Shown here in pieces: positions 1 through 42,782 of a DNA stretch of 42,782 nucleotides. The stretch's first letter is position 1; the number at the start of each line of letters is the position of its first letter. This DNA comes from Anaerolineae bacterium (GTDB lineage: Bacteria; Chloroflexota; Anaerolineae; 4572-78; J111). Location of the stretch: positions 1-42,782 of the forward strand of contig JAFGDY010000083.1 in the NCBI GenBank assembly GCA_016931895.1, read 5' to 3'. Under the pieces are notes generated by a model, which was not told the origin of the DNA, did not search any database, and saw only the letters and a program-made list of their open reading frames with translations. Both the position numbers and the translations under genes were made by a program.

Positions 1-2
1 CC

Positions 3-245
3 GTCCGGCGGGTCTACCTGTTTGGTTCAGTCACCCGGCCGGGAGCATTCAGGCCCGACTCAGATGTGGACATCGGCCTTGAGGGGGCCAATATGGCGCT
101 TTGCTTTGACGTTTGGCGCGAGCTGGAACGAGCCGCACCGGCCTGGAGGCTGGACGTCCGTTCGCTTGAGCCAGAAGATCTATTTACCGAACGCGTGCGC
201 CAGAAAGGGGAGGTGGTTTATGAGCAGCCGGCTTCAGATCCTTAA
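3..245 (+). CDS. MNT-type nucleotidyltransferase, 5' end outside window
   Basis: The C-terminal 80 residues of a minimal nucleotidyltransferase (MntA-like) are visible, and the start lies upstream of base 1. The core LFGS...PDSDVD signature is present; the spacing between GS and DVD is 11 residues, one more than the usual 10. A third acidic residue sits in the following strand (RLDV). In MNT/HEPN modules this protein is the antitoxin, which adds AMP to a tyrosine of its HEPN partner. Its last 26 bases overlap the next small gene, as is typical of such pairs. Family assignment is firm from the motif; antitoxin activity is inferred from the neighbour. Confidence 0.8.
   Translation, partial: VRRVYLFGSVTRPGAFRPDSDVDIGLEGANMALCFDVWRELERAAPAWRLDVRSLEPEDLFTERVRQKGEVVYEQPASDP
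205..213 (+). promoter_or_regulatory. Shine-Dalgarno site for the short HepT-like gene
   Basis: AAGGGGAGG lies six bases before the ATG at 220, inside the end of the nucleotidyltransferase gene. It decides the start: the open frame extends back to base 22, but those codons only shadow the upstream gene. Confidence 0.6.
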
Positions 246-420
246 GTCGGATATGCAAAGTCGTTTCCGCCATCTTTTTCGACATCTCTACCGTTACCAT
301 CTGGAAACGGAAGGGGTGCGACAGGCTCTAAAACAAGCGCAACGCCTGCAAGCAGTCTATCGTGAAAACCTGGGCCAATTTATCGCCTTTTTGGATCAGT
401 TGAATCAGGCGGAAGGTTGA
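220..420 (+). CDS. very short HepT-like HEPN protein (truncated or minimal)
   Basis: A 66-residue protein containing a perfect RX4HXY motif (R17, H22, Y24), the ribonuclease and AMPylation motif of HepT-type HEPN toxins. It is followed by a helical tail rich in Q, L and A. Family members are usually about 110-150 residues with the motif near the middle or end, so the N-terminal helices are missing here. The ATG has a strong ribosome binding site and overlaps the nucleotidyltransferase by 26 bases, so it looks translated. It may be a decayed toxin or a reduced partner; the motif is seen, the activity is inferred. Confidence 0.6.
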   Translation: MSSRLQILKSDMQSRFRHLFRHLYRYHLETEGVRQALKQAQRLQAVYRENLGQFIAFLDQLNQAEG

Positions 421-511
421 AGGTTGGAAGGTGAATTGGGTTCATAGCCTTGGCTCAGAAAATCAGCCTACCGGGGTGTATCAATCGCCTTACTCACAGG
501 AATCAGCCTAA

Positions 512-2410
512 ATGTGTGGCATCTGTGGCTTAATTTACACCGAGCGAGCCAGACCTATTGAGGCGAGTCTGGTTGAGGCGATGTGTCGTACAATTACGCA
601 TCGTGGCCCGGACGATCAAGGAATATATGTCCAGGGCAATGTGGGCCTGGGGTCGCGCCGTCTCTCCATTATTGACTTAGCGGGAGGAAAACAGCCAATC
701 CATAACGAGGATGAGACGGTTTGGATTGTTTTCAACGGCGAAATCTATAATTACCCTGATCTGACCCGAATGCTGGAACGGCGAGGACACCATTTTTATA
801 CCCGCAGCGATACCGAAGCCATTGTTCATGCCTACGAAGAGTTTGGCGACGAATTTCTGCAACATCTGAACGGGATGTTTGCCTTTGCTTTGTGGGACAC
901 CAAAAACCAACGGTTGCTGTTGGCTCGTGATCGCACCGGCATTAAACCCCTCTACTATGCCAAATACGACGATGCTCTGATTTTTGGTTCTGAGTTAAAG
1001 GCCGTTTTGGCCTATCCCGGCCTGCCGCGGACAATTGACCTGGTTGCGCTCAACGAATATCTCAGCTTTGAGTACGTTCCCACCCCCCGGACAATTTTCC
1101 AGGGCATTGCCAAACTGCCGCCGGGACACGCCCTGTCTTTTGCCGAGGGTCAAACCCATATCTGGCAATACTGGGACTTTAATTTGGCCCGCAGTGAGAA
1201 CATCCAACCGAAGCGACCGGCTGAGTATGAGGCCGAACTTCTGGAGGTATTGCGAGAGGCCGTTTGTAAGGAGATGATCAGCGATGTGCCCATTGGGGTG
1301 CTGCTGAGTGGCGGCATTGACTCCAGCGCTGTGGCCGCGCTAATGGCCGAGGCTGCCCCGGGAAAGGTTAAAAGCTTCTCCATTGCCTTTGACGATCCCT
1401 CCTTTGACGAATCTCACTATGCCCGCCAGGTGGCCCACCACTTGGGCACCGAGCATCATGAATTGACCCTGACCCCCAACACCATGCTAGACCTGGTGCC
1501 CCGCATGGCCGAGTTTCTGGATGAGCCGTTGGGCGATTCCTCAATCATTCCGACCTTTTTGCTGGCTCACTTTACCCGCCAACACGTAAAGGTGGCCCTG
1601 GGGGGCGATGGGGGGGACGAGCTCTTTGCCGGTTATTCTACCTTACAGGCGCATCGAGCAGTAGAATACTACGAGCGGCTATTGCCTGGCCCCATCCGCT
1701 ATCAGTTGGCGCCATGGGTGGTTGACCGGTTGCCTGTTTCTTTTGACAATATTAGTTTCGACTTTAAGGCCCGGCGTTTCATCGCTGGCCGGGGAGTGCC
1801 TCCCATTGTGCGCCATCATTTTTGGTTAGGCTCCTTCATTCCGGCCCAAAAACGCCAACTCTTGCAACCCTGGGCCCAGGTGCGGGAGAAGGACACGTAT
1901 CATATCGCCTTTGAGCACTTGCATAGTTGCCAGGCCAAAGCGTCCCTGAATCAACTGCTGTATTGCGATATGAAGCTATATATGGAAGGCGACATTTTGC
2001 CCAAGGTAGACCGGGCCAGCATGGCCAACTCGCTGGAGGTGCGGGTGCCGCTGCTGAACCATACCCTGGTAGAATACACGGCCGGGCTGCCGCACCACCT
2101 GAAACTGCACCGCCTGACCACCAAGTATATCCTGCGGCGAGCGCTGCGAGACCAACTGCCAAAAACTATCCTGGAACGGGGGAAAAAGGGTTTTAACATG
2201 CCGGTGGCCAAGTGGCTAACCGGCCCGTTGCGCCCCCTGGCCGAAGAGATGTTTTCGACCGAACGTTTACAGCGGCAGGGTTTTTTTGAGCCAACTTACG
2301 TGCGCGGCCTGCTAAACGAACACCTGGCTGGGCAGCATGATCATCGTAAGCTGTTATGGACCCTGTTAGTTTTTCAATTGTGGTATGATAGATGGGGAAA
2401 AGAATCATGA
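512..2410 (+). CDS. asnB: asparagine synthetase-type glutamine amidotransferase (copy 1)
   Basis: A 632-residue class-II glutamine amidotransferase. Residues 1-~210 are the glutaminase: Cys2 becomes the N-terminal nucleophile after Met removal (MCGICG), with NGE at 75-77 and a conserved D100 in RSDTE. From ~240 comes the ATP-pyrophosphatase synthetase domain with SGGIDSS at 266-272 and GGDGGDELFAGY. Free ammonia from glutamine is passed to an adenylated carboxylate. In polysaccharide loci such proteins often amidate uronic acids rather than make asparagine; that role is inferred from context. ATG at 512 is fixed by the Cys2 requirement, and AGGA lies just upstream. A second copy lies at 6130. 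It ends 131 bases before the next gene, in a gap holding inverted repeats. Confidence 0.92.
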   Translation: MCGICGLIYTERARPIEASLVEAMCRTITHRGPDDQGIYVQGNVGLGSRRLSIIDLAGGKQPIHNEDETVWIVFNGEIYNYPDLTRMLERRGHHFYTRSDTEAIVHAYEEFGDEFLQHLNGMFAFALWDTKNQRLLLARDRTGIKPLYYAKYDDALIFGSELKAVLAYPGLPRTIDLVALNEYLSFEYVPTPRTIFQGIAKLPPGHALSFAEGQTHIWQYWDFNLARSENIQPKRPAEYEAELLEVLREAVCKEMISDVPIGVLLSGGIDSSAVAALMAEAAPGKVKSFSIAFDDPSFDESHYARQVAHHLGTEHHELTLTPNTMLDLVPRMAEFLDEPLGDSSIIPTFLLAHFTRQHVKVALGGDGGDELFAGYSTLQAHRAVEYYERLLPGPIRYQLAPWVVDRLPVSFDNISFDFKARRFIAGRGVPPIVRHHFWLGSFIPAQKRQLLQPWAQVREKDTYHIAFEHLHSCQAKASLNQLLYCDMKLYMEGDILPKVDRASMANSLEVRVPLLNHTLVEYTAGLPHHLKLHRLTTKYILRRALRDQLPKTILERGKKGFNMPVAKWLTGPLRPLAEEMFSTERLQRQGFFEPTYVRGLLNEHLAGQHDHRKLLWTLLVFQLWYDRWGKES

Positions 2411-2420
2411 CTCCACTGAA

Positions 2421-2435
2421 AAAAGTCGGACTTTT
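2421..2435. repeat. palindromic 15-mer, left copy of an inverted pair
   Basis: AAAAGTCGGACTTTT: two perfect 7-base arms around one central G. The same word in reverse complement lies at 2502-2516. Position between asnB and the SGNH gene suggests a regulatory or REP-like role. It could also form a weak hairpin downstream of asnB. Confidence 0.6.
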
Positions 2436-2459
2436 AGAAACAGCCACTATATCTGGGCA

Positions 2460-2465
2460 TATAAT
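2460..2465 (+). promoter_or_regulatory. possible -10 element (TATAAT)
   Basis: A consensus TATAAT lies between the two palindromes, upstream of the SGNH gene. The best -35 at 17-base spacing is GAAACA (2437-2442), only 3 of 6 matches, so the promoter is weak evidence only. Confidence 0.25.
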
Positions 2466-2501
2466 CGGCCTTCACCTACTATATGCAGTATGGTAATGCG
2501 C

Positions 2502-2516
2502 AAAAGTCCGACTTTT
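2502..2516. repeat. palindromic 15-mer, right copy of an inverted pair
   Basis: AAAAGTCCGACTTTT, the exact reverse complement of the word at 2421-2435. It lies 25 bases before the next ATG, just before a run of T and the AGGAGAG ribosome binding site. Two such sites in inverted orientation about 66 bases apart could bind a dimeric regulator or fold as one long stem. Confidence 0.6.
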
Positions 2517-2541
2517 CACCTTTTTTTCAGGAGAGTCAATC

Positions 2542-4116
2542 ATGAAAAAGTCACAAAATGAGGAGCAGATGTTGTTTGTGACTATATACCAGGCCGTTCA
2601 GAAAGCAGGAATTAAACTGACAATCACTGTGACATCAATCATATTAACCTTTGTGCTTGTGACCATACCTTTGGAATTGCTGCTTCGGAGCGATTATTCA
2701 AAACTCTATTTATTTGGCGTTTATGGCAGTTTGCCTCAAAACCTCGTCTCCTCTTTGCGTAATTCCTTGGGATACCGAGATGTCGAACATGACCTTGAGA
2801 AATTGGAAGGCATGACCAGGATCCTGATCCTGGGGGACTCTCTTACTTATGGGGCAGGGGTAGCAGATAACGAGATATATCCTTTTCTCTTGGCTGAGTT
2901 AGCTGGCCCGCACGTGGAAATTATCAATATGTCGGTTGGTGGATGGAACACACGTGATGAGCTCAACGCCTTGTACCGGGATGGACTGGCCCTTGCGCCA
3001 GATATTGTGGTGGTTGGAGTGGTTACCAATGACCCGGAAACACCTCTCCCCAGATCAATCAGGCGGGGTCCAAAGGAGTGGAGATTTTTTACCCATATTC
3101 CTTCGCAGATTCCTCTACTGAGACTAGACACTTTCCGCTTCCTTGATTATCAAATCAATCGTCTTGGTGATCGTTGGGGGCTTAAGTATGGCTATTCTGA
3201 TTGGGAAGCCGATTTGTACGATCCTGAGGGGCCTTATTGGCCTCGCTGGCAACAGACAGTACGTGAGTTTCGGGAGTTATTGAGATCCCATAACATATTA
3301 GCATATGCTTTTATATTGCCCAGTCCAGTTGACTTCAAAACGGCAGAAACTAAAGAGAGTTTCCACACGCTGCTGGCCCAGGAGTTGACCGCCGCCGGGT
3401 TCCAGACCGTAGATCTACAGCCCATTTATACACGCGAGTTTGGGGCAATTTCTTATAAGAAGTTGTGGGCGTTGCCCAATGATGGTCATCCAGGCCCGGT
3501 TTTGCATGAGTTTTATGCTCGTGAGATTTGGAAGGTTTTGCAGCCGCAAATTGGTACGCCAACACCTGAATTATACCTGCAACTTATTAACTCTTACACC
3601 AACGTCGGTCGCCAAGATGCAGCCCTTGATGCCTACCATCGATTATTGGAGTTGAAGCCTGACCTGGCCCAAGGGAAAAACCTGCTGAACAACGGCGGGT
3701 TTGAAGAAGGCGTTTGGAATGTTTATCCTATTTCTAAGGCGGCGACTTTTGGCCTCGATCCGAATGTCGGTTACAATGGACGATATAGCGCTTTGATTGA
3801 AGGATTGGCCGAGGGACAACACGGCCTGTGGTTTCAGTCGGTGTTGCTTGAGCCGGGCGTTGCCTACCATTTCAGTGCCTGGATCAAAACCCAGAACATT
3901 GATATGTTGCAGGTTGATCTGCTACAGTGGGAAGATAGAAGTACTGGTATAAGGGGAGGCAGTGAAAAGTCTTTAGAAAATCGAACGCTGGATTGGACTT
4001 ATGTGGAAACAATTATCGTCGCACCTTCATCATCAGAGATCTACCTGGCCCCGATAGTCGTTTACAATGAGGGGAAAGTCTGGGTTGATGATGTCAAGCT
4101 CGTCAGGCTATCGTAA
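2542..4116 (+). CDS. membrane-anchored SGNH/GDSL hydrolase with C-terminal jelly-roll
   Basis: 524 residues. One N-terminal membrane segment (about 25-45) is followed by an SGNH esterase domain: GDS block with S100, block II glycine near 133, VTND with N163, and DGH with catalytic D314 and H316. Residues ~341-375 resemble a TPR helix pair, and ~380-523 form a beta-rich domain opening with NNGGFE that looks like a CBM_4_9 jelly-roll. The family removes or transfers acyl groups (often O-acetyl) on sugars. With the membrane segment it should act on the outer face, trimming or modifying the exported polysaccharide. SD AGGAGAG precedes the ATG. The substrate is not readable from sequence. Confidence 0.82.
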   Translation: MKKSQNEEQMLFVTIYQAVQKAGIKLTITVTSIILTFVLVTIPLELLLRSDYSKLYLFGVYGSLPQNLVSSLRNSLGYRDVEHDLEKLEGMTRILILGDSLTYGAGVADNEIYPFLLAELAGPHVEIINMSVGGWNTRDELNALYRDGLALAPDIVVVGVVTNDPETPLPRSIRRGPKEWRFFTHIPSQIPLLRLDTFRFLDYQINRLGDRWGLKYGYSDWEADLYDPEGPYWPRWQQTVREFRELLRSHNILAYAFILPSPVDFKTAETKESFHTLLAQELTAAGFQTVDLQPIYTREFGAISYKKLWALPNDGHPGPVLHEFYAREIWKVLQPQIGTPTPELYLQLINSYTNVGRQDAALDAYHRLLELKPDLAQGKNLLNNGGFEEGVWNVYPISKAATFGLDPNVGYNGRYSALIEGLAEGQHGLWFQSVLLEPGVAYHFSAWIKTQNIDMLQVDLLQWEDRSTGIRGGSEKSLENRTLDWTYVETIIVAPSSSEIYLAPIVVYNEGKVWVDDVKLVRLS

Positions 4117-4133
4117 AGATTGTCTCCATAACT

Positions 4134-5324
4134 ATGCGTATTTTACTGGTAAATTATGAATACCCCCCACTGGGCGGAGGGGCCGGTAATGCAACCGCTA
4201 ATCTAGCCCAGGAATTGGCCGGCCTGGGCGTTGAAGTACGAGTATTGACCTCAGCTTTCCGGGAATTGCCCCATTATGAGCAACGCGATGGTTTCACTAT
4301 TCAGCGCATACCCGTGATCCGCCGTTGGGCCGACCGGTGTACGCCGCCAGAGATGTTGACTTTTCTCATTAGCGCTGGATTGGCCGCCTGGCGGTTAGTT
4401 GGTGATTGGCGGCCAGAGGTTGCCATTACCTTTTTTGGTGTTCCCTCCGGGCCGGTCGGTTTGGCTCTCAAACTGAGATATGATATCCCCTACATTGTTT
4501 CTTTGCGCGGCGGCGATGTGCCGGGTTTTCAACCCTACGACTTAGCCTTATACCACCGGCTGGTTGGCCCGGTTATTCGCCTTTTGTGGCGGCAAGCCGG
4601 GGCCGTGGTGGCTAACAGCCGCGGCTTGCAGGTATTGGCTCAACATTCGGCCCCGCAGATACCAGTGCATGTGATTCCTAACGGCGTGGATGCGGCCCAT
4701 TTCCATCCCCTTCCTCATATCCTCCATCAAGAGTCAACAATCCGGGTGCTCTTTGTGGGACGCCTGGTTTATCAGAAGGGTTTGGACATACTTCTACAGG
4801 CCCTGGCCCTGATACCGCCCCACATCCCGCTGTCATTAGAAATTGTCGGCGATGGCGACGCCCGGCCGGAGTTAGAACAAACAGCCAACAAACTGGATTA
4901 TCCTATTCATTTCAGCGGTTGGCGCGCGCGGAGTGAACTACCTGCTCGTTACCAAACTGCCGACATCTTTGTTTTGCCTTCACGGGATGAAGGGATGCCC
5001 AACGTTGTTTTAGAAGCTATGGCTTGCGGCCTGCCAGTGGTGGCGACACAAATTGCAGGCAATGAAGAATTAGTCCAAGAAGGAGAAACCGGTTTGCTGG
5101 TTCCGCCTGAAACCCCAGCGGCTTTAGCCCAGGCCTTAATAAAATTAATCACGAATGATCGGTTACGACAACGAATGGGGCTGGCAGGCCGCCAACGGGT
5201 TGAGGAGCAGTACACCTGGCAAAGCGTGGCTAAAGCATATCTAACCTTGGCCGAGTCTTTGATTGAGAGAAATGATGAACTGGAAATACATCAGCATGCG
5301 GGTTTTACGACGCCAAATTCCTGA
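4134..5324 (+). CDS. family 4 glycosyltransferase (GT-B)
   Basis: 396 residues with a typical two-Rossmann GT4 layout: glycine-rich acceptor loop near 10-20 (PPLGGGAG), donor-binding FVGR...QKG with R210 and K215, and an intact E-x7-E motif (E286, E294) in SRDEGMPNVVLEA. It transfers a sugar from a nucleotide donor to the growing lipid-linked repeat unit on the cytoplasmic face. It begins 17 bases after the SGNH gene and its last ~50 bases overlap the following methyltransferase, so the genes are co-transcribed. Donor and linkage are unknown. Confidence 0.9.
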   Translation: MRILLVNYEYPPLGGGAGNATANLAQELAGLGVEVRVLTSAFRELPHYEQRDGFTIQRIPVIRRWADRCTPPEMLTFLISAGLAAWRLVGDWRPEVAITFFGVPSGPVGLALKLRYDIPYIVSLRGGDVPGFQPYDLALYHRLVGPVIRLLWRQAGAVVANSRGLQVLAQHSAPQIPVHVIPNGVDAAHFHPLPHILHQESTIRVLFVGRLVYQKGLDILLQALALIPPHIPLSLEIVGDGDARPELEQTANKLDYPIHFSGWRARSELPARYQTADIFVLPSRDEGMPNVVLEAMACGLPVVATQIAGNEELVQEGETGLLVPPETPAALAQALIKLITNDRLRQRMGLAGRQRVEEQYTWQSVAKAYLTLAESLIERNDELEIHQHAGFTTPNS

Positions 5325-6114
5325 CCGTTTGTTTTTTGCCATGATGAAACTGCAAGCAGCCGGGCTGGGTGATAACGCTTCTGAAGAATGTCCTGACGCA
5401 ATTTTTGGGCAGTGGCGTGAGCGTTTAGAGGCGCTCAACCTGAATTTTCAGGGTAAACATATTGTTGAGTTTGGCAGCGGCCGCTACGCTCGAGCGGCGC
5501 TTCGCTGGCTGGCCGCAGGAGCCAGTCAAGTGACCCTGCTTGATCTTTATGCCGTACCGTTAGATGCTGAAGAACATCGGCTGATGCTGGCCAACGATTG
5601 CTCCAGGTTAGGGCTTGAGCTTGATGACGTGCTTGAACGCATCAAGGTTATCAGGGGAGACCTGATGACCTGGCCAATTCCACCTGCCCCTCAAAAAGCA
5701 GACCTATTGACCAGCGGGGCTGTGCTGGAACATGTGCAAAATCCGGAACTAGCACTGGTTAAATGCCGTGAGTGGCTTAAGCCTGGCGGCGTTACTTATC
5801 ATGCCATTGATTTGCGCGATCATTATTTTGATTACCCGTTTGAAATGTTGACCTTCTCTGTGGAGGTATGGGAACGCTGGCTTAATCCCAAAGGAGGATT
5901 CTACCTCAACCGATGGCGTGTTCCAGATTATGTGCAAGCAATGCGACAGGCCGGCTTTGTGAATATCAGTTATGACGTCTTTCTGCAAGATGAACCGGGG
6001 TTAAGAGAAATCAGACCCAGGCTCAACCGTCAGTTTCAAGAAATAAGTGAAAAGGAGCTTTCAGTTTTGGGTATCTACCTGTATGGTGAGGCTCCTGCTG
6101 AAAATTCAGGCTGA
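5272..6114 (+). CDS. class I SAM-dependent methyltransferase
   Basis: About 280 residues. Motif I reads VEFGSGRYARA, followed by an acidic strand end (LLDLY) and a post-I region typical of Methyltransf_11/12 enzymes; motif GAVLEHVQNPE marks the acceptor side. It probably methylates a sugar of the polysaccharide, inferred from the locus. The open frame begins at a TTG (5263), but ATG at 5272 or 5275 after GAGAGAA is more likely, and ATG 5296 is also possible. It overlaps the upstream glycosyltransferase by about 50 bases. Confidence 0.82.
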   Translation: MMNWKYISMRVLRRQIPDRLFFAMMKLQAAGLGDNASEECPDAIFGQWRERLEALNLNFQGKHIVEFGSGRYARAALRWLAAGASQVTLLDLYAVPLDAEEHRLMLANDCSRLGLELDDVLERIKVIRGDLMTWPIPPAPQKADLLTSGAVLEHVQNPELALVKCREWLKPGGVTYHAIDLRDHYFDYPFEMLTFSVEVWERWLNPKGGFYLNRWRVPDYVQAMRQAGFVNISYDVFLQDEPGLREIRPRLNRQFQEISEKELSVLGIYLYGEAPAENSG

Positions 6115-6129
6115 TATGAAAGTGTGTTT

Positions 6130-8034
6130 ATGTGTGGTATCTGCGGCCAGATAAATAGTGACCCCGCCTGCCCGATAGACCGGCTGGTGTTGGAGCGCAT
6201 GAATGCCGTCATTCGTCACCGGGGGCCAGATAGCGAGGGCTTCTATCTCAAAGGCGGGGTGGGGCTGGGGATGCGCCGGCTGGCTATTATTGACCTGGTA
6301 TCCGGTGACCAACCACTTTCTAACGAGGATGGGACGATTTGGATTGTTTTTAACGGTGAAATCTACAACTATCCGCAGCTCCGCGCCCTTTTGGAGGCAA
6401 AAGGCCACATTTTCCACTCTAACAGCGATACCGAAGCGATTGTTCATTTATACGAAGAGCAAGGTGTGGCCTGCGTGGACCAATTGCGGGGGATGTTTGC
6501 TTTTGCCATTTGGGATGAGAATCAACGGCGGCTACTGCTGGCCCGAGACCGAACGGGACAAAAGCCGCTCTATTATACCGAACACAACGGGACGCTGTTG
6601 TTTGGCTCGGAGTTAAAATCCCTCCTCCAGTATCCCCATCTCCCGCTTGCCGTAGATGTCGAAGCTATTCATCATTACCTCACCTTACACTATGTACCCG
6701 ATCCCTGGACAGCTTTCAAAAATATCCGCAAGCTGCCGCCAGCCCACCGGTTGGTGTGGCAAAACGGACGGATACAGCTTGAGCGTTACTGGGACCTGAG
6801 CTACGAACCAAAATGGAATCTCCCAGAAGCAGCACTCAAAATCCAACTGCGCGAAACTGTTACTGAGGCGGTACGCATACGCCTGATGAGCGATGTGCCC
6901 CTGGGGGCGCACCTCAGCGGCGGCATCGACTCCAGCATCATTGTTGGTTTGATGGCCGGGATGATGGATAGACCGGTTAAAACCTTTTCCATAGGCTTTA
7001 AGGAAGGCGGCTTCAATGAACTGCCTTATGCGCGCCAGATAGCCCAGAAATTTGGCACAGAGCATTATGAATTTATGGTTGAGCCAAATGCGCTGGATAT
7101 TTTACCCAACCTTATTCAGCACTTTGATGAACCCTTTGCCGATCCCGCCGCGATTCCAACCTGGCACCTGGCCCAACTGACCCGGCAACATGTGACGGTA
7201 GCCCTCAATGGCGATGGCGGGGACGAAGCTTTTGCCGGTTACCAGCGTTACTACGCCGATGTAATTGCCGACGCTTATCGGTTCGCACCGGATTTTCTGC
7301 GGCAAGGTGTGTTCGACCGGCTGTTGCAGCTTCTGCCGGTACGCACCGATTTACCCATGGAACACAATTATGTAATGGCGCTGCGCCAACTGAGCCGGGC
7401 CGCCACCATGACCCGGGCCACCAGTTTGTTACGTTGGGGAACCTATTTTACCGAGACCGAAAAATTGGCGCTCTATACCGACGATATGCGCCAGGCCGTC
7501 AGCAACACGGTTTCGGCCGATTTATTGGCTCAAACCTTTCGAGAGGCCCCGGCCACCCATCCCTTGGACCGCACCTTATACACGGATGTGCATTATATGC
7601 TCGCCGGCGCTTTGCTCCCCAAAGTAGACCGAACGACAATGGCTCACTCCCTGGAAGCCCGTTCCCCCTTTCTGGATCATCAAGTATTGGAATTGACCGC
7701 CCGTTTGCCGGCAGGCTGGAAAGTGAGGGGACGGCAAACCAAATGGATTCTGCGAGAAGTATTTGCCGACCTGCTGCCGGCCGCGGTGGGAAAGCGAGGC
7801 AAATTGGGCTTTGGCGTGCCGCTAGGTCTCTGGCTGCGGGGGCCATTCTATCAGCCAGCCCGCGACCTGTTGTTGGCCCCAGATACCAAGCTCAGCCCTT
7901 ATCTACGCCGCGCGGCTATTGCGCCTCTGATTGAGGAAAATAAACAGGGTCGAGCGGATAACGGGCGGCGCATCTGGGCCTTATTGGCTCTTGAAATCTG
8001 GCTGCGCCAATACGAGGTAAAAAATGTCGCTTGA
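6130..8034 (+). CDS. asnB: asparagine synthetase-type glutamine amidotransferase (copy 2)
   Basis: 634 residues, same architecture as the copy at 512: Cys2 nucleophile, NGE at 75-77, D100, SGGIDSS at 263-269 and GGDGGDEAFAGY. The frame opens at GTG 6124, but ATG 6130 is the right start because cysteine must be residue 2 of the mature enzyme. The N-terminal halves align without gaps through about residue 160 with many substitutions, so this is an old paralogue rather than a recent duplication. Two copies suggest two different carboxylate substrates, for example two uronic acids. It overlaps the next methyltransferase by 11 bases. Confidence 0.92.
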   Translation: MCGICGQINSDPACPIDRLVLERMNAVIRHRGPDSEGFYLKGGVGLGMRRLAIIDLVSGDQPLSNEDGTIWIVFNGEIYNYPQLRALLEAKGHIFHSNSDTEAIVHLYEEQGVACVDQLRGMFAFAIWDENQRRLLLARDRTGQKPLYYTEHNGTLLFGSELKSLLQYPHLPLAVDVEAIHHYLTLHYVPDPWTAFKNIRKLPPAHRLVWQNGRIQLERYWDLSYEPKWNLPEAALKIQLRETVTEAVRIRLMSDVPLGAHLSGGIDSSIIVGLMAGMMDRPVKTFSIGFKEGGFNELPYARQIAQKFGTEHYEFMVEPNALDILPNLIQHFDEPFADPAAIPTWHLAQLTRQHVTVALNGDGGDEAFAGYQRYYADVIADAYRFAPDFLRQGVFDRLLQLLPVRTDLPMEHNYVMALRQLSRAATMTRATSLLRWGTYFTETEKLALYTDDMRQAVSNTVSADLLAQTFREAPATHPLDRTLYTDVHYMLAGALLPKVDRTTMAHSLEARSPFLDHQVLELTARLPAGWKVRGRQTKWILREVFADLLPAAVGKRGKLGFGVPLGLWLRGPFYQPARDLLLAPDTKLSPYLRRAAIAPLIEENKQGRADNGRRIWALLALEIWLRQYEVKNVA

Positions 8035-8824
8035 GTTTGATTTTGGCCGTAACTGGCAAGATTTTTCCGCAGCTAAATTAGATAACCAACGTTTACAGGC
8101 TGCCGTACAATCGTTACAAGACTTGATTGGGGCCAAGAACATCGTCGGCCGGAGTTTTTTGGATATTGGCTGTGGCTCTGGCTTGTTTGCTATTGCGGCC
8201 GCGCAAAGTGGGGCCGCGCGAGTAGTGGGGTTTGACCTCAACCCAACGGCGATTGAGGTATCCACCCGCAACGCTTTACGCCTGAAAAAACAGGGGGACG
8301 CCCTGGCTGCACCGCATCTTTGTGTGGGTAATGTATTGGACCAGGCATTTCTGGCTCAACTGGGCACATTTGACCTGGTATATGCCTGGGGTTCTTTGCA
8401 TCACACCGGGGCGATGTGGCAGGCCATTCGCAATGCTGCCTCGCTGGTGGAACCGGAGCGGGGGAGCTTGGTGATGGCGATTTATAATTATCACTGGAGC
8501 TCCCCAATTTGGCAACAGATCAAGTGGCTGTACAATCTGTCGCCCGGCCCTGGACGTTGGTTGCTCAATTATCTTTTTGGTGCTATTATCTACGCCGCTA
8601 AAGCGTTGGTTACCGGCCGTAACCCCCTGGCCAAGGAACGGGGAATGGACTTTTGGTACGATGTGATTGATTGGTTGGGCGGATATCCTTACGAATATGC
8701 TTCACCAACAGACATTGTAAATTTCATAGAAGCCGAAGGATTCCAAATCGAGCGAATTGTGGCACCAACAGTACCCACCGGCTGTAATGAATTTGTTTTT
8801 AGACGCGCCGATAGCGCTCAATGA
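8024..8824 (+). CDS. class I SAM-dependent methyltransferase
   Basis: 266 residues. Motif I is FLDIGCGSGLFAIAAA (about 45-60), then VVGFDLN for the ribose-binding acid. The acceptor half has WGSLHHTGAMWQAI and a hydrophobic stretch at ~170-195 (LLNYLFGAIIYAAKAL) that could dock on the membrane. GAGG precedes ATG 8024, which lies inside the end of the amidotransferase. Likely modifies the same sugar or lipid-linked intermediate. Its TGA overlaps the ATG of a 21-codon reading frame. Confidence 0.85.
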   Translation: MSLEFDFGRNWQDFSAAKLDNQRLQAAVQSLQDLIGAKNIVGRSFLDIGCGSGLFAIAAAQSGAARVVGFDLNPTAIEVSTRNALRLKKQGDALAAPHLCVGNVLDQAFLAQLGTFDLVYAWGSLHHTGAMWQAIRNAASLVEPERGSLVMAIYNYHWSSPIWQQIKWLYNLSPGPGRWLLNYLFGAIIYAAKALVTGRNPLAKERGMDFWYDVIDWLGGYPYEYASPTDIVNFIEAEGFQIERIVAPTVPTGCNEFVFRRADSAQ

Positions 8825-8886
8825 CAAACTTAATGAACCAACTGCCGCAAGACTGGAGATTTGGACATTCTGAACACATCCCATGA
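8821..8886 (+). CDS. 21-codon coupling ORF bridging two genes
   Basis: A small frame (begins MTNLMNQLPQ) starts in an ATGA overlap with the stop of the methyltransferase and ends in an ATGA overlap with the start of the next glycosyltransferase. It exactly tiles the 58-base gap. Neither it nor the glycosyltransferase ATG has a Shine-Dalgarno match, so it may serve to carry terminating ribosomes to the next gene. It could equally be chance or the stump of a lost gene. Confidence 0.35.
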   Translation: MTNLMNQLPQDWRFGHSEHIP

Positions 8887-10004
8887 CCAAACCGTTAAAA
8901 GTATTACACCTCATTGACAGTCTGGACGCCGGCGGCGCCCAAGAGATTGTAGCCAGTATTATTAAATATGCCCATTCAAAGACGTTTGTCCATCACTGTG
9001 CTGCTTTGCACGGGCCTGGAATTGTTGGTGAGGAATTGAAAGCAACAGGTACTCCAGTAGCCTACCTTTCTAACCATCGGTACCGTGTAATCACAAGTTT
9101 GGTTCACTCTTTCAAGGTAAAACGACAAATTCAACCTGATATCATTAATCTCCACCTGGAATTCTCAACCCTATTGGGACTTTTCTTAAAAAATAAATCT
9201 ATCAGATCCAAATATGTAGTATCGATGCATGCTCTGAAAGAACAATTACCTGTTTGGTTCTATCCCTTGCTCAAACCAGTCATCAAGCGGGCCAATGGGA
9301 TAGTGGTTGAAGACCAGATTGCCAAAAAACAGATCACACAGTTGGGGTACCATCCATCTAACATCAGTCACATTCCTATTGGCACGGACTATGCCGAACG
9401 GCTCAAAGCTCAAAAGGGATGCCTCACTGGTATCCGTAGGGAATTTGGGATTTCAGCAGATTCACCCATTATCCTAAATATTGCCCGTCTACACCCCGCC
9501 AAGGGCCAAACACAGCTACTGAGAGCATTTAGACAAGTTCAAGATCATTTACCTCAATCCCGGCTCATTATTGTTGGTCGCGGTCAGGAGGAGCGAATAT
9601 TGCGCAACTTGGTCAGTCAACTAAACCTGGATAACAGTGTGATTTTTGCCGGCCTGCGCCGTGATCTAGAGAATTTTTATACTGATGCAGACTTGTTCGT
9701 TATGACTGCCCTTGATGAAAATATGGGAGTAGTCATCTATCAGGCAATGGCGATGGGTTTACCAGTTGTGGCTTATGACGCAGGTTCTATTGCAGAGATT
9801 GTTGAACATAATCAAACTGGCTTTTTGACACCATGCGGTGATGTGGATGCCCTGGCTGGTCAGTTGATAACTATCTCAAAAGACCTTGCATCATATCGGC
9901 AGATAATAGGTGCTGTAGCGCGAAAGCGAATTGAAACTGAGTTTTCAGCCGAAACGATGGTTCGCCGATACGAAAACTTTTATCTAGAACTTGTAAGACA
10001 TTAA
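8883..10004 (+). CDS. family 4 glycosyltransferase with altered E-x7-E
   Basis: 373 residues, GT-B fold: glycine-rich start (DSLDAGGAQEIV), donor loop ARLHPAKG with R202 and K207, and the C-terminal motif region ALDENMGVVIYQA. Here the second Glu of E-x7-E is Gln (E279, Q287). That residue normally contacts the nucleotide ribose, so donor preference may differ. Base composition is clearly more A+T-rich than the genes upstream (bases 9121-9180 hold 24 G/C of 60), which fits separate acquisition. No Shine-Dalgarno match before ATG 8883. The next gene starts in its stop codon (TAATG). Confidence 0.87.
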   Translation: MTKPLKVLHLIDSLDAGGAQEIVASIIKYAHSKTFVHHCAALHGPGIVGEELKATGTPVAYLSNHRYRVITSLVHSFKVKRQIQPDIINLHLEFSTLLGLFLKNKSIRSKYVVSMHALKEQLPVWFYPLLKPVIKRANGIVVEDQIAKKQITQLGYHPSNISHIPIGTDYAERLKAQKGCLTGIRREFGISADSPIILNIARLHPAKGQTQLLRAFRQVQDHLPQSRLIIVGRGQEERILRNLVSQLNLDNSVIFAGLRRDLENFYTDADLFVMTALDENMGVVIYQAMAMGLPVVAYDAGSIAEIVEHNQTGFLTPCGDVDALAGQLITISKDLASYRQIIGAVARKRIETEFSAETMVRRYENFYLELVRH

Positions 10005-10693
10005 TGATATCACTGGCTGACATTCAACCAACTTTCTTACCCTGGCGGGGTTACTTTGATATTATTCATAAAGTTGACATTTTTGTATTCTATGATGATG
10101 CTCAATACGACCGTAGATCTTGGCGCAATCGCAATCGTATCAAAACACCAAATGGTAGCCAATGGATTACAGTACCGGTTCTCACTAAAGGAAAATATTT
10201 TGCTCCTATCAATGAGATATTGATTGACAACCGACAGAACTGGCAACATAACCACCTTAAAACTATTCACCACTGCTACAGTAAAGCACCATACTTTGAA
10301 CAATTTTTTCCTTTGCTGGTCCAAGTCTATGAACAGCCATGGGAACGGATATCTGATCTCGATATCTATCTGACTAAGATGTTAGCCGATATTCTAGGGA
10401 TAAGGGTGCAGTGGGTCGTTTCTTCTGATCTTAAGTTGACATCTCGTAGCACAGACCGTCTGGTGGACATTTGTCTGGCCTTGGGAGCTGATCGCTACTT
10501 GTCTGGTCCCTCTGCGCAAGCCTACATTGAGCCAGAGAAATTTAAACAAGCAGGGATTACTTTGGAGTATCAAATTTACAACTATCCACCTTACCCTCAA
10601 ATAAACGGAATTTTTGATCCACATATATCAGTAATTGATCTGCTCTTTAACTGCGGTCCAGATGCACCAAATTACATTTGGGGGACTAAATGA
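10004..10693 (+). CDS. WbqC family protein
   Basis: 229 residues matching the WbqC family over its full length: start QPTFLPWRGYFD, then VDIFVFYDD.QYDRRSWRNRNRIK and WITVPV, with the late LSGPSAQAY block. WbqC proteins occur in O-antigen loci and are thought to take part in decorating amino sugars, possibly N-acylation with an amino acid; the reaction is not firmly known to me. It overlaps the stop of the glycosyltransferase and the ATG of the DegT aminotransferase (ATGA), so a role on that aminotransferase's product is a reasonable inference. Composition is A+T-rich like the preceding gene. Confidence 0.88.
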   Translation: MISLADIQPTFLPWRGYFDIIHKVDIFVFYDDAQYDRRSWRNRNRIKTPNGSQWITVPVLTKGKYFAPINEILIDNRQNWQHNHLKTIHHCYSKAPYFEQFFPLLVQVYEQPWERISDLDIYLTKMLADILGIRVQWVVSSDLKLTSRSTDRLVDICLALGADRYLSGPSAQAYIEPEKFKQAGITLEYQIYNYPPYPQINGIFDPHISVIDLLFNCGPDAPNYIWGTK

Positions 10694-11889
10694 AACAAAA
10701 ATTAGCTATTGAGGGGGGAACTCCCGTTCGAGATACGTTTTTGGTTTTCGGGGCACCTTGCCTGGGCGAGGAAGAGATTCAAGAGGTAGTAGTCACCCTT
10801 CGCTCCGGCTGGATTGGCACCGGGCCAAAGACGCAGCAGTTTGAACAAGCCTTTGCCGAATATGTGGGCGCGCCTTATGCGCTGGCCGTCAGCTCTTGCA
10901 CGGCCGCTCTGCATCTATCTTTATTAGCAAAAGGTGTAGGGCCGGGAGATGAAGTCATTACCACCCCGCTAACCTTTGCGGCAACGGCGAACGTGATTGT
11001 TCATTGTGGGGCCAGACCCGTCTTTGTTGACATCCAACCGGATACTTTGAACATAAATCCCGAACTCATCCCGGCGGCTGTGTCGCCCCGCACCAAGGCT
11101 ATTATTCCGGTCCATTTTGGCGGCCTGCCGGTTGAACTGAATGCAGTGCGCGCTGCGGTGGGTGACATCCCCATCATCGAAGATGCCGCCCATGCCATTG
11201 GCAGCCGTTACCAGGGCCAACGCATTGGCGCTCATGGGAACCTGACCTGCTTCAGCTTTTATGCAAACAAAAACTTGACCACAGCCGAAGGCGGAATAAT
11301 TACCTTTAGCGAGGGTAATCTCTACAATCGTCTGATGGTTTTGCGGCTACACGGGCTTGATGTTGACGCCTGGAAACGCTATCAAAAAAAGGGGATCGCG
11401 CATAGTGAGTTACTGGAAGCAGGCTATAAATATAATCTAACCGACCTGCAGGCCTCGTTGGGACTGCACCAACTGGCCAAGGTAGAGGCTTTCTTGGCCC
11501 GCCGGGAAACCATCGCCCGATTTTATGACAGGTCGTTTGCCGATTTACCCGGTGTGACACGTCAATGGCGCCCTGATAACATTCAGAAACACCGGCATGG
11601 ACTGCACTTGTATGTTTTAATCTTTGACCCCGTACAGTTTGCCGCCTCGCGCGATGAAATCGTCACTGCCCTGCGGGCAGAGAATATTGGGGCCGGTGTG
11701 CATTATACTGCTTTACACCAGGAGACTTTCTACAGGCATTTACTGCAACTGTCCGACGGCGCATATCCAATGGCCGAACATATTGGGGCCAATGTCCTTT
11801 CGCTTCCCTTAACCCCAGGCATGACGGACCAAGACGCGCAAGATGTGGTAGACGCTACTTATAAAGTTTTGGAGGCATATAGACGATGA
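10690..11889 (+). CDS. DegT/DnrJ/EryC1/StrS sugar aminotransferase (copy 1)
   Basis: 399 residues, type I PLP fold. The PLP lysine is K194 in SFYANKNLTTAEGG, the conserved ED pair is in IIEDAAHAIG, and the substrate loop SGWIGTGP is near 39-46. It converts a keto-deoxy nucleotide sugar into an amino sugar using glutamate. The motif set resembles 4-amino transferases of the PglE/ArnB/PseC branch. ATGA overlaps on both sides tie it to WbqC upstream and the radical SAM gene downstream. G+C returns to the locus norm here, unlike the two genes before it. Confidence 0.92.
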   Translation: MKQKLAIEGGTPVRDTFLVFGAPCLGEEEIQEVVVTLRSGWIGTGPKTQQFEQAFAEYVGAPYALAVSSCTAALHLSLLAKGVGPGDEVITTPLTFAATANVIVHCGARPVFVDIQPDTLNINPELIPAAVSPRTKAIIPVHFGGLPVELNAVRAAVGDIPIIEDAAHAIGSRYQGQRIGAHGNLTCFSFYANKNLTTAEGGIITFSEGNLYNRLMVLRLHGLDVDAWKRYQKKGIAHSELLEAGYKYNLTDLQASLGLHQLAKVEAFLARRETIARFYDRSFADLPGVTRQWRPDNIQKHRHGLHLYVLIFDPVQFAASRDEIVTALRAENIGAGVHYTALHQETFYRHLLQLSDGAYPMAEHIGANVLSLPLTPGMTDQDAQDVVDATYKVLEAYRR

Positions 11890-12923
11890 ATAGCACCAGC
11901 CCAACTCTGGGCAGCCGTTTATACGGAGCCTTTTACAATTTTATACGCAAAACCCCGGCGCTCAACCATCTGGCTCACAAGATGATGCAAAGTGAGGCCA
12001 TTTACCACATGCCCCCTTACCGCAAAATTTACCAGGAACTGGTCGAGCGTAAAGCACGGCAATATATGCGGGTTCCGCCTTTTATTGAGATGACTATCAC
12101 CGATGCCTGTAACGCCCGCTGCATTATGTGCCCACCCGAAGTTCACTTGGGCAAAACAATTATGGCCCAAGAGCTGTTTGAGCGCATTTGCCTGGAAGCC
12201 GAGGCGCTGGGCATCCGCAAGATGATTATTACCGGCGGTGAACCGCTTCTGGACAGAAATATCTTTGACAAGATCCGTTTTGCCAAAGCCCACGGTTTTA
12301 CTTATGTCCACATGTTCACCAATGGCTCATTGATGAACGAGAAAATAGCCCGAAAGATTATTGCCACCGGCCTGGACAGCCTGACCTGGAGCATTGATTC
12401 GGCCCGTAAAGAAGAGTATGAGCAAATTAGGATCAATCTCAAGTTCGATCAGGTAATTGCAAATATCCGGCGCTTTATGGAAATTCGGCAAGAGATGGGC
12501 TGGCAAACGCCTCTGACCCGGGTCAATATGGTAACTTTATCAGAAAATCAAGATAGCCGACGGGAATTTCGAAAGTTTTTTGGCAAATTCGTAGATATCG
12601 TCGAAATCATCGATTCACACAACTTCGCTGGGAGTCAAACCAATCTAACCACTGATGCTGCTCATGAATACCATCAGACTACACGATACCCTTGCCATCT
12701 CCTGTTCAGTAAGGCAGTAGTATTTTCAAACGGCTTCCTAAAGAAGTGTAGCATTGATTATGCAACGCATGCCATTATTGGTGACCTCAAGAAACAATCT
12801 CTTCAAGAAATCTTACAATCAAAACGTATGCTCTCTTTAAAAGAGGCTCATCTAAAACAAGAATTCAATGAGCCAGGTTGTGATATTTGCACGTATAAAG
12901 AGTCATGGTGGGTGAATTACTAA
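11886..12923 (+). CDS. radical SAM protein with SPASM-like C-terminus
   Basis: 345 residues. The 4Fe-4S/SAM motif is C75-x3-C79-x2-C82 (CNARCIMC), followed by GGEPLL and SIDS. The C-terminal third has further cysteines (PC, KKC, GCDIC), as in SPASM or twitch auxiliary-cluster proteins. In polysaccharide clusters such enzymes have been linked to sugar epimerisation, dehydration or other radical chemistry; the reaction here is unknown. Bases from about 12540 on are noticeably more A+T-rich than the first half, a possible recombination seam. The next gene begins in its stop (TAATG). Confidence 0.85.
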   Translation: MNSTSPTLGSRLYGAFYNFIRKTPALNHLAHKMMQSEAIYHMPPYRKIYQELVERKARQYMRVPPFIEMTITDACNARCIMCPPEVHLGKTIMAQELFERICLEAEALGIRKMIITGGEPLLDRNIFDKIRFAKAHGFTYVHMFTNGSLMNEKIARKIIATGLDSLTWSIDSARKEEYEQIRINLKFDQVIANIRRFMEIRQEMGWQTPLTRVNMVTLSENQDSRREFRKFFGKFVDIVEIIDSHNFAGSQTNLTTDAAHEYHQTTRYPCHLLFSKAVVFSNGFLKKCSIDYATHAIIGDLKKQSLQEILQSKRMLSLKEAHLKQEFNEPGCDICTYKESWWVNY

Positions 12924-13882
12924 TGACTGATCCAATTACAAAAACAGCTGATATACTTTCGGAAAGAGTTGACATTGACACTTGCCCTGTGTGCGGCAAT
13001 GGCCAATTCAAGTCGTGGCGCATACTCAGAGGTTGGAATCTTGACCAATGTCAAGTCTGTCAGATGATTTTCGCTAATCCCTGCCCGTCTGAGGCCGCCT
13101 TACAAGCCGCTTATGCCCTGCCCAAGGAAATATATGATCAATTCTTTCAAACTGCTTACCTGAACACAGAGTCGATTTTGAGTGGAAACGCAATCTGGCA
13201 ACGCAATACAAGCCAGCAATATCTTGACCTGATTGAACAACAACTTGGCCACACCGGGCGCATCCTGGATTTGGGCTGTGGTCCGGGGGTCTTCCTGGAA
13301 ATGGCTCAAAGCCGTGGTTGGGAGACAGCCGGGGTTGATCCTGGAGATTGGCGCCAGGGTTATGACAAAGACGAGCTGCTGAACATTCACCGCTGTTCCC
13401 TGTTTGAGGCCGGGTTAACAGAAGCCTCGTTTGATGCGGTATTTATGGGCAGCGTTCTTGAACATTTACACAACCCCCGTCGCTACCTGGACGTGCTGTA
13501 CCGGCTGCTAAAGCCAGGTGGCGTTATTTACGTGGTTGGGTTGCCGAATATAAAGTCATGGACCATCCAACTCGGGCTTGACCGCTGGATTGGCAACCAT
13601 CCTCCCCTGCATCTGCTGTACTTCTCGCGCCAGACTGCTCGCCTATTGTTCACCAATATGGGATACAGGCAAATATCCATAAAATGTTATGGCATGTCTG
13701 AAACAATGCTTGAAGCCGTTTTCAACCGGTGCGGCCAGGCTTATACTGGTGATTATGCCGGTTATGTAACCGAGTCGACATGGCGGGGGCAGTTATTGAG
13801 ATCTATCCGCCGGCTCGTGTATGAATTTTTCAATTTCTCGGGGATAGGATCAGTGCTTGAAATTCTGGCTCGCAAACCATAA
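12923..13882 (+). CDS. SAM methyltransferase with N-terminal zinc ribbon
   Basis: 319 residues. A four-cysteine ribbon (CPVCGN...CQVCQ) opens the protein, followed by a class I methyltransferase with motif I ILDLGCGPGVFLE and MGSVLEHLHNPRRYL. The architecture matches sugar C- or O-methyltransferases of deoxysugar and polysaccharide pathways with a small zinc domain. The frame extends to ATG 12905, but ATG 12923 fits better: it overlaps the radical SAM stop by one base and has GGTGGGTGA eight bases upstream. Likely acts on a nucleotide-linked or lipid-linked sugar. Confidence 0.85.
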   Translation: MTDPITKTADILSERVDIDTCPVCGNGQFKSWRILRGWNLDQCQVCQMIFANPCPSEAALQAAYALPKEIYDQFFQTAYLNTESILSGNAIWQRNTSQQYLDLIEQQLGHTGRILDLGCGPGVFLEMAQSRGWETAGVDPGDWRQGYDKDELLNIHRCSLFEAGLTEASFDAVFMGSVLEHLHNPRRYLDVLYRLLKPGGVIYVVGLPNIKSWTIQLGLDRWIGNHPPLHLLYFSRQTARLLFTNMGYRQISIKCYGMSETMLEAVFNRCGQAYTGDYAGYVTESTWRGQLLRSIRRLVYEFFNFSGIGSVLEILARKP

Positions 13883-13885
13883 ATA

Positions 13886-14926
13886 ATGAACAAAACGATA
13901 ACACGAAACCGGTATACACCTACCGGTTTCGTTTCACGGGCAAAAGGTTATATCCAACGTTTCTACCGGATAAACGGATTATTGTCTCCATTGGAGCCGC
14001 GCCTCTCGGAAAATCAAACCTCAGGAGTACCCCTAATCCGCCAACCGGTTATTATTATTGGGTGTGGGCGATCTGGCTCGACGATGTTATTTAATCTTCT
14101 CAGCGAACATCGTCGCCTGATACCAACGCGGGGCTTTCCCGACGGGGAAGATACCGAGATGTGGGTCAAAATTGGTGGGGCTTTTATAGCCGGTTTTGGC
14201 GGGGCCAGATTGCGCACGCCAATCGGCCACTGTTTTTGTCTACCGATGGACGATGCCGATATTGATCCGGCGCGGATCAACTTTATGCATAGTTATCTGG
14301 CCCAAAAATATCCCGCTCTGAAAAGGGATGGCTTTTATTTGCTAAACAAGAACGGACATCTCAGCAACAAACTCAAATACATCCACAAGATTTTTCCTGA
14401 CGTTAAGTTGATTCATATCATCAGGCATCCTTATGCGATGATTGCCAGTTGGAAAATCATCCTCGCTCAGTTTGGCCATCTGCTGGTGGAGATTCCAAAA
14501 GAACCAACAACGTGCATGAACCTCTACCCCAACCAAGGCTGGCGCCGTCACTCCCACGTAATCAGCCGGTACAATACAAACATCTACGACCCGACCAGAC
14601 CAGACTCGGTACGATTACTGGCCAGACATTGGGTCAACATTAACACCTACATTATGCAACAATTGAAGGAGAGGCCGGATATTAACTGCCATTTGGTCAA
14701 GTATGAAGACATGTGTCTGGATCAGGATAGGACCTTGACCGCTCTACTTGACTTTTGCGAACTGCCGGCCAAAACCGAGTGGGTGTTGAGAATGGATCAG
14801 GCTATTAACTACAAATGGCGAACTCAGCTTACCGAGGCAGAATGCACGATAATCAGAGAAGAGCTTGAAGCGGATATAGCGAAGTTGGGCTATGAACTGC
14901 CCCCATCTACAATAAAGACCCGATGA
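13886..14926 (+). CDS. PAPS-dependent sulfotransferase family protein
   Basis: 346 residues. The 5'-phosphosulfate-binding loop GCGRSGST lies at 59-66 and the 3'-phosphate-binding segment LIHIIRHPYAMIASW near 175-189 (R180, S188). Residues ~90-130 are an insertion rich in aromatic and charged residues. It would transfer sulfate from PAPS to a hydroxyl of the glycan or a lipid carrier. No PAPS synthesis genes are in the window. It starts three bases after the methyltransferase and overlaps the next gene by ATGA. Polymer sulfation is inferred. Confidence 0.83.
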   Translation: MNKTITRNRYTPTGFVSRAKGYIQRFYRINGLLSPLEPRLSENQTSGVPLIRQPVIIIGCGRSGSTMLFNLLSEHRRLIPTRGFPDGEDTEMWVKIGGAFIAGFGGARLRTPIGHCFCLPMDDADIDPARINFMHSYLAQKYPALKRDGFYLLNKNGHLSNKLKYIHKIFPDVKLIHIIRHPYAMIASWKIILAQFGHLLVEIPKEPTTCMNLYPNQGWRRHSHVISRYNTNIYDPTRPDSVRLLARHWVNINTYIMQQLKERPDINCHLVKYEDMCLDQDRTLTALLDFCELPAKTEWVLRMDQAINYKWRTQLTEAECTIIREELEADIAKLGYELPPSTIKTR

Positions 14927-17550
14927 ACCAGAATGAACTCGTCTTTCTTCTGTTGGTTGAACTACTGTTATTAGTCTATCTTCGTTGGACGCTCAAATCT
15001 CGGGGCGCGGCCCTTGCCCTGGCGATATTGTCTGTAATTCCGATATATTTATCCCTGGAAATGACCAGCCAATTTTTAACCGTGGATGAAGAGCAGATTA
15101 ACGAGTCGCTTTACATATCTTTACCTGATTATAGCCCAAACCAATGGTTGCGAGGGTTATTCAGAACAACCGATGTTTTGTTTGGTCCCCTGGGAGCGAT
15201 CCTGCTCAAATACTTCCCCCAGATGGCAACGACGCAAATCAAAATTCTATTCAAGAATCTCCATTGGCTGACCGGATTCATCATTTTACTCTGGATGTAT
15301 CATTTGTTGAAGCGACACTTTGTTGTGGCCAGCCACAGCGCGTTCTATTTTATTATTTTTATATACACCGCTTTGCTCCTGCCAACCAATAACCTGGCCT
15401 TAAAGATTTTTTATCAAGATCCACTGGTTCTATTGCTGGGCGTTATGGCCATCTTATACCTCATTCTGGCAATCAAGAACAGAAACCGGATTTTTGCCCT
15501 GTTCAGCATTGTTCTTGCGTTTCTGGCCGCCCAAGAAAAATTGAACGCATTTCCGATTTTAATCCTTTCTTGGGCGGTATATGGCTACTTGAGTTACCTG
15601 CTTGCGGCCAGGTTTAAATATATCAAGTTGGTTTGGAGCCTTTTGCTGGCCATCGCCATTACCCTGCTTACAAGCGCCGTGTTTATGCTAATCATTGCCG
15701 GGCTGCGAAATTGGAATGTTCCGGAGGAATTTTGGCAGAGCACCCATTACCCCTTGACCGCCTGGGGGGGAACACTTCGGTTTATAACTGAAAAAATCAA
15801 CTTTGGCAATTACTATCCTTTGCAAACATTGGCGCTTACCCTGCTCATAACCTGTCTGCTGGCCGCTGCTCTTTTATTGGCAAACAGGTTTCTGACTAAA
15901 AATTCAAGCTTGTTGATGAAGTTTGGCCGCTCAATCAATAACGCGAATATCGGTCTGGCGATTTTGGTTCTTGTTATAGGAATTGTAAGCACCTATTATG
16001 TTCAAGCGTATTTAGCCCCGCATTTCCCCATCGAATCCGGCCAGTATCAACCTTCCGGCAAAATGAATGATACCATTGTTCACTTTGCGGCTACTTCGCG
16101 GCGCCAACATATAGCTTTATACATTGGTCATAGTTATGCCGCGTTTGTGAATTCAATGCCATCAGTCTATTGGCTTGGTTTAGCCGGCGCATTTATTGTT
16201 TCCAAGATCCTTCACCGGGAACAGAAAACAAGTTGGGATCTCGAATTACTATTAACTTTGGCTCTGCTCATGCCACTGGCCTTTGCCCTGGCCCAAATGC
16301 CGGTTGGAGGTAGATATTTCAACATCGGCTTGTTCTTGACAGCCCTGGTCATTTCGTTCAAGGTAACGGAGGCGATGACCAACCTGTCGCCAATGAAAAA
16401 CGCCCTTTTTTGCGCCCTGTTTGTAACAGCTTTAATTCTTGAGGTTCTGCCTTTCCGCCCCTTGTATGCCCCTTTTAGACCGATTTGGTCAAATCATTAC
16501 AGTAATACCCCCGAAGCCGGAAAGCCAATCCGGCCATGGCCGGGTTGGGGAGAGGAGGTAATGCTGGCCGGTAAAATTCTTGAGAAACAGTGTCATGCGT
16601 CGGATGATCACACTCTCGATGGGGTTCCTTGTGTGTCACTAACTTTAGCCACTCTGTATGGAGGCGACTGGTTAGATCTAAACCAGCAGATCAGCACTAT
16701 TCAAGGTGTTCGAACTTCATTGTCAAAGTTGCCCCTCACAGCAGCCAATTATTATATTATTAACCGCGCCTGCGTTGTTCAGAAAACCTGTCCATTTCCG
16801 GCTGAAGTAGACCCTGCCTTTGTCATCAATTTTCGGGGATTTATTCAGGCCTGGATATTCAGGGGCGACCAACTTAGAGCAGCCGGATACGAGTTCATCC
16901 GTCACTGCCCAACCGACCAAAGAGCATTGACGAAATTACCAAGCTTAAACAATCGCCTACAGGCGATACCATTAAATAGCCTACCTGCTGAATTACCGCC
17001 TGTATCCTGTAATATGGAACCTGCGGGAGAATTTCGAGACCTGTGGCATAGCGCCAAAGCGCTTATAGGATGCCCGCAACACATTGAACCGTTGGCCGGC
17101 GAATTCATTGAAACATCTTTTGAAAAGGGACGTATGTTTTGGCCAGACAAGCTTGACCCTTATGGTGACTTTAGATTGGTTATCGCTACTTATGGCGGGC
17201 AGGAGTTAGGGGCATGCGGCAATTGGGAATATTACCCGGAGGATTGGCAGCCGGAACTACCCGAATTCTCCTGCTCTCCCGGCGACCCACCCCCGGGAAA
17301 ATTTCAACCGAAATTTGGCATAGGGCAGGTATGGTGCATGCCCGGAGTATTCGATAGAATCGGCTGGGCCATAACCCCAGAATATAAACCTGAGCCTAAA
17401 GTAAGCCTGCTTCAGAACTTTGAGAAAGCAGTAATTCTGCGTGATAGCGAGGGTTACGAGGAGGGACTGGTCTACGTTCTCTTTCACGCAACGGGAGAAT
17501 ATATCAGGCTGCCATATCAGGGCGTCGTCACAACAGACCGGCAAAAGTAA
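14923..17550 (+). CDS. giant multi-TM GT-C-like membrane protein A with extracytoplasmic tail
   Basis: 875 residues. About 1-520 hold roughly 11-13 hydrophobic segments; an acidic D55-E56 follows the first two, where GT-C transferases carry their catalytic acid. About 540-875 are soluble, including two half-repeats (region of GRMFW, and GIGQVWC with IGWA) that resemble the LGFP-like surface domains common in Chloroflexota. I infer a polyprenyl-phosphate-sugar-dependent transferase or polymer-handling protein with its tail outside. A full-length paralogue lies at 18755. It starts in an ATGA overlap with the sulfotransferase gene. No curated family name can be given from sequence alone. Confidence 0.7.
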   Translation: MNQNELVFLLLVELLLLVYLRWTLKSRGAALALAILSVIPIYLSLEMTSQFLTVDEEQINESLYISLPDYSPNQWLRGLFRTTDVLFGPLGAILLKYFPQMATTQIKILFKNLHWLTGFIILLWMYHLLKRHFVVASHSAFYFIIFIYTALLLPTNNLALKIFYQDPLVLLLGVMAILYLILAIKNRNRIFALFSIVLAFLAAQEKLNAFPILILSWAVYGYLSYLLAARFKYIKLVWSLLLAIAITLLTSAVFMLIIAGLRNWNVPEEFWQSTHYPLTAWGGTLRFITEKINFGNYYPLQTLALTLLITCLLAAALLLANRFLTKNSSLLMKFGRSINNANIGLAILVLVIGIVSTYYVQAYLAPHFPIESGQYQPSGKMNDTIVHFAATSRRQHIALYIGHSYAAFVNSMPSVYWLGLAGAFIVSKILHREQKTSWDLELLLTLALLMPLAFALAQMPVGGRYFNIGLFLTALVISFKVTEAMTNLSPMKNALFCALFVTALILEVLPFRPLYAPFRPIWSNHYSNTPEAGKPIRPWPGWGEEVMLAGKILEKQCHASDDHTLDGVPCVSLTLATLYGGDWLDLNQQISTIQGVRTSLSKLPLTAANYYIINRACVVQKTCPFPAEVDPAFVINFRGFIQAWIFRGDQLRAAGYEFIRHCPTDQRALTKLPSLNNRLQAIPLNSLPAELPPVSCNMEPAGEFRDLWHSAKALIGCPQHIEPLAGEFIETSFEKGRMFWPDKLDPYGDFRLVIATYGGQELGACGNWEYYPEDWQPELPEFSCSPGDPPPGKFQPKFGIGQVWCMPGVFDRIGWAITPEYKPEPKVSLLQNFEKAVILRDSEGYEEGLVYVLFHATGEYIRLPYQGVVTTDRQK

Positions 17551-17591
17551 CCAAATATTCGCCCTACAATATACTGAATTTGCCAGAAACA

Positions 17592-17598
17592 AGAGGGG
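17592..17598 (+). promoter_or_regulatory. Shine-Dalgarno site deciding the start at 17609
   Basis: AGAGGGG lies ten bases before ATG 17609. The open frame runs back to 17441 inside the preceding gene, but those codons lack any membrane or family match. Confidence 0.55.
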
Positions 17599-17608
17599 AA
17601 CTGAAACA

Positions 17609-18670
17609 ATGACTTTGAAACTGACCAGCCAGCAGCGCATGTGGGTGAGTTGGATAGCCCGGCTGGCCTTTGCCGCCCTGATTTTGGCATTGCTATTCAC
17701 CCAGGTCGATTTTGCCGCCGTACCGCATACCTTAAGCCGTCTTGACCTGCGCTTATTTATAATCGCCTTGGCCAGTTTTTTTCTCCTCCGGTATATCTAC
17801 GCCTACCAACTATCGTTGGGCCTGGATTTACTCCAGATGCGCTTCAGCATCTTTGAACTGTTCAAGATCAAGCTCATTGCGGGTTTTTATAGCTTGCTGC
17901 TGCCTGGTGAGTTAGCGGGAGGGGGCGCAACCTGGTACAAACTCTCGCGTCCTGAACGCAAAGGTATCCAGGCCGGGGCGCTGTTGATTTATTTCCGATT
18001 GGTGGACACTCTCGTTTTGCTCGGCGTCGGCTTAATTGGTATGTGGTTTGATGCGCGCCTGGCCTCACCCTACTTCCGAACCATCGTGGGGATGATGTTT
18101 GGCGGGGTGATGTTGTTATGGCTGCCCTTTTGTTCGGCAACGGTGACCAGCCTGATAGCTCACCTGAGCCGGCCGCTGTTATCTCGCCTTCCGCTTCCAA
18201 CCTGGTTATACGCCAAAGGTTGCGCCGCCTGGGAAGCCTTGATTGCTTTCCAGGGGTTAGCCAATGGCCGCACCATTGGATTGGTGCTGGGCCTGTCGTT
18301 ATTAGCCCGGAGTTTGGGGGTATTCAACGTATATCTATTAGCCTTGGCTCTGGACATCCATCAACCTATATTCGTCATAGGTTGGTTGACTGCCCTAACA
18401 GCCATCATCAACATGATGCCGGTTTCGGTTGCCGGGCTGGGGGTACGTGAAGCCAGTTTTGTCTTGCTTTTAAATGATTACGGTATATCCGAAGCGCGGG
18501 CCTTGAGCCTATCCCTGATAATTTTTGGCGCAGCGGTGGTGGGCGGATTGGCAGGAGGCCTATTTGAAGCCGGCGACTGGCTGCAAGGTGGACGACGAAT
18601 CCACCAGGCTGTTTCAGGGCCAGAGAATGGTGTTACGGGGTCTATAACAACAATTATCCAAGAAGAGTAA
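17609..18670 (+). CDS. lysylphosphatidylglycerol synthase TM-region / AglD-like (UPF0104) membrane protein
   Basis: 353 residues with about eight membrane helices. Signatures of the LPG_synthase_TM (PF03706) family are visible: an early VDF after helix 1, LLPGELAGGGATWYKLS near 100, and PVSVAGLGVREASF near 275. Members act in lipid-linked sugar handling (AglD) or lipid translocation. Here it sits exactly between two paralogous giant GT-C-like proteins, suggesting it supplies or flips their lipid-linked substrate. Its stop codon is inside the left arm of a REP-like hairpin. Confidence 0.85.
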   Translation: MTLKLTSQQRMWVSWIARLAFAALILALLFTQVDFAAVPHTLSRLDLRLFIIALASFFLLRYIYAYQLSLGLDLLQMRFSIFELFKIKLIAGFYSLLLPGELAGGGATWYKLSRPERKGIQAGALLIYFRLVDTLVLLGVGLIGMWFDARLASPYFRTIVGMMFGGVMLLWLPFCSATVTSLIAHLSRPLLSRLPLPTWLYAKGCAAWEALIAFQGLANGRTIGLVLGLSLLARSLGVFNVYLLALALDIHQPIFVIGWLTALTAIINMMPVSVAGLGVREASFVLLLNDYGISEARALSLSLIIFGAAVVGGLAGGLFEAGDWLQGGRRIHQAVSGPENGVTGSITTIIQEE

Positions 18671-18735
18671 CTACTTAGGCCACTCCCAACCTCGTTCCCA
18701 AACTCCAGTTTGGAAACGAGAGGCTGGGTAGTTAC
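18667..18735. repeat. REP-like long inverted repeat
   Basis: Inner arms 18691-18704 and 18707-18720 (CTCGTTCCCAAACT against AGTTTGGAAACGAG) pair with one mismatch around a CC loop; outer arms GTAACTAC and GTAGTTAC pair at the ends. The CTCGTTCCCAAACTCC core resembles dispersed palindromic repeats I recall from many bacterial genomes, often linked to RAYT transposases. It may also act as a terminator or RNA-stability hairpin between the two genes. Confidence 0.75.
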
Positions 18736-18754
18736 CAAGAAGATACAAACTACT

Positions 18755-21409
18755 ATGAATCGGTATGAACTTGTTTTTCTGTTTTTGGCCGAACTCTCAC
18801 TCCTGCTCTATCTCCGTTGGCAATGCAAGTCGTGGCGCGCAGCCTTGCTTCTAGCTGCCTTATCCCTCCCCCCCTTATACCTCTCTCTGGAACGAGTCAG
18901 TCAATTTCTAACCTACGATGCGCTCGTGTACGGCATTATCTTGGAATCGCTCCACCTGGCCTCCGCTGACCTGGGGCAGTGGCTTCTGGTTGCCGCCAGA
19001 ACGACGACCACCTCGCTAGGTTTACTGGCGGCCGCAGCGCAATATTACGCGCCGGAAATGACCGAGATCCAGGGCAAAATCATCCTCAAAAATCTGCATT
19101 GGTTGACCGGATTTATTCTCTTACTCTGGCTCCATTACCGCTTGCGCCGGGACTTCATCTCAGAGTCAAATAAAAAATTCTTCTTTGTTATTTTTATCTA
19201 TACCGCCTTACTCCTGCCAACCAACAACATTGCTCTGAAAGTTTTCAATTACGATCTGCTCTCGATGCTGTTAGGCATCTTGGCTCTGTTGCACCTGGTA
19301 ACAGCCATCAAAGAAAAAAGTTCCAGGGATGGGTTGATTGGGATTGTCTTGGCCTGGTTGGCCGCCCAGGAGAAGTTGATCGCCTCTCCAATCTTAATCT
19401 TTGCTTTAGCCGTATATGGCTACCTGGTTAGCCAACCAGCCTCAAAGTCTGGTTATGCCAGGTTGTTTCGGGGTGTTCTGGTGGGTTCTATTGTGGCGGC
19501 GGCCATAGGTATTATTTTTACGTTGGTCGTTGCCGTCATACGACATTTTAATGTGCCGACCGGTTTCTGGGTAGGCGCTGTGCGTCCTTTGACAGCATGG
19601 GCCGGGCCAATTATGCTATACAATTTTGGCATTTTCGGCAGTGATAATTTTAGATATTACTTCTTACCCCTGCTGGGGCTATCTTTCCTGATTAGCTGCC
19701 TGGCGGCCCTGGGCATTTTGTTGGCAGACAAATTTTTCACACTTCGACCCCATTTATTGGCCATAATCGGCCGCCAACTCGATCGGGCCAATATTCTGCT
19801 GGCTATTTTGGCGCTGTTGGTTGGAATTGCCGGCACCTATGTCGTAGATGTTTACTATGCCCCGTATTTTCCCATTGCGCCGGGGAATTATGACCCTCCG
19901 GTCCCAATATTCGCCGGCACTGAGATCGATTTGCACTTCAACGCGGCCTCGGCCTGGCAGCATCGTGTTTCGTTCATAGCTTATGCTTACGCCATTTTTG
20001 TGAATGCAATGCCCACGGTTTACTGGCTTAGCATGCTGGCGGCCCTGCTCGTGACCAGGCTTACCCAACAGCGGCAGAAAATAGACCTGGGATTGGAACT
20101 GCTATGGACCGGGGCCTTGCTCATGCCGCTGGTTTTTGGGCTGTTCCAGATCCGGGTATGGAACAGATACTTCAACATCGGCCTATTTTTGTTTGTTATG
20201 GTGGTTTCGCTGAAAGTGACAGAAGCGCTCACCACCCTGCCCGCAAAGAAGAAAGCCGCCTTTGGGGGGATATTTGCGGTACTCCTGCTGGCAGAGATTC
20301 TGCCTTTCCGCCCTTTATATGGCGCTTTCAGACCGATCTGGGCGCATTACGACGACAGTACCCCCATCAAGGGCAAACTCAATCCGGCCTGGCTGGGCTG
20401 GGGTGAAGATATTATGCTGGCCGGCCAGGCGCTAGAAAATCAATGTCACCTGTCGGGTAATAATACCTTAAACGGCATCCCATGTAACTCCATTACCCTC
20501 TACTGGGCTTATCCAGGCGAGTGGCTGGATGAGAACAAAGAGATTACGGTGCTACCTTACCAAAAAATATATGACAAACTGGCCAGCGGGGAACCGGTAT
20601 ATACGGCTGCTAATTATTATCTCATCAATCGTTCAAACATTATCCAGGAGGACACTTTTCCGGCTGAAGTGCCACCCGATGTTCTGATCAGTTTCAGGAG
20701 GTATCCCCAAACCTGGGTCTACCGGCTTGACCGGCTGAAAGAAGCCGGTTACGAGTTCATCCGGCCCAACGAACCCTTTCGCCTGGCCCGTTGGCAAACT
20801 GAAGAGGATTACTGCCGGGAATTGGTCACAAACAGCCCTCCCGCTGCGCCGGTTTTATGTGAGGTTGAACCGCGCGGAGAATTTTATGAGTTATGGCAGC
20901 GCGAAAAATGGCGGCTGGGCTGTCCTTTGCACCCTGAACCGGTAACTACTGAGGCGATTGAGGTTCCGTTTGAACGGGGCCGGATGTTCTGGTTGGGCAA
21001 CCTCAGTGCTGCCGGCGAACGGCTGGTGATAACAATTTACGGGGGGCAGGAATTAGGGGAACAGGGCACTTTTCTCCACACCTGGCAACATGACCAACCT
21101 GGTTACGAACGAGGACAACCGGAATATGGCTGCTCTGCCGATGACCCCCCGCCGGGCAAATTTCAACCAACTTTTGGCATAGGCCAGGTGTGGTGCCAAC
21201 CCGAGGTTTTTGATAAAATCGGCTGGGCCACAGGGCCAGAAGAACACCCTTCACTGGGCGTCATTCTGGTGCAAGATTTTGAAAAAGCAGTGCTTCTACG
21301 AGATAACCAGGGTTACACCCAAGGGCTGGTTTATGTTCTGGGCCGGGCCGATGGACAATATATCAGGCTGCCTTACGCAGCCTGGGTATGTGAAGAGACC
21401 TCCCATTAA
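18755..21409 (+). CDS. giant multi-TM GT-C-like membrane protein B, tandem paralogue of A
   Basis: 884 residues, colinear with the protein at 14923: same opening (ELVFLFLAELSLLLYLRW), same D55 after SQFLT, shared KNLHWLTGFI and LLPTNN, and the same two-part soluble tail (RGRMFW, GIGQVWC, IGWA). E56 of copy A is Ala here. The frame runs back to a TTG in the REP hairpin, but ATG 18755 matches the paralogue's start. Tail sequences diverge most around residues 540-680, possibly the acceptor-specific part. Function inferred as for copy A. Confidence 0.72.
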   Translation: MNRYELVFLFLAELSLLLYLRWQCKSWRAALLLAALSLPPLYLSLERVSQFLTYDALVYGIILESLHLASADLGQWLLVAARTTTTSLGLLAAAAQYYAPEMTEIQGKIILKNLHWLTGFILLLWLHYRLRRDFISESNKKFFFVIFIYTALLLPTNNIALKVFNYDLLSMLLGILALLHLVTAIKEKSSRDGLIGIVLAWLAAQEKLIASPILIFALAVYGYLVSQPASKSGYARLFRGVLVGSIVAAAIGIIFTLVVAVIRHFNVPTGFWVGAVRPLTAWAGPIMLYNFGIFGSDNFRYYFLPLLGLSFLISCLAALGILLADKFFTLRPHLLAIIGRQLDRANILLAILALLVGIAGTYVVDVYYAPYFPIAPGNYDPPVPIFAGTEIDLHFNAASAWQHRVSFIAYAYAIFVNAMPTVYWLSMLAALLVTRLTQQRQKIDLGLELLWTGALLMPLVFGLFQIRVWNRYFNIGLFLFVMVVSLKVTEALTTLPAKKKAAFGGIFAVLLLAEILPFRPLYGAFRPIWAHYDDSTPIKGKLNPAWLGWGEDIMLAGQALENQCHLSGNNTLNGIPCNSITLYWAYPGEWLDENKEITVLPYQKIYDKLASGEPVYTAANYYLINRSNIIQEDTFPAEVPPDVLISFRRYPQTWVYRLDRLKEAGYEFIRPNEPFRLARWQTEEDYCRELVTNSPPAAPVLCEVEPRGEFYELWQREKWRLGCPLHPEPVTTEAIEVPFERGRMFWLGNLSAAGERLVITIYGGQELGEQGTFLHTWQHDQPGYERGQPEYGCSADDPPPGKFQPTFGIGQVWCQPEVFDKIGWATGPEEHPSLGVILVQDFEKAVLLRDNQGYTQGLVYVLGRADGQYIRLPYAAWVCEETSH

Positions 21410-21547
21410 AATTCAACCAGAAGAACCAGGGCTTGAGTTCCTCAGATAACCAATAGGCCACCATCGCTGTAAATTTGTGTTTTGCCTGGGCTTGGTGTAT
21501 GATGGCTGAATTGTCAAAAAACGGTTACTTTATTGAGGCGTACACAA

Positions 21548-23341
21548 GTGTTTTCCAGGATTTGGGGTGGCCTGGCAGGTATAACCTTCTTGGGCTTACT
21601 TTGGTTAAGCGGGCCTTATCTGGTTGGCGCTTATTATCTGGATAGAGGGGCCGCCCTCATGGCCGAGGGGGATAATCAGGCGGCGGTCGGCTACCTGGAA
21701 ATCGCCCTGCATTTTGAACCAGATAATGAGCAAACCTACCGCAAGTTGGCCAAAGCCTATCTGCAATTGGATAAACCCAAACAGGCCCTGGCAGCCGCAC
21801 AACAAGCCCTATCCTTATCACCCAACAACCCCCTCCTGCTGTTGGAGCTAGGGGATGCATACGATGACTTGGGCAATGTGGAACAGGCGATTGCTCATTA
21901 CCAAGCCGGGCTGATAGGCGACCGGCAACCCCAACTGGCTGTCAATTATCTGAAACTGGCCGAGCAATTATGGCTAAAAAATGACCGGGAAGCAGCGGTT
22001 TCTATCTGGCGCGATAAACTCCTGGGCCAAAATGATTACGCCGACTTATATGCTAAATGGCGTTTGTATCAATATTACGCACACAACGTTGAACAAGCTG
22101 ATTTTTACCGCAACCAGGCAAAGCATTTTCCTGAAGAAAGCTTTTTGCCAACAGCCGAACCCCGGTTAGCCAGTTACCAAATTGAGGCCATCGCCGGCGC
22201 GCTTAGAGATGATTTGTGGGCCACCGCCACCAAGCGGGGTGTGTTGGCTTACTATGCCTGGTACAATGATCTTCAACCAACCGAATTCTGGTTGCAGCGT
22301 TTGATAGAAGCGGCCCCGGAAGAGGCGGAATTATGGTATTACCTGGGCGAATATTATCGCCGCCAGGGACAATCACCCCAGGCCGAAAACGCCTACAAGC
22401 AAACCATCGCCCTGGCCCCCGATTATGCCCGGGCCTATCTGCGTTTAGGTATGCTGAACGAGGCCAGGTTCAAAAACGGTGAAAATCAACAGTGGCTGCG
22501 CCAGGCCCAAACCTGGTACCAACAATACCGCCAACTGGCTCCTGAAGACCCCCTCAGTTTAAAGAAGTTGGCCGATGGATGTGAATTGAGCCAATGCTCT
22601 GAAAATATCTGGCTGGCGCAGTTAAAGGAGGAGTTGGCCCATCGGGAGCCAGAATTTCCCGTTGGTGGTTACTATACTCAAATCAATGACTGGCAGTTAC
22701 TCGGTTATGACGCCAACGAAGCCATGTTGGTGGGGGGCGAGCCAACGGCCTTATGGCTTTACTGGTGGGCGCCGGCCAATGGTGTTCCTATAACCGACGA
22801 GGCCAACTTTTATCATATTGGCGAGCGTTGGGCGCAGGTGATAGAAGAGGCGCGGAACCTGGTTCCGAATGGCGGGTTTGAATTGGGCCGGACTCCTTTT
22901 GGTTTTCCTGAAGATATCTATGACATCTCTGCCCAAACACGCACTTTTGTCGCTGAGCGCCGTTATGGGCAAGATACCCGAGCCGCCTTACTCAACAACG
23001 TCGGCGAGATGGATCATACCAGTTTTGTTACCAATTATTTTCCGGTAAACCCACAGCACGTTTATTTGCAAGCGGCCTGGGCCAAAGGCAAAGAGGGGAC
23101 CGGTTTCCTGGGCTGGCGCTGGCTGGGCAACCTCAAAAGAGGGCAACAGGTGTATGATTACTACAACCTTATTCGGGAACCCAATGAGCCGGCTCATTGG
23201 GTTCACCATGCTCACCTCATGAAACCTGCCCAGGGCGCAACCGCAGCCCAGGTATGGTTACTTAACGCTGGAGTTGAAAATCAATTTTATTTTGATAACG
23301 TGCTGTTGGTAGATATTGGCCAATTTGGGCCGGCTGAATAA
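21548..23341 (+). CDS. exported or anchored TPR protein with C-terminal jelly-roll
   Basis: About 597 residues. One N-terminal hydrophobic helix is followed by three or more clear TPR units (for example YRKLAKAYLQLDKPKQA and WYYLGEYYRRQGQSPQA), a middle region and a beta-rich C-terminal domain opening with PNGGFE, like the tail of the SGNH protein at 2542. TPRs suggest a scaffold for an extracytoplasmic assembly complex, and the jelly-roll suggests glycan binding. The frame opens at TTG 21533; GTG 21548 is preferred because GAGG lies at the right distance. It may organise the giant membrane proteins encoded just upstream. Confidence 0.75.
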   Translation: MFSRIWGGLAGITFLGLLWLSGPYLVGAYYLDRGAALMAEGDNQAAVGYLEIALHFEPDNEQTYRKLAKAYLQLDKPKQALAAAQQALSLSPNNPLLLLELGDAYDDLGNVEQAIAHYQAGLIGDRQPQLAVNYLKLAEQLWLKNDREAAVSIWRDKLLGQNDYADLYAKWRLYQYYAHNVEQADFYRNQAKHFPEESFLPTAEPRLASYQIEAIAGALRDDLWATATKRGVLAYYAWYNDLQPTEFWLQRLIEAAPEEAELWYYLGEYYRRQGQSPQAENAYKQTIALAPDYARAYLRLGMLNEARFKNGENQQWLRQAQTWYQQYRQLAPEDPLSLKKLADGCELSQCSENIWLAQLKEELAHREPEFPVGGYYTQINDWQLLGYDANEAMLVGGEPTALWLYWWAPANGVPITDEANFYHIGERWAQVIEEARNLVPNGGFELGRTPFGFPEDIYDISAQTRTFVAERRYGQDTRAALLNNVGEMDHTSFVTNYFPVNPQHVYLQAAWAKGKEGTGFLGWRWLGNLKRGQQVYDYYNLIREPNEPAHWVHHAHLMKPAQGATAAQVWLLNAGVENQFYFDNVLLVDIGQFGPAE

Positions 23342-23366
23342 TCAACTTACCCCTGGATGTAAATGT

Positions 23367-24125
23367 ATGACAGACTTTGCAACTTTATATGACGAGCTGG
23401 AAGAATATGTTCGGCGGAGAGACCCGGCCTCCTATAATGCGCAGCGGATTGCGCTAGAGGTGGCGCACTATAAAATTCCTAATTTACTGGCTGTTTTACC
23501 CCAAAACTTTTCCTATCGTTCAATAGCCGAAATAGGCTGCGCCACCGGAGAAATCATCGGCGCGTTTCCCGGCACTGATGTTGAACGTAGAGTTGGATTT
23601 GATATATCTCCTAACAACGTGCAGATAGCCCAACAGAGATTCCCTGAAGTTACGTTTATTGCCGGCGATTTTCAAAGGTCTACTGAAAAGTTTGACCTGG
23701 TGATCTTGAGTGATATTTTAGAGCACGTGCCCAATGATGTTGAGTTTTTACGGGCTGCGGCCGGGCTGAGCCAGGTTGTGTTGGTGAATCTGCCCCTGGA
23801 AAAATGCTTATTGTTTGCTCTTAGAAAATATGGTCCAGAAGATTCCTCCGGCCACTTAAGAAATTACTCGCTGGCTGATGGTTTAAAGCTGTTTGAAGCG
23901 GCAGGATTAACAATCATAAATTACCAGCAAAAATGGTCTTTTGAAAGTGAGTATGAATTATACAGGCAAGAATTAAATAAACGGGTATGGGGCACAAGAT
24001 TTTCGGGAAATATACTAAAGCGGACGGTCAAAACAATCTTATATCAACTTTTTTCATCCTCCAGGTGGTTTAGGCGGATAACCCTGTCCAGCAACTTGTT
24101 TGCTGCTGCTTGCCTAAAAGAGTAA
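23367..24125 (+). CDS. class I SAM-dependent methyltransferase
   Basis: 252 residues. Motif I is AEIGCATGEIIG, followed by VGFDIS and the acidic LSDILEHVPNDVEFL block. C-terminal basic and aromatic residues (about 215-250) might touch the membrane. The open frame starts earlier inside the TPR gene, but ATG 23367 lies after that gene's stop and is the sensible start. Next gene follows after three bases. Likely a sugar O- or N-methyltransferase of the locus. Confidence 0.82.
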   Translation: MTDFATLYDELEEYVRRRDPASYNAQRIALEVAHYKIPNLLAVLPQNFSYRSIAEIGCATGEIIGAFPGTDVERRVGFDISPNNVQIAQQRFPEVTFIAGDFQRSTEKFDLVILSDILEHVPNDVEFLRAAAGLSQVVLVNLPLEKCLLFALRKYGPEDSSGHLRNYSLADGLKLFEAAGLTIINYQQKWSFESEYELYRQELNKRVWGTRFSGNILKRTVKTILYQLFSSSRWFRRITLSSNLFAAACLKE

Positions 24126-24128
24126 TCA

Positions 24129-25418
24129 ATGAACCTCAGAAATAAACTGGGCATCACGATATTTGCTCAACTCTTTGGAGTCGGCAGCACGGTTTTGACC
24201 AATATTATTATCGCCCAAAGATATGGGCCAGAAGGGCAGGGGTTTCTTACGACCTATCGCTCTGGGGTAGATTTTCTCACCAATATTGGCCTCTTTGGAT
24301 TTCCACAAGCCTTTGTATTTATGATAAACTCCAAAATGATAAAAACTAACTGGGCGGTGAAATTCTCTGCCTCCTATAGTCTCTTGTTTGGGGGGGTGGT
24401 TTTAGGCCTGGGCAGCCTTTTATACGCTTTGGGCGTGAGGGAGTTGAGCGGCTTTAATGTGCTGACCATTCTGGCCATCATTGTGGCCGCCACCGGCATG
24501 TTGCTGCACGGCATGTACCGAGCTATAAGTTTATCAGTCAAACCAATTCAAGTTTACAACTTGGTTTCGGTTATGCCGGCTGTTTTTGCCCTCTTGATAT
24601 ATTTCTTGTGGTACGCCGAGAATTACCAGATTTTGGTGCTGGGCCTGGTGTTTGCCGGCGCTATTTCTGCCTGCTTGTCGGCCTTTGTCTTAAAGGAGCA
24701 TTTATTCTTCAAACAAAGAGATGGCCATAATTTATCTAAAGTGATTGAGGCGACCCGGTATGGTTTCTGGTCATTTATTCCCGGTATTGCTTTTTCCTTT
24801 GTGGCTATGGCCACATACACCTTGTTGCGCCAGGGCGGCAAGGCTGACGAAATAGCCGGTTACTTTAGTATTTCATATTTGTTGGTTTCCACAGTCATTT
24901 TGCCCCTTAATATGATTATCCCGGTGCTGTTTGATACCTGGTCAAAGGAGACAGACCAAAAATACAATCTGCAATCCTATCTCAAACTCTCACACCTGGG
25001 CACAGTTATGGCTGTTGCCGGTTCTACGATAGGCATGCTTCTGGTTAAACCAATGACAATTCTGGTCTTTGGACTGGAGTTTTCACCATCGGCGCTATCA
25101 ACTCAAATCTTGCTATTGAGTGTTTATGCTCTGTATCAAAACCGGCTCCTATCGGCTATGCTGTTGGCCCTGGGCCAACCGGCAGTGGTGGGGATTGGGG
25201 CTTTAATTCGAGCGGCCATCATTCTGCCGCTTCTATTTTGGGGAGAATTCAATTCTCACCTGGGGGCGGCCTCGCTCTGGACTATTGGGGAGTTTATCAA
25301 TATGATTTATATGTTGATTCTCGTATGCCGCCGAACCGGTTGGGTGTCGTCCCAGGTAGCCGGCCTATCCTTACCCTGGATTTTCGAAAACTTGAAACAT
25401 CCCCCTATCCGAACATAG
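24129..25418 (+). CDS. Wzx-type oligosaccharide flippase
   Basis: 429 residues, about 12 membrane helices, with the MOP-superfamily opening (LGITIFAQLFGVGSTVLTNIIIAQRYG) and RYGPEGQG typical of polysaccharide flippases. It moves the lipid-linked repeat unit across the cytoplasmic membrane. It stands immediately before the polymerase candidate, the usual Wzx/Wzy arrangement. No polysaccharide co-polymerase (Wzz) is seen in the window. Confidence 0.87.
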   Translation: MNLRNKLGITIFAQLFGVGSTVLTNIIIAQRYGPEGQGFLTTYRSGVDFLTNIGLFGFPQAFVFMINSKMIKTNWAVKFSASYSLLFGGVVLGLGSLLYALGVRELSGFNVLTILAIIVAATGMLLHGMYRAISLSVKPIQVYNLVSVMPAVFALLIYFLWYAENYQILVLGLVFAGAISACLSAFVLKEHLFFKQRDGHNLSKVIEATRYGFWSFIPGIAFSFVAMATYTLLRQGGKADEIAGYFSISYLLVSTVILPLNMIIPVLFDTWSKETDQKYNLQSYLKLSHLGTVMAVAGSTIGMLLVKPMTILVFGLEFSPSALSTQILLLSVYALYQNRLLSAMLLALGQPAVVGIGALIRAAIILPLLFWGEFNSHLGAASLWTIGEFINMIYMLILVCRRTGWVSSQVAGLSLPWIFENLKHPPIRT

Positions 25419-25442
25419 TAATCAATACTAAAATAAACAGTT

Positions 25443-26822
25443 ATGGAAAACATTTCCTTCTATCTCTTATATACCCTAAACACATTATTGTTGGTTACAG
25501 GCTTGCTTTTTAGCCTGAAACGACAAAGAGTTTACAGTCTAATCTGGGCCGCTTTAGCCATACTGCAAATCATATCAATTTTTAGTTTCAAGAGTTTTTT
25601 AGCCGATTTTGGCCTGGATACGCTTGTATACGGACAAGCGTTAATGGTACCGGCCAACCTGCTGTTTTTAATTATGACGGCCGGCCTTGACATGATTCTG
25701 CTGCAAAATAGGCGATTGAATTCAGGTAGGGTTGAGGTCACTGAGGGTATTTCAAATCGATATTTTTTTATCGCCCTGGCGATTGTTATCTTCTCCATTA
25801 TGCTGCGTTTCAGACATGGCGTGGCCCTGGCTCTATCCGACTGGGAAAGCGCCAGAGCTTCCTTGGGCCTGGTAGACTCCTTGGGGACGCTATTAGGGTT
25901 CATCTATTTTCCCAGTATCTGGTTGGCGCTGAAAGCAAAAAGGTTTTTACTCTTTATTCTGTTGAGTTTGTTTGGTTTTATCTTTTTTCAAATCACTGGT
26001 TCAAGGGCCATGTTGCTCACCCTTTTGTGTGTTATGTATATTGATCTGCTGCGCTCGTCAATGCCTTATTTGCAGAAGCTTTTCCTATTGATAGTCTTGG
26101 GCGCGGCGGGGTTTAGTTTACATACCTTTACCCGGCTGGTGCGTGGATTAGGGTTGGCTGCTTTTCTGGCTTTGGTTACATCCGGAGGCTTGCTGGCACA
26201 TCTGGCCAGCTATGATTTTGATCTTTCTGGAGGAGAAAGTGAAATTTATCAGTATTATTATTATTTAATTGATAAAGATTATACTCAATATCCCTATAAA
26301 TCTGGCGTAACCCTAACCAGACTGGCGCTGATATATATTCCTGGCAGCATGTTTCCCGAGTTAAAACCAGCTGATATCACCTACCAAATCTGGCTAGATG
26401 CCCTACAAGACGGCCTTTTTAACAGGAGTCCTTATCTTCACGCATGGATAGCGATGGTCGAGTCAGGATCGCTTGGTTCGCTTCACCCTACCTTGTGGGG
26501 CGACGCTTACGCCAATTTAGGCATATTGGGTATGTTTTTTTATCCGGCTTTCTTTGGTTTTATATTGGTGATGGTTGAATATCATCTCATGCGCCTGTCT
26601 TATGTAAGCCTATATACCATTGCCTCAATTATTGGCACGGGTTACTTGATGGTTGGTCGGGGTAATCTTGTTATTGGATTGGGCTATATTGCCTATATTA
26701 TTCCCTTGGCTTTGTCTATTTTCTGGCTAACCAAAATCCCCATTATTAGAAAAAAAAATTATAAGAAGGTCAACAATGCCACGTATTCTCTTCTTGGCCG
26801 GCGCAACCTCTATACATACTAA
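25443..26822 (+). CDS. Wzy-like O-antigen polymerase candidate
   Basis: 459 residues with about 10-12 hydrophobic helices and a larger loop near 270-345 (after SGGESEIYQYY, including PGSMFPE and LHPTLWGD). Arginines in the mid-part (TGSRAMLL) and the PTLWGDAYANLG block are typical of the O-antigen polymerase/ligase fold (compare EpsG/OatA-like). It polymerises repeat units outside the membrane. The assignment is from topology and position after Wzx, as sequence conservation in the family is low. Its end overlaps the next gene by 47 bases. Confidence 0.72.
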   Translation: MENISFYLLYTLNTLLLVTGLLFSLKRQRVYSLIWAALAILQIISIFSFKSFLADFGLDTLVYGQALMVPANLLFLIMTAGLDMILLQNRRLNSGRVEVTEGISNRYFFIALAIVIFSIMLRFRHGVALALSDWESARASLGLVDSLGTLLGFIYFPSIWLALKAKRFLLFILLSLFGFIFFQITGSRAMLLTLLCVMYIDLLRSSMPYLQKLFLLIVLGAAGFSLHTFTRLVRGLGLAAFLALVTSGGLLAHLASYDFDLSGGESEIYQYYYYLIDKDYTQYPYKSGVTLTRLALIYIPGSMFPELKPADITYQIWLDALQDGLFNRSPYLHAWIAMVESGSLGSLHPTLWGDAYANLGILGMFFYPAFFGFILVMVEYHLMRLSYVSLYTIASIIGTGYLMVGRGNLVIGLGYIAYIIPLALSIFWLTKIPIIRKKNYKKVNNATYSLLGRRNLYTY

Positions 26823-27861
26823 TCGTTGGGTAAACGCAATCACCAACAGGGGTTATGAAGTTCATCTATTGTCTTTACATCCCCTCCGTGATGTACTCGA
26901 CCCAAAGGTTTTTTTCTACCAGGCGCCTTTTACCCCCAATTTGGGATACTTTACCAGTTTTTTATGGGTGCGCAGATTGATTGCAGCAATCAAACCTGAT
27001 CTTGTCCATGCCCACTACGCAGCCGGTTATGGCACGGTGGCAGCGCTGGCCGGTTTCCACCCTACCATCCTATCCGTATGGGGTTATGACGTCTATGAAT
27101 TTCCTAATAAGTCATGGCTGCATAAAAACCTGCTAAAATTCAATCTGGCCAGAGCAGATAAAATTCTTTCAACCAGCTATGTTATGGCTAAAGAAACCAA
27201 TAAATATACTCATAAACCTATTGAAGTAACCCCGTTTGGCATTGATTTGAGTCAATTCAAACCGCAAAAGACGATTACTGATAATTTGTTTGCCCCCCAA
27301 GATATTGTAATTGGTACCATAAAAACCTTAGACGAAAAATATGGCCTCAAATATCTGATCCAAGCCTTTAGGTTGCTGAAGGATAAATATCCTGGCCTGC
27401 CGTTAAAACTCCTCATCGTAGGGGGCGGCCCGCAAGAGGCTCTTCTAAAGAATTTAGTGAAAGAACTGAAGCTGACTGAATGGACTGTATTCACCGGACA
27501 TATTTTGCACGCAGATATCCCTAAATATCATAATGCCCTTTCGGTATACGTCGCCCCTTCGGTCTTAGATAGTGAGAGTTTTGGGGTAGCTGTTATTGAA
27601 GCCAGCGCCTGTGAAAAGCCGGTGGTCGTTTCAAATATTGGCGGGTTGCCGGAAGTGGTTGAGGACAGCGTTTCTGGATTTGTTGTTCCCCCCAGAAATC
27701 CGCCACAACTTGCGGCCGCAGTCGAGAGATTGGTTTTAGATGAAGCCCTACGAACTAAAATGGGACGAGCTGGCCGTGAAAGAGTGGCAAACCTTTATAA
27801 TTGGGAAGACAATGTAACCCAAATGACCAAAATTTACAACCAATTGTTGAAGGCTAGATAG
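26776..27861 (+). CDS. family 4 glycosyltransferase
   Basis: 361 residues, GT-B fold. N-terminal GATSIHTNRWVNAI; a central acceptor motif VHAHYAAGYG; C-terminal SESFGVAVIEA containing an intact E-x7-E. The SD AAGAAGG precedes ATG 26776, which lies inside the polymerase gene. The HAHYA and SVWGYD blocks place it near GT4 enzymes of capsule and EPS loci. Donor unknown. Confidence 0.88.
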   Translation: MPRILFLAGATSIHTNRWVNAITNRGYEVHLLSLHPLRDVLDPKVFFYQAPFTPNLGYFTSFLWVRRLIAAIKPDLVHAHYAAGYGTVAALAGFHPTILSVWGYDVYEFPNKSWLHKNLLKFNLARADKILSTSYVMAKETNKYTHKPIEVTPFGIDLSQFKPQKTITDNLFAPQDIVIGTIKTLDEKYGLKYLIQAFRLLKDKYPGLPLKLLIVGGGPQEALLKNLVKELKLTEWTVFTGHILHADIPKYHNALSVYVAPSVLDSESFGVAVIEASACEKPVVVSNIGGLPEVVEDSVSGFVVPPRNPPQLAAAVERLVLDEALRTKMGRAGRERVANLYNWEDNVTQMTKIYNQLLKAR

Positions 27862-28027
27862 AGACGCGCATAGATTTCGATATCATCCAGAATGAACTTT
27901 TCCTGCTGAAAGCAGCAAATATACTATACTAACTGTAATGTTAAAGTCGGCACAAAACAGGAATTTGGCTATTAGCAATCATTCAAGCCATTCAGGAACA
28001 TTATAAGGTACAACTATTGGCTAGATA
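27852..28027. repeat. imperfect direct repeats bounding an intergenic segment
   Basis: GGCTAGATA at 27852-27860 (end of the glycosyltransferase gene) recurs at 28019-28027 just before the next gene, within slightly longer similar context (CAA..TTG..GGCTAGATA). The ~160 bases between hold a small hairpin (CTGCT-GAA-AGCAG at 27903-27915) but no gene I can support. It may be the scar of a lost gene. Confidence 0.35.
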
Positions 28028-28039
28028 AATGATGTTAAA

Positions 28040-29290
28040 ATGAGAGTCTGGATCATTGAAATAGGTGAACCCCTACCAGATATAGACGGTAATTTTCGCT
28101 ATTTCCGATGTGGGTTGCTATCAAAAGCCCTGGTTACTGATGGACACCAAGTTATCTGGTGGACATCTACTTTCAATTACCTGGAAAGAAAACATCGCTT
28201 TAATGGTCCGCGCACCATTGAGATTCAGCCAGGTTTGATACTAAAACTACTACACGGTCCTGGATATAACCGGAGCAACTCGCTTAAACGTTTTTGGTAT
28301 CATCGGGTGATGGCCAAAGCATTTGCCCAAGAAGCATTTAATGTTTCAGATCAACCAGATGTTGTTTTTTGTTGTCTACCCACATTGGAACTGGCCGAAG
28401 AAGCGGTAAATTTTGGCCAAAAAACCGGAACGCCGGTCATCATTGATATCCGAGATTTGTGGCCCGACCATTACTTAACGCTGGCACCAACCCGGTTTCG
28501 CAACCTATTTAAGGTGGCGTTATTCACTGAATTTCAGCGGGTACGTCGCATTCTCAAAGGCGCAACAGGGATAACTGCCATTTCCAACACATTTCTAAAC
28601 TGGGCCTTGAGATATGCTGGCCGGGAAAAAAGTTCTCCTGACGGTGTTTTCCCGATGGGATATCCGGCTCAATCATCATTCTCAAATCAAGATATTCAAG
28701 ACAAACAAGCTCAATTAATTTCTAATTATCAAATCAATCCAGATAATTTATTGATAACCTTTGTGGGTACCTTCACCCCTTCCTATGCTCTTGACACAGT
28801 CATTGAGGCTGCCCGCCTACTTTATCAAACCACCCCATCCCAAGTTCAGTTTATTATAATTGGAGATGGAGATGAAGGCTATAAATTACATACCCAAGCT
28901 CAGGGATTAAATAACATCATTTTTACCGGCTGGCTTGACCAACTCTCCATTGTATCAATATTGGGTCTTTCATCAGTAGGATTAGCTCCTTATCGCCATG
29001 ATGCCTCAATGTCTTTGCCAAATAAACCGTTTGAATATATGGCCAGAGAATTACCCGTGCTTTCTTCACTGCGCGGCGAACTTGAAATTCTCATTCGTCA
29101 AGAGAAAATTGGTCTCCAATATCAGGCAAATAATGTCGCCTCGTTGGTTGAGAGCATCCATTGGTTCTTGAATCATCCAGATGAAAAGAAAGCTATGGGT
29201 ATGAGAGCAAGAAAACTGCTAGAAGAAAAATTCAGTGTGGAAGTTGTCTATCCTAGGTTAATTGAACACCTTGAGAATATAGCTACTTAA
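28040..29290 (+). CDS. glycosyltransferase, WbuB-like GT4 subgroup
   Basis: 416 residues. N-terminal half has IDIRDLWPDHY and ISNTFLNWAL; the C-terminal half has VGTFTPSYALDTVIEAA, GDGDEG and SLPNKPFEYMAREL, the pattern of WbuB-type enzymes that use an N-acetylhexosamine-like donor. Classical E-x7-E is replaced by S-x7-E, normal for this subgroup. The gene is strongly A+T-rich (16 G/C in 60 at 28681-28740), unlike most of the locus, which suggests later acquisition. SD match is poor. Confidence 0.85.
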   Translation: MRVWIIEIGEPLPDIDGNFRYFRCGLLSKALVTDGHQVIWWTSTFNYLERKHRFNGPRTIEIQPGLILKLLHGPGYNRSNSLKRFWYHRVMAKAFAQEAFNVSDQPDVVFCCLPTLELAEEAVNFGQKTGTPVIIDIRDLWPDHYLTLAPTRFRNLFKVALFTEFQRVRRILKGATGITAISNTFLNWALRYAGREKSSPDGVFPMGYPAQSSFSNQDIQDKQAQLISNYQINPDNLLITFVGTFTPSYALDTVIEAARLLYQTTPSQVQFIIIGDGDEGYKLHTQAQGLNNIIFTGWLDQLSIVSILGLSSVGLAPYRHDASMSLPNKPFEYMARELPVLSSLRGELEILIRQEKIGLQYQANNVASLVESIHWFLNHPDEKKAMGMRARKLLEEKFSVEVVYPRLIEHLENIAT

Positions 29291-29349
29291 AGTAGTAGGC
29301 TTATGTTAAATACAAGCGCAAATGTTTACAAACAAATGTAAAAAACAGG

Positions 29350-29440
29350 TACGCCCCCCTTTCCCCTACCCCCCTCTTCCAAGACAAGAGGTAGAAGTTT
29401 CCCCTCCTACATGGAAAAGGGTTAGGGTGAGGGATAAAGC
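29350..29440. repeat. degenerate C-rich/G-rich hairpin repeat
   Basis: Within the 234-base gap after the glycosyltransferase, CTACC...CCTCTT (29366-29378) pairs with AAGAGG...TAG (29386-29394), flanked by C-rich and GGGTTAGGGTGAGGG tracts that partly pair with each other. It resembles dispersed intergenic elements seen in many genomes. No gene is seen in this gap. Confidence 0.45.
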
Positions 29441-29524
29441 CCGCATTTGTTCTAAACTTGAGTCACTGGTTTTACTCTAATAAATGAGGTACACCCACTG
29501 AATTTGTAAAAAAAGAGGTTATAA

Positions 29525-30427
29525 ATGGAAAAAAGAAAACTAGAAGAAATAGAATTTCATAACAAAATACGTGATATGGCTCTAAAGGAAGATCAGGAAT
29601 CATATCAATACTATTGGTCCAACAGAAAATTCTATTCAATCACCCGAAAGAGCATTCAATTTTATGAGAATTGGCTAATCGAACGAGGTCAAGATAAAAA
29701 AGTTCTTGATTATTGCTGTGGTGATGGAGATACCTCGATAACCCTAGCAAAACAAGGATTTCAAGTTGTTGGGATTGATATTTCAAATGTCTCCATAGAG
29801 AACTGTCGCCAGCGTGCAATTCAAGAAGGATTAGCGGATCAGACTACTTTTTACGTGATGGATGCCGAAAAAATGGAGTTTGACTCCGACGATTTCGACC
29901 TCATTATCTGCAACGGTGTTCTTCATCACCTCGACTTAAATTGCGCCTTTCCCGAATTAGCCAGAGTTCTCAAACCAGAAGGGGAAATTATTTGTATAGA
30001 GCCGCTGGCTTACAATCCATTTATTCAGCTCTACCGAAAGCGCACCCCCCATTTGCGCACCGAATGGGAAGCAGAGCACATTTTGACTCTTGAAGATTTA
30101 GACCTGGCTCAGAAGTTCTTTGGCCAAGTTGAGGTCAAATTCTTCCACCTGGCTACCCTGGCCGCAGTCCCGTTCCGAAATATGCCCTGGTTTGACACGC
30201 TGCTAAGCTGGCTGGAAGCTATAGATGAAATAATTCTTAAGTTGCCACTTATCCAAATGCAGGCCTGGCAAATGATTTTTACGCTATCCCAACCCGGCCA
30301 ACCGTCTACCCAAGGTTCTTTCACAGCGTCGAAAAAACGGGCAGAAAAGAAGTTATTGGTTGGAGTATTAGCTCTTGCCGCTTTCATTGGAGCCATTTGG
30401 ATATGGCGTTCACGTGCGTTAACATAA
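29525..30427 (+). CDS. SAM methyltransferase with a C-terminal membrane anchor
   Basis: 300 residues. Residues ~50-190 are a class I methyltransferase (VLDYCCGDGDTSITLA, VVGIDIS, CNGVLHHLD). After a linker with a KKRAEKK basic patch, residues ~274-296 form one hydrophobic helix (LLVGVLALAAFIGAIWIW) ending in RSRALT. The positive patch before the helix suggests the catalytic domain stays in the cytoplasm. The family is normally soluble, so tail anchoring hints at a lipid-linked substrate. SD AAAGAGG precedes the ATG. The first half is A+T-rich, the second nearer the locus norm. Confidence 0.82.
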   Translation: MEKRKLEEIEFHNKIRDMALKEDQESYQYYWSNRKFYSITRKSIQFYENWLIERGQDKKVLDYCCGDGDTSITLAKQGFQVVGIDISNVSIENCRQRAIQEGLADQTTFYVMDAEKMEFDSDDFDLIICNGVLHHLDLNCAFPELARVLKPEGEIICIEPLAYNPFIQLYRKRTPHLRTEWEAEHILTLEDLDLAQKFFGQVEVKFFHLATLAAVPFRNMPWFDTLLSWLEAIDEIILKLPLIQMQAWQMIFTLSQPGQPSTQGSFTASKKRAEKKLLVGVLALAAFIGAIWIWRSRALT

Positions 30428-30464
30428 ATGTTGGATACACAATGCAAATCAAGGTAGATTTAAT

Positions 30465-31241
30465 ATGACCATAGACTACTCAACCGTCACCGAACTGGCC
30501 GGCGATGAAATTAGCCAGGAACAATTAGAGCGACTCTGCCACCGCTATTACTGGGCCGGAACCTACTGCGCCGGCAAGGATGTATTGGAGGCTGCCTGCG
30601 GCACCGGGCCGGGGCTGGGCTATTTATCTAAACTGGCTGCAAGCATCAAGGCCGGCGATTATGATGAAAACATTCTAAAGATTGCCCAAAACCACTACGG
30701 CAATCGCATTGAACTTAAATCATTTGACGCTCAGGATACGCCCTATGCAGACCACTCGCTGGATGTGGTGATTCTTTTCGAAGCCATCTACTACTTGCCT
30801 TCAGCCGAGCAATTTATTAACGAGTGCAAGCGGGTTTTAAAAAAAGGCGGCAAAATTTTGATAGTTACGGCCAACAAAGATTTATACGACTTTAACCCCA
30901 GTCCTTACAGCCATACCTATTATGGGGTGGTTGAGTTGAATGAATTATTGACAAAACATGGCTTTGCAGTAGAATGTTTTGGTTATTTATCGGTTGAGGA
31001 AATATCGTGGCGGCAAAAAATTCTGCGCCCAATCAAAAAATTTGTGGTTGATCTAGGCTTGATGCCCAAAAGCATGACGGGCAAAAAACTCTTAAAGAGG
31101 CTTGTTTTTGGGAACATGGTTAAAATGCCGGCCGAAATAGAGGCAGAAACGGTTCCTTATGCGGCCCCAACGCCCCTGCCCCTGTCTGAGCCTGATGACC
31201 GAAACCATAAGGTCATTTACTGCGCTGCAACGCTATTATAA
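30465..31241 (+). CDS. class I SAM-dependent methyltransferase
   Basis: 258 residues: VLEAACGTGPGLGYL for motif I, IKAGDYDENIL for the acidic strand, and VVILFEAIYYLPSAEQFI for motif III, followed by a basic C-terminal stretch. It follows the anchored methyltransferase by 37 bases. Its target is probably a different sugar hydroxyl of the same polymer. The 125-base gap after it contains short tandem repeats. Confidence 0.83.
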   Translation: MTIDYSTVTELAGDEISQEQLERLCHRYYWAGTYCAGKDVLEAACGTGPGLGYLSKLAASIKAGDYDENILKIAQNHYGNRIELKSFDAQDTPYADHSLDVVILFEAIYYLPSAEQFINECKRVLKKGGKILIVTANKDLYDFNPSPYSHTYYGVVELNELLTKHGFAVECFGYLSVEEISWRQKILRPIKKFVVDLGLMPKSMTGKKLLKRLVFGNMVKMPAEIEAETVPYAAPTPLPLSEPDDRNHKVIYCAATLL

Positions 31242-31280
31242 GTGGTTACGGGAATCTGGACATCACCCACAATGAAACCA

Positions 31281-31317
31281 GGAGTCGGGAATTAGGAGTC
31301 AGGAATCAGGAATCAGG
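31281..31317. repeat. short tandem repeats (GGAGTCAGGAATCA type)
   Basis: Two 14-base units GGAGTCGGGAATTA and GGAGTCAGGAATCA plus a partial GGAATCAGG. Too short for a CRISPR or minisatellite of note; similar words occur in intergenic DNA of many genomes. Confidence 0.6.
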
Positions 31318-31366
31318 CAAATTGACCCCAATCCCTAATCTCTAAATTACAGGAGAAATCTAATCT

Positions 31367-32491
31367 ATGAGTACCAATCGTTCCGTACCCTTTTTTAACT
31401 ACTCCGCTCTGGGCACGGCTCGCGGTGAAGAACTGCTGGCCGTAATTCAGGATGTTCTATCGTGGGGCGGTTTTATTTTACAAAAGGATTTAGAGGAGTT
31501 TGAGCAAAACCTGGCCCAATTTTTGCAGGTAAAACATGCCATTGGCGTGGCCAACGGCACCGATGCCTTGATCCTGGCTCTGCGCGCGGCCGGTATTAAA
31601 GAAGGGGACGAGGTGATTCTACCTTCTCATACCTACGTGGCTACGGCCGCCTCGGTTCACTTTGTCAATGCCACGCCGGTGCTGGTGGAATGTGGGCGGG
31701 ACCATCTGATTGATCCGGCTTCGGTGGAAGCGGCCATTACGCCAAAAACCCGGGCCATTATGCCGGTGCAGTTAAACGGGCGCACGGCCAACATGGACGC
31801 GCTCCAAGAAATAGCCGATAAACATAACCTACTCATTATTGAAGACGCCGCCCAGGGACTGGGTTCAAAATACAAAGGACGCGGCGCGGGCACGTTTGGC
31901 CTGGCCGGCACCTTCAGCTTTTACCCGGCTAAAGTGCTGGGCTGCTTTGGCGACGGCGGAGCGGTGGTGACCAACAACGACGACATAGCCCGCACAATCT
32001 TTTTGCTGCGCGACCACGGCCGGGATGAAACCGGCGAAGTGGTAACCTGGGGGCTTAATTCCAGGTTAGACAACCTGCAAGCCGCCATCCTCAATTTTAA
32101 ACTTAAAACTTTTCCCCAAGAAATCAAACGCCGCCGAGAAATTGCGGCGCGGTATCACGCGGCTTTACGCCAAATTGACGACCTGATTTTACCGCCTGCC
32201 CCGGATGAAAACCCCGATCATTTTGACGCTTACCAAAATTACGAAATTGAATCCGGCCGGCGTGACGAACTACAGCGGCATCTTGACAAAGCGGGCATCC
32301 GGGCCATTGTGCAGTGGGCCGGTAAAGCGGTGCATCAATTCAAAGGGTTGGGTTTTAAAGATGTAAAATTGCCTTTTACCGACAGGCTGTTTACCCGTTG
32401 CCTGATGCTGCCCATGCATACCTTTCTCTCCGATGAAGATATTGATCACGTGTGCCGTTCAATCCGGCAGTTTTACGGCTACGGAGCGTAA
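31367..32491 (+). CDS. DegT/DnrJ/EryC1/StrS sugar aminotransferase (copy 2)
   Basis: 374 residues; PLP lysine K189 in FYPAKVLGCFGDGG, ED in IIEDAAQGLGS, and GGFILQKDLEEFE near the start. The pattern is closer to the QdtB/DesV-type 3-amino transferases than to the copy at 10690, so it probably aminates a different keto position or sugar. SD AGGAGA is ten bases before ATG. It heads a four-gene operon with E1 alpha, E1 beta and the PGT-dehydratase fusion, gaps of 3, -4 and 9 bases. Confidence 0.92.
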   Translation: MSTNRSVPFFNYSALGTARGEELLAVIQDVLSWGGFILQKDLEEFEQNLAQFLQVKHAIGVANGTDALILALRAAGIKEGDEVILPSHTYVATAASVHFVNATPVLVECGRDHLIDPASVEAAITPKTRAIMPVQLNGRTANMDALQEIADKHNLLIIEDAAQGLGSKYKGRGAGTFGLAGTFSFYPAKVLGCFGDGGAVVTNNDDIARTIFLLRDHGRDETGEVVTWGLNSRLDNLQAAILNFKLKTFPQEIKRRREIAARYHAALRQIDDLILPPAPDENPDHFDAYQNYEIESGRRDELQRHLDKAGIRAIVQWAGKAVHQFKGLGFKDVKLPFTDRLFTRCLMLPMHTFLSDEDIDHVCRSIRQFYGYGA

Positions 32492-32494
32492 AGA

Positions 32495-33547
32495 ATGACC
32501 TATTCTAATTTGGATAGATTGGCTGACCCCACGCAGTTTCATCACCCCCTTGACATCTCCGGCTGCGACCCGGCCTTATTGGCCGAACAACTCAAGATGA
32601 TGCTCGTCATTCGTTTGGCCGAAGAAAAAATTGGCGATATGGTGACGGCAGGCGAGATCAACTGCCCCTGTCACCTGGGGATCGGCCAGGAAGCGATTGC
32701 TGTCGGTTTATCCACCCACCTGCAAGCCACCGACCGTGTTTTTGGCGCGCATCGTTCTCACTCCCATTATCTGGCTCTGGGGGGGGATGTGTTTGAGTTG
32801 TTTGCCGAGGTTTTGGGGCGGGTTGGCGGTTGCGCCAAGGGAATGGGAGGCTCGATGCACCTGTATGATGGCAACATTGGCTTTGCCGGCTCGGTGCCCA
32901 TTGTAGGCGCCACCATCCCCATTGCCGTTGGCGCGGCGTTAGCGGCAAAAATGGATAACCAACATCAAATTGCGGTAAGTTATTTTGGCGATGGCGCCAC
33001 CGAAGAGGGAGTTTTTCACGAATCTCTCAATCTGGCGGCCATGCTTAAATTACCTATTGTTTTTGTTTGTGAAAATAATCTGTTTGCCAGTCACATGCAT
33101 ATCCGGCTGCGCCAACCCGGCAACTCAACGGCTCGCTTTGCCCAGGCCCATCATATTCCGGCGGAAATTGTTGATGGCAACGACGTGGTTAAGATGACCG
33201 CAGTGGCCCAAAAAGCCGTTGAGCATGCCCGCAGTGGAGCAGGCCCTTTTTTCCTGGAAACAGTTACCTATCGCTGGCGAGGCCACGTTGGCCCGCGTGA
33301 AGACACCGACGTGGGCCTCAAACGGAGCGATGACCTGGTTCTCTGGAAAGGTCGCGACCCGGTGCAGCGACTGGCCGCGGCTATGGAAAATGCGGGGATA
33401 ATGTCCCCTGACAATCTGGTAAACCTGCACACAACCGTAAAAAGTTCCATTGAAGACGCCTGGCAACGCGCCGCCGAAACGGCTTTTCCTCCCCAAACCG
33501 CCTTGCTGGACCTGGTCTATTTTTCCAATCAAGAGGCTTTGTTATGA
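32495..33547 (+). CDS. thiamine-diphosphate dehydrogenase/acyloin-type E1 alpha subunit
   Basis: 350 residues with the ThDP motif GDG (165-167) -x26- NN (194-195), plus HRSHSHYLALGG and GMGGSMHL of the PDH/acetoin E1 alpha family. The normal partner activity is decarboxylation of a 2-oxo acid followed by transfer of the C2 unit. There is no E2 (lipoyl) or E3 in the window. In antibiotic sugar pathways similar orphan pairs (AviB1/AviB2 of avilamycin, from memory) build a two-carbon branch on a sugar; that is a candidate role here, by inference. Its stop overlaps the beta gene by ATGA. Confidence 0.88.
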   Translation: MTYSNLDRLADPTQFHHPLDISGCDPALLAEQLKMMLVIRLAEEKIGDMVTAGEINCPCHLGIGQEAIAVGLSTHLQATDRVFGAHRSHSHYLALGGDVFELFAEVLGRVGGCAKGMGGSMHLYDGNIGFAGSVPIVGATIPIAVGAALAAKMDNQHQIAVSYFGDGATEEGVFHESLNLAAMLKLPIVFVCENNLFASHMHIRLRQPGNSTARFAQAHHIPAEIVDGNDVVKMTAVAQKAVEHARSGAGPFFLETVTYRWRGHVGPREDTDVGLKRSDDLVLWKGRDPVQRLAAAMENAGIMSPDNLVNLHTTVKSSIEDAWQRAAETAFPPQTALLDLVYFSNQEALL

Positions 33548-34533
33548 CAACATCACGCCTGGCTTACAGCGCCGCTATCCTGGCGGGGTTTCGTTACCTA
33601 CTTTCCAACTACTCGGAAGTGTTTATCATTGGCCAGGGCTTGTGGAGTCCCTGGTATGTGGGCACCTCAATGACCGATCTGGATAAGGAATTTGGCCCGG
33701 AACGGGTTATTGACAGCCCGGTGTCAGAATTGGCCGTAACCGGCGCGGCCATTGGCGCTTCGATGTGTGGCTACCGGCCCGTGGTTGTTCATCCACGTAT
33801 GGATTTTATGATCCTGGCCATGGATCAAATCGTCAACCAGGCGGCCAAATGGTCGCACATGTTCGGGGGAAACGCCCGGGCCGCAGTAACCATCCGGAGC
33901 ATCATCAATCGGGGCGGCGAGCAGGGCGCGCAACATTCGCAAGCCCTGCATGCCTGGTTTGCTCACGTGCCCGGCTTGAGAGTAGTCACCCCGGCCACGC
34001 CCGCCGACGCCCGCGACCTGTTGATAGCCAGCGTACTGTCGGATGACCCGGTGCTGTATATTGACGATAGATGGCTCTACGAGGTAGAACAAGATGCGCC
34101 GCCAATCACGGAAAAAAACCTGCGTTCGATACGGCCCCAGATTTTGCGGCCAGGCAGCGATTTTACGCTGGTTGGAAACAGTTATTCAACCCAGTTATGC
34201 CTGAACGCCGCACATGCGTTAGCCCAACAGGGAATATCGTGCGAAGTGATTGACCTGCGCGTGATCAACCCTTTGATTTTTGATGAAGTTGTTACGTCGG
34301 TGAATAAAACCGGGCATCTGGCCGTGATTGACGGCGGCTGGCGCGCCTGCGGGTTAGCCGGTGAGGTAATAGCCGGCCTGGCAGAAAGGATAAGTCCAAA
34401 TACGTTAAAAGCTGCCCCCGTTCGTATCACCTTGCCGGATGCGCCGGCGCCGACCAGCAAAACATTGGAAGAAATCTATTACCCGCAAACAGAAAATATA
34501 ATTGACGCTGTTGTCCAGGTTGTAAAAAAATGA
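33544..34533 (+). CDS. thiamine-diphosphate enzyme E1 beta subunit
   Basis: 329 residues, pyrimidine-binding domain then transketolase C-terminal domain. The activating glutamate E62 is present in DSPVSELAVTGAAIG, and residues GYRPVVVHPRMDFMILAMDQIVNQAAK match the E1 beta family. The C-terminal domain begins near 195 (GSDFTLVGNSYSTQLCLNAA). It pairs with the alpha gene immediately upstream to form the heterotetramer. Intact catalytic residues in both subunits argue against decay. Followed nine bases later by the fusion gene. Confidence 0.88.
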   Translation: MTTSRLAYSAAILAGFRYLLSNYSEVFIIGQGLWSPWYVGTSMTDLDKEFGPERVIDSPVSELAVTGAAIGASMCGYRPVVVHPRMDFMILAMDQIVNQAAKWSHMFGGNARAAVTIRSIINRGGEQGAQHSQALHAWFAHVPGLRVVTPATPADARDLLIASVLSDDPVLYIDDRWLYEVEQDAPPITEKNLRSIRPQILRPGSDFTLVGNSYSTQLCLNAAHALAQQGISCEVIDLRVINPLIFDEVVTSVNKTGHLAVIDGGWRACGLAGEVIAGLAERISPNTLKAAPVRITLPDAPAPTSKTLEEIYYPQTENIIDAVVQVVKK

Positions 34534-34542
34534 GGCGTATTT

Positions 34543-37215
34543 ATGCTTAAACGGTTATTTGATATAGTGATGTCGTTGTCAGGTTTATTATTGACCAGCC
34601 CGCTCTTGCTGCCGGTGATGCTACTGGTCTGGCTACAAGATTATCACTCGCCCTTCTACATTGCGTCTCGTGTTGGCAGGGACGGCCGCACATTCATGAT
34701 GATCAAACTGCGCTCAATGGTTACCGGAGCGGATAAGTCAAAAGTTGACTCTACCTCAGCCAGTGACCCCCGGATTACGCCCATTGGCAAGTTCATCAGG
34801 GCTTACAAACTGGACGAATTGACCCAGTTGTTGAATGTCCTCAAGGGAGACATGAGCCTGGTTGGGCCTCGGCCCAATGTAAAAAGAGAAACCGACCTTT
34901 ATACCCAAGCCGAACGAGAATTATTGAGCGTAAGACCCGGCATTACCGACATTGCCTCTATTGTTTTTTCCGATGAAGGCGACATCTTAAAAGATAGCGC
35001 AGACCCCGACCTTGATTATAACCAATTGATCAGACCCTGGAAAAGCCGGTTAGGGTTGATATACGTGCAACACAGTTCTTTTTTATTGGACCTTAAACTG
35101 ATTTTCTTAACCGCAGTGGCCATTGTTTCTCAGGAAAAGGCGCTGAACGGGGTACAGAAAATTCTCAACAACCTGAACGCGGATGCAATGTTAAAACGGG
35201 TAGCCCAGAGAAAAGAGCCGCTCAAACCTTATCCTCCACCGGGGGCCAAGGAGATTGTGACCAAACGGAGCTATTCTTTATTCCAACAGCCCTCAGTTCG
35301 TCCCTTTCGCAACCGTTACTACCTAACCGCCGACCTTATTTTGATCCCCCTGGCCGTGGTGATTAGTTTTGCCTTGCGTTTTCTTGAGGCAGAGTGGGCT
35401 GAACATTTTCAGGTGGTGCTGATCTACGCCGGGATGGCTATTTTGCTTAAACCCTTGATTTTCTACTTCTTTGGCATGTATCGCCGTCATTGGCGCTACG
35501 CCAGCGCGCATGATTTGCTTAACATCACCTTTGTTACGTTTGTGGCCGCTGCCGTGGTGATGGTGGTGGTAACCTCCCTGGTCACGTTATTGGTTCCGCT
35601 TAGTCGCGGCATCCCCCGTTCTATCCCTCTTCTTGACTGGCTGATTAGCACAGCCTTTATTGGCGGCGTACGTTTTTTGCCACGTTTAACCTGGGAACGG
35701 CCCCTCGGCGAATTAGTCCGCCATACGCTTGGCGTTAAACCTGATAGCCGATCACTCCGCAAACGAATTTTGATTGTGGGAGCGGGCGACGCGGGGGCAA
35801 TGGTAGCGCGAGAAATGAGGAGCAACCCTCACCTGGGTTTGGAGCCGGTTGGTTTTGTGGATGATAACCCGGCTAAAATAGGCATCTTGTTGCGCAATCT
35901 GCCCGTTCTGGGCACGTCTGTTGACCTGCCCCGGTTGGTGAAAACTCACCATATTGAGGTCATATTGATTGCTATGCCCACAGCCCCGGGCAGAGCTATC
36001 CGGCAGATAGTGAGCTTGTGCAATGAAGCGGGCGTAGAATATAAAACCATTCCCGGCATCTACGAGTTGATCTCAGGAAAGGTTAACGTCAATTACCTGC
36101 GCGACATCCAGATTGACGATTTACTTCGCCGGGACCCCATTAAAGTGGATGAACCCGGCATTAGCTCTTATCTTACCGGCAAACGGGTGTTGATCACAGG
36201 CGCCGGCGGTTCAATTGGCTCGGAATTGACCCGGCAAGTAGCTCGTTACAACCCGGCTATGCTAATTTTAGTGGGGCATGGGGAAAATAGTATCTACGCC
36301 ATTACCCAAGAAGTGCAAGGCGCTTTTTTTGATCTGGAGGTCCAAACACAAATTGCCGATATTCGGGATGCGGAACGCATCGCGTGGATTTTCCAACGCT
36401 ATCGGCCGCAGGTTGTTTTCCATGCCGCAGCACACAAACACGTTCCGTTGATGGAAACCAATATCTGCGAAGCAGTGTCAAATAATGTTTTGGGTACCCA
36501 GATAGTTCTGCAATCAGCCCACCAAACGCGGGTTGAACGTTTTGTATTGATTTCCTCGGATAAGGCAGTCCAACCAATCAATATTATGGGCGCCACCAAA
36601 CGAGTAGCCGAACTGCTTATCCAGGATTTAGCGCAACGCCGCCAGGTAAATTTTGTAGCAGTCAGGTTTGGCAATGTTCTGGGAAGCCGGGGCAGCGTGG
36701 TGCCCCTATTTCAGCAGCAAATCACGCTGGGCGGGCCAATTACGCTCACTCACCCTGACATGGAGCGCTTTTTTATGACAATCCCCGAAGCCGTTCACTT
36801 GGTTATCCAGGCCGGCGCGTTGGGGCAAGGTGGTGAAATTTTCGTGCTGGATATGGGCCAACCGATCAAAATTGTTGATTTAGCGCGCGATATGATTGAG
36901 TTATCTGGTCTAAAGCCTGACGAGGATATTGACCTTATCTTTACCGGCCTGCGTCCCGGAGAACGGTTATCAGAACACCTATTTTCACCTACTGAGACTA
37001 TCCGGCCAACCACACATTCGAAAATATTGACCATCAACGCTTTAGCCGATAATGACCACCTTTCTTTGCAGCAGGCTATAGAGGAACTGAAAAACGCCGT
37101 GACAAAACAAGATGAGGCGCAAATTTATGCCATTCTAAACGATCTCCTGCCTGAAGCCGAACTTCAAGGAATAGCGTTGAGCGATAAGAGTGTAGATCGG
37201 GTGGTTAATTTGTAA
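34543..37215 (+). CDS. fusion of phosphoglycosyl transferase (PglC-like) and CapD/PglF-like nucleotide-sugar 4,6-dehydratase
   Basis: 890 residues. 1-~205: monotopic bacterial sugar transferase with re-entrant helix, catalytic D91-E92 (KLDEL) and GPRP at 108-111; it loads a phosphosugar on undecaprenyl phosphate. About 205-250 is a linker. About 258-380: four membrane helices. About 408-470: a Rossmann GAGDAG sensor-like domain. From ~546: SDR dehydratase with GAGGSIG 553-559, SSDKA (K674) and MGATK (M682, K686), the Met variant of the catalytic triad seen in PglF-type enzymes. Normally these are separate proteins of 200 and ~600 residues. SD GAGGCG precedes the ATG. Fusion suggests the sugar is made and handed to the lipid in one protein. 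Confidence 0.93.
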   Translation: MLKRLFDIVMSLSGLLLTSPLLLPVMLLVWLQDYHSPFYIASRVGRDGRTFMMIKLRSMVTGADKSKVDSTSASDPRITPIGKFIRAYKLDELTQLLNVLKGDMSLVGPRPNVKRETDLYTQAERELLSVRPGITDIASIVFSDEGDILKDSADPDLDYNQLIRPWKSRLGLIYVQHSSFLLDLKLIFLTAVAIVSQEKALNGVQKILNNLNADAMLKRVAQRKEPLKPYPPPGAKEIVTKRSYSLFQQPSVRPFRNRYYLTADLILIPLAVVISFALRFLEAEWAEHFQVVLIYAGMAILLKPLIFYFFGMYRRHWRYASAHDLLNITFVTFVAAAVVMVVVTSLVTLLVPLSRGIPRSIPLLDWLISTAFIGGVRFLPRLTWERPLGELVRHTLGVKPDSRSLRKRILIVGAGDAGAMVAREMRSNPHLGLEPVGFVDDNPAKIGILLRNLPVLGTSVDLPRLVKTHHIEVILIAMPTAPGRAIRQIVSLCNEAGVEYKTIPGIYELISGKVNVNYLRDIQIDDLLRRDPIKVDEPGISSYLTGKRVLITGAGGSIGSELTRQVARYNPAMLILVGHGENSIYAITQEVQGAFFDLEVQTQIADIRDAERIAWIFQRYRPQVVFHAAAHKHVPLMETNICEAVSNNVLGTQIVLQSAHQTRVERFVLISSDKAVQPINIMGATKRVAELLIQDLAQRRQVNFVAVRFGNVLGSRGSVVPLFQQQITLGGPITLTHPDMERFFMTIPEAVHLVIQAGALGQGGEIFVLDMGQPIKIVDLARDMIELSGLKPDEDIDLIFTGLRPGERLSEHLFSPTETIRPTTHSKILTINALADNDHLSLQQAIEELKNAVTKQDEAQIYAILNDLLPEAELQGIALSDKSVDRVVNL

Positions 37216-37262
37216 AAACCAAGGCCATAGTTATACTGTAATCATCCCAGGTTTGCGCAGGC

Positions 37263-37270
37263 AGGAGGTG
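37263..37270 (+). promoter_or_regulatory. near-consensus Shine-Dalgarno site
   Basis: AGGAGGTG, five bases before ATG 37276. Its strength is the main reason to consider the tiny frame that follows. Confidence 0.5.
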
Positions 37271-37275
37271 GGATA

Positions 37276-37359
37276 ATGTTGACCACAGAAGAACGGGTAG
37301 ATCAGTTGGAAGTGTTGTTTGGGCAATTTATGACCCAAATGACGCGAGGCAAGTGCTGA
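37276..37359 (+). CDS. 27-residue ORF, coiled-coil-like start
   Basis: A small frame beginning MLTTEERVDQLEVLF with a near-perfect ribosome binding site. The heptad-like pattern suggests the N-terminal stub of a short coiled-coil protein of the kind seen beside Uma2-like genes. It ends after 27 residues, so it may be a truncated gene. Unknown function. Confidence 0.4.
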   Translation: MLTTEERVDQLEVLFGQFMTQMTRGKC

Positions 37360-37694
37360 ATCTGGAGCAAGTCCGGGGTCAGTTAGGTTTTTAGTAAGAT
37401 ATGGTCTTTTGAGAGGTGGTGTTAAACAGTAAGTGAGGGCATGTCATTCATTCGCTACGTTCAGGACAGGTTTCGAGGAACGAAGTGATGAGAAATCTCC
37501 TTGAAATGTTCGTTTTAAGCAGAGTCTAAGGAGATTTCTCGCTCCTATTGTCGCTCGAAATGACATGCTGAAAATCCTCATCACTTACCACTTTACCGTT
37601 ACCCTTTTGAGAGAGATTGGGAACAATGGGATAGACAGAGAAGAGAAATGAAAGAGAAAGGACGCCAGAAAAAAGCGGTAAGAAGGTACAGGTA
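37360..37694. other. intergenic stretch with palindromic element
   Basis: No gene is supported here. The middle holds the palindromic element at 37441-37566. The rest (37567-37694) is purine-rich near its end and leads into the Uma2 gene. Confidence 0.5.
37441..37566. repeat. 126-base palindromic REP/MITE-like element
   Basis: Terminal arms ATGTCATT (37441-37448) and AATGACAT (37559-37566) pair perfectly, as do inner arms GAGAAATCTCCTT (37490-37502) and AAGGAGATTTCTC (37528-37540). The sequence GAGATTTCTCGCTCC...TCGAAATGACAT resembles a dispersed repeat I recall from diverse genomes. No transposase is encoded. Confidence 0.72.
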
Positions 37695-38423
37695 ATGGCC
37701 ATAGCGATTAAAAATAAGGAAAAAGGAAGAGCACGGCCAAAACGTGAAACAAAGTTACCGGCGATGGATCCGCTACCGTTGGAGAATGGGGCCCGGTTGA
37801 GCCGGGCGGAATTTGAGCGGCGCTACAAAGCGATGCCTCAGCTTAAAAAAGCGGAATTGGTTGAAGGAGTGGTTTATATGCCACCACCGATACGAAGTAG
37901 GCACAGCGAGGCGCACGGGGATATTATGATTTGGTTGGGGACTTATCGCGTAGCTGTTTCCGGTGTTCATTTGAATGACAATACTACGCTGCGTTTGGAT
38001 ATGGACAACGAAGTGCAGCCAGACGCGCTGCTACGATTGGATTCGGCCCTGGGAGGGACATCACGGATCAGCGATGACGACTACATTGAAGGGCCGCCGG
38101 AGTTGATTGTGGAAATTGCCGCCAGCAGCGCCTCGTATGATTTGCACGATAAGTTGAACGTGTACCGACGCAATGGAGTGCAGGAGTACGTTGTATGGCG
38201 GGTCTATGAAGAAGCATTAGATTGGTTTCAATTAAGAGAGGGGATTTACCATCCTTTGGAGGCCGGGGAAGACGGCGTTATTCGTAGCCAGGTCTTTCCG
38301 GGTTTACAGTTGGCCGTAGAAGCATTGTTGGCGGGCGATATGGCAACCGTGCTGGCAGTGGCCAAAGAGGGAACGGAAACAGAAGCGCGCGCTGCCTTTG
38401 CGGAACGTTTATCCCAAAAGTGA
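37695..38423 (+). CDS. Uma2 family (DUF820) PD-(D/E)XK nuclease-like protein
   Basis: 242 residues. A lysine/arginine-rich N-terminus (1-20) precedes a restriction-endonuclease-like fold: QPDALL with D110, ELIVEIAASS with E140, K153 in DLHDKLNVYRRNGVQEYVVW, all typical of Uma2. The family is very abundant in Cyanobacteria and Chloroflexota and has no settled function. Here it lies with the MNT/HEPN pair in an insert inside the polysaccharide locus. AAGG lies before the ATG. Confidence 0.88.
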   Translation: MAIAIKNKEKGRARPKRETKLPAMDPLPLENGARLSRAEFERRYKAMPQLKKAELVEGVVYMPPPIRSRHSEAHGDIMIWLGTYRVAVSGVHLNDNTTLRLDMDNEVQPDALLRLDSALGGTSRISDDDYIEGPPELIVEIAASSASYDLHDKLNVYRRNGVQEYVVWRVYEEALDWFQLREGIYHPLEAGEDGVIRSQVFPGLQLAVEALLAGDMATVLAVAKEGTETEARAAFAERLSQK

Positions 38424-38458
38424 GGAGATTTGCCAGGTTCTGTTGACATTTACCCATA

Positions 38459-38815
38459 ATGACATCAACATTATCCATCGCACGCGATCGTTACACCAAA
38501 ACATTGGCTCAAGATTTAAACAGCCTGGTACGGCAACTGAGCGGCATGCCAACCGTACAAATGGTCATGCTGTTCGGGTCCTATGCCGCCGGACGGCGAG
38601 ATTTGTTTACAGACCTGGATTTATTGGTGGTCATGCATTCTTCGTTGGATTTTGTGACCCGCTGCGCGGAATTGGCTCGCTGTTTACGGGCCAGGGTGGC
38701 GGTAGACCTGCTGGTGTATACACCGCAAGAGATGGAGCGAATGCAAAACCGTCCCTTTATGCGCCATATCTTACACACGGGTAAAGTGCTATATGAGAGA
38801 AAACCCACGAAATGA
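38459..38815 (+). CDS. MNT nucleotidyltransferase (antitoxin of MNT/HEPN pair)
   Basis: 118 residues; canonical GS-x10-DxD with G40, S41, D52, D54 and a third acid D83 in VAVDLL. In MNT/HEPN modules this enzyme modifies and silences its HEPN partner. It overlaps the HEPN gene by 23 bases. No Shine-Dalgarno match before ATG 38459, so its start is the least certain part. This is the second MNT gene in the window (first at 3-245). Confidence 0.85.
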   Translation: MTSTLSIARDRYTKTLAQDLNSLVRQLSGMPTVQMVMLFGSYAAGRRDLFTDLDLLVVMHSSLDFVTRCAELARCLRARVAVDLLVYTPQEMERMQNRPFMRHILHTGKVLYERKPTK

Positions 38816-39209
38816 AGGAAACCGGTGGCTGGAGCAGGCGCAAGCCGATTTAAAGTGGACCCAACACCTCAATATTGAAGGGGCATACTATCTTGTCTGT
38901 TTTCTGGCTCAACAAACGGCAGAGAAAGCATTAAAAGCTTTTCTCTACGCCCAGGGAGAAGAGTTGGTGGTAGGCCATTCGGTGCGACAGCTTTGCCAAC
39001 GAGTGGCTAAATATGAGGAACGGTTTCAACAACACCTTGATGATTGGGCCATACTCGATAGTTATTACATTCCAACCCGCTATCCTAATGGATTGCCAGG
39101 TGATATACCGGCTCATGTGTATAATAAAACAGCCGCCGCCACAGCTTTGGTTTTGGCAGAAGCCGTGGTGGCCCAGGTAGAAGCCTGGTTTTTAGAAACA
39201 ACTTCATGA
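38793..39209 (+). CDS. HEPN domain protein (toxin partner)
   Basis: 138 residues of helical HEPN fold: QAQADLKW at the start, CFLAQQTAEKALKAFL as the conserved second helix, and YYIPTRYPNG near 91-100, the PF05168 signature. Unlike the HepT-like protein at 220, it lacks RX4HXY. It may bind nucleotides or cut RNA under control of the MNT partner. Its TGA overlaps the ATG of the next GT-C gene (ATGA), coupling a toxin-antitoxin module to a polysaccharide gene. Confidence 0.85.
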   Translation: MRENPRNEGNRWLEQAQADLKWTQHLNIEGAYYLVCFLAQQTAEKALKAFLYAQGEELVVGHSVRQLCQRVAKYEERFQQHLDDWAILDSYYIPTRYPNGLPGDIPAHVYNKTAAATALVLAEAVVAQVEAWFLETTS

Positions 39210-40540
39210 AAAAACAGAGCCTTACCCCCACGTTGCTGCTGCTGCTGGTATCTATAACCCTCATCCGAGGGTTAATTTATGCCTCGGTGACGCCGCCCTG
39301 GTGGCAAAGTCACGACGAAGAGTTTCACTTTGCCCAGATCAGGCTATTGGTTGGACAATGGACAACAGCCAGCCCCTTGACTCAAGACTGGCCCCAAGAA
39401 ATGGCAGCTAATTTTGCCGCCTTCCCGGCCTCACGGTGGACCAGCGCTTCAACGCACCAACCCAATTTAGTCAATATTTCAGACAGATATGCCAGCTTTG
39501 TTCGCCCCTCTCTGTCGTATTACCTCTACGCCTGGCCGGGGAATTTTTTAATCCACCAAGATATATTGCTGCAACTTTTGACCTTACGCCTGGTATCGGT
39601 TTTTATTACCGGTGGCGTTATCATTTTTGCCTTTTTAAGCGCCAGGCAGATTTTTCCAGAAGCATTACTAACGCAAATTATGGTACCGTGGCTGGTTTTA
39701 TTCACTCCCTCTTTTATGATCATCAATTCGGCCATCAATGACGGTAATCTGACCGTGCTGTTAGCCACAGTTATTTTTTATCTGCTGTTACTGGAAACAA
39801 GCCAATCGCGGATCGGCCGGCGGACGGGACTGGCCCTGGTGCTCACGGTATTGGCTTTTTGGTCAAAGTCTACGGCTTACTTTTTGATCATTGGGTGGGG
39901 TTTTTTGTTGTTATGGTATGTTTGGAAATTTGGCCCAAAATACTGGTTAGGGATTGGAGTGGCAGGAATAGCCTTATTCTTATCCTTTTTTCTCTTGCCG
40001 GAATACCACCAAAATAAGTTGACCAGCGTGGGGTGGTATGCCACCGGATTGAGCTTAAAAACAATAGAGGGTGCTTTTTTAATTGAGAACTTCAGAGATA
40101 TGTTTGCCGGCTACTGGGGGATTTTGGGCTATTTTATTTACCGGCTCGACCAAATCTGGTACACTCTCTTGTTCCTATTTTCAGCCGTAGCCGCCATTGG
40201 CCTGCTTTTTCATTTATGGCTTTGGATCAAAAAAAAGGACCCGGACATCAACAAGCAGAAAGGATTGCCGATAACTCTATTATTTGCCGGCACGGCGATG
40301 GTTATATGGTTTGGGGTTGCCGTTTTCTACCACAACAAAGGGTTTAGCGTGTCGTTGGCGCGTTACCTTTTTCCGGCAATAGTGCCTTTTTCTATTTTAA
40401 TGATTGCCGGCTGGCAGACTTTGCTGCCAAAAAACTGGCGCAATATCTGTTTTCTTTTCATTGCCGGCGCTTTCTTTTTATTCGATACCCTGGTTTGGCT
40501 CAATTATGCCCTGCCCTGGTACTATCCTTTTTGGCCATGA
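39206..40540 (+). CDS. GT-C-like / DUF2142-like multi-TM membrane protein
   Basis: 444 residues with about ten helices. The first outer loop has PPWWQSHDEEFHF (H36, D37, E38), matching the Pro-Asp-Glu-x-x-His style motif of GT39/DUF2142-like GT-C proteins where the acid is catalytic. It would transfer a sugar from polyprenyl phosphate outside the membrane. It starts within the HEPN stop codon and ends in an ATGA overlap with the following gene. A soluble C-terminal domain, often fused in this type, seems to be encoded separately next. Confidence 0.75.
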   Translation: MKKQSLTPTLLLLLVSITLIRGLIYASVTPPWWQSHDEEFHFAQIRLLVGQWTTASPLTQDWPQEMAANFAAFPASRWTSASTHQPNLVNISDRYASFVRPSLSYYLYAWPGNFLIHQDILLQLLTLRLVSVFITGGVIIFAFLSARQIFPEALLTQIMVPWLVLFTPSFMIINSAINDGNLTVLLATVIFYLLLLETSQSRIGRRTGLALVLTVLAFWSKSTAYFLIIGWGFLLLWYVWKFGPKYWLGIGVAGIALFLSFFLLPEYHQNKLTSVGWYATGLSLKTIEGAFLIENFRDMFAGYWGILGYFIYRLDQIWYTLLFLFSAVAAIGLLFHLWLWIKKKDPDINKQKGLPITLLFAGTAMVIWFGVAVFYHNKGFSVSLARYLFPAIVPFSILMIAGWQTLLPKNWRNICFLFIAGAFFLFDTLVWLNYALPWYYPFWP

Positions 40541-41256
40541 TTTTTATAAAACAACAACTCCCCCTGTTTAAGAAACAAATTTATATCCTGATCTTCATCA
40601 TGCTACTCGGCGGCGGCCTGGCCTTAATATTGGCTAAAGGCTTGGATTTACTGGGTTATGAGGGCCAAATTGTGAACGCCGAAATATTGAATTTGGATGA
40701 ATTAGAGATTCAAGGGGATTTTATTATTGGTCAAACCTTTGTAGCCCCACGGGATAATTTACAACGGATTGATGTAGTGTTACGCAACTACGGCCGTAAA
40801 AATACCCACGACGTCACCTTCTATTTGAAACCATCCCCAGACTCAGCAGAAGTTCTCTACCAGGAAACATTCAATGCCTCCACTGTGGGGAATAACCAAT
40901 GGCGCACGTTTGAATTTCCCCCTCTACCCGATTCGGCCGGCAAAACTTTCTTCTTCTATTTTGCTTCGCCCGACTCTATAGGCGGTGACGCCATTTCCGT
41001 AGGCGGCGCAACAGGGGATTTTTATGACGAAGGCAACGCCTATCTTATCCTGGGGCCGGCCGAAGGGGATCTGGCTTTTCGCACTCATTATGGCCTCTCA
41101 CCGGCGGAAAAACTGACGATCCTGGGGCAACGGATCGTGGAGGATAAACCCTCCATCTGGGGCGATATTCGCTTTTACATCTTGCTGCTGATACTGTACG
41201 GCCTGTTCATGATCCGGGTTTTTGCCCAACTCTGCAAACTTGTCCAGAGTGAATAA
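40537..41256 (+). CDS. two-TM protein with extracytoplasmic beta domain
   Basis: 239 residues: an N-terminal helix (about 13-35), a beta-rich domain (about 50-205, including GQTFVAP, FEFPPLPDS and GDLAFRTHYG) and a C-terminal helix (about 210-232). The domain resembles beta-sandwich modules attached to GT-C proteins of Chloroflexota. The open frame begins at TTG 40495, but ATG 40537 overlaps the GT-C stop by ATGA and is the better start. Probably works as a subunit of the upstream protein; not a named family that I recognise. Confidence 0.7.
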   Translation: MIFIKQQLPLFKKQIYILIFIMLLGGGLALILAKGLDLLGYEGQIVNAEILNLDELEIQGDFIIGQTFVAPRDNLQRIDVVLRNYGRKNTHDVTFYLKPSPDSAEVLYQETFNASTVGNNQWRTFEFPPLPDSAGKTFFFYFASPDSIGGDAISVGGATGDFYDEGNAYLILGPAEGDLAFRTHYGLSPAEKLTILGQRIVEDKPSIWGDIRFYILLLILYGLFMIRVFAQLCKLVQSE

Positions 41257-41280
41257 ACCTTGCGCTCATAACCTTAAACT

Positions 41281-41287
41281 AAAGGAG
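41281..41287 (+). promoter_or_regulatory. Shine-Dalgarno site supporting a TTG start
   Basis: AAAGGAG lies eight bases before TTG 41296. The only nearby ATG (41288) runs into a stop after three codons, so TTG is the start. Confidence 0.6.
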
Positions 41288-41295
41288 ATGTCTGC

Positions 41296-42687
41296 TTGAC
41301 CGCCATCAACAAATCACGCCGCGTTCTGCTTATCTGCAACGACACCATCGGCCATAATATGGCCGGGCCGGGGATTCGGTATTGGGAATTTGCCCGGGTT
41401 TTGAGCAACTATTTTACGGTTACGCTGGCTATTCCTCCCTCTGTAGCTCAAAAAACAGTTCCCACCGCAGCCTTTACCGTTAAACTATGCCAAACCGATA
41501 CGGAACTCTATGCCCTGACAGAAGAAAGCGATGTGGTAGTCACCGTTGGGGCGGTGCTGTCGGCCCATCCTATTTTACTAAAACTTAAAAAACCCTTACT
41601 GCTGGACATCTACATCCCCTCGCTGATGGAAACCTTACACGTTTACTCCCTGGCCGGTTTGGCCCATAAGAGTTTATTCTATAATGAACGGGAACGCAAC
41701 GCGCATAATACGCAACTCAGAATAGCCGACTTTATGATCTGCGCCAGCGAAAAACAGCGAGATTATTGGCTGGGCATGTTGACCGCGCTGGGACGGGTCA
41801 ACCCGCACAGTCATCAAGACGACAAAACGCTGCGGGGTCTCATTGATGTAGTGCCCTTTGGCCTGCCCAAAGAGAAAGCGGTTCACAGCCGGCCGGTTTT
41901 AAAAGGGGTTTATAAAAACATTCAAAAAGATGATGACGTTTTGATCTGGACCGGGGGTATCTGGGAGTGGCTGGATGCGCCAACCCTGATAAAGGCGATG
42001 CCGCTGGTCGTCCAAAAACAGCCGCAGGTTAAATTGTTTTTTATGGGGATCAAACGCCCCAACCGGTCTGAAACAAAGATGTTTGCCGTTGACGAGGCTA
42101 TTGCCCTTAGCCAAACGTTAGGGCTTTACGATACTCACATATTTTTTAACGAGTGGGTGCCTTATGAAGAACGGCAAAATTACTTATTGGAGGCCAACCT
42201 GGGGGTTAGCCTGCACTTAAATCATGTAGAAAATCGGTTTTCGTTCCGCACCCGTTTTTTGGATCACCTGTGGACGGGCTTGCCTTTGTTGGCCACTGAA
42301 GGCGATGTGATGAGCGCAGAACTGGTGAGACTCAATTTGGGGCGAACCGTCAAACCCGGGGACGTTTCAGGCGTGGCCGAAGCTATTTTGGAAATGTTGA
42401 CCGACAAAACAACCCGCCAGGATTACCTGGCCCAACTGGAAAACGTGGTGGCCCAATATCAATGGGAAACCGTTACCCAACCCCTGGTTGAGTTTTGCGC
42501 CAAACCGCATTTTGCGCCCGATAAGGCTTATTTGCAAACTATTCCTGTGTTTGAAGTGGGAGCCACGCCTTATTGGAAACTGCCGCAAAAAGCCTGGCGC
42601 GCCCTAAAAAACAACGGCCTGCCAGGGTTATGGTGGCAGATAAAAAGGTACCTGGCCTGGAAACAACACAAGTGGGATGTAGATTAA
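41296..42687 (+). CDS. GT4-like glycosyltransferase, TTG start
   Basis: 463 residues. N-terminal GPGIRYWEFARVL, IYIPSLMETLH, central FGLPKE and IWTGGIWEWLDAPTLIKA, C-terminal FRTRFLDHLWTGLPLLAT. This is the pattern of a GT-B group common in Chloroflexota and Cyanobacteria surface loci, with a divergent E-x7-E region. A basic tail (KRYLAWKQHKW) may touch the membrane. It starts 39 bases after the two-TM gene. Donor unknown. Last gene of the window. Confidence 0.85.
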   Translation: MTAINKSRRVLLICNDTIGHNMAGPGIRYWEFARVLSNYFTVTLAIPPSVAQKTVPTAAFTVKLCQTDTELYALTEESDVVVTVGAVLSAHPILLKLKKPLLLDIYIPSLMETLHVYSLAGLAHKSLFYNERERNAHNTQLRIADFMICASEKQRDYWLGMLTALGRVNPHSHQDDKTLRGLIDVVPFGLPKEKAVHSRPVLKGVYKNIQKDDDVLIWTGGIWEWLDAPTLIKAMPLVVQKQPQVKLFFMGIKRPNRSETKMFAVDEAIALSQTLGLYDTHIFFNEWVPYEERQNYLLEANLGVSLHLNHVENRFSFRTRFLDHLWTGLPLLATEGDVMSAELVRLNLGRTVKPGDVSGVAEAILEMLTDKTTRQDYLAQLENVVAQYQWETVTQPLVEFCAKPHFAPDKAYLQTIPVFEVGATPYWKLPQKAWRALKNNGLPGLWWQIKRYLAWKQHKWDVD

Positions 42688-42719
42688 AAAGTTACAGGTT
42701 CTTCCAGAATTTCCGTGGT

Positions 42720-42771
42720 GTAGGGGCAGGTCTTGTGCCTGCCCAGGGCGACCACAAGGATTCGCCCCTAC
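42720..42771. repeat. REP-like hairpin at the window end
   Basis: GTAGGGGC (42720-42727) pairs with GCCCCTAC (42764-42771); an inner hairpin GGGCAGG-TCTTGTG-CCTGCCC (42724-42744) pairs perfectly. This GTAGGGGCAGGTCTTGTG type of element is dispersed in many genomes. It may end the transcript 33 bases after the last stop. Confidence 0.75.
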
Positions 42772-42782
42772 ATATTGGGGTA

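Follow-up and report, generated by a model that had tools for sequence, protein, structure and literature searches.

Two giant membrane proteins encoded on either side of a putative lipid-linked sugar flippase in an Anaerolineae genome raise the question of what kind of enzymes they are, and whether the three genes belong together. The window, that is, the whole stretch of DNA analysed, comprises 42,782 nt of the forward strand of contig JAFGDY010000083.1 (Anaerolineae bacterium, assembly GCA_016931895.1), and all features described here lie on its + strand. Copy A (14923..17550, 875 aa), read from its ORF and from profile comparisons as a divergent GT-C glycosyltransferase with a middle domain and an LGFP-related tail, and copy B (18755..21409, 884 aa; start taken as the ATG at 18755, the longest frame opening at a TTG at 18710) align from residue 1 to the end with 440/890 identities (49%, 719 bits, BLASTP), which agrees with the end-to-end paralogy noted in a preliminary description of the sequence. 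That description was also right in that the two copies bracket a PF03706 gene (Pfam E = 2e-27) and share the same two-part soluble tail, in which a middle domain (~aa 526-690) is followed by an LGFP-related module that runs from ~aa 697 to the C-terminus, and its estimate of ~12 helices comes close to the 13 hydrophobic segments that a crude averaged hydropathy scan gives for the membrane part. The dN/dS of the pair is ~0.2-0.3, with saturated synonymous change, indicating that A and B are both under purifying selection.

No match to GT-C Pfam families, including PMT_2 (PF13231), was obtained for whole A and B at E ≤ 0.1 or for their membrane parts at E ≤ 10, no NCBIfam GT-C model matched them, and no chain was matched in a PDB sequence search. 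Pairwise and plain profile comparisons with the genome's 92 large multi-helix ORFs gave nothing significant (best E = 0.051), and initial profile-profile comparisons with clusters of these ORFs yielded a weak signal, which became clear only with a subgroup for which we use our own label, GWGEG-type GT-Cs, named for a domain that lies after the last helix. Against 39 full-length members of this subgroup, the A/B pair profile scored 49.8 (P = 2.3e-5, profile-profile), compared with 31.1 for the best of 60 local column shuffles that preserve the hydropathy pattern, 14.5, 18.0 and 16.4 for three other membrane proteins of the window used as negative controls, and 70.0 for the window's own smaller GT-C as positive control. 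An alignment of 17 PF03706 sequences was dropped as a negative control because the window's own PF03706 protein failed to match it. With the alignment confidence cut lowered, A/B and the GT-Cs are colinear over 20-681, FLTVDE of A/B falling on FLTADE, QEKL on the LSK region, PLYAPFRPIW on PYYLTYFNPLLGG, GWGE on GWGEG, AANYY on AADYV and AWIF on AWIYP. The membrane core of copy A (aa 1-525, 14923..16497), examined with hhalign using pair profile A2, matches the 39 full-length GWGEG GT-Cs at P = 0.0014, a value reached by 0/60 shuffles, and 59 GT-Cs of its own genome at P = 3.9e-4. Copy B alone gives an hhalign P of 0.0097, and in a HMMER comparison with the own-genome GT-C profile A obtains only 5.3 bits and B -15.0, the same as the PF03706 protein (-15.0). 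AlphaFold with two-sequence input returned no usable fold for the whole pair (mean pLDDT 32.9) or for the membrane part (37.0). On the strength of the profile comparisons, the membrane part is best read as a divergent GT-C and not a new fold class, strongly so for A and weakly for B alone, to which GT-C homology is extended from A through their 49% identity; the GT-C-like character proposed earlier is thus supported by the profile-profile score and its shuffle and membrane-protein controls.

The middle domain of copy A (16498..17010, delimited with hhalign, GWGE at aa 541-544) belongs to the same picture. The A/B middle domain matches the GWGEG domain with an hhalign P of 2.2e-5 and a score of 47.9 over profile positions 501-658, against 32.9 for the best of 60 shuffles, its motif reading GWGE-E/D instead of GWGEG, and copy B alone fails the HMMER test for this domain. 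GWGEG-domain GT-Cs are present in 33/41 genomes searched around the source genome. The source genome itself has eight, all of which match PMT_2, and the profile built from them finds a protein mannosyltransferase of known structure (9i5k, E = 1.4e-4). The middle domain would accordingly be, in the best reading, the normal extracytoplasmic domain of the GWGEG GT-C group. There are 80 PMT_2 matches in the source genome; its relatives also carry many, from at least 8 to at least 64 each among the best 68 candidates, and we therefore rejected a high GT-C number as a peculiarity of this genome.

The same relationship extends to single residues. In an unguided MAFFT addition, D55 falls in the GT-C Asp column (D in 57/59 own-genome GT-Cs) and position 56 in the GT-C Glu column, which holds E in 45/59 and another residue in 13/59, five of these 13 being Ala (gap not counted). 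The corresponding codons are D55 and E56 in copy A (15085..15090) and D55 and A56 in copy B (18917..18922), so that, as first noticed, E56 is kept only in A; copy B retains D55, D167, K207 and R471-Y472. D55 had been placed in the first loop, and it is indeed found in both copies, but it follows the second hydrophobic segment and therefore sits in the first large loop, not literally the first.

The enzyme type is a known one, and the unusual part is the tail fusion together with the pairing. Where the preliminary description recognised no family for the complete architecture, this does not stand for the membrane and middle parts, which match GWGEG GT-Cs; only the addition of the LGFP-related tail is out of the ordinary. 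The tails occupy ~aa 697-875 of copy A (17011..17547, from the tail-family profile) and ~aa 706-884 of copy B (20870..21406), and are 56% identical. The LGFP-like nature suggested for them gains support from the tail family, of which 22/33 members match LGFP (PF08310) at E ≤ 1 (best 2.8e-9) and whose profile matches the PS1 protein in the PDB (6swz, 6sx4; E = 7.3e-10). A and B themselves have no direct Pfam match to PF08310, and, judged from such profile matches, the tail is to be termed LGFP-related, not LGFP. Within the class, proteins of other kinds commonly carry the module, and A and B are the only GT-C fusions seen.

No relative of the A/B membrane part was detected in 1,277 overlapping genome scans, nor did an orthologue of either copy turn up elsewhere; searches of plasmids found none, nor did searches of genome contigs and viral contigs with two short peptide patterns each, an insensitive approach. 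Several weak matches to the membrane part in other genomes were dropped on inspection: 68 residues in genome G024 (E = 5.9e-5), from a frame that is 72 residues long and contains a stop, a single match at E = 0.97 in genome G013, and seven at E = 0.0014-0.0073, which by eye included transporter, NADH-dehydrogenase-like, acylase-like and GT-C-like proteins. Narrow-term searches of open-licence papers likewise found nothing on Chloroflexi GT-Cs with polyprenyl, on glycosyltransferase family 39 in Anaerolineae, or on LGFP with a transmembrane glycosyltransferase in Chloroflexi.

The gene between the copies (17609..18670) encodes a 353-aa PF03706 (LPG_synthase_TM, UPF0104-like) membrane protein, a putative lipid-linked sugar flippase, whose start is likely the ATG at 17609 judging from the sequence and not the mechanical GTG at 17441. 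PF03706 is its only significant match (LapA_dom, at 0.013, is below its cut-off). The defining feature of AglD is a glycosyltransferase domain fused to PF03706; in Pfam the protein matches no glycosyltransferase family and so has no AglD-type fusion, and the label 'AglD-like' first given to it was imprecise and should read AglR-like. Between this gene and copy B lies a 30-base palindrome (18691..18720, 14-nt arms and a 2-nt loop), which has five matches with at most three mismatches, among those listed, at four places in the genome.

The surroundings of A and B are a Wzx/Wzy-type surface-polysaccharide cluster. A sulfotransferase gene (13886..14926, PF13469, E = 6.7e-23) runs 4 bases into the start of copy A, and the next gene downstream of B encodes a TPR protein (21533..23341, Pfam) with one N-terminal hydrophobic segment read from the sequence. 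Further on are a Wzx-like flippase (24129..25418) and a Wzy-like polymerase (25443..26822), both recognised by eye and lacking a Pfam match, a fusion of a PF02397 sugar transferase with a PF02719 polysaccharide-synthesis dehydratase (34543..37215, Pfam) as probable initiating enzyme, several GT4s, and the separate smaller GT-C (39206..40540), which has no Pfam match at E ≤ 0.01 and obtains 61 bits with the profile of the own-genome GT-Cs and an hhalign P of 1.2e-8. No polyprenyl-phosphate-sugar (donor) synthase, GT2 or other, was recognised among the contig ORFs scanned with Pfam, ORFs 38398-39209 and 40495-42687 being read by eye only.

Taken together, A and B are probably polyprenyl-phosphate-sugar-dependent GT-Cs that add sugars on the external side of the membrane, with the PF03706 protein assisting in the export of the donor. 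What the analysis shows is the paralogy, the GT-C homology, the LGFP relationship of the tail family and the gene context; the donor, the flippase role, the acceptor, the ligand of the tail and a cooperation of the copies, including the shared lipid-linked sugar supplier suggested in the preliminary description, are inferred. A sugar-charged lipid carrier would become available on the outer side of the cytoplasmic membrane, probably aided by the PF03706 protein in a donor-flippase role; A and B would each bind donor in the membrane core, with D55 as a likely catalytic residue, and would move the sugar onto the polysaccharide of the cluster or onto another cell-surface polymer, while the LGFP-related tail may hold the acceptor or anchor the enzyme near the wall. 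It is very improbable that the membrane part is not a GT-C and matches only through the compositional likeness of multi-helix proteins: no curated model matches A/B and AlphaFold is uninformative (pLDDT 33, 37), but 0/60 hydropathy-preserving local shuffles reach the score in both comparisons, three other membrane proteins score far lower, and the alignment is colinear and takes in the soluble domain. We also think it unlikely that A and B are PMT-like protein O-glycosyltransferases, decorating exported proteins and not polysaccharide, with the tail docking at the wall. Within Pfam, their GT-C relatives come closest to PMT_2 and PMT, and the match of the relatives' profile to 9i5k points the same way; nevertheless, PMT_2 covers a broad range of enzymes acting on many acceptors, and the genes sit inside a polysaccharide cluster with its initiating transferase, Wzx-like and Wzy-like proteins, GT4s and sulfotransferase.

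The presence of E56 in A alone, and a profile similarity to GT-Cs that is detectable in A and much less so in B, would fit a situation where only A is active and B serves as its partner in regulation or structure, or uses a different donor; the retention of D55, D167, K207 and R471-Y472 by B, purifying selection on the pair, and the 13/59 own-genome GT-Cs with a non-Glu residue at that column, Ala in five, make us doubt it. That the PF03706 protein does not serve A/B but acts on another lipid, its adjacency being due to chance within a glycan cluster, has to be taken seriously, if at somewhat less than even chances. PF03706 lies beside PMT_2 genes in 2/7 other copies in the source genome, no clear enrichment (binomial P = 0.07-0.12), and no orthologous A/B pair was found for a synteny comparison. 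Against chance stand the position of the gene between both paralogues, on the same strand and with gaps of 58 and 84 bases, a comparable row of GT-C, PF03706, GT2 and GT-C on one strand of contig C153 of the source genome, and a GT-C within ~1.5 kb of 6/29 PF03706 loci of relatives, a count from best-scoring loci only and without a baseline.

With this reading, two proteins left blank by curated databases acquire a probable function, and GT-C enzymes of this lineage are seen to diverge past the reach of standard models. A PF03706 protein between two GT-Cs is also a natural test case for the bacterial export of lipid-linked sugars by this family. Obligate GT-C pairs are known, as in Pmt1/Pmt2 and EmbA/EmbB, and A and B might conceivably form another, fed by one dedicated PF03706 flippase, with LGFP-related tails reading a wall polymer and the pair either decorating it at set intervals or locking new polysaccharide to the wall. 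We hold this to be a long shot; if true, Chloroflexota would possess a wall-guided GT-C machine for which narrow-term searches of open-licence papers gave no published counterpart.

Among known systems, the PMT_2/PMT-type GWGEG GT-Cs share with A and B a colinear membrane core, a first large loop bearing the DE motif, the extracytoplasmic domain, and a YNPLLGG- and GWGEG-like region; in contrast to them, no curated model picks up A and B, which are ~50% identical to one another and carry the extra LGFP-related tail. LGFP repeat proteins such as PS1 are alike in that the A/B tail-family profile matches both PS1 and Pfam LGFP, whereas in A and B they form part of a polytopic membrane enzyme and are not matched directly by Pfam LGFP. 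The three-component periplasmic systems (GtrA/GtrB/Gtr*; Citrobacter GT136; PMC11127046) also have a GT-C alongside a putative flippase within a polysaccharide locus, and the GT136 enzyme carries a carbohydrate-binding module; our locus differs from them in its flippase candidate, which is PF03706 and not GtrA or MATE, in its two GT-C copies, and in that a donor synthase is not recognised on the A/B contig. In Haloferax (PMC3871713), AglD charges the lipid, AglR is credited with a flippase role and AglS is the transferase, all three being separate; AglR and AglS resemble the present arrangement as a separate proposed lipid-linked-sugar flipper and a transferase acting outside, whereas AglD, as a lipid-charging glycosyltransferase, has no counterpart beside A and B. 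Finally, mycobacterial EmbC is likewise a GT-C in which the C-terminal soluble region has two parts, and its subdomain II is described (PMC3044687) as a carbohydrate-binding module needed for activity; that module is lectin-like and the one of A/B LGFP-related. Should the tail bind a wall polymer, A and B would add another case, next to EmbC and GT136, of a GT-C with its own acceptor-binding part, built from a different module.

Copies A (14923-17550; 875 aa) and B (18755-21409; 884 aa counted from the ATG) share 49% identity from end to end and bracket a PF03706 membrane protein (17609-18670; Pfam E 2e-27), and the ORFs thus bear out the tandem arrangement noticed in the preliminary description. 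A sulfotransferase gene runs four bases into the start of A, and the gene after B encodes a TPR protein. Between the two copies, dN is about 0.41-0.46 and dS 1.5-2.2. With saturation at synonymous sites and restraint on nonsynonymous change, both look like working genes by their substitution pattern. A near-perfect 30-base palindrome (18691-18720) lies between the PF03706 gene and B, and similar elements, with at most three mismatches, occur at three further places in the genome.

The surrounding sequence (C83, 42,782 bases, an entire contig among the 320 of this 6.06 Mb genome) is a polysaccharide cluster. Pfam searches identified asparagine-synthase-like proteins, GT4 glycosyltransferases, WbqC, DegT aminotransferases and methyltransferases; also encoded is a sugar transferase fused to a dehydratase, a probable initiator of the repeat unit. 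The membrane proteins at 24129 and 25443, neither of which matches Pfam, resemble Wzx and Wzy as judged by eye, and an additional GT-C glycosyltransferase of 444 aa (39206-40540), also without Pfam match, shows clear profile similarity to GT-Cs. Two small ORFs at 38459-39209 resemble, by eye, a nucleotidyltransferase and HEPN pair, and are adjoined by a Uma2 gene.

Searches of Pfam, NCBIfam and PDB sequences returned nothing relevant for A and B, and AlphaFold predictions from two-sequence alignments reached pLDDT values of 32.9 and 37.0. The PMT_2 matches of the same genome number 80, often in tandem rows (contigs C296, C299, C213, C235 and C274), relatives having 8-64 per genome among the candidates scored. 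Clustering of 92 large multi-helix ORFs gathered around the own-genome matches gave a group of 59. When A and B were added unguided to the alignment of this group, D55 of both, in the first large loop, fell in a column with Asp in 57/59 members, and position 56 in a column with Glu in 45/59. Against the 59-member HMM, A scored 5.3 bits, equalled by 1, 1 and 0 of 150 local shuffles (by width), in an alignment extending to the conserved region that follows the last helices; B scored -15.0, equalled by 5, 8 and 3 of 150.

An extracytoplasmic domain, which we call GWGEG, follows the last helices in eight GT-Cs of this genome and was matched in 33 of 41 genomes searched. All eight match PMT_2, and their profile retrieves 9i5k, a solved protein mannosyltransferase (E 1.4e-4). 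By hhalign, the A+B profile scored 47.9 against 45 GWGEG domains (P 2.2e-5; maximum of 60 column shuffles, 32.9) and 49.8 against 39 full-length members (P 2.3e-5; maximum of 60 shuffles, 31.1); the reported span of the latter alignment, 501-663, widened to 20-681 along a single colinear path with a lower confidence cut. The membrane part alone gave P 0.0014 against the 39 full-length members (score 35.3; top shuffle 27.6) and P 3.9e-4 against the 59-member group. As controls, three other membrane proteins of the window scored 14.5, 18.0 and 16.4, and the window's own GT-C 70.0. The evidence comes mainly from copy A: single-copy profiles gave P 1.8e-5 for A and 0.0097 for B, and B failed the GWGEG HMMER test. 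B is placed among the GT-Cs because it is 49% identical to A. Since Ala occupies position 56 in 5/59 GT-Cs, B may be active despite lacking E56.

LGFP repeats bind the wall. The repeat, 54 residues long, has been described from cell-surface proteins (PMC2447325). When the whole-pair profile was searched in 61 genomes, all matches outside the own genome fell within the tail region, from profile position 649 onward. Many retrieved loci carry only ~1.5 kb of flank, so that some ORFs are cut, and in the visible part all 31 tail-bearing ORFs examined have at most one hydrophobic segment; many are, by eye, of beta-propeller, kinase or lipoprotein types. Of the 33 tails, A and B included, 22 gave a hit to Pfam LGFP with E<=1, the lowest being 2.8e-9. 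The other 11, A and B among them, did not, hence our term LGFP-related. In the PDB, the tail-family profile hits PS1 with E 7.3e-10, and the repeats of PS1 align to both tail halves; the LGFP-like nature initially suspected is thereby upheld at the level of the family. Across several genomes (loci L003 to L033), the module appears as a widespread C-terminal element on kinase-, propeller- and lipoprotein-like proteins of the class, and in one locus (L021) it occurs three times in succession.

The membrane-plus-middle profile was scanned in sets of 396, 400, 25 and 395 genomes, making, with the 61 whole-pair searches, 1,277 overlapping scans. Outside the own genome they gave no credible relative, and even the congeneric G001 yielded none. 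Sampling took one genome per species from a larger group; either the family thus has a very narrow distribution, or the sampling passed it over.

The own genome has eight PF03706 genes. Contig C153 (6500-14739) carries a one-strand row of GT-C, PF03706, GT2 and GT-C, one GT-C matching PMT_2 above the cut-off and the other below it (18.4 bits). This is the arrangement imagined in the preliminary description, with a possible donor synthase, and is a candidate for a complete operon that exports lipid-linked sugar and transfers it. On C162, a PF03706 gene has a GT-C one gene away. Two of the seven other own-genome PF03706 genes are near a PMT_2 match (P 0.07-0.12, varying with distance), and 6 of 29 PF03706 loci retrieved from relatives have a GT-C in their flank, making the link suggestive.

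The initial reading finds partial support. What stands is a divergent pair of GT-Cs whose kind is already known and whose LGFP-related tail is unusual. To specialists, the fused tail and the PF03706 gene between the copies would be worth testing, though unsurprising in principle. GT-C enzymes take polyprenyl-phosphate sugars as donors and act outside the membrane. Such use is described in PMC11127046, as are the GtrA/GtrB/Gtr* and GT136 systems, where a polysaccharide is decorated by three components (charging enzyme, flippase and GT-C). By this scheme, A and B would be the transferases, the PF03706 protein a putative flippase, a role proposed for AglR (PMC3871713), and the tail a putative acceptor-binding module. 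No donor synthase was recognised among the scanned ORFs of contig C83. The GT136 enzyme (PMC11127046) and the GT-C EmbC (PMC3044687) each have a carbohydrate-binding module.
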